Assembly (NCBI GenBank): GCA_964019415.1
Contig: OZ025887.1
Coordinates: 1,557,306-1,621,305, forward strand
DNA from: Ianthella basta
Lineage: Eukaryota; Porifera; Demospongiae; Verongiida; Ianthellidae
Direction of reading: 5' to 3'
DNA length: 64,000 bases
Shown here: piece after piece, positions 1-64,000 of the stretch
How positions within the stretch are numbered: the stretch's first letter is position 1
Layout of the letters: every line of letters starts with the position of its first letter
Notes under the pieces: generated by a model
Database searches by the model: none
Told to the model about the DNA's origin: nothing
The model's input: only the letters and a program-made list of their open reading frames with translations
Translations under genes and position numbers: made by a program

Positions 1-23411
<23,411 letters not shown>

Positions 23412-23459
23412 CTTTTTTTCAGTGAAAATGATTGCGTAACAACAGCGGGAAGCAAGAAA
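23412..23459. promoter_or_regulatory. 48-bp divergent spacer between NVL and the JmjC gene
   Basis: Only 48 bp separate the two opposed start codons. The spacer holds GATTGCGTAAC and a T-rich run ending in CAG (plus strand) that resembles a 3' splice site. Shared promoter use is inferred from spacing. Transcription start sites probably lie inside or very near the opposite transcript. Confidence 0.5.
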
Positions 23460-25556
23460 ATGACGGACATAGGACGTGCCAGTAGGAGAAGATTGCCTAG
23501 GAAGATTAGCAGCAAACTAAGCAAGCCTCGCACACAGGCAAACAGTCACTTTCTTTCTATCGCGAAACAAGTACTTTTCTTTGCCATTGCCTTGATTTTG
23601 GTAGCTGGTTTTGTGTTGTTTGCTACGTGGCGCAGTGAGAGCACGGGCCCACAGAAGGTTCCCGTACTGGAGGCTGGCGATCCCGAGAATTTTGCAGCTG
23701 CTCTGTCAGATGGAGGCACTCCAGTAGTGTTAAAGAACACAGTCGTCCAACAATGGGAGGCCCTGGGGAAGTGGACCCCAGAGTACCTAGCAGAAAGGAT
23801 TGGAGAGCTGAGAGGCGTGTACTCCAACGACAACAGGTGGTTTGGTCCGTACTACGATGACAGTAAGCCAATGGCCAAGTATTGCCCCAGGATTAACACG
23901 TACAAAATGGACCTTGTTTTGCCGGGGTACGAATTCGCCAAACTGTTGTTCAAGCCGGACCATGGCAAGCATGTTTACTTCACGGGAGACATAGACAGTT
24001 TGGGACTGTGGGCATTTGATGAGGTACAACCCATTGGAGAACTCTTGAGTTTGAACCCGAAGCATTCGTCTGTCAATGTGTGGATCGGACAGCCAAATGT
24101 TATAGCTCACTGCCACTACGACGGGTACCATAACTTCTACGCCCAGCTGTATGGACGCAAGAAGTTCAAGTTGTACCCTCCGACCACCTGGCCTGGGTTG
24201 TACCCCTATCCCTTCCTGCACCCAAGCCACGCTCAGGCTCAAGTGAACCTCAGCCATGCAGCATCTAGGAGGAGGTTTAGAGGGGTTGAGCGTGTGTGGT
24301 GGAAGGAGGCGGTGGTGGAGCCAGGAGACCTTCTGTACATTCCTCCACTGTGGTTCCATGAGGTGGAGGCCATTGATGTTAGGTATGGAATGGTGCTACT
24401 ACAATGGGCTATACTGTGTGTGTCGGTGGGTGTGTGGGTGTGTGAGTGTGGGTGTGTGGGTGTGTGGGTGTGGGTGTGTGTAGGTGTGGGTGTGTGCACG
24501 CGCACGTGCGTGTGTGTGGGTGTGGGTGTGTGTGCGTATGGGTGTGAGTGTGTGAGTCAGATGCATGCTCTACTAAACAAGTGTTGTATTCAATGCCTTG
24601 CATCTGTTCAGTTATAGTGTGCAGCAATGTGTTCGTGAGTCCATTGTATCTATCCATATCTTCGACAATGATACATTTAATGTGTGTATAATTCAAGAGG
24701 GCCTACGTGTGCCTATTGCTATAAAACAACTACTCATTCTGCAGCAGATGACAGAGACACTTGGATTGAAACATCCTGAACTTGTGATCTCATTGATAGT
24801 TGTGTTAATGCTCAAAACGTGGATTATCTTTGGAATGTTTTGACACTGTACTACTACGTATATATAAGCCTCAAGATCTACAGCATCTGATTGTATGTGT
24901 ATACATGTGCCCAAGTGAATACTTCCTCCTTGCATTGCTGTTCATCCTCCATTGCCTTCATCTCCCTCGCACACACACTCTATACTGCATGTAGCATATC
25001 AGTCAATGTATGGACAGATCCTATACAAGCATCTACAGTGACGGACATGTTTGCTGCGGCCATTCCCTTTGAACACATAACTGACAGGAAGCTCAAGACG
25101 GTCAGTGCAGCCTACCTTGTCCACAAGGCCCTCAATGGTGTATGTAGGAAGAAGAAGTGCTCTACACCAGAAGAGGACCCTTTCTTTGCCAGTGGTAACA
25201 AGGATGGCAGCGACGCTGCGTCAGAAGCTGCACAAACAGACCCCGCATTATATTTGATTCACCGGTTATGGCGAACAAGGTTCAAACACATAATGGAAAG
25301 CAAGTTGATCCCCAGCAGCCTTCCCAAGGGATTGTCCTGCAGGAATACGCAATTCACAACTCAAGATGTTTCACAGGCCATGACTCCCACCCAAGTGAAG
25401 AGCTTTGTCTCAGCCGTGACGAAGCATGTAGCGCATTTGCCAGCTGATACATGGGAACTATGGCTGGGGAATTACATTGAATACATTGCCTCTCTGGCAG
25501 TCGATGTTGACAAGGTAGGGGCCTTTTTGAAAGATTTTGAACACTGTTTACTATAG
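23460..25556 (+). CDS. Membrane-anchored JmjC/cupin-type Fe(II)/2-oxoglutarate oxygenase, two exons
   Basis: Exons 23460-24382 and 24995-25556 (494 aa) join AG|GTATGG to TAG|CATATC in phase, giving the typical SISVNVW strand. A basic N-terminus (residues 1-30) precedes one hydrophobic segment (about 32-56). This predicts a type II membrane protein with the catalytic domain outside the cytosol, or in the ER lumen. The cupin core carries HxD (H219, D221) within IAHCHYDGYHNFYAQL, followed by a KKFKLYPP strand, and the distal histidine H300 in PLWFHEVEA. The iron-binding facial triad therefore looks complete. The C-terminal 190 residues are largely helical and not recognised. Substrate is unknown; TYW5, JMJD7 and HIF1AN-like cupin_8 enzymes are the nearest relatives I can name. 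Reading on past the donor yields a false GT-repeat tail. Confidence 0.8.
24412..24560. repeat. GTGTGGGT-rich repeat in the JmjC gene intron
   Basis: Irregular GTGTGGGTGT units fill the start of the 612-bp intron. Confidence 0.85.
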
Positions 25557-26533
25557 GCTTTAATTATTGGAATGGAATTTTATTTGTAGGCATGTACGTA
25601 ATATTATGGTTATTTCTACACCTTATGTAGTAGTCATGTGCACTTGTTCATATGCACAGTACTGGCATGTGATGTGGAGCTCTCACTGAGTCTTTAATGA
25701 CATGTGGAGTTAATGTAGATATGTGTTGGACACAGACAAGAGCCTAATATTGTAGATATAACATTCTGCATTTGGTCCCATATCCCCAGTAGACCACATG
25801 TAGTCCAATGTCCCCTGTAAGACCCATGTGGTCCAATGTCCCCTGTAAGACCCATGTGGTCCAATGTCCCCTGTAAGACCCATATGGTCTGATATCCCCT
25901 GTAGGCCACATGCACATGTGAACAGCGCTGCATGCAGGTTGTGTGTGCATAATTAGTGCATTTTCTCAGTGAAGTGCCATGTACAATACAAAAAACGTAC
26001 AGGCAAACTGTCTTATGCAGAATTTCTCCCATGAACTGCATGTACTTTGAAACTAACCTAAGGTGGTGCACTGCATATATACTGTGCCACTCTTGACAAC
26101 TCCCACCGCCTGAGCAATGTTGCTGCATACAGTATGGATGCACCTGCACAGGTCACCAGTCCATGTGTACGTATATATGTATTGGTTGCATGCATAAGAT
26201 TACAACTACGGTAGCTGCAAAGGGGTACAATACAACGTGTTACAACTTCTCGATAACGATCAATCCATTGTATTGCTGGACCATACCCCTGCTGACAGCT
26301 GTACTGTATGTCTGGATCGATTGCAGTGCTGGCGTCTCGGTTATTATACACACACAGTTATGAGCTGATGCATGCCAATCCTCCTTAACAATGCACACTG
26401 CTACAATAAAGTTCTCACACTGCACGGGATAATTATACAAACTAGTAGCTACTTTGAACAGTAACAAAATCATTCTTAAGTAACATGGACTGATTTCAAT
26501 TATCTTGACAGAACAGATTGTGGTCCTCAGTAG
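25557..26533. other. Intergenic region between convergent JmjC and SLC30A6 genes
   Basis: The two genes end tail to tail about 980 bp apart. The spacer holds a 28-bp tandem repeat and an AATAAA at 26405, far downstream of the JmjC stop. No coding exon was recognised. Confidence 0.6.
25786..25912. repeat. 28-bp tandem repeat, about 4.5 copies
   Basis: The unit starts GTCCAATGTCCCCTGTAAGA and ends CCCATGTG; outer copies are diverged. Confidence 0.9.
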
Positions 26534-29500
26534 TCATGCTTGAAAAGTGCCGTTAGTGTGTGTGTGATATGCTTCACTAGTAATGTGAGTGGGTTGGGAG
26601 TGTTCACTGAATGTAGGAGGGGTTTGATAGGATGGCATGCTTCCTGTCACATGACTAGCATGTGACACCAATCCACCAATGGCCGCAGCAGTAGGCCCAC
26701 CATGCATATAAGTTGAAGAAATGGGCACTGGGCCCATATCAGGGACGACCATTGGCACTGCGGCTGCCTGAGTGTTGCGGTGTGCAGCAAGAGGCATAAC
26801 AGCAGGTGGTGGACTGGTGGGCTTTGGTGCTTGTGATAAGCTTATTGCTGGTGGCATGGAGGTCCTATAGGGTGGGGATCCGAGCAGGGGGGAGGGGGCA
26901 GGGAGGGGTATGGTCCAGTCATCTTTGCTGACCTGGACTGTGAGGTGAGAGACGTGTGGAGCCAGGAGAGATGTCACCTTTTGAAGGACATCCTGCTCGC
27001 TGGCGTCACGCCGTACCCTTACATGGAGGGAGCCAGTCTGCAGGGACAAGAGAAGAGGAGACACTGCTGTGACTACAGCAGTACATGCACTTGCTTCTAG
27101 AGGCCTTCAAACAAGGATATGCTGAATATGGTGTGAAACAAATGTGGCTTCCACTGCTGGTTGCACTTCATTGATATTCGTAATGATACTGCGGCTGCAT
27201 GCATACTGTAGCCAGGGCCATGCTAGAGCACTGGCAATGTATGTATGTAATGTTAAGAGTGAGAGACAGGCTTGGGTATACTGACCAGTGTCCCAAACCC
27301 AATGGTCCAGAAGTGTTCATTCCGGCACTCCAACACGCCATCTAACGTAGACACCTGTGCAAGGAACACAGTGCAGAAGAGCTAGATGCTAGCTCCCCCC
27401 ACACACAACACACGCGCGCATGCACACACAACACACACGCGCACAACACACGCTTGCATGCACACACAACACAACACAACACACAACACACAGACACACA
27501 CAAGCAACAGACAACACGGCAGCAGTGAGGGAAGATGGCTGCATGCAAGTACGTGCATGTAAGTCACCAACTGCTCACTTCACGCAGTGACTTGTCCAGC
27601 ACTGGAATGACATGTTCGGGTGCTGTCTGGAGCAAGACTCTTGCACAATACATACTCAAAGGCATGAGGGTGCCACAGACAAGGAAGGAGATGAGAATAG
27701 TGGCCACCACATCTGCAATATACAGCTCCCTGGAAGATCAGGATGGCAAGGGAGACTGTCAATGGTACACACAACTTAAAGGCTGTGTGTGTATACTGCA
27801 TGTATGTAAGAGTTGTATTGTATTGTACATATGTGTGTGTGTAGTATAAAACAAGCGTGTACTATGAAAAGGAGACCCACTCCAAAATGGCCTACAACAT
27901 TGCCAGCAATCAAATGCAGTGTTTCTCAAACCTTGGAGGAATGATGCATTACATATACAAACATGGCCAGCATAGGGAATTGGACACCACACTTCTCATT
28001 GCACAAAGAACCAAGTCTCTCTTGTGAGATACGTACGTACAAAACATCCTTGTATAACACAGTGGCACTCACTCGTACTCCACCAGCAGTTTGGTGATGA
28101 AGATGATGGCTGTGGACACAACGACTAGTAAAGCAACTGGATTAGCTCTCTTCATTAGCAACCGACCAACCAAGGGGGAGACACCACATATGCTGCAAGG
28201 GGAAAGAGAGAGCAAGGGCATGGGGGGAGGAGAGGGAGGGGAAGAGAGGGAGGAGGAAGGAGCAAGGAGAGGAAGGAGAGGGGAGAGGGAGGGAGGGAGG
28301 GAGGGAGAGAGCAGTCCAGAGAGGGGAGGAGAGAAGGAAGGGGCAGGAGATGTGAGGGGGGAGGGAGAGTGACTGGAGAGGGGGGAGGTGGATGAACTTT
28401 ATTTCAGCTTACAATAAAGTAGCAGAGACTCTACAGAGGTGCCTAACATGGCACAAAGTAATACCTACACTTCTGTGCAAAGTAGCATGAAACAACACAA
28501 GTAGTAGAAACAGACGTGCCCCTACACAGCACCACATGAAGTGGCCCAGATACAAACACGTGCACCAGCGTGGAGTGTACCACATCCTACCTGAATCCCA
28601 GCTCAGACAGGGTACTCTGCATGAAGTTGGCAGAAGCACCTGTGGAAAGGAGGTGGACACTGTGTAATGATAAAGTACATGGTATGTGTGTGTGTACAGT
28701 AATAATGTGTACTGTGGGCAATACTGTACATGTATGGTACACAGAGTGGCAGAACTTCCCCCATCTTGTTCACATGACCCACGACGTATGACTCACCTTC
28801 CGCGGCATTAAGCAAGGGTTTGCTTGACACAAAACTGGACACGGCGAAGTGAACAACCACACCCACCACCAGGGGGAGGACCATCCCATCACTTCCTCAG
28901 CGCAACAGGAACAACCAAAAATGGAGAGAGACAGATGGAGGCAGAAAGAGGGAGACTCTTGTGAGCACCCTAAATGCAAACATGACAAAAAGCACCCCTT
29001 GTCTGCTGGTAAGCTGTTCACATACGTGTTCACGACTGGCGGATTGAAGAATCTCTCCGTGCTGTGCTTCAGCACAGTCAGTGCCAATAGCAAGGCCAAT
29101 AAACAACTAGAGAACACTGCAAGAACATTGGCTCGGTCAAACCTGCAGAGCCCAAATAGAGGAGAGAACATCAAGAGGACTCGGGCTGGGCTGAGGGGGA
29201 GAGGCAAGGAATCTTGCTATCAGTGCTATCTGAACTACTGAGAATGTTCTCAAAAACATGCGGCAACACGGCAGCAAACACCAGATTGTTTGCAATGAGT
29301 ATTGATGTGAACGTGTGCATGTGTGGCACACGAAGTACTACTGCATCTTGCGTGTCACAACGCTATGTACAGGACATCAGCATAGTGTGCAAGTGAACAC
29401 TCCACAAGTAAACCAAAAAACAAGGAAAGCTAAGGACAACACTGATAGACTCTAAGAACAGTTGCAGAATTCCATATCCTTATGTACGCACTTGCTGTCT

Positions 29501-32500
29501 TGATGCACGGTATAGGTACAGTATACACATACACATGCTACTTGACGCACAGTATAGGTACACACATACACACGCTACTTGACGCACAGTATAGGTACAC
29601 ACATACACATGCTACTTGATGCACAGTATAGGTACACACATACACACGCTACTTGACGCACAGTATAGGTACACACATACACACACTACTTGACGCACAG
29701 TATAGGTACACACATACACACGCTACTTGACGCACAGTATAGGTACACACATACACACGCTACTTGACGCACAGTATAGGTACACACATACACACGCTAC
29801 TTGACGCACAGTATAGATACACACATACACATGCTACTTGACGCACAGTATAGGCACACACATACACACGCTACTTGACGCACAGTATAGGTACACACAT
29901 ACACACGCTACTTGACGCACAGTATAGGTACACACATACACACGCTACTTGACGCACAGTATAGGTACACACATACACACGCTACTTGACGCACAGTATA
30001 GGTACACACATACACACGCTACTTGACGCACAGTATAGGTACACACATACACACGCTACTTGACGCACAGTATAGGTACACACATACACACGCTACTTGA
30101 CGCACAGTATAGGTACACACATACACACGCTACTTGACGCACAGTATAGATACACACATACACACGCTACTTGACGCACAGTATAGGTACACACATACAC
30201 ACGCTACTTGACGCACAGTATAGGTACACACATACACACGCTACTTGACGCACAGTATAGGTACACACATACACACGCTACTTGACGCACAGTATAGGTA
30301 CACACATACACACGCTACTTGACGCACAGTATAGATACACACATACACACGCTACTTGACGCACAGTATAGATACACACATACACACGCTACTTGACGCA
30401 CAGTATAGGTACACACATACACACGCTACTTGACGCACAGTATAGGTACACACATACACACGCTACTTGACGCACAGTATAGGTACACACATACACACGC
30501 TACTTGACGCACAGTATAGGTACACACATACACACGCTACTTGACGCACAGTATAGGTACACACATACACACGCTACTTGACGCACAGTATAGATACACA
30601 CATACACACGCTACTTGACGCACAGTATAGGTACACACATACACATGCTACTTGACGCACAGTATAGGTACACACATACACACGCTACTTGACGCACAGT
30701 ATAGATACACACATACACACGCTACTTGACGCACAGTATAGATACACACATACACACGCTACTTGACGCACAGTATAGGTACACACATACACACGCTACT
30801 TGACGCACAGTATAGGTACACACATACACACGCTACTTGACGCACAGTATAGGTACACACATACACACGCTACTTGATGCACAGTATAGGTACACACATA
30901 CACACGCTACTTGACGCACAGTATAGGTACACACATACACATGCTACTTGACGCACAGTATAGGTACACACATACACACGCTACTTGACGCACAGTATAG
31001 GTACACACATACACACGCTACTTGACGCACAGTATAGGTACACACATACACACGCTACTTGACGCACAGTATAGATACACACATACACACGCTACTTGAC
31101 GCACAGTATAGGTACACACATACACACGCTACTTGACGCACAGTATAGGTACACACATACACACGCTACTTGACGCACAGTATAGGTACACACATACACA
31201 CGCTACTTGACGCACAGTATAGATACACACATACACACGCTACTTGACGCACAGTATAGGTACACACATACACACGCTACTTGACGCACAGTATAGGTAC
31301 ACACATACACACGCTACTTGACGCACAGTATAGGTACACACATACACACGCTACTTGACGCACAGTATAGGTACACACATACACACGCTACTTGACGCAC
31401 AGTATAGATACACACATACACACGCTACTTGACGCACAGTATAGATACACACATACACACGCTACTTGACGCACAGTATAGGTACACACATACACACGCT
31501 ACTTGACGCACAGTATAGGTACACACATACACACGCTACTTGACGCACAGTATAGATACACACATACACATGCTACTTGACGCACAGTATAGGTACACAC
31601 ATACACACGCTACTTGACGCACAGTATAGGTACACACATACACACGCTACTTGACGCACAGTATAGGTACACACATACACACGCTACTTGACGCACAGTA
31701 TAGGTACACACATACACACGCTACTTGACGCACAGTATAGGTACACACATACACATGCTACTTGACGCACAGTATAGGTACACACATACACACGCTACTT
31801 GACGCACAGTATAGGTACACACATACACACGCTACTTGATGCACAGTATAGGTACACACATACACACGCTACTTGACGCACAGTATAGGTACACACATAC
31901 ACATGCTACTTGACGCACAGTATAGGTACACACATACACACGCTACTTGACGCACAGTATAGATACACACATACACACGCTACTTGAAGCACAGTATAGG
32001 TACACACATACACACGCTACTTGACGCACAGTATAGGTACACACATACACACGCTACTTGACGCACAGTATAGGTACACACATACACACGCTACTTGACG
32101 CACAGTATAGAAACACACATACACACACTACTTGACGCACAGTATAGGTACACACATACACACGCTACTTGACGCACAGTATAGGTACACACATACACAC
32201 GCTACTTGACGCACAGTATAGGTACACACATACACACGCTACTTGACGCACAGTATAGATACACACATACACACGCTACTTGACGCACAGTATAGGTACA
32301 CACATACACACGCTACTTGACGCACAGTATAGGTACACACATACACATGCTACTTGATGCACAGTATAGGTACACACATACACACGCTACTTGACGCACA
32401 GTATAGGTACACACATACACACGCTACCTGATGCACAGTATAGGTACACACATACACATGCTACTTGACGCACAGTATAGATACACACATACACACGCTA

Positions 32501-34257
32501 CTTGACGCACAGTATAGGTACACACATACACACGCTACTTGATGCACAGTATAGGTACACACATACACACGCTACTTGACGCACAGTATAGGTACACACA
32601 TACACACGCTACTTGACGCACAGTATAGGTACACACATACACACGCTACTTGACGCACAGTATAGATACACACATACACACGCTACTTGACGCACAGTAT
32701 AGGTACACACATACACACGCTACTTGACGCACAGTATAGGTACACACATACACACGCTACTTGATGCACAGTATAGATACACACATACACACGCTACTTG
32801 ACGCACAGTATAGGTACACACATACACACGCTACTTGACGCACAGTATAGGTACACACATACACACGCTACTTGACGCACAGTATAGGTACACACATACA
32901 CATGCTACTTGATGCACAGTATAGATACACACATACACACGCTACTTGACGCACAGTATAGGTACACACATACACACGCTACTTGACGCACAGTATAGGT
33001 ACACACATACACACGCTACTTGACGCACAGTATAGGTACACACATACACACGCTACTTGATGCACAGTATAGGTACACACATACACACGCCACAGGGCAG
33101 CGGATGGCCAGGGCTCAGAATGGTGCTAGTGACATGTTGACAGTAAATATGAATACACTTATGGCTACAAATTTTAGAGGCCACTAAATTTAGCAATTAG
33201 ACAAGTCCAGGATTTGGTGGGTACTAATTTGATCAATTATCAAGCTTTTTGTGTATAGAAAGTTTGCTAAAATTAGGAGTAGTACTAATGACGAGTTGCT
33301 ATGAATGTGATTAACTTCTTAGAGAGGAGTCCTGCTTCCATAGAGACCACTCTTCAGTGCATGGTGACATTACAGTACTGTTGGAGAAGTGTTGATAGTG
33401 AAGATGAGGCCAACACGAGAAAACAACTCAAGGACACAAAGTGCTGTTGCTGGACCATCACCTCCACACGGATGTTACAATTTACATACATACAAAAACA
33501 GGGGGGGCTGTACACACATACTCTGAACATTGTGAAACTGTGCGCTCACCCAAAGGAGAACACGGGTGATGGCTTCTGCCTGGAAACCCAAATAGATACA
33601 AGGCTTGTGATAGAGCTGCAGTGTGTGTGTGTGCACAAGCATAAGAGCCAGGGAGAGAATAAGGGAGGTACCACGGAATACATAGAATCAAATATCATAA
33701 ACTCTTACTGTGTCAGGTTGTTTCTCATGTGAAGTCACAAAAATAGTACAAAATAAAATTTTGAGACTCCCTTAAATATTGTGAAGAAACTAATGTTGTG
33801 TGCAGAATAACAGAGTGTGTCATACTCTTACCTGGCAATATCAAAGACAGTCAAGTAGAGGAATGAAGTGAGTGCTAGAGGGAACGCAAACCAACAGCAA
33901 AATTAGTGTCAGGATCTACATTCATTGAGGTATGCATGTATAGTGAGTGTGGATGTACACGACTACTGCCACTCACCTAGGCTGTTGGTCTCGTGGCTAC
34001 AATACAGAATGTACACAAAGGCCAGAGAGCTTGCTGCCAGGGACACCAGGATCCTCCAAGACTGACAACAGAACGGACAATACAGGTAAATTATAACATG
34101 AATGAATATACTCACTGTTATACAACATCCACAATGGGCACCCGATTAGGTAACGACATTAGTATTGCATCCTAACTACTTAGCTTAGCCCAGGAGAGTG
34201 TCCTCACAAACGTACATTATTTGATTGAAGTACACTTCGTACAAATCTGGCAGCCAT
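26534..34257 (-). CDS. Zinc transporter ZnT6 (SLC30A6), 11 exons, complete
   Basis: ZnT6 is a cation diffusion facilitator of the early secretory pathway that works with ZnT5 to load zinc into secreted enzymes. Exons, minus strand: 34257-34216, 34061-33977, 33874-33832, 33615-33550, 29142-29026, 28891-28797, 28639-28591, 28192-28073, 27729-27579, 27354-27286, 27037-26534; 1341 nt, 446 aa, close to the vertebrate length of about 460. Signature stretches: SWRILV (TM1), YLTVFDIA (TM2), RQKPSPVFSFGFDRANVLAV, NEHFWTIGFGTL and SLHVRVRRDASEQ in the cytosolic domain, then a Pro/Ser-rich tail. The usual HxxxD zinc site is not evident in the membrane helices, as known for ZnT6. The 14-codon exon 1 is the least certain part, but its phase and spacing fit. 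Intron 4 (33549-29143) contains the 37-bp satellite. Confidence 0.9.
28193..28395. repeat. Purine-rich tract abutting the SLC30A6 exon 8 acceptor
   Basis: GAGGGAGG-type sequence on the plus strand is a pyrimidine tract of about 190 nt on the coding strand. It leads directly to the acceptor of exon 8 (28192). Confidence 0.85.
29502..33090. repeat. 37-bp minisatellite, about 97 copies
   Basis: The unit runs GCTACTTGACGCACAGTATA plus a 17-bp GGTACACACA-type remainder. The anchor GCTACTTGA starts at 29537 and again at 33052, exactly 95 x 37 bp apart, so there is no net length drift. Three sites vary: GGTACA/GATACA, ACACG/ACATG and GACGC/GATGC. The period is not a multiple of three and no long frame crosses it. 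It lies wholly inside SLC30A6 intron 4. Confidence 0.98.
33140..33300. mobile_element. AT-rich miniature element, family related to 38726 and 54405 copies
   Basis: The segment contains CTTATGGCTACAAATTTTAG, ACTAAATTTAGCAA and GTCCAGGATTTGGTGGGTAC. These align with the elements at 38726-38800 and 54405-54650. No coding capacity. Confidence 0.5.
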
Positions 34258-34444
34258 TTTCCTGGGTTGTATTATCAAGACTTCCGGCCGCCATTTTGAA
34301 TAAGATGCTGTCAGGAAGTAGGGTGGGACGGTTAGCGCAGGGGCTCAAGAAAAGAATGTTAGTATAATATACTTTCGTCCTCTTGCTTAGCCCGTTAATT
34401 ATGAAGCTTTTGTTCCAATACTCTTTTTAATTTACAATGTGCAG
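34258..34444. promoter_or_regulatory. 187-bp divergent promoter region, SLC30A6 / BBOX1-like
   Basis: The interval between opposed start codons contains CCGGCCGCCATTTTG. A second CAGCCATTTTC spans the SLC30A6 ATG. Both resemble YY1-type initiator sites (GCCGCCAT). The function is inferred from position. A pyrimidine run ending GTGCAG sits directly before the BBOX1-like ATG and could be a 3' splice site for an upstream exon. Confidence 0.5.
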
Positions 34445-36386
34445 ATGTTCACCCTACGGCATATTTTTCAGCGTGGAGCCAGACTTCCGTATTTAGCAGC
34501 AGGTCGCATCAACTCCGTCGGCATTGTCCGTGCCAATCGCGACCGTGCTGCCAGGCTGCTCTCTTCCGCCACGTCTGCGGCGGTTGAGCGGATCAAGGTC
34601 TCTGAGGATAAGAAGTCACTTTCCCTGCTGCTCGAAGGCGGACAGGAGTACATTTACCATTCAGTGTGGCTGAGGCACATGTGCAGGTGCGCTAGCTGCC
34701 TGCTTTTGTATTTAATAGTCCAGCAGAGCGCATGTGGGTGTAATGGGTATACGTATTATATAGAATGGGGTATCCAGATCATTACTGCAAGCTGGTTAGA
34801 ATGGGTTGTATTTCTAACATGCATGTGTTGCTTTAAGAATTTGATCGTGGTCCACTTGTGGTTAAGAAAAAAACATACTGTTGCTTTTACACTGTCTGCT
34901 GGGCAGCAACTTGTGCTTTTGATAATCAGATTCATTTACTCTAGCCATTGATGTGTGCTGAAGCAGACCACAGTGTTACTTTGACATTCTAAACCACCAC
35001 TTGTCTGGGGTAGGTGTCAGCTCCAACACATGACAGATTTGTTCTTAGACTATCGCATGCAAGCTTCTACAGGCAACAACTGCATGCAGTTTACTTCCTG
35101 ATCTTCTTTAAAGGTCTGCCATCATTACGGCATTATTTCATAATGCACCTGGCTCGTTGTATTAAAGAAATGCAATCACAAACTTTATGATTCTGGATTA
35201 TCTCAACATCTTTACTTGTATCATAATTGTATCTGCTTTATACATACTTACTCATGTTGCTTACAAGTACATGCACGTTCTCCCTATACACACTGGGTGC
35301 AGGTGTCCAAAGTGTTGGAGTGAGGCAAGTGGCCAGTATGTGATGCCTGCTGAAGACCTCCTGGGATCCTACACACTGAGTGATGTGCACATGGACGGGG
35401 ATCACTTGCGAATGTTCTGGACAGAGGACGTGGACCAACACACCGGTGAGCATTCCATTGAGTGGCTGAAGGAGAATGCCTACAGTGATGAGATCCTTGC
35501 AAAGCGAGCAGCCGAGGCCAGGCCAAAGCCACTGGAATCTGATAAATTGTCAGTCTTTGATTTCAAGGACGTATTCTCTTCCAAGGAAGCTCGTTTGGAT
35601 TGGCTGGTCAGGATCTACGAAGATGGCTGCAGTCTGTTGCGTGGGGTACCGTCCGAATCAGGCATGGTGAAGAAGATTTGTAACTACATTTACCAAGTGC
35701 AGCCCACATGTTACAGCGACATGTTTGATGTTTTTCCACTCGAGAAATCAACAAATGTTGCCTATACTGAAGATTATTTGCCACTGCATGCAGACCTCAA
35801 CTTCTATCAGTCCACCCCAGGTATTCAAGTGTTGCATGCCCTCAAGAGAGATGACTGTGTGACTGGTGGCGAGACTGTGTTGGTAGATTCTCTGTTTGCT
35901 GCTGAAGAGTTTCGTAGACTGCACCCTCATGAGTTTGCCACGCTGACAAAGGCTCCTGTGACATACTGGAGGGTACGCTATGGATGGAAAAAACCAGCTC
36001 ACTACAACTATCAGAGGCCGATTTTCACCCTTGGCTACAATGATGAGATCATCTGCGTTCACTGGTATGTACAGGGGGAAGGACCACCTTTCATGCCACC
36101 AGACCTAGTTGAAGACTACTACCAGGCAAGATCGATGTGGGCTACATTTCTGAAGAACTTTCCCGTTGCGCAAACCTTCCCCCTCCTCACAGGGTATTGT
36201 ATGACTACCAACAATCACCGAATGTTTCATGGTAGAAAGGAAATGCACCTCAATGGAGGCCAGCGTCACCTGCAAGGATCTTACGTGAACATTGATGACT
36301 TCAAGAGTGTGGTGCTAGCACTGTGTAACATTCAAGGAAGACCACTGAAGCGCTATCGGCAGGGAAACGGAGATTTGCTTCAGTAA
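34445..36386 (+). CDS. Gamma-butyrobetaine dioxygenase-like enzyme, two exons
   Basis: The family hydroxylates gamma-butyrobetaine (BBOX1, last carnitine step) or trimethyllysine (TMLHE, first step) using Fe(II) and 2-oxoglutarate. Exons 34445-34686 and 35303-36386 join in phase (441 aa). The N-terminal DUF971-like zinc domain has WLRHMCRCPKC with C80, C82 and C85; H127 or H131 may be the fourth ligand. The catalytic core has H243-A-D245, VTGGETVLVDS and the distal H390 in HRMFHGR, then RHLQGSYVNIDD. Residues 1-45 are Arg/Ser/Ala-rich and nearly free of acids, like a mitochondrial presequence. That is unusual for cytosolic BBOX1 but normal for TMLHE. The true start could lie in an upstream exon, because CAG immediately precedes the ATG. 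The tail is closer to BBOX1 than TMLHE in my reading; substrate is not settled. Confidence 0.85.
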
Positions 36387-36832
36387 CTAATCATAGAATG
36401 TTTCTAGTTGGTCAGTAATATAGCATTTGTTCCTATTATGTTATCCCTTGTACCCGAATATTCACACTTAGCTATACCTGTCTTTTGTGGCAAACCATTA
36501 ACTTATGTAGTTTTATAGTTTATTACTATAGTATGGTATATAAACTGATTTATTGGTATAATTATGACCGAATCCATCACGTATGCACATGCATATGCAT
36601 AATACAGTGCATGTGCATTAGTCTAGCTAGACCGTCCCTAAGCGCCCAGGGCGCCGCCGGCGTTTGTTAGGGACGGTCTAGCTAGCCAGACGATGGTCTA
36701 GCGCGCTTGACCTAGACCGCAAAGGTATGACGTCACGCGTTAGAAATCGTTTGTCCTCCATTTTGTACCCCCACCGCTGCAAAGGCTGGGAGCATACTAG
36801 ACCGAGTCATAGAAACAGGGTAGAAGCTAAGC
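36387..36832. promoter_or_regulatory. BBOX1-like 3' flank and BRMS1-like promoter region with hairpin
   Basis: A 19-bp inverted repeat flanks a GC-rich core: CTAGCTAGACCGTCCCTAA at 36623-36641 and its exact complement at 36667-36685. The words TAGACCG and GGTCTAG recur nearby (36690-36806), and CCATTTTG occurs at about 36760. Intergenic distance is 446 bp between same-strand genes. The regulatory role is inference. Confidence 0.45.
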
Positions 36833-39072
36833 ATGAGCAGAGAACAAAGCGCAAGTAGAAATTCCAAAGAGAACAGCGTGGACGCCAGCGACAATGGCGG
36901 GCCAAGCAACAACCAAGAGAAGCAGGAAGATTCAAGTTCGGAAGAAGAGGAGGAGGAATCAGAATGTGAGTATGGTTACAACTTTGTAGCTAGCTACCTC
37001 AGCTGACTGGCCTTTTGTTACGTGGAGATGCACCCTCTCCGACAGATGACGAAGAGGTGGACGAGCAACAGAGGTCGGAGTACTTGGAAGACATGGGGTG
37101 CCTGGAGAAATATTTCAGTGATTTGAAGGAAATGTCAGTTCCAATGCATTCACCCTTGCTTAATACACGGTGTGCGTGTGTATGCTCTGTTACGTAGGCA
37201 GTGACATGGTTCTACAACTGCTACAGATTGTACCGTGAGAGAATAGTCGAGCTGGACCAGAAATTGAAGGCAGTGGAAGTCGGTAAGCATACCTAGTGGC
37301 ATAGTGTGCATGAGAGATTGAAAGCATTGGGTGCTAGGAAACGTGTCTCTGTGTCAGAGCATCATATTGTTGAAGTGATAATTTTGTCAGTGAAATGTAG
37401 GGACTGTCATCATTTTGTAAGGCCATGGAATTTGCTAACAGAGCAACTATCCAGAGGGTAGTATGGCGCCATCTTTGTGCGTGGAGCTCCCTTGAGTTGT
37501 CAGACATTGCAGTAGTAGCCTTTTCTCCCAACTAGAAATGGCTCCTGAATATCTGGAACCCTTGCAAGAACTGGAAGAGAGTCTCAAACAAGCCCAAGAA
37601 GCAGCGTGTATGTCAGAAACGTGCACTCACTTTTACCAACGGTCAACTTTTACTCTGCTTGTAGTGTGAACTATGCGTTCTTTCCATGCTGCAGGTTTAA
37701 AGAAAGAACAGTGGGTGAGTGCTATTAGAGGACTTACAGCACCTTGTAGCTTGATAATGTAGCTGGTAGGTTTTAATTTTGGCAGATTCCCTGTTTTATG
37801 CCCTCCTCCCTCTCCCCCTCCTCTCCCCCTCTCCCGTGTGTTGACATCATGTGCAAGGGGTCAAGGAGTGCATATATAGTGGCCTTGTCTGTGCCTGTGT
37901 GTCAGGCCATTCCACTGCATTCTCTGATCTGTGCCTCACCTTCACCCATGTCGTAGAGGCTCACTGCTGCATTGTTCAATACAGGCAAATGGATTGTGAG
38001 CAAGGATGTAGCAAAATCAATCAACAACTGAATGTAGGATGTTTCAGCCACATAGGCCTTCATCACCTGCATACAAAATGCAGCTGACGAAAGTTTTGTA
38101 TGCAACTGACAAAGGCGTACGTGGCCAAAACGTCCTTCAATCAGATGTTGGTTGATTTTTGCTGTGTCTCTGCTCACAATCTATTCACCTGTATCGCCTT
38201 CAACATCTGCAGATACTGACGATCACCTTGGAGTCTTCTGTTGCTTTAGCTCTGAGAACTGCATAGTACAGTATCTATACCAGGACTGTTTGCAGCAGTC
38301 TGTCTCCTGTTTTCCCCTGTCTTGAAGCATATAGCTAGTAGCTGTAGATGTCCCAAGTCATACTGCGCTTCTTGCTGACTTGTGTATCTTCAGGCCCATA
38401 CATGGGGGGAGGGGTGGTCGTTGGGTGCGTACAAAACCCCTTTCAGGATCTGTGGTGCGCCAAACGCATCATGATTTGAAGCTTTATCACTCCATTCCAG
38501 CATTTTCAGTATGTGTGTAAGACCATTTACACCATCTTCCATTTTGTTGTGTCATCCTTGGGTGGGAAAATTTTACGTACAGACATTTCCAAAATGTAAC
38601 CCCCTTTCAAAACCCTGCGTACGGGCCTGATCTTGTCAAGCACAAGGACTCACACATGTGTTTGTTCAACTGACTCTGTTCTAGTGTCTCATTTGAGTGG
38701 TACGTACGTACGTACGTATTAATGTATACCTTAAGGCTACTTATTTTAACTGGTACTAATTTTAGCAAATTTAGAAGTAGTACAAAAATCATAAGAGTTT
38801 TGTGTCTTGATTACCTTCACTACAGAGACGGACCATTCGTCAGCGGTATGAGGAGGAAGAGCGCACTGCACATCTGCAGTTTGAAGAGGATCGCCAGCTG
38901 CTGCTAGTGAGGTTACAAAGTGAACAGAAGGAGAAGATCAGGAGACTGATGGAGGAGAAGGTTGCTGCAGAACTGGCCTCTGGTTAGCACTTAAACCCTG
39001 GCACATAGCCATGTACTTGACTCATGTAGCTGACAATTCCTGTGCAAACCTAACAAGCATGCAGCCACCTTG

Positions 39073-39122
<50 letters not shown>

Positions 39123-42100
39123 ACATTCACACACACACACACACACGCACACACGCACACACACACAATGCCATTGTGTTGATCACTTGTGTCATGTGTG
39201 TGCTGTTTGTCCCAACAGCTGAGAACTGGCATCAGACAGGGAAAAAACGTAGAACGTCGGAGTTTGCTGAGCCAGAGAAGAAGCGAAAACCATCTGTTGT
39301 CAGTGATATCCTCCTTGTTCAGAGTGTGTTAATGTGTATACAGCACTGTATATAGTACACACACACACCTGTATAGTCACATACATGTGTATGTATCTTT
39401 GGGTTTGGGCCGGACTAAAGCAAGTCTGTTTCATGTACACACACAAGGTGTGTGGGTGCGCTTGTGAAGTGAGAATCCTTGACGGTAGCTTCAAGGCCTT
39501 ACGTTGTGTACATGCTAAAGGACATTGACATACTGGAAGATATCGCTGCAGTCAGGAAGGTAGGTGTAGGACCATTGCTGTCTCACTTCACCTCCAGCTA
39601 AACATGCTATTGCCCTTCACCCCACTTTGATATTAATGTATTTCCCTGAACTCATGGTATATTTCACAGCGGCAAAGGGAATTTGAGCAATCACACAGAC
39701 TAGGTTGATGAACAGTGCAGGGTGTTTTGGCCCAAATGTCTTTGTCAAGTGAAGAGTGCTATATCTACGTGATTTGCTCAGGAATCCCTTTGCTGTTGTC
39801 TGACATACTGTACGTAGCTGTGAGCCTCTACCACCATATGATTCACAGTACCTGCTGTGGTTGCTCTAGAGTCACTGGCATTGCTACGGTTTCTCTCTAC
39901 CTTGAAGGCACTGGACTACCAAGGGTAGCTCTATTAGCTGTACATTGTCCTGTCCCCAAAAACTGCCAAACAACAAATAAATTTCTGCTTGAAATTTGTA
40001 TGGGAAAGCAGCAACTGCTAATTTTTGGTTGATTGAATGCTCTATGTACAGTATAAACAGGCCATGTGTACATTTTGGATGCCTAGCTTCTCTCAGAAGT
40101 CTTCAAGTGCTCCAGTACTTCATGGTTGGGTTTGGTACATGTTCCCACACCTCATAGGGACGTGCAAAGATAACAGTGCAGCAGAAGAAAACTCACACTT
40201 CAAAGTCTGCAAGAGTAGGAGTCGGTGAGTTAAGAGCAATGAGTCAGCATTGACTGTGCAGTGCAAGTGTGGTACTTAGTGCAACACTCCACCTTTAGTA
40301 TACATCACCCTTACTGTGTGCTTTCCATCAACTACACTAATTTTAGATCCCATTATGTACATTTTAGGGCTGGAACGAAGCTTCCTAAGGAGTGAAATTA
40401 TTTTTACCATTCAAAGCTTCATTTCTGCTTTATTGCTTTGTTAGTAATACAAATCATTTGAATTATTGTTATTACTTTAATTCATCGGCTTCTCATTTTA
40501 TCTCTATTCCTTCTCAATATGATTTTGAGTGAGTGAAAACTTCAATCTTTGCACAGAGTGGCCATTTTAATGATGTCATAGTCGTGAACCTTATAGTTTT
40601 GCATACACAGCAAAGCTTCGAAGCACTCCAAGCTTTTTCAGATGAAGCTTCAAATAGTAAATCAACATTTGTTCCAGCCCTATTACGTACTTTTGTTACA
40701 GTTTACAAGTGACCTTAGATACATAATTATTATAGTAGTACCATGCTAGTGTATGACTGAGGTCTTGCTGTCTTAGGTCCTGCAACAGTTGTTGCCAGTG
40801 TGAGCAGCAACAGTGAACCCAAGCCCCTTGAACGGAACCATGTAATTGTGGACCAGGGAGAAATCTGCTGTAATGGACAGTGGTGGGTGCTTGTATGCTG
40901 TGTAGTGTCAGCCTTAATGGACAGTGGAGGGGGCTGTATGCTGTTTATTGTCATGTGTGTCATCTACTGTATCTGCTGTAATGGACAGTGGTGGGTGCTT
41001 GTATGCTGTGTAGTGTCAGCCTTAATGGACAGTGGAGGGGGCTGTATGCTGTTTATTGTCATGTGTGGCATCTACTGTATCTGCTGTAATGGACAGTGGT
41101 GGGTGCTTGTGAGCTGTGTAGTGTCTGCTGTAATGGACAGTGGAGGGGCTGTATCCTGTTTATTGTCATGTGTGGCATCTACTGTATCTGCTGTAATGGA
41201 CAGTGGTGGGTGCTTGTATGCTGTGTAGTGTCTGCTGTAATGGACAGTGGAGGGGCTGTATCCTGTTTATTGTCATGTGTGGCATCTACTGTATCTGCTG
41301 TAATGGACAGTGGCAGTGGTCGTATACTCTTTTGAAAGCTTGTCTGGCTAGGCTACGTCTCTAGGAGCGTATCAGTAGCCAAGGGTTTGATTGCATCAAT
41401 TGCATCTCAGCAGCCAACTGCTACGGTACCTTTTTTCAGTGGTTTGGACCCACTGATAAAAGTAGCAGTCAGTTGCCAAACTGAGGCTGTGATGAATGTT
41501 CATTTACTATTCATAGCTTCATTTGAAGAACCTTCAATTGCTTTAAAGCTTCGTTTGTGTATGGAAACATACAGAGTTTGCATGGCATTGTGTTTAGTAT
41601 GACATCACTAAAATGGCACACACACACACACACGCACACACGCACACACACACACACATACACACACACACGCATTCCCTCAGTGTCCTTTCCTCCTGTC
41701 CAGTTTCCAGATTGGTGCTCGGGTGTTGGTGGAGAGAGCGAACAATGGTGCCTACTAGTAAGTCCCTTCATTCCCAACGCCAGCACACAGCTGCAGGGTA
41801 CTAGCCCAGGTGTGCTAGAAACATGATATTATGACAGACGAGTCAATGAACAATATGTGAACAATTGTAGGGCACTCTGGCCTACACTAATACACAAGGA
41901 ATGTGATATTTCAACAGACCACTCAAGAACAGATGCACTGCTGTATACAGCACCCGTGCCAAGATAGACCTTTTGCCAAATAAATTTTAATTACTTCCGG
42001 AATTCGGCAAACTCCAGGAATGTATGAACGTAGCACATACAGGAAGTGGAATCCCGCAAATAGGTTAAGACAGCTTTGTAGAGCCCACCTAGGGCTTCAA

Positions 42101-45100
42101 GTTGATTGCCGTGTCGTGTTCATCGGCTATAGTTGAGATACTTTTCGAATGCAGAATGCCAAGCTCCTGCGCCGTCTGTGGAGGTACCTCGAAGAACATG
42201 TGGAAGAAGCTGAGCTTCCATCAATTCCCCTAGGATTGACGGATGAGAGATCTGTGGCGCACATCATGGAAGCTTCCATCCGACTTTGTCATCAAAGAGC
42301 ACCATAGGGTGTGCAGCCAGCACTTCGTGTACGGCAATAAAACGGAGAGCAGCCCAACGCCCCAAGCAGATATTGGCGTACGCTTTGGATCACCGCGAAA
42401 GCAACCCGCACCGAGAAGATCATACCCTAAGAAGCGGCTGAAGGACCTCATAAAGGAAGAATGCGTTCAGATCACAAAGGAAGAGGTTAATTGGACAGGT
42501 ATTGCGAAGAAGCCATTGTATCCCCCTAATATCTAACAACAGAAAGTTTCACAAAAATATAATCACAAAATTCCTAAGGCAAGGTGTATTCACAAAATAT
42601 GCATCTTCCAAAAATTTGTATGCAAATGATATGTGCATGCGCTTCTAGTCTAGCTTGCTAGACCCTCTCTCAGTGCTGGAGTAGGCATGACAATCTTGTG
42701 GCTTCCTTCTCTGAGACCTTAGTGTGATTTAGACCAGTGACCTCCATTGTACAACAACCCTTCATGTACGATATGTCGATGACTGGTTGACGATTCGCGT
42801 TCACTGACAGCGTGCCAAGACTGATATCATTATTAAGAACACGTGCATAAGACAAAGACCATTGTTACAGGAATAGTAACTACAAACAGAATAGATAGCA
42901 TTTAACACAACCATAATAGTAAAGGACTATATCTAGTAACAATTAGTGGTTGGCAGTGTCTAGGTGGTAATAACTACCAGTATGCCACATCTCCCTTCTT
43001 CTAGTATGTGAGTCTGGAGGTAGTACCGCCATGTACTCCGGTTTGTGAGCATGTGGCAATGGTACGTCTTTGCTTGTTCTCCGGGGTTGTCTGAGTTGAG
43101 TCTTCTTCGAGTCGTCTTGAAAGATGACTCTGATTTCTCCGAACTGTACCAGATGGGTTTTCCACAAGGTAAGACCTGGGAGTATCAGCTGACTGAATCA
43201 CTCTTCCAGGATCTGGTCGGTCTCGGGTGCGAACCCAGACTGCCTGGTTGTCGGGTAGTGGCGATACAGATCTGGCTCTGTGGCGGCGATCGTAGCCTGC
43301 CTTCTGCTTTCTCTTCTGCTCTGCATCTTTCTGCCAAAAGCTGGTGAGATAAGGCCATTCCGGTATCAAGGTACTTGGGACTTGAGGAATGTCTGTCCTC
43401 AGTGGTCTGCCCATCAACAGCTGTGCAGGACTGAGTCCACACCAGGGCAGTGGAGTTGTTCTGTAGGCAAGTAGTGCCAGGTAGGGATTTGCTGGCTTGT
43501 CAAGGAGGCTCTTGGCAGTCTTCACCATCCTCTCGGCCCTGCCATTACTTTGGGGGTAATGGGGGCTGCTGGTGACTTGCTGGAAGTTGTACTCTTTCGC
43601 AAAGTCCTTCATCTCTTGGGATGAGTACTTGGGAACCGTTGTCACTTAGTAGCACTGCAGGTATGCCATGTCATGGCTTTGAGGCACGAATCACACTGGC
43701 TGAGGTGGTGGTTGTCAGTGTCTGGACCTCCAGATAGCGAGAGAAATAATCAGCGACCAGTAGGTAAGTTTTCCCATGAAGCTCAAACAAATCTGAGGCT
43801 ACCTTCTCCCATGGATGGTTTGGAAGTGGCGAGGATATCATAGGCTGTCTGTGAGCTACACTTGCCTGGGTGCAGGCTGGGCAACTCTTGACTAGCTGCT
43901 CCACCTGTTGTTTGACGCCAGACCACCAGACAGCAGAGGAAACACACAGGTGACATCGCAGAATTCCTTGATATCCGCTGTGAATTTTGCTCAGTGTTTC
44001 CTGCTGCAAGCTTCTTGGCATCACAATACGATGACCTCGGAGGAGTAGATCATGATGGAGGGAGAGTTCCCCTCTCACAGGCCAGTACTGCAAAAGATCT
44101 CCCGTGAGTTGACCTTTGTTTGCCCATCCATTCTTGCAGAATGAGATAAGTTGGGAACAAATGCTGTCTTCCTGCTGCGCTGTCCGATAATCGTGCAGAC
44201 GGTCAGAGTTTGCTGGGAGGTAAGAGGCAATGGCATGCACAAACGTCTCTGTCTGTGCAGCTTCCCAGGTGTGAGTGGCATCTGGGGAGGCAACTGGGGC
44301 ACGGGAAAGGGTATCTGCTGTGTACAAATGCTTACCGGGGACATGGCTGATGGCATAGTCAAAGCGCATGAGGCGGATCCGGAAGCGGAGGACACGCGGT
44401 GGCAGGCAATCAAGGTTGGTTTTGCCGAGGAGGGGTACCACGGGCTTGTGGTCTGTCTCCAGCAATATTGCCTTGCCGATGACATAATCAGAGAACTTCT
44501 CACATGCCCACACAAGGGCAAGGGCTTCCTTCTCAATCTGTGAGTACCTCTTCTCGGTGTCTGTCATGGATCAAGAGGCAAAGGCGACAGGCTTCCACAC
44601 TCCTGATTGTTGTTGCAGGAGCACTGCCCCTAACCCATAGGCAGAGGCATCAGCAGCGATCTTGGTTGGTGCATCAAGGCTATACAGGGCCAAGGTAGTG
44701 GGTCTTGCCAGCTCGTTCTTAATTTCTTGGAAGGCGGTGGCTTGGGCGGGTCCCCACACCCATGACCTCTTGCTGCTGAGAAGCTCACGTAGGGGTTGTG
44801 AGAGCTCTGCAATTTTGGGGGTGAATTTGCCCAGTTGGTTCACCGTCTCTGTAAATCTCCTCAATTCTGTCGCGAATCACGTTGTCATTCAGTGGTCGAA
44901 AATCCACGCAAATGCGGGCTGCTCCAGACTTCTTGGGCACAACCACCATGCCCGCACACCATGGGGTTGGTTCCTCAACTGGGGAGATTACCCCAAGTGA
45001 CTCCATCCGAGCAAGCTCATCCTGCACCTTCTTCCTCAGGGGTAGAGGGACATTGCGAGGTGTAAAGAGGGCAAAGGGCTTGGCATCTGGCTTAAGCTGG

Positions 45101-47349
45101 ATTGTGTAGCTACTACCCTTGAAGGTCCCAAGGCCCTTAAAGAGAGTGGGATACTGCTCTGGAATAGGAGTGTTAACACCATCAACTTGGGCAGGTACAT
45201 GCAGGGCCTGAATGGCTGGTAGGCCTAGCAGGTTGTGTTGGAGGTGTTTCACCACAAAGATGGGCTGTGTACATTGGCGGCCTCTGTACTGTAGTGTGGC
45301 ATGGAGCTCTCCTCTGACATTGAGTGGCTTACTGTCGGGTCCATGGAGTTTCTTGGTGGGCGTCTTGACCTCACTCATGCCCAGGGATGTCCACAGGTCT
45401 TCTGAGATCACAGTTACTTCAGCGCCTATGTCCACTTTGAAGGGTACCTCATGTCCATTCACAAGCACCTTGCAGTTCCATGTAGTGGCTTGGTCTGTCC
45501 CAATGACATTGAGGAAAGCCATATCATAGTGGTCTGCTGCATCTGACTCCATGGGTGTGACTACCTCCGCAACTGACTTGCGAAAGCATTGTGCGCTGTA
45601 GTGCCCCTTCTTCTTACAGTTGTGGCACTCAGCTTCTCGGGCTGGACACTGTTGTCTTGGGTGGGGTCCTCGGCCACATCGGGAACACTTCCCTTGTGCT
45701 AGCTGCTGTTGCTTGGCAGGTGCTTGGGATCGTTTCCTTTGAGTCCCTTTTCCGTTGAACTGGGGATTTTGTCGAAGGAAATCAATCGACTTCTCTGTCT
45801 GGCCAGTCTGCAGAAGGACCTGCTGCTCCTGAACTGCTTCACGCTGTCGCACTAGCATTTTTGCCTTCTCCAGGGTCAGTTCTGCGTCCATTTGAAGCCA
45901 TGCGGACTGCAACTGATTGCGAATTCCGACAACAATTTGATTGTGAATCATCTGGTCCCTGAGATCGCCGTACTCACAGTTTTCTGCCAAGTGGTACAAC
46001 CTGGTTATGAACTGTTCCGCAGATTCACTCTCACCCTGGCAGCGACGGTCAAACCGTGCCTGCTCAAAGATGACGTTCTTCCGCACCTTGAAAAAGTCGT
46101 CAAACTGCTGGATCACCGTGCTGTACTTCTTCCGATCCGCATCAGAGATGTTAGTGGAAGTGAGGGTATCCTCTGCATATTCCCCCATGCAGTACAATAG
46201 GGTACTGACTTGTCTGTCGTCACTTTCGGCTGACAGACCGGACGCGAGGTGAAACTGCTCAAATCAGCGCTTCCACCGGGGCCATTTGTCAGGGGTCTTG
46301 AAGTCAAAAGACGGGGGAGGCTGCAGGCGGACACTAGCCATACTTCTGACACCATGTACGATATGTTGATGACCGGTTGATGATTCACGTTCACTGACAG
46401 CGTGCCAAGACTGATATCATTATTAAGAACACGTGCATAAGACAAAGACCATTGTTACAGGAATAGTAACTACAAACAGAATAGATAGCATTTAACACAA
46501 CCATAATAGTAAAGGACTATATCTAGTAACAATCAGTGGTTGGTAGTGTCTAAGTGTACTACTACCAGTATGCCACACTTCATTGAGTTTGTGTATGCAA
46601 AATCTGCTGGTGGTAAGGCTACCTTGGTGCACTCAACTTGTGTTCTCCTTCTGTTCACAGTGGTACCATCAAAGACTTATCAGCAGCAGATGTAAGTGTT
46701 TGGTGTGTGCAAAGGCTACTGATTGCCAGTTCTGTTCCTTTCAGCATGCTTTGACAGATGTACAGTTGTACTGGAAACTAGTGATGGGTAGATATCAAGT
46801 CACTCCTATCTTCCTCTATTCCTCCCCTCCTTCCTATCCCCTCTCCCTATCCATCTTCCCCTCCCTCTCCCTTTCTCTCCCTCTCCCACCCTCCCTCACT
46901 TCCTTTTCCCTTCCCTCTCCCTCTCCCTCACCCACCCTCCCCCGCTTCCTCTTCTCCCTCTCCCTTTCCCTCTCCCTCTCCCACCCTCCCCCACTTCCTC
47001 TTCTCCCTCTCCCTTTCCCTCTCGCACCCTCCCCCGCTTCCTCTTCCCTTCCCTCTCCCTCTCCCTCTCCCTCTACCTCACCCACCCTCCCCCACTTTCT
47101 CTTCTCCTCCCTCTCCCTCTCTCTCTACCACTCACCCTCCCCCACTTTTTTCTCTTCTCCTCCCTCTCCCACTCCCTCTCCTCCTCCAACCCTTCCCCGC
47201 TTCCTTTTCCCCTCCCTCTCCCTCTCCAGGTAACAGTGTTAAGGTCAGGAGAAGCAAGGCGCATTTCCTTCCTAGACATACAGGATGGCCTCTTCACCTT
47301 GAAGCCACCTCTCATAATGTTTCCTGACATGTCCCATAACAGCAACTGA
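36833..47349 (+). CDS. BRMS1/BRMS1L-like (Sds3 family) Sin3-HDAC subunit, 13 exons
   Basis: Sds3/BRMS1 proteins are coiled-coil subunits of nuclear Sin3-HDAC repressor complexes. Exons: 36833-36965, 37028-37133, 37227-37282, 37536-37607, 37695-37714, 38826-38982, 39219-39302, 39489-39559, 39670-39703, 40777-40886, 41711-41757, 46661-46691, 47230-47349; 1041 nt, 346 aa. Features in order: Ser/Glu-rich acidic N-terminus; YLEDMGCLEKYFSDLKE; a long coiled coil including APEYLEPLQELEE and EKIRRLMEEK; a basic KKRKPS stretch; YVVYMLKDIDILEDI, typical of BRMS1L; and a C-terminal beta domain ending DIQDGLFTLKPP. Exon 5 is a 20-nt microexon. Every junction keeps phase. Exons 7-8 were joined as GT-AG (39302/39489). 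Intron 10 begins with a repeat that copies the end of exon 10. Intron 11 (41758-46660) hosts a THAP relic and a retroelement. Confidence 0.88.
37975..38195. repeat. Inverted repeat of about 105-bp arms with hammerhead-like cores
   Basis: The left arm (about 37980-38085) and right arm (about 38095-38195) are diverged reverse complements around GCATACAAAA/TTTTGTATGC. On the minus strand the left arm reads GTGATGAAGGCC, TATGT, GGCTGAAAC; the right arm reads CTGACAAAGGCG, TACGT, GGCCAAAAC. It lies in BRMS1-like intron 5. Confidence 0.75.
38700..38800. mobile_element. TACG microsatellite and AT-rich miniature element fragment
   Basis: (TACG)n at about 38700-38719 is followed by TTAAGGCTACTTATTTTAAC and GGTACTAATTTTAGCAAATT. 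These match the termini of the elements at 54405-54650 and 33140-33300. Confidence 0.55.
39076..39166. repeat. (CA)n microsatellite
   Basis: CA array in BRMS1-like intron 6, about 50 bp upstream of the exon 7 acceptor. Confidence 0.95.
40366..40682. mobile_element. hAT-like MITE, non-coding
   Basis: The ends TAGGGCTGGAACGAAGCTTC and (inverted) GTTCCAGCCCTA bracket about 317 bp in BRMS1-like intron 9, with further internal inverted CGAAGC/GCTTCG words. The GGGCTGGAAC ending is typical of hAT termini. A convincing 8-bp target duplication was not found. A similar GTCCCAGCCCTA end occurs at 1272-1283. Confidence 0.6.
40865..41320. repeat. 107/108-bp tandem repeat that starts inside exon 10
   Basis: The unit starts CTGCTGTAATGGACAGTGG. 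It begins at 40865, inside BRMS1-like exon 10, and recurs at 40973, 41081, 41188 and 41295. Each of the next three copies repeats the last codons of exon 10 and the GTGGTGGGTGCTTGT donor context. Half-units (AATGGACAGTGGAGGGG) also recur. Confidence 0.92.
41613..41675. repeat. (CA)n microsatellite
   Basis: CA array with GC interruptions, about 35 bp upstream of the exon 11 acceptor of the BRMS1-like gene. Confidence 0.95.
42156..42536 (+). pseudogene. THAP-domain gene relic with two in-frame stops
   Basis: The frame from ATG 42156 gives a C2CH zinc-finger start (SSCAVCGG, then SFHQFP). It is broken by TAG (42231) and TGA (42237), then continues with RMRDLWRTSW, a VCSQHF motif and a basic tail. 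Order and spacing match the THAP DNA-binding domain found in host factors and P-element-type transposases. No transposase domain follows. It lies in sense orientation in BRMS1-like intron 11. Confidence 0.7.
42765..42989 (-). repeat. 3' LTR of the Ty3/gypsy element
   Basis: 225 bp; direct repeat of 46355-46577, with TG...CA ends on the minus strand. Confidence 0.93.
43001..44865 (-). pseudogene. RNase H-integrase region with stops and frameshift
   Basis: From 44865: RT connection (KFTPKIAELSQPL), RNase H (DASAYGLGAVLLQ, then TDTEKRYSQIEKE after a TGA near 44568), HHCC-type zinc region (SCPACTQ) and integrase core (DLFELHGKTYLLVADYFSRY, then PHYPQSNGRAERMVK). A frameshift lies near 43650-43670, within the core before its second acidic residue. 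The C-terminal frame ends at 43001, close to the polypurine tract. Not functional as read. Confidence 0.85.
44866..46341 (-). pseudogene. Defective gag-protease-RT(N-terminal) region
   Basis: Reading starts at ATG 46341, meets TGA near 46263, then stays open. It shows a capsid-like segment, two CCHC zinc knuckles (CSRCGRGPHPRQQC and CHNCKKKGHYSAQC), a retropepsin-like site with DIGAEV, and the RT N-terminus (PWCAGMVVVPKKSG, VDFRPLND). The RT palm with its catalytic aspartates is absent: the frame breaks at about 44866 and resumes in the RT-RNase H connection. Confidence 0.85.
46355..46577 (-). repeat. 5' LTR of the Ty3/gypsy element
   Basis: 223 bp; pairs with the left LTR and is followed (minus sense) by the primer-binding-like TGGTGTCAG. 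Confidence 0.93.
46795..47229. repeat. CCCTCTCC-type pyrimidine tract ending at an acceptor
   Basis: About 430 bp of nearly pure C/T fills most of BRMS1-like intron 12 and runs directly into the CAG acceptor of exon 13. Confidence 0.92.
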
Positions 47350-47696
47350 CATAATTATATCCCACACCACTGGCTATACGTACGTACATGTATCTGTGTG
47401 TGTGCGTGTGCACCTCTTTGCTAAAGACTGGGTAGGAGCCTTTCACATCCTGTGCATACAACCATCATTTAGGTACATGCACTATAGCCATGAATCACTT
47501 GTAGTATACTACATACATACAATATAGCAATCTCCTGTTCTGCACCTGGGTATTATTGGGCTTATTGCCCAGTAATTTGTGATAATGTTATTCAAAGCAT
47601 TAAATAGTGTACTATGGTGTCAGTGACATAAATGTACATATCACCTATGACATGGGACAAACAGTATGACATATGACATGATTAACAGCTATGTGT

Positions 47697-48308
47697 GAGC
47701 AGATTTGAGAAGATGACCCACTTCGCGCAATATGTAAACAATAGCTATAGGACAAAACAGTCATGCGGGTGATGTTTCACTGAAAAACGAATTATGGTAT
47801 CATTCATATCTATGGCACAGTCTCTATCTTGTGGCCAAGTTTGAACCCTATAGTCCTTCTCTGAAGCCCTAAACAAAGACTGTGACCTTACACGGTGGCC
47901 ATTGGGTGCGACGTATACGAACATGTCACGTAAGTGTAAAAAGCTATGCACATTATTCAAGGCAACCAGGCCTGGCTCAAAGTCGACATACGTACATTAA
48001 TCCAGCATGCTCGACGAGCATGAAGACCTTCCTGTGCCGAGGACAAGGCAGATACGCTTCCCACGATGACCAACCCAACTTATCCGCCATGCATTTGTGC
48101 CATGACCAGAAGTCCACGTTTTAATTCCCTTTTTTGGCCTAGCACCTAGTGTAATTTCATATTTTAGGCGAGCGTATCTTGGGAACTGAAGCAGCTATTG
48201 AAGCGCAACAAGGGCAATAGAGAGCTCAACCACTCTGCTTTAACACGGTGTCACTAACTCAAAATTGATTAACTGCGCAAAGTGGGTTGTTTTCTCAAAT
48301 CTTCTCGC
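47697..48308. mobile_element. 612-bp non-coding element with diverged terminal inverted repeats
   Basis: The left end GAGCAGATTTGAGAAGATGA...CGCGCA (47697-47729) is mirrored by TGCGCAAAGTGGGTTG...CTTCTCGC (48274-48308), about 80 percent complementary over 33 bp. No transposase frame lies inside. Confidence 0.65.
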
Positions 48309-48648
48309 ATATATGGAATGTCCTCGTCATGTAATGAAGATTAAAATAAAGAAGTATGTGCATCTATTTTATCTGAAGTATGCCGTACAGTGGTTGGTTG
48401 CAGGCTTTGTTGGAGTCCTCTGTTCTTGCCCTATACACCTTACACTACTACAAATCATGGCTATATTTAGAAATACAAGCAAGCGCGGCCTTTGGCCGCT
48501 CTTGCTCCCTCCCTTCCATTCTGCCACCTATGTGAAGTACGTATGTACATGCATGAGCAAGCTGTGGTTGTGGGTGTAGCCCATAGTATCCCTTTTCACT
48601 TATTGGATTGCCCCACCTGCCTGTGGTTTGTTGCATGATTCTCACTGG

Positions 48649-48765
48649 CAATACCTCCATAGCAACACCTTCATAACAACACCTCCATAGCAACACCTCC
48701 ATAGCAACACCTCCATAGCAACACCTCCATAGCAACACCTCCATAACAACACCTCCAATCAACAG
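48649..48765. repeat. 14-bp tandem repeat, about eight copies
   Basis: The unit AGCAACACCTCCAT repeats with C/T and G/A variants. Confidence 0.92.
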
Positions 48766-48879
48766 GTCAGCTGTAGAGGACACCTCTAAGATGATGAAAC
48801 AGTCAATCAATCTACGGCCTTAAAGGCAGCTGTTTATGGTTCCGGTTGCAGGTTGTGCAGAATAACTTGCCATGTGTGT

Positions 48880-48898
48880 GTGGGGGGGGGGGGGGGGA
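48880..48898. repeat. Poly-G run
   Basis: TGTGTGT is followed by about 17 G residues. Confidence 0.85.
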
Positions 48899-50110
48899 TG
48901 GGTGGCATCAGTGATGTGCATGTCTACAGTTGGTACATTTTGTGCCCCATTTCCACTTTGTACATCATTCTTTTCTCACTCAGACAGTGTATCAGGTGCA
49001 CTGGTGGTCAGTTTAATTTACAACCTGTGGCCTGTCCATTTTCAGCTTTCAGCCTACTAAACTTGAAGTTAAAACTGAAACTGAAATCACACAGAGCAAA
49101 CTCAGCTTTCAATAGTTAGCGATAGGTTATGTTGATGTAAAAGCAGATCATATGGACCATGGATCAGGAGGTGGATTGCTCCTGATGACGAAGCTGTCAC
49201 AAGGCTAGCGTGTGGCAGTATCTAGCGCTTTATCACACCAAAACTGACTTGACTCTGCACTTGCACTTGTGGTAGTTATAACCCTCTTCAAGGATAGCAT
49301 AGGTACTCATTGCTACGTGCAGTAACAGATACCATTTCAACCTGCACTGTGTGGTCTCTTCCTGGTAGCACTGACACATGTGCAGCATGCACTGTGTGGT
49401 AGTCGTGGTGGTACATAGTACTTAAAGAATACAGGCAGGAGAATAGGTGGGAGGGTATCGAATTGGCAACATTAGAATTGCTTTGTAATGGGTGATGGCG
49501 GGTTTAGATATGTAAAAATGCATGTGGTGTGTGTGTGCATGTCCATTATATACACATACATAGCAGCATTACATTAGTTGGTAATTGTATTATGGTGGGC
49601 ACTTATATTTGAGGTGAAGTGAAACAGAGAAACCAGACAAGTGCCAAATTGCCCACTACCCATACAAGTCGGTGTTGTGCATTAGGTATTTAACTAATGA
49701 CCAGGCTTCATGCTGTGTACCCTCAGAGACTACAGTGAAGGAAACACAGGCGAGAGGACTATAGAAGCCTATCCATTAGTCACCCCACAATACCTCTGTT
49801 TGATCATGAGCCAACCCACACATCCTGTATGGTTTCCCTTCCTCACCTCAAACTTGCCATGTACAGTTGCAAATATTTGTTGAAAACTCTACCTCTAAAT
49901 ACAATTAAGAGTACATTTGTAATGTTTTTGCATTCTTTGAATTATTCTCACAAATCCCATGCATACCATTCGCGATTTTGAGGAGCATTAAGAACATGAC
50001 AAAAGTTCCAAGAATATCAGTGTGAGTACAGTTTGCAATGGGCTCTAGCCCATTATATAATTATGCAGAATACTAATCCACCTGATTCATGCATACCTTA
50101 GATCCACTAA

Positions 50111-50300
50111 TACAGTAGTCTCCCATTTCAGAACCCCCCCTGGTGAAGGACCACTTCATGTATATATAAGACCAGCTTTGCTAGTCACAGATACATACAG
50201 TACACATGTACCAGACACCTCCTTTTGAGAGACCACCTGTTTTGAAAGACCATCTTAGAGTGGGCCCTAAGGGTGATCTCTCAAAGGGGAGACTGCTATA
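50111..50300. mobile_element. 190-bp Tc1/mariner-like MITE
   Basis: Ends TACAGTAGTCTCCCA and, inverted, TATAGCAGTCTCCCC, each with an outer TA. The interior repeats GAGAGACCACC-like words and has no coding frame. Confidence 0.65.
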
Positions 50301-50436
50301 CTAGATTGTACCAGGTATACACCCTGGCTTAGCATCTCCATGGACTGCACGTATGCTGCATAATTAATCCACTACATGTGCACTATGTGTACAAGCCTAC
50401 TCAGATAAGTGCATGCATAATTGTGTGTGCCACACA

Positions 50437-50440
50437 CATG

Positions 50441-50530
<90 letters not shown>
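50437..50530. repeat. (CA)n microsatellite
   Basis: Nearly pure CA array. Confidence 0.97.
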
Positions 50531-50531
<1 letters not shown>

Positions 50532-51226
50532 GGGAAGGACTGATCAATTGGTGTTTCAAACAAAAAATCCTTGCTAGTGGCATTTTGATGATCAAGACTG
50601 TTGGTTTTTTGGTTTGAAAAGTGTGGTGATTGATGTGTGGGTATGTAGATAGTCCACATGAAGATGGCAATCATGGAATATTATGAGCAAGGTCTCCACC
50701 TTCCATATAGACATACGTACATACCACACTTATGGGGAAATATTACATGATATTTCCCGAGGCCAGAAACCACATATCACTGTGCAATGCATCCCCTGAA
50801 AGTGTGGTATATCTTATACATACCCCATTACCAAGAAAATCATGTTCAAATAGAAGTTTCAGGCCTGAAAAAGACACTTCTTTGGAACAGGGTTTATGTG
50901 TACATAATCCTATGCTCGCGAACCAGAAACAAGCCTCGGATGCACTCTCAAGTGCCCCATGCTCTTCAAACTGGTATGTTACTGTATGTCCAGCACAACA
51001 CCCCATGCAAACAGTGTAAAAATATAACTTCCCTTCATCACTAAGATGAAATTCAATGCTACACTGAAATTCAGTACATGAGTTTACGAAACTGCCTAGG
51101 ACTAACATCACTTGCCCAGTCACTACAAAGGCACTCCTATACTGTACCTCTTGTATTGCCACTATTTATAGCTAACAAATTATGCAGTCCATTGATCACG
51201 TCCCTATAGGACATGTACAGTTAGTG

Positions 51227-52951
51227 TTAAAACCTAAAGGATGAGCTTTTGTACTGCTCCCTATTCTTCAGCTTCTCGTCACGCATAGCCGGGATGAGGC
51301 CCTTCTCAAAGGCAATCTGGAGGGTTTCATCTGCTGTTGTGATGTGAGGATACTGACGCAGTGCCCACTTGATGTAGACAAGGAACTCATTCCAGTCCAC
51401 GAGACCATCGGCATCCATGTCGATTGCTTTGAAGGCCAACCGTGTGTCCACGCATCTGTAGCAGCCAAAGTATGGCTGCATGAAGCCGTGGTAGAAGGAG
51501 TCAAACTGCAGGCAGTTGTCCTTCTTCCTCTCCTGCGAATCCCACTCGTCCCACTCACGTTTGATGTCATCGATGATTCCCTGGTGGTGGTCCTGGGTGA
51601 GCTTTGCATTTGCAATAACCTCACTCATTGCAGTAGTGAGCTTGCCTCCAGATCGATCGAAAAGAATGGCTAGGCCAACTTTGCTCATGTACTCCTCCTT
51701 TCTGCCCTCGCGAAGATCTTCCAGCATCTTCTCCTTCATTTCCTGGAGGACTTTGGCGTCTTTGAACTCCTCGTGTTCGCCAAACAGGTTGATCAGTCTG
51801 TCCCTAAGCATATCGACAGTAGCCAGGGTAGTGATGCGAATGGGTGCCTCCACTCCAAAGAAATCGGCTACATCAAAATCTCCTATGCCCAGGAAACCAA
51901 ACACCAAATCGCAGGCCCGTGCACCATAAATTGGCTGTTTTGGATGGGGCTCCTTTCCCGTCGTCAGCTTGGTGATTTCATATGCAGCGCTCCTCAGGTG
52001 CTTGCAGTTGTACGTCTGCTGAACCTTCTCATTCCCCATGCGAATCAGGTTCATCATGGTGACGGAGGAGCAAGCATGCCCCAAGGCAGCACCTTCCTCA
52101 CACAGGCTGGCCCACACTCCGTCTGCTCCAGCACTCAGACAGTCCAGCTGTGAAGCAGTCTGCAGATCCCACTTCTGGTGAATGTGCACAAGCAGCTTCC
52201 CCGAGCTCCAGCCGTTGGAATCCATGGTCCTGCGAATGCTGGCTGTCCATGCCTCCAGCTCTTCAGGAAGAAACTCTCCAAATGGATCTTCAAAGCAAAG
52301 GGCGAACATGCGGTGTTCTTCTGGCAGTCGTGCCAGGAAAGTGACGATCTCCAGCACGCGTTCAGGAACATCCGTCATAGCCACAGGTAAATCACGCATG
52401 TTGAGAAGGATGCGAGCGTCTTTGGATATGTTCTCTTTCACCCACTTGATCCACTTCAGGATAAGCATGCACATGTCGTTCACTGTGAACTTCTCTCCCC
52501 ACTTGATATCTTTGCTGGCGAAGTCCGCCTCGAAGAATGTATTGGCCAAACCATACTTCTTGTTCTTCCGCAAGGAGACGGGGACGGACTCCGTGTCGTA
52601 CGCTCCGTCTTTGATGCCTTCGGTCACTTCGGAGAAGGAGTACAGCCGGCTGCGATCTTCACCCGAGTCGACCAACCATTGACAAAACTCATCGTCCACG
52701 CGGGTCATGTGGGAGAACGAAGCAACAATGATGTCCTTTATTCCGCACTTCTTGACGTGCTGAAAGATCTTCTTCTTGTTCTCCATTGTGTGGCTGCGCA
52801 GCTGACCGACGGTGCTCTCGCGGATGGAGTTGTCGAGCACGAAGAAGTCCATATTTTTCAGTCTCTCTCGCTTCTGCACTCGCACCGCCTCGATGTCTGC
52901 TCGCATGCGGGCGACTTCATCTCGCACAACCTTGGTATCTGCACCGCTCAT
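51227..52951 (-). CDS. DRE-TIM (HMG-CoA lyase-like) barrel-EF-hand protein A, intronless
   Basis: A single 574-codon frame from ATG 52951 to TAA. Residues about 34-310 resemble the HMG-CoA lyase/isopropylmalate synthase barrel. FFVLDNSIRESTVGQL (36-51) sits where these enzymes have RDGxQ; IKDIIVASFS (71-80) follows. HIH (256-258) aligns with the metal-binding HxH, and GADGVWASL (275-283) with the downstream strand and loop. The RDG motif reads RES here, so ordinary lyase activity is doubtful. The C-terminus has a degenerate EF-hand (about 465-490) and a canonical loop DMDADGLVDWNE (511-522), implying calcium binding. A paralogue in opposite orientation lies at 61598-63325. Lack of introns is striking beside the multi-exon genes here. 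The fold call is from remembered motifs. No function is assigned. Confidence 0.75.
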   Translation of the reverse strand: MSGADTKVVRDEVARMRADIEAVRVQKRERLKNMDFFVLDNSIRESTVGQLRSHTMENKKKIFQHVKKCGIKDIIVASFSHMTRVDDEFCQWLVDSGEDRSRLYSFSEVTEGIKDGAYDTESVPVSLRKNKKYGLANTFFEADFASKDIKWGEKFTVNDMCMLILKWIKWVKENISKDARILLNMRDLPVAMTDVPERVLEIVTFLARLPEEHRMFALCFEDPFGEFLPEELEAWTASIRRTMDSNGWSSGKLLVHIHQKWDLQTASQLDCLSAGADGVWASLCEEGAALGHACSSVTMMNLIRMGNEKVQQTYNCKHLRSAAYEITKLTTGKEPHPKQPIYGARACDLVFGFLGIGDFDVADFFGVEAPIRITTLATVDMLRDRLINLFGEHEEFKDAKVLQEMKEKMLEDLREGRKEEYMSKVGLAILFDRSGGKLTTAMSEVIANAKLTQDHHQGIIDDIKREWDEWDSQERKKDNCLQFDSFYHGFMQPYFGCYRCVDTRLAFKAIDMDADGLVDWNEFLVYIKWALRQYPHITTADETLQIAFEKGLIPAMRDEKLKNREQYKSSSFRF

Positions 52952-52993
52952 CGTCAGTCCTGCCCCGAAGACTCAGAAAGCGACTAGAGCCAC

Positions 52994-53003
52994 TCTTTTA
53001 AGC
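52994..53003 (-). promoter_or_regulatory. TATA-like element upstream of gene A
   Basis: GCTTAAAAG on the minus strand lies about 45 bp upstream of ATG 52951. Position is compatible with a TATA box and a very short leader; weak evidence. Confidence 0.3.
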
Positions 53004-53231
53004 AATTCGCTATTAGACACTCGGAAGCCTGAACAACAAGGCGGTAACGGCTGACTTTCCGTTTTAATTTATGCGGTGAAGCGCATAGCAAGACAAATCT
53101 ATTAGTGGTTGTGGTGACCTGAAGCACACGTTGACTGTAACACTGAACTAGAACATGTACTTGGACATTGTTATGATTACACTTGTTGATCGTGTTGCCT
53201 GCAGTGCTTAGAACATTGGTGCCAGCTGCTG

Positions 53232-53325
53232 TGTATTCAATCAATCAATCGATCAATCATTATTTAAGTGCACCATGCCCATTGGCACTAGGGCACAGAT
53301 TGGCCCCATGCAGCACTTACACATA
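53232..53325 (-). mobile_element. LINE 3'-end fragment with (TGAT)n tail
   Basis: TTAAGTGCACCATG...ACTAGGGCACAG...GGCCCCATGCAGCACT matches the extreme 3' end of the LINE at 57065-58946 (minus strand). It ends in (TGAT)n/(TGAA)n repeats instead of (TAA)n. 5'-truncated remnant. Confidence 0.65.
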
Positions 53326-54404
53326 ACAGGCAAAATGAATACTCATGGACCTGCAGTGGTGTGTTTAAGTTGAAAGCACTTGGTGTCAAGGCCCATTTCC
53401 CTGTCAATGAATTATTGGTGACCATTTGAGCGGGGCTCCTCTAGAATACGACAGTGGTGGTCTCGGTGTCACAAGGAATCTGGGTCCCCGATTTTTGTTC
53501 CCCGTATATATACAATATACAATATTCCCTAGTAAAAATATAGGTACTTTATAAACCAACACCCTGGATGACCATACCCCTTATGGTAAGCACTCCCTTG
53601 ACTGTTGCCTATATAATCACAACATTATAACTTTAAGGGCCATGTTGTATGACAAGTAATGGGTGTTGCATAAGAGTTTGGGATGTGGTAAGGACCATGT
53701 GGGGAAAAGTAATTACCCACAATTATTGTTTGGCTGAGGGGGCAAATGTAACTGGTTCTTTACATGCAACCCATTAATTACTGCCCATGTATAGCAGCTC
53801 CGATTCCTTCAGACAAAATCATACAACCACCCTTTGCCATGCACTTCTTCTCAGCACTTCTTTTCAAGTTCAGCACCATTGTGTATCCTGCTGAGCCCGT
53901 GTGGCTGCTGGAGCTGCTTGTGACATGCACCACCCTAACATACACATTAGGTCACACTTCCACTGGTTGCATATACTTAACTAATGGTATTACACTTACT
54001 ACAAAAGCCTGGAGCTTCTAACCACTGCGCAGGCACCCCACATGGTTGAGATAACCGCATTTATACTAGTGCAAACACCATCTATCCCTGTTATTCTTTA
54101 TAGTGAATTTTGTAGTGCATTGTGTATCCCCCTACATTACAATCCCTGACATGGATGCCATATCCCCCAGGTGCCATGGTAAATACTATGTAATACTAGA
54201 ATGCTGCCTATACTTGCAGACTCCACAGGACAGTGTTGTGGTGCAACAAGCACAACTTTATAATGTATGTACATGTCAAAAATGAAACACAAACAGTCCA
54301 TTAATAATCTTTGGAGGTAGAAGACAGTGCCACATAATATGAATATGTAGTCCATTTGTTCATATGATGTTATTCCAAACACCTGTAGCTGTAGCATGTT
54401 GAAA

Positions 54405-54650
54405 TCATGTTTGTAGCTACCGTAATTTAAAACTACAAATTTTAACAGCAACTTAAATTTCGCATTTTGATATGTCCTAGATTGGACGAGTATTAATTTA
54501 GTGATTTTCCAGTTGTATCTGTGTAGCTATAAGACTTTTTTCACCTGCAAACACTTTTGGGTACAACTTTTAGCAAGTTTTGCACTACTCACTGAATTCA
54601 CTAAATTAGTACCTGTTAAAATTAGTAGCCTTAAACTTATGCAAACTTAG
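54405..54650. mobile_element. AT-rich miniature inverted-repeat element
   Basis: CTACAAATTTTAACAGCAAC near the left end is mirrored at the right by the complement of GGCTACTAATTTTAACAGGT. Internal sequence aligns with 33160-33290. Non-coding. Next to it, TTAGTCAGGCGT (about 54647) and ACGCCTGACTAA (about 54700) form a further inverted pair. Confidence 0.6.
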
Positions 54651-55489
54651 TCAGGCGTTGCGTGACCCATCTGTGCACGGGGAGGGCCACGTCATGAGAC
54701 GCCTGACTAATGCAAACTTTCGTCACTTGCATTTGTTTCTTGTACAAAAGTACACAATGTAACAAGAAACAAGTACAAAATTGTACAATTGTACAACAAA
54801 CATCTACAAAATGGCTCCATAGGTGCTGGTCCGGTTCACTGCCATTTTCCCTTTCCCCCTCTTTCCTTACCATGTGTAGTTCCAAATGTTGTCTTTCATT
54901 CGTGTCACCATGGTACATAGACCGTCTTAATGAGCATTTCCGATAATGTCACTGACTAGTCAGTGCCCGTTGGTCAACTCCACCTGCACCTGTCACTGCT
55001 TTCCTGCTAACCAACATCCTGTCACCATTCATAGTCATCAAAGACCATCCACTCATCCCCTTAAACCATGTCTCTGTCAGACATACAATAGCATGTGAAA
55101 AACGTAATTACTTTTGCCTGTATATCCCTACTCTTCACCACTCTCCACCACTCAATCTGTCACCTCCATTCCATCTCCTCCCAACTCTTCTTGAAAACCC
55201 TACTACGGCAACTCATAATATTGAATTTCATGACCTCAAACTCACCCCATTCACACTGTCAGATTCCACATTAACACACTCCCACTGCATGCCCTCCCCC
55301 CTTCCAGCTGTGCCACTGCCCGTACTGCCTCCCACCCCCTTGTTAACTACACAGAACTCACACTATCAGTGACTGTAAAAAAGGTGATTTCAATTTTCCA
55401 GAGTTCCCCTAAAGCTACCTCTTACTGATATTGTAGCCTGGTTAGGTTTAAGATCAAAGGGTCTGTCTAGTTGAGATATCCTGTATCCA

Positions 55490-55555
55490 ACCACATCCTG
55501 GGTGTTATTCTTCATAACACCTAGGTGTTATGAAGAATAACACCCAGGATGTGGT
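55490..55555. repeat. Perfect 66-bp palindrome without spacer
   Basis: The sequence from ACCACATCCTGGGTG to CACCCAGGATGTGGT is exactly its own reverse complement, centred on CCTAGG at 55520-55525. Such loop-free palindromes are usually unstable. Confidence 0.97.
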
Positions 55556-55603
55556 CACTGAACAACTGTCACCCCACTAATTGAAACAACATTCTCTATT
55601 ATA

Positions 55604-55606
55604 TGC

Positions 55607-55654
<48 letters not shown>

Positions 55655-55710
55655 ATGCGTGTGCATGTGTGTGTGTGCATGCGTGTGCATGTGTGTGTGT
55701 GTGTGCACGC
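55604..55710. repeat. (GT)n microsatellite with GCATGC interruptions
   Basis: GT array ending in alternating GCATGCGTGTGCATGTGTGT blocks. Confidence 0.95.
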
Positions 55711-55789
55711 ATCAATATGTGTTACTGTCTGCAGTGGCATGTAGCCTGCTGTTTCATATGAATGCTGAGTACACGGTGCAATATGTATG

Positions 55790-56107
55790 TCAGTTAGATA
55801 GTGATATCGAACTTCCAGGGCTCCTTCTCGGTCCATGAAGTTGGGGCAATGTCGATCGCAATTCTTGGCGAAAGCCCAGACAATTGGCGATTGTGGTGGG
55901 TGGATACGGATCTCCGTCTGCTCTCCTAGCCTCCACTACAAAACGAGCAAGCCACAGATTCAGCAGCAGGGCGCTCAAGGAGGCCTGGGGGTACCTTTCG
56001 CTGCGGCGCTTGTTACGTTCTTCCCGCCACTCGTCCAGAGCGCGAGCTGCTCAGTTGGTCGCTCTCACTGTGGTCGGCGGAACGTAGCCGTTACAAATCT
56101 CAGACAT
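55790..56107 (-). pseudogene. Crypton/DUF3504-like tyrosine recombinase fragment with a stop
   Basis: From ATG 56107 the frame gives VPPTTVRATN, then TGA, AARALDEWREERN, LLNLWLARFVVEARR and DGDPYPPTTIANCLGFRQELR, ending at 55790. This order is typical of the N-terminal part of DUF3504 (Crypton-derived) proteins, in which a Trp usually stands where TGA is read. The catalytic C-terminal half is missing. Confidence 0.6.
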
Positions 56108-56235
56108 CTTGCCTGGTGACACTGGAGGGGCGAAGCGTGTCGTCGGCTGTTCTGAAAGCTGTAGATTTCTTTTTCTTCTTCGAAATCTGGGCCCGAATCA
56201 TCGCGCGAATGTTGTCTATATGGGATAGGCTACAA

Positions 56236-56382
56236 ATAGGTTAAACCCTAGCTTCTTCCGGTGTTACAGGATATCACCTCGGTGGTCAATTCATATCACC
56301 CTCGGGCCTTCGGCCCTCGGGCGATATGATTGACCACCTCGGTGATATCCTGTAACACCTAAGAAGCTAGGGTTTAACCTAT
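56236..56382. repeat. 147-bp near-perfect hairpin (foldback element)
   Basis: Arms of about 72 bp, from ATAGGTTAAACCCTAGCTTC to its complement, meet at GGGCC-TTC-GGCCC. Only a few mismatches and one 1-bp gap separate the arms. No target duplication was evident. Confidence 0.93.
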
Positions 56383-57064
56383 ACTTGAAGCAGATGTTGA
56401 CCTGGCAACTGAATGCTGACTGCTGCATTATAGGTCTGTCAGAGGCCTTCACACGATATACAGGTGACCAAAGTGAAGGATTGATGCTAGGAACACAATT
56501 TTGGCAGCAAGTAATCTAGTGACTCTCTCTCTACAGAAGTCACTAGATTACTTGCTAGAATTGAAGATAAAACTTTTGAGAAGGCAGTGTCACATAGCTT
56601 ATAAAAAGGGACAGTAAAACATTTGAAGCAGACTGGAAAGGATCCCTCTATTTATGAAACTGTTAGGCCAAGTTGCTCTACTGCAGCTCCAAATGTGCAT
56701 GTGGTCACACATCAATGAACACTTCGAGAGAGCATGGCATGCACAAACTATCTGTACCATATACGCCACTCCCAGCATGACCTTAACAGAGACCAGAACA
56801 GCAGTCAAGAGTCCTCAGGAGTGCATCACATGATGGCCAGAGCTCCTTAAGGGCTGAACAGGTAATGTAAACCATGTGGTCATGTGACAATCATGTGATT
56901 TAATAAGCATTGTGTATTGATTCTGATTATATATGTGCAAGTGGTGAATTGCTGCCCACTCTGAAAGCGTGTGTGAACAAGGAGATAATCATTTGCTGCA
57001 CAAGTTACTGTCTGCACTTGTGTGGACATAATCATATGCATTATGCTAGCTTACTCATTTGCAC

Positions 57065-58946
57065 ATACATATATTATTATTATTATTAATTAAGTGCACT
57101 GTGTTGTATAATACAAACACTAGGGTGTCAGCCCCATGCAGCACTATAATATAGTTGAATGTAACAAAGTGATAAAAGAATCACAATGGGCATAGTTCTT
57201 TAAGAGCAGCTTGTCCTTTTCTGCCACATCCTCTGCAGCGCCTTTCGCACTCTTCCATCTCTGCATGCCTCCTCCAGTACCCATATCACCCTCTCGTCGT
57301 CCTTCATGCTCTCCCATCCCACCACTATCTCTTTCATCAGCCTTGCCATTTCTCTCCTCTCTTCTGCCACAATACACTCCGGCACATAAAGTGCTTGACA
57401 TCTTCCACTTCACCATTGTCACAATTCTTACAAAGTCGTTCGCCCCTACTTAACCCACACCATCTGCCAGTTTCTACCCTTAATTCTGCTGTTCTCCCTC
57501 GTAGTCTCACCATCATCCTCCTTTGCATCTTACACTCTATCTCCACACACCGCACCTTGCATTCGCATCCATTAAACTCCCAATCACTTCCAGCTTTAGC
57601 CGTTCCCTAGCTGCTTCCCTCCATACCTCTCACACTTCCCTCCATGCTATGTCCTTCAACACCTGCTTTACTTCTTTCATTGTCAACCCACTCACGGCCT
57701 CGGCATCTAACCCCTTCCATTCGAACCTCACCAAACTTTGTTGCAGCTCTTTCACCCACCGCACTGTACACCCTACTTCCAAGGCTTCAAGCATCACAAC
57801 TTTCAATAACCTGCTATCAGTCATCCTCATTACCTGCACCCAGAACTCAATACTTCTCTTCCTTGCCACCCATTTCATTGGTAGCATGTTCATCTCAAAT
57901 TGCAGGGAGACCAAAGGGTGTAGTCTCCCCACCCCTAAAAATATTCTTGCCGCTCGCATCTGCACATTTTCAACTGGCCCGAGTTGCGCTCCACTACCCA
58001 TACCTCTGCCCCATACAACAGCACAGATTCAACAAGAGATTCCATCAGCCTCACAAAGGTAGCTCCTCTCACTTCCCCCACGGTGGCCCTGCACCTTCTG
58101 AGCTAGTCACTTAGTGCTTTTGCTCCCGCCTTTCTTCTCTCCTCCACCATTCTCGTACCTTGCAGGTGCTCATCAACCACACACCCAAGATACTTGTACT
58201 CCTGCACCACCACAATCTCTTCCCCTCCAACATGAAACTTCTCTTCCGTCCTCTTCACACCTTTCTTTCTCACATGCATTACCCCACATTTTTCCACATT
58301 CACTTCAACTGACCATTCATTACACCATTCTACTAATGTGTTCAACCCATGCTTCATAGATTTTTCATCCTCTGCAAGAATCACTGTGTCATCTGCATAC
58401 AACAACACTGAGATTAGCTGACCCCTACACTTTACCCCCACTCCTGCCTCGTTCAGCTTAGTTATCAGTGAATTGATATACAAGGAGAACAACAGTGGCG
58501 AAAGGATGCATCCCTGTCTCAACCCGCATGTTACTTTGAAAGGTTCACTTCGTCCCTCTCCCACCTTCACTTCACAACTCACATCCTCATAAACTGCCTT
58601 TAAGAAAGCTGAGAGGCGACCTCCTAACCCCATTCCCTCTAAACACCTCCACAACTTCCCTCTGTCCACCCTGTCATATGCCTTCTTAAAGTCAATAAAA
58701 CTGGCAAACATCCCTGTCTTTGTCACTGCTTTCACCTGCCCCAGTAATACCAAAGTCATTAACTGATCTCTGCACCCTCTTCCTTTTCTAAACCCTCCCT
58801 GCTCCTCTGCCACCAGCTTCCTTTCTTCAACTACATGCACCAACCTATTCTGAGCAATACTGCACATCGCCTTATAAGCAACTGGCAGTAATGAAATGCC
58901 CTGGAAATCCTCTGTCTTGCATATCCCACTTCTACTCCTCTTTGGT
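57065..58946 (-). mobile_element. 5'-truncated non-LTR retrotransposon (LINE) with reverse transcriptase
   Basis: The coding strand is minus. The first recognisable RT residues are at about 58945 (FQGISLLPVAYKAMC), then EQGGFRKGRGCRDQL, FIDFKKAYDRVDR, GLRQGCILSPLLFSLYIN and the catalytic LLYADDTVILAED. The frame breaks near 58100. Downstream parts continue in other frames (58001-57630, 57555-57337) to a C-terminal CKNC...EDVKHFMC finger. The element ends in a (TAA)n-like tail at about 57070-57090. No endonuclease domain remains. Clade not assigned. Confidence 0.88.
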
Positions 58947-59444
58947 ATGTATATATATATGTTATATACATGCATTATACACATGATAATACAATGGCTT
59001 ACATTGGTGAGTGTCGTGATTGGTGAGTGGCACATTCCTGGATCTTCTTCCCCATGCACAGTCAGTGAAGATACTGGCATCTGGAGAACTGTATAAAAAT
59101 TTCTAAAGCACAAAGGCAGAATGATTTATGCAGCATGTTATTTGTATATTTAGGCCTTTCCACTCCTTCCCACCAGTATCTCTCATTCCTCCCCATGGAC
59201 CTCAAGTTCCCCGCTGTATCCCACTCCACCATCCCTTGCTATAGGAATATTAACTGCACATGCACTCCTGCCTGGCCCTCCTTGCCTCTAATCTCCCATG
59301 TGCACTCAGTGCACCATTGCATGCACTTGCCATAGAACTATATAGTCCAGCATGATCTCCACTGTGACATCATGTACCTTTTCCATGTCCATTCCATTGT
59401 CCATGTTCCATTTCCATGTCATCATGTACCTGTTCCTGTACGCA

Positions 59445-59515
59445 GCTGACAAAGACCTTCGGGTCAAAACATCCTGCATTTGATTGATTTATCATTATCA
59501 GTTGTGTCTTGCTCA
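59445..59515 (+). other. Dispersed repeat with hammerhead-like core (copy 3)
   Basis: GCTGACAAAGACC, TTCG, GGTCAAAACATCC, followed by TTTGATTGATTT. Stem II is a perfect GACC-TTCG-GGTC hairpin, but CTGATGA has decayed to CTGACAA. Confidence 0.4.
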
Positions 59516-61492
59516 AGAATCTCGTATCATTGTATTATCAACGCAACTATGAGCCTCTACAATATCATCATGTACCTTTATTTACATTACATTGCAGGCG
59601 TACATGTATTTCATTATGAAGTGCAAGTTGCAATTATGCTATACAATGTCATTTGTATATAACATAACAGCCCCACTCTAGTGTACACGTGGAGTGTGGT
59701 GTGGAAGTCTCTGTATGTTATTTTTACCTACTAGTGTATATAAATTTCTTTAGAATTAAAAGGGATTTAGGAATGGCTGGCAGAAAAAGCATAGAAACAA
59801 GCAAGAGTAACTCAACGCCCTGATAAACCACATTTCTGTGAAGTTCGCTCTGCATTCCTAATTTCCTTGTAGCTACATAGGACTATGTAACTGCTGGACA
59901 TTTGGGTACAATTGTGCATGTGTTGTTCTATATTGTATACCTTGCACTGTTTTGTACAGCTACAGTACTGTTATTGCCCAATTGCGTATTCCAAATATGG
60001 AACAATGACATCATGCGGTTGATGGTCGTGTAGGGTGCCGAGTGCATACAGTTGTATAGGGAGAAGTACGTGGGCCTGGCAGGCAAGAATAGAATGGAAG
60101 GCATTTTGTGTACAGGACACTGAAAATGAGAAGGCATGACAGCAGATGCTGCTCACTTACTTTGGAATGAGGTAGCCTATATAGATGCTACTCAGGCATG
60201 CAGCCATATTCGTTGTAGCTATTTCATGTGTCCTTGCAGACTACCTTACGACCAGTCCAAAGTAAGTGGGCTGCATCCACTGGCATGCCTATTCCCTTTC
60301 AGCATCCTGTACACAAAATGCCCTCCATTCTGTTGTCATACCTGTAAATTGCTTGCATGCCACAATCACATATATATTATTACATATATAGACCAGTGGT
60401 CCACCTGGGCATGTCCATGCACCAAGTTGCATGGCCATGCATGCGCACCCGTTTATATTGCAATTGATACTACACCATGTATCTGTACAAATGTCCTGCA
60501 CAGTATGTGTTATGCTATGAGGATTTATATTAGCACTTGCGAGGTTCCTTGAACAAGGGGGGAGGCTTAATTAGTAAATCTGTCTGTATTAAAAGTTTAG
60601 AATCTCGCATACTTTGTCACAGCATACCAAGTGCATGCTCATGAGTGCCTCCAATCCCTTGGATAGTATTTAGATTATATTACTTATTTACTTTAGATTA
60701 GTGCAATATATATTGTTACTTGCACTGAATTTATCATTGCACAGTCATGTAAGTACATATGTATGCAATGCATGCAGTACATACTTAATACATACATATT
60801 TATTATTATGCACACCACATATATACATGCTCCCTCCACAAGCAGGCACATGCAGCAAACATAATGTACAATAACATACATGCAAGAAAGATCAAGTGAA
60901 GAATAACACCTCCATCCATGCACTCATACATGTACGCATGTCACACATTGCTTCATACCTCAGCAGCTGCCATTTCAGTGATATCAATGTTCCTTGCACT
61001 TTACTTTGAATTGGCCACTTGATATGTGTAGTGATGAGCAATACTGGGTACAATATATTAATCAAGCTCAGTTCCAATAATTATACGAATAACAGTATTG
61101 AAATTGGGAGACAACAATCACTAGAGAATAATGTCTGCATATCTGGGGTACAGTATCCACCATCACACCATCTAGATCAGGTTAGTTGATTTGTTTTAGC
61201 ACATTGCTGAAGATAGTCCAACACCTTGATTGATATTATTGCCGATTGCCGAAGATTGTTCTCAATGCAAACGATCGGCCATAATGAGCTCAATGCTGAT
61301 GACCAGTTGTGGTCTTTGATTATCCACATTGCTGAAGGTCTGTATGTTTGCATAGGGCGGGGGGCATCGTTGACACATACCAAATGCAACAATCGATGTC
61401 CTGCGCAATTTAGACCGCGTCGGACAGCTAGTGCATGACGCCGCGAGGGGGAGGAGCTTCTTGCTCTAATTAAATCACACAGACAGCTCGGT

Positions 61493-61503
61493 CGGTATTT
61501 AAA
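61493..61503 (+). promoter_or_regulatory. TATA-like element upstream of gene B
   Basis: GGTATTTAAAC lies about 100 bp upstream of ATG 61598; plausible TATA box. Confidence 0.35.
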
Positions 61504-61597
61504 CCATCTAGTAGCAATGCACTACAGTTCTTTGGGATATTACTTAGAGTGCAGAAGTCTACAATCTGTACAGGAGTCTTAGATCTTGCGACTAAGG

Positions 61598-63325
61598 ATG
61601 GGTGGTTCCCGAGCCAGCCGACCGATTCGTACTGAAACCAACCGCGTGAGTGCGGAAATCCAGAAAGCCTGGATGCAGAAGAGAGACAGACTGCAGAACA
61701 TGGACTTCTTCGTGCTGGATAACTCCATCCGCGAGAGCACCGTCGGTCAGCTACGCAGCCACACAATGGAGAACAAGAAGAAGATCTTCGAGCAGGTCAA
61801 GAAGTGCGGAATAAAGGACATCATTGTCGCTTCGTTCTCCCACATGCCTCGCATCGATGACGATTTTTGCCAATGGTTAGTTGACCAAGGCGAGGATCGC
61901 AGCTACCTATACTCCTTCTCCGAAGTGACCGAATGCCTCAGAGATGGAGCGTACGACACGGAGTCCGTGCCCGTCTCCTTGCGGAAGAACAAAAAGTATG
62001 GTCTCGCCAATACTATCTTCGAGGTGGACCTCGCCAACAAGGATTGCAAGTGGGGAGAGAAGTTCACAGTGAACGACATGTGCATGCTTATCCTGAAGTG
62101 GATCAAGTGGGTGAAGGAGAACATATCCAAAGATGCTCGCATCCTTCTCAATTTTCGCGATTTCCCTGTGGCCATGACGGACGCTCCTGAACGCGTGCTG
62201 GAGATCGTCACTTTCCTGGCACGGCTGCCAGAAGAACACCGCATGTTCGCCCTTTGCTTTGAAGATCCGTTTGGAGAGTTTCTTCCTGAAGAGTTGGGGG
62301 CATGGACTGCTAGCTTGAGAAGGACCATGGATTCCAACGGCTGGAGCTCGGGGAAACTGCTTGTCCACATTCACCAGAAGTGGGGTCTGCAGACTGCTTC
62401 ACAGCTGGACTGTTTGAGTGCTGGAGCAGATGGAGTGTGGGCCAGCCTGTGCGAAGAAGGTGCTGCCTTGGGGCATGCTTGCTCCTCCATTACCATGATG
62501 AACCTGATTCGCATGGGGAATGAGAAGGTTCAAAAGAAGTACAACTGCAAGCACCTGAGGAGCGCTGCATATGAAATCACCAAGCTGACCACGGGACAGG
62601 AACCCCATCCAAAACAGCCTGTTTATGGTGCAAGGGCTTGCGATTTGGTGTTGGGTGTAGGGGATTTTGATGTGGCCGATTTCTTTGGAGTGAAGGCACC
62701 CATTCGCATCACTACCCTGGCTACTGTCGATATGCTTAAGGAGAGACTGACTGACCTGTTTGGTGAATGCGAGCAGTTCAATGATGAAATTGCTGGCAAT
62801 ATGAAGGAGAAAATGTTGGAGGATCTTCGCGAGGGCAGAAAGGAGGAGTACATGAGCAAAGTTGGCCTAGCCATGCTCTTTGATCGATCTGGAGGCAAGC
62901 TCACTCCTGCAATGAGTGATGCAATTGCACAGATGCAGCTAACTGCACCTCACCACCAAACCATCATCAATGACATTCGAAAGCTGTGGGACCTCTGGGA
63001 TGCGCAAGAAGAGATGGTAGGAGATGAGTGCCTGCAATTTGATTCTTTCTATCATGGTTTTATGGCACCTTACTTTGGCTGCTTCCGATGCGTTGACACA
63101 CGCTTGGCATTTAAAGCAATTGACATGGATGATAATGGCCTTGTGGACTGGAAGGAGTTCCTTGTCTACATCAAATGGGCACTGTATGAATATCCGGAGA
63201 TCACAACAGCCGATGAAGCCATGTCAGTTGCCTTTGAGAAAGGCCTCATTCCTGCTATGCGTGACGAGAAGCTCAGGAACAAGGAAGCATACACGAGCTC
63301 ATCTTTTCGGTTCTCAAGCAGCTGA
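61598..63325 (+). CDS. DRE-TIM (HMG-CoA lyase-like) barrel-EF-hand protein B, intronless
   Basis: A single 575-codon frame. The first ATG in good context is 61598 (MGGSRASR); upstream codons in the same frame begin with TTG and are not used. The protein aligns with gene A almost end to end, with small indels near residues 350 and 400 and different first 25 residues. It keeps LDNSIREST (about 40-48), HIH (about 257-259), GADGVWASLCEEGAALGHA and a canonical EF loop DMDDNGLVDWKE (about 509-520). It is in opposite orientation to gene A, start codons 8.6 kb apart, which fits an inverted duplication or independent insertions of a retrocopy. MGG at the N-terminus might allow myristoylation, but position 6 is Ala. 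Function unknown. Confidence 0.78.
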   Translation: MGGSRASRPIRTETNRVSAEIQKAWMQKRDRLQNMDFFVLDNSIRESTVGQLRSHTMENKKKIFEQVKKCGIKDIIVASFSHMPRIDDDFCQWLVDQGEDRSYLYSFSEVTECLRDGAYDTESVPVSLRKNKKYGLANTIFEVDLANKDCKWGEKFTVNDMCMLILKWIKWVKENISKDARILLNFRDFPVAMTDAPERVLEIVTFLARLPEEHRMFALCFEDPFGEFLPEELGAWTASLRRTMDSNGWSSGKLLVHIHQKWGLQTASQLDCLSAGADGVWASLCEEGAALGHACSSITMMNLIRMGNEKVQKKYNCKHLRSAAYEITKLTTGQEPHPKQPVYGARACDLVLGVGDFDVADFFGVKAPIRITTLATVDMLKERLTDLFGECEQFNDEIAGNMKEKMLEDLREGRKEEYMSKVGLAMLFDRSGGKLTPAMSDAIAQMQLTAPHHQTIINDIRKLWDLWDAQEEMVGDECLQFDSFYHGFMAPYFGCFRCVDTRLAFKAIDMDDNGLVDWKEFLVYIKWALYEYPEITTADEAMSVAFEKGLIPAMRDEKLRNKEAYTSSSFRFSSS

Positions 63326-64000
63326 ATGTAACTCTTGTGACAGACCATAAAGCTTCACTGTATATAGTTACGCATACTTATAATGCACTGTAACTTAGGC
63401 ATAGAGCAGAAGTGATGTAACTTAGCTGAAAAAGATGCATATTATGTTATAGTTTTGAGTAGCTTGGTTTAAAATATGAAAAGAACTGTGTCTAGCTCTG
63501 GTTGGGCTGTCTGCATGTGCCTACCAAGACCTCTCTTCACAGACCTTAATTGTTACCTTGCAATGCATAGGGATAATACCTGTGAGTGTGCTGTATAATG
63601 TGTTGAGCAATGAGAGCTTCCTCAGCATACTGTGGTGTGTTTACAGTCAAAAGGTTTAAATTGCAAAGAATATGCAATATTTACATCCACAGCGCATAAA
63701 TGCAATCTGTGCAGACAAGCCATGTCCTCACCCTTCTACCTTGTGGGCAGGAGTCATGTGAGCTATATAGTTGGAGGTTTGCGCAGGTTGGAGGTATGCG
63801 CGTCATATACACCTAACACAAGTACACTATGAAGTAACTGCTGGGAAGAACAAATTGTGCATCTGTAGGTTTCAGTGAGCCATGACCATAGGTATGTATA
63901 TTAAGCAACTAGCAACGGCGGGCTTCCCTGCTTCGGCACCTCCACGACGGCTGCTGCACAATAGCTACTCCACGACAGTGTGACTTATGGTTGTGTAGGT
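63326..64000. other. 3' flank of gene B, no recognised feature
   Basis: AT-rich unique sequence. No AATAAA close to the stop, no second gene and no clear repeat. Confidence 0.5.

What the first reader, a model, noticed from the sequence alone, without database searches (positions are those of the whole stretch)
51227..63325. Divergent pair of intronless genes fusing an HMG-CoA lyase-like barrel to EF-hands
Seen: two closely similar 574/575-codon frames in opposite orientation. Each has a FFVLDNSIREST motif, an HIH motif, GADGVWASL and a canonical EF-hand loop. Known: DRE-TIM metallolyases use RDGxQ and HxH for metal and catalysis; I know of no described family that joins this barrel to EF-hands. 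Inference: a calcium-linked, possibly non-classical metalloenzyme or pseudoenzyme (RDG has become RES).
Basis: partly seen in the sequence, partly recalled or inferred. Interest (0 to 1): 0.75.

Follow-up and report, generated by a model that had tools for sequence, protein, structure and literature searches.

The report
Intronless ilborin gene pair in sponge
Two neighbouring sponge genes encode ilborin, a little-studied animal protein already described in 2022 that joins a metal-enzyme-like barrel to a calcium-binding EF-hand; here it belongs to a cluster of intronless copies kept under selection, but what it catalyses is still unknown.

Summary
Two open, intronless frames (51227-52951 minus, 574 aa; 61598-63325 plus, 575 aa) are about 83% identical and transcribed away from each other. 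Each has a barrel related to the DRE-TIM metallolyases (profile-profile score 67.5; maximum of 100 column shuffles 23.0) and one canonical EF-hand loop. "RDG became RES" is a weak sign of a dead enzyme: Arg and an acidic residue remain, 2 of my 10 reference sequences also carry Glu there, and the paper notes the same Glu in homocitrate synthase. The host is most likely a demosponge. New here: 9 full-length copies in the genome (8 open), 7 of them within 60 kb, coding parts without introns, dN/dS 0.115-0.262 among those seven; His/Gly-rich tails in 5; one distant copy that lost the calcium loop but keeps the metal motif. Structure prediction failed (pLDDT 39), so fold and metal-site superposition remain untested. 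Best reading: a calcium-regulated, metal-dependent aldol/Claisen-type enzyme of unknown substrate.

The parts
51227..52951 (-). Ilborin copy 1, 574 aa, intronless open frame
61598..63325 (+). Ilborin copy 2, 575 aa from ATG, intronless open frame
51887..52852 (-). DRE-TIM/HMGL-like barrel region of copy 1, about residues 34-355
   Evidence: hhalign to ten DRE-TIM sequences over 273 columns; Pfam PF00682 below cut-off
52817..52822 (-). R44-E45 of copy 1, aligned to the Arg-Asp (or Arg-Glu) of the RDG/REG motif
   Evidence: pooled reference profile; position
52178..52186 (-). H256-I-H258 of copy 1, aligned to the metal HxH
62366..62374 (+). HIH codons of copy 2
   Evidence: computed (residues 256-258 counted from base 61601)
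51386..51421 (-). EF-hand loop of copy 1 (residues 511-522, DMDADGLVDWNE)
63122..63157 (+). EF-hand loop of copy 2 (DMDDNGLVDWKE)
52988..53002 (-). TATA-like block CTTAAAAGAGTGGCT upstream of copy 1; identical in L002 and L003, one base different in L004; promoter role inferred

Best explanation
These are two members of the ilborin family in a sponge. Shown by sequence: a barrel related to DRE-TIM metallolyases (isopropylmalate/homocitrate/citramalate synthases, 4-hydroxy-2-oxovalerate aldolase, HMG-CoA lyase) with the Arg, an acidic residue at the metal Asp and the HxH kept; a C-terminal EF-hand loop with the calcium-ligand pattern; purifying selection. Inferred: the barrel binds a divalent metal through E45, H256 and H258 and, with R44, makes or breaks a carbon-carbon bond in a 2-oxo acid or acyl-CoA-type substrate; the C-terminal EF-hand module, in the position where isopropylmalate synthases carry their allosteric domain (recalled), makes the enzyme respond to cytosolic calcium. 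Substrate and direction are not determined. Roughly: ilborin membership about 0.97, working metalloenzyme about 0.6, calcium regulation of it about 0.45.
For: Ilborin identity: same architecture, length (574-613 aa in the 8 open copies; 560-610 reported) and EF-loop place (511-523 in copy 1; 514-526 reported). The published H. dujardini primers fall on copy 2 at a spacing of 537 against 543 bp and the forward-primer peptide QFNDEI is identical there. Enzyme: score 67.5, E 5e-8, 100 column shuffles reach at most 23.0; in the pooled profile R44 falls on Arg, E45 on the metal Asp, D222 on Asp; HxH aligned in 7 of 7 reference groups; Arg-Glu and HIH kept in 8 of 8 open copies, including the one at 54% identity. 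Calcium: canonical loop in 7 of 8 open copies. Selection: dN/dS 0.115-0.262 over the 21 pairs of the seven C20 copies. Literature: major protein of larval flagellated cells, transcript in structures resembling choanocyte chambers.
Against: The paper reports no measurement of activity or calcium binding ('functional studies lie ahead'), and no other paper of the library names ilborin. In the pooled alignment the Asn of the GERxGN loop is His292 here; by group it meets Asn in 4 of 7, Ile in 1, and is unaligned in 2. The N-terminal Arg-Glu aligns only in the pooled profile; 0 of 7 group alignments reached it, and no shuffle control was run for the groups, whose scores (25-41) are far lower than the pooled one. 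Pfam matches are below curated cut-offs. AlphaFold models failed (pLDDT 39 and 53). The C22 copy keeps the metal motif but has lost the calcium loop, so calcium is not needed by every member. The reverse-primer peptide KGTSFR agrees with copy 2 in only 3 of 6 residues. The His numbers printed in the paper (205, 207 beside Arg35) do not fit the spacing here (256/258 beside 44), and its supplement was not opened.
Confidence: 0.55

Rival explanations
1. Ilborin is a pseudoenzyme: the barrel survives as a scaffold and the protein serves as an abundant calcium buffer, storage or flagellum-base structural protein.
For: It is a major protein band of larval flagellated cells in H. dujardini, lies around choanocyte flagella, and one Amphimedon gene makes up about 20% of the transcripts of one cell cluster (paper); the loop Asn is His here in the pooled alignment.
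Against: Arg-Glu and HIH are kept in 8 of 8 open copies, one of them 54% identical; the barrel has a lower dN/dS than the region after it in 20 of 21 pairs of C20 copies, the other pair being zero in both; Glu in place of Asp occurs in 2 of 10 reference sequences annotated as synthases.
Confidence: 0.3
2. It is simply an HMG-CoA lyase with an EF-hand added.
For: PF00682 HMGL-like is the best Pfam hit; the paper lists HMG-CoA lyase among its HHpred hits.
Against: Of 7 reference groups the HMG-CoA lyase one scored lowest (probability 2.8; one sequence only); this genome holds separate HMGL-like matches over the Pfam cut-off on contig C18.
Confidence: 0.04
3. The copies are retrocopies or decaying duplicates with no present function.
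For: No introns in the coding part; a reverse-transcriptase frame lies between them; the genome also holds fragments and one full-length copy with a TGA.
Against: 8 of 9 full-length copies are open; the seven on C20 show dN/dS 0.115-0.262; four of them share 5' flank similarity with a TATA-like block, not expected of retrocopies; the most distant copy is uninterrupted too.
Confidence: 0.04
4. Origin: an intronless bacterial gene taken up by early animals, later amplified (compatible with the best explanation).
For: 9 of 9 full-length copies here match in one uninterrupted stretch, while this genome's HMGL-like C18 matches are exon-sized pieces; the paper reports homologues in the cyanobacteria Moorea and Okeania and none in choanoflagellates.
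Against: I found no prokaryotic, plasmid or viral-contig relative and only a chance-level phage match, though the pattern scans are weak; the paper reports a full-length relative in a labyrinthulomycete; transfer could have gone the other way.
Confidence: 0.35

Closest known systems
Ilborin (Halisarca dujardini ilborin A-D; Borisenko et al. 2022, PMC8864356)
   Same: Length, barrel plus one C-terminal EF-hand, Arg-Glu and HxH motifs, EF-loop position, several paralogues in a sponge, primer spacing and forward-primer peptide.
   Different: Here seven copies within 60 kb of one contig, intronless, five with His/Gly-rich tails, and one distant copy without a calcium loop; the words intron, exon, horizontal and histidine occur 0 times in the paper's main text.
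Homocitrate synthase / homocitrate-synthase-like (REG-type DRE-TIM)
   Same: Arg-Glu in place of Arg-Asp; HxH; best of 7 reference groups by probability and score, with one Cereibacter sequence annotated isopropylmalate/homocitrate synthase.
   Different: Remote similarity; EF-hand at the C-terminus; different loop after HxH. The NifV homocitrate synthase reference itself has RDG and scored lower.
4-hydroxy-2-oxovalerate aldolase (DmpG/MhpE)
   Same: HxH and a similar ASL...G...G loop; best NCBIfam hit of copy 1 (TIGR03217, E 0.0074, 15.5 bits against a cut-off of 286) and one of two weak PDB hits of the profile (E 0.84).
   Different: E45 for Asp, His292 for Asn, no EF-hand in the known enzymes (recalled).
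HMG-CoA lyase (HMGCL)
   Same: DRE-TIM barrel, PF00682.
   Different: Weakest reference score.

Membership tests
Ilborin | Aldolase-type barrel followed by one EF-hand, 560-610 aa | tested here: met
   574 and 575 aa; barrel by sequence profile, EF loop at residue 511 and 509
Ilborin | Arg and Glu of the N-terminal motif plus HxH | tested here: met
   R44, E45, H256, H258 in copy 1; the paper's printed residue numbers differ
Ilborin | DxDxDG-type EF loop | tested here: met
   DMDADG in copy 1; DMDDNG in copy 2, with Asn at the third ligand
Ilborin | Full-length sequence similarity to H. dujardini ilborins MT559266-MT559269 | tested here: inconclusive
   Sequences not on hand; only the two published primers could be compared. 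Best fits in the 8 open copies have 4 to 7 mismatches
Ilborin | Expression in larval flagellated cells and choanocytes | not testable with these tools
   No expression data held
DRE-TIM metallolyase superfamily | TIM-barrel fold | tested here: inconclusive
   Sequence profile supports it; AlphaFold model too poor to judge
DRE-TIM metallolyase superfamily | Arg plus Asp/Glu after strand 1 and HxH metal ligands | tested here: met
   Glu seen in 2 of 10 references; Arg-Glu aligned only with the pooled references, HxH in 7 of 7 groups
DRE-TIM metallolyase superfamily | Metal-dependent C-C bond chemistry | not testable with these tools
   Needs an assay
HMG-CoA lyase | Pfam/NCBIfam match over the curated cut-off | tested here: not met
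   PF00682 25.1 and 28.5 bits against 29; no NCBIfam match near its cut-off
EF-hand protein | Canonical 12-residue loop D-x-[DN]-x-[DN]-G...E | tested here: met
   Pfam EF-hand models below cut-off
EF-hand protein | EF-hand pair (lobe) | tested here: inconclusive

The most novel reading that the evidence does not exclude
Ilborin is a new calcium-regulated carbon-carbon lyase/synthase of early animals, and this sponge has diversified it into functional classes: standard calcium-sensing copies, copies with a His/Gly-rich metal-binding tail, and a calcium-blind isoform that keeps the active site.
Probability: 0.25. Interest if true: 0.6.

Novelty: new member of a known kind. Interest (0 to 1): 0.38.

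Why it matters
Ilborin is a major protein of sponge larval swimming cells and marks developing choanocytes (paper), yet its chemistry is unknown. The residue mapping turns a vague "energy-related barrel" into a testable metal-site prediction, and the genome survey offers natural variants (a copy without the calcium loop, copies with His-rich tails) for separating catalysis from calcium control.

Tried and rejected

Relatives outside the genome: none from genome contigs (2 scans), viral contigs (3 scans) or plasmids; phages gave one match at E 0.4, read as chance. The contig scans depend on short exact peptide patterns, so absence is weak; the cyanobacterial homologues named in the paper were not recovered. 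PHROGs gave one match at E 0.062 for copy 1 and none for the C22 copy, read as chance; PDB sequence searches gave nothing better than E 0.076.

Primer test: neither primer matches the window within 3 mismatches. The forward primer genome-wide gave 13 places at 3 mismatches, none at an ilborin copy, against 15 for the backward control, so uninformative; the reverse primer was not searched genome-wide. This suggests that the genome is not H. dujardini. The Halisarca caerulea assembly (195.70 Mb, mtDNA 19.15 kb; start of abstract in a search listing) does not fit this genome (209.1 Mb, 21.2 kb) either. A search for a matching genome note found nothing.

Papers: the ilborin paper was read in parts 1-5 of 7 plus a term search; its supplement was not opened. 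'ilborin' is in 1 paper of the library, and the two Amphimedon gene numbers only in that same paper. Other papers were seen only as search listings with starts of abstracts; the first search found no paper.
Full report
WHAT WAS CHECKED. The two frames are real: 51227-52951 on the minus strand (574 aa) and 61598-63325 on the plus strand from ATG (575 aa). They are transcribed away from each other, the proteins are about 83% identical, and the DNA pairs as inverted repeats, the longest 1024 nt at 90%.

WHERE IT COMES FROM. The window lies on contig C20 of a 209,087,449-base, 96-contig genome. Contig C96 (21,233 bases) carries COX1 with nine in-frame TGA, cytochrome b and an ATP synthase subunit c gene (Pfam hits; frames read by table 4). 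A mitochondrial atp9 in an animal-type mitochondrial genome points to a sponge, most likely a demosponge (recalled knowledge, not a test). The species was not identified.

THE BARREL. Pfam HMGL-like matches 8 of 8 open copies at E up to 0.01, but both window copies stay below the curated cut-off. A profile of the eight open copies aligns with ten DRE-TIM reference sequences (E. coli LeuA and MhpE, and plasmid-borne NifV, two CimA, two DmpG, an HMG-CoA lyase, an IPMS and an isopropylmalate/homocitrate synthase, named as annotated) over 273 columns, E 5e-8, probability 94.8, score 67.5; the reversed profile gives probability 0.1, score 14.6, and 100 column shuffles reach at most 23.0. In the pooled alignment R44 falls on the Arg, E45 on the Asp, D222 on an Asp, H256 and H258 on HxH, H292 on the Asn of the following loop. 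In seven separate group comparisons (scores 25 to 41; no shuffle control for these) HxH aligned in 7 of 7 and D222 with Asp in 5 of 7; H292 met Asn in 4 and Ile in 1; R44/E45 was reached in 0 of 7, the local alignments starting later. [quoted passage not shown] So RES is not by itself a mark of a dead enzyme.

THE EF-HAND. Each window copy has one canonical loop. Seven of eight open copies match the EF-hand pattern; the C22 copy does not; likewise 7 of 8 match Pfam EF-hand_8 at E up to 0.01, below its curated cut-off in the window copies. Of 10000 shuffles of copy 1, 41 match the pattern. A second, paired EF-hand is not established.

IT IS ILBORIN. Literature searches with domain names returned Borisenko et al. 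2022 (PMC8864356), read in parts 1-5 of 7. It describes ilborin: aldolase-type barrel plus a C-terminal EF-hand, 569-586 aa in H. dujardini, four paralogues, relatives in sponges, cnidarians, ctenophores, one flatworm and echinoderms, plus two cyanobacteria and a labyrinthulomycete. [quoted passage not shown] A direct link: the published primers fall on copy 2 with 5 and 6 mismatches, 537 bp apart against 543; the forward-primer peptide QFNDEI is identical, the reverse one agrees in 3 of 6 residues. This check was made after the fact and no chance level was computed. One disagreement with the paper stays open: it numbers the His pair 205/207 with Arg35, whereas here the Arg-to-His distance is 212 residues.

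WHAT IS NEW HERE. The genome search gave 13 matches (only the best candidates are scored, so a lower bound): nine full-length copies (seven on C20 within 60 kb, one on C19 with a TGA, one on C22 at 56% identity) and four rows of fragments. Eight of nine are open and 9 of 9 match in one uninterrupted stretch, although this genome's HMGL-like C18 matches are exon-sized pieces. Introns in untranslated parts cannot be seen. Among the seven C20 copies dN/dS is 0.115-0.262 in all 21 pairs (Nei-Gojobori); in the seven pairs with C22, dS is 2.1 or more or saturated. The region between barrel and EF part is less constrained (up to 0.64 in one pair). Five of eight open copies have a His/Gly-rich tail (7 to 15 His), absent from both window copies and C22. 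Copies win1, L002, L003 and L004 share 5' flank similarity with a TATA-like block; L005 and L006 share another stretch. The words intron, exon, horizontal and histidine occur 0 times in the paper's main text.

HOW IT MOST LIKELY WORKS. Inferred: a divalent metal held by E45, H256 and H258, with R44, polarises a 2-oxo acid or acyl-CoA-type substrate for C-C bond making or breaking, and the EF-hand adjusts this to calcium. The rival of a non-catalytic, abundant calcium-binding protein is not excluded. No call tests activity, metal or calcium binding.

VERDICT. These are new members of a known, poorly understood family, with genomic features that I did not find mentioned in the parts of the paper that I read.

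Noticed in passing
window 29521-33090: A 3.6 kb minisatellite, 37-base unit, about 96 copies, 97% matches.
   Followed up: no
window 23460-24617: 385-aa open frame with a Cupin_8/JmjC-type hydroxylase domain (PF13621 E 3e-30).
   Followed up: no
window 34391-36386: GBBH-like N-terminal match (34391-34948) and TauD dioxygenase match (35187-36386) in neighbouring frames: probably one gamma-butyrobetaine/trimethyllysine hydroxylase-type gene with an intron (inferred).
   Followed up: partly
window 43671-46197: Minus-strand retroelement pieces: aspartyl protease, RNase H and integrase H2C2 matches; described only.
   Followed up: no
window 58103-59113: Reverse-transcriptase frame (PF00078 E 4e-38) between the two ilborin copies.
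   Followed up: no
G000 C20 copies L002-L006: Five ilborin copies end in a His/Gly-rich tail of variable length, 7 to 15 His, like a slipping repeat.
   Followed up: partly
L009:4396-6120: Distant ilborin copy on C22 keeps Arg-Glu and HIH but its EF loop reads NAVHDSGMDWEE, without the usual calcium-ligand pattern.
   Followed up: partly
G000 C18, about 2.84 and 2.89 Mb (L015, L016): Two HMGL-like exon-sized matches about 58 kb apart, over the Pfam cut-off: possibly a duplicated HMG-CoA lyase gene.
   Followed up: no
window 50431-50530 and 55608-55705: CA and TG dinucleotide tracts, complementary to each other, about 5 kb apart on either side of copy 1.
   Followed up: no
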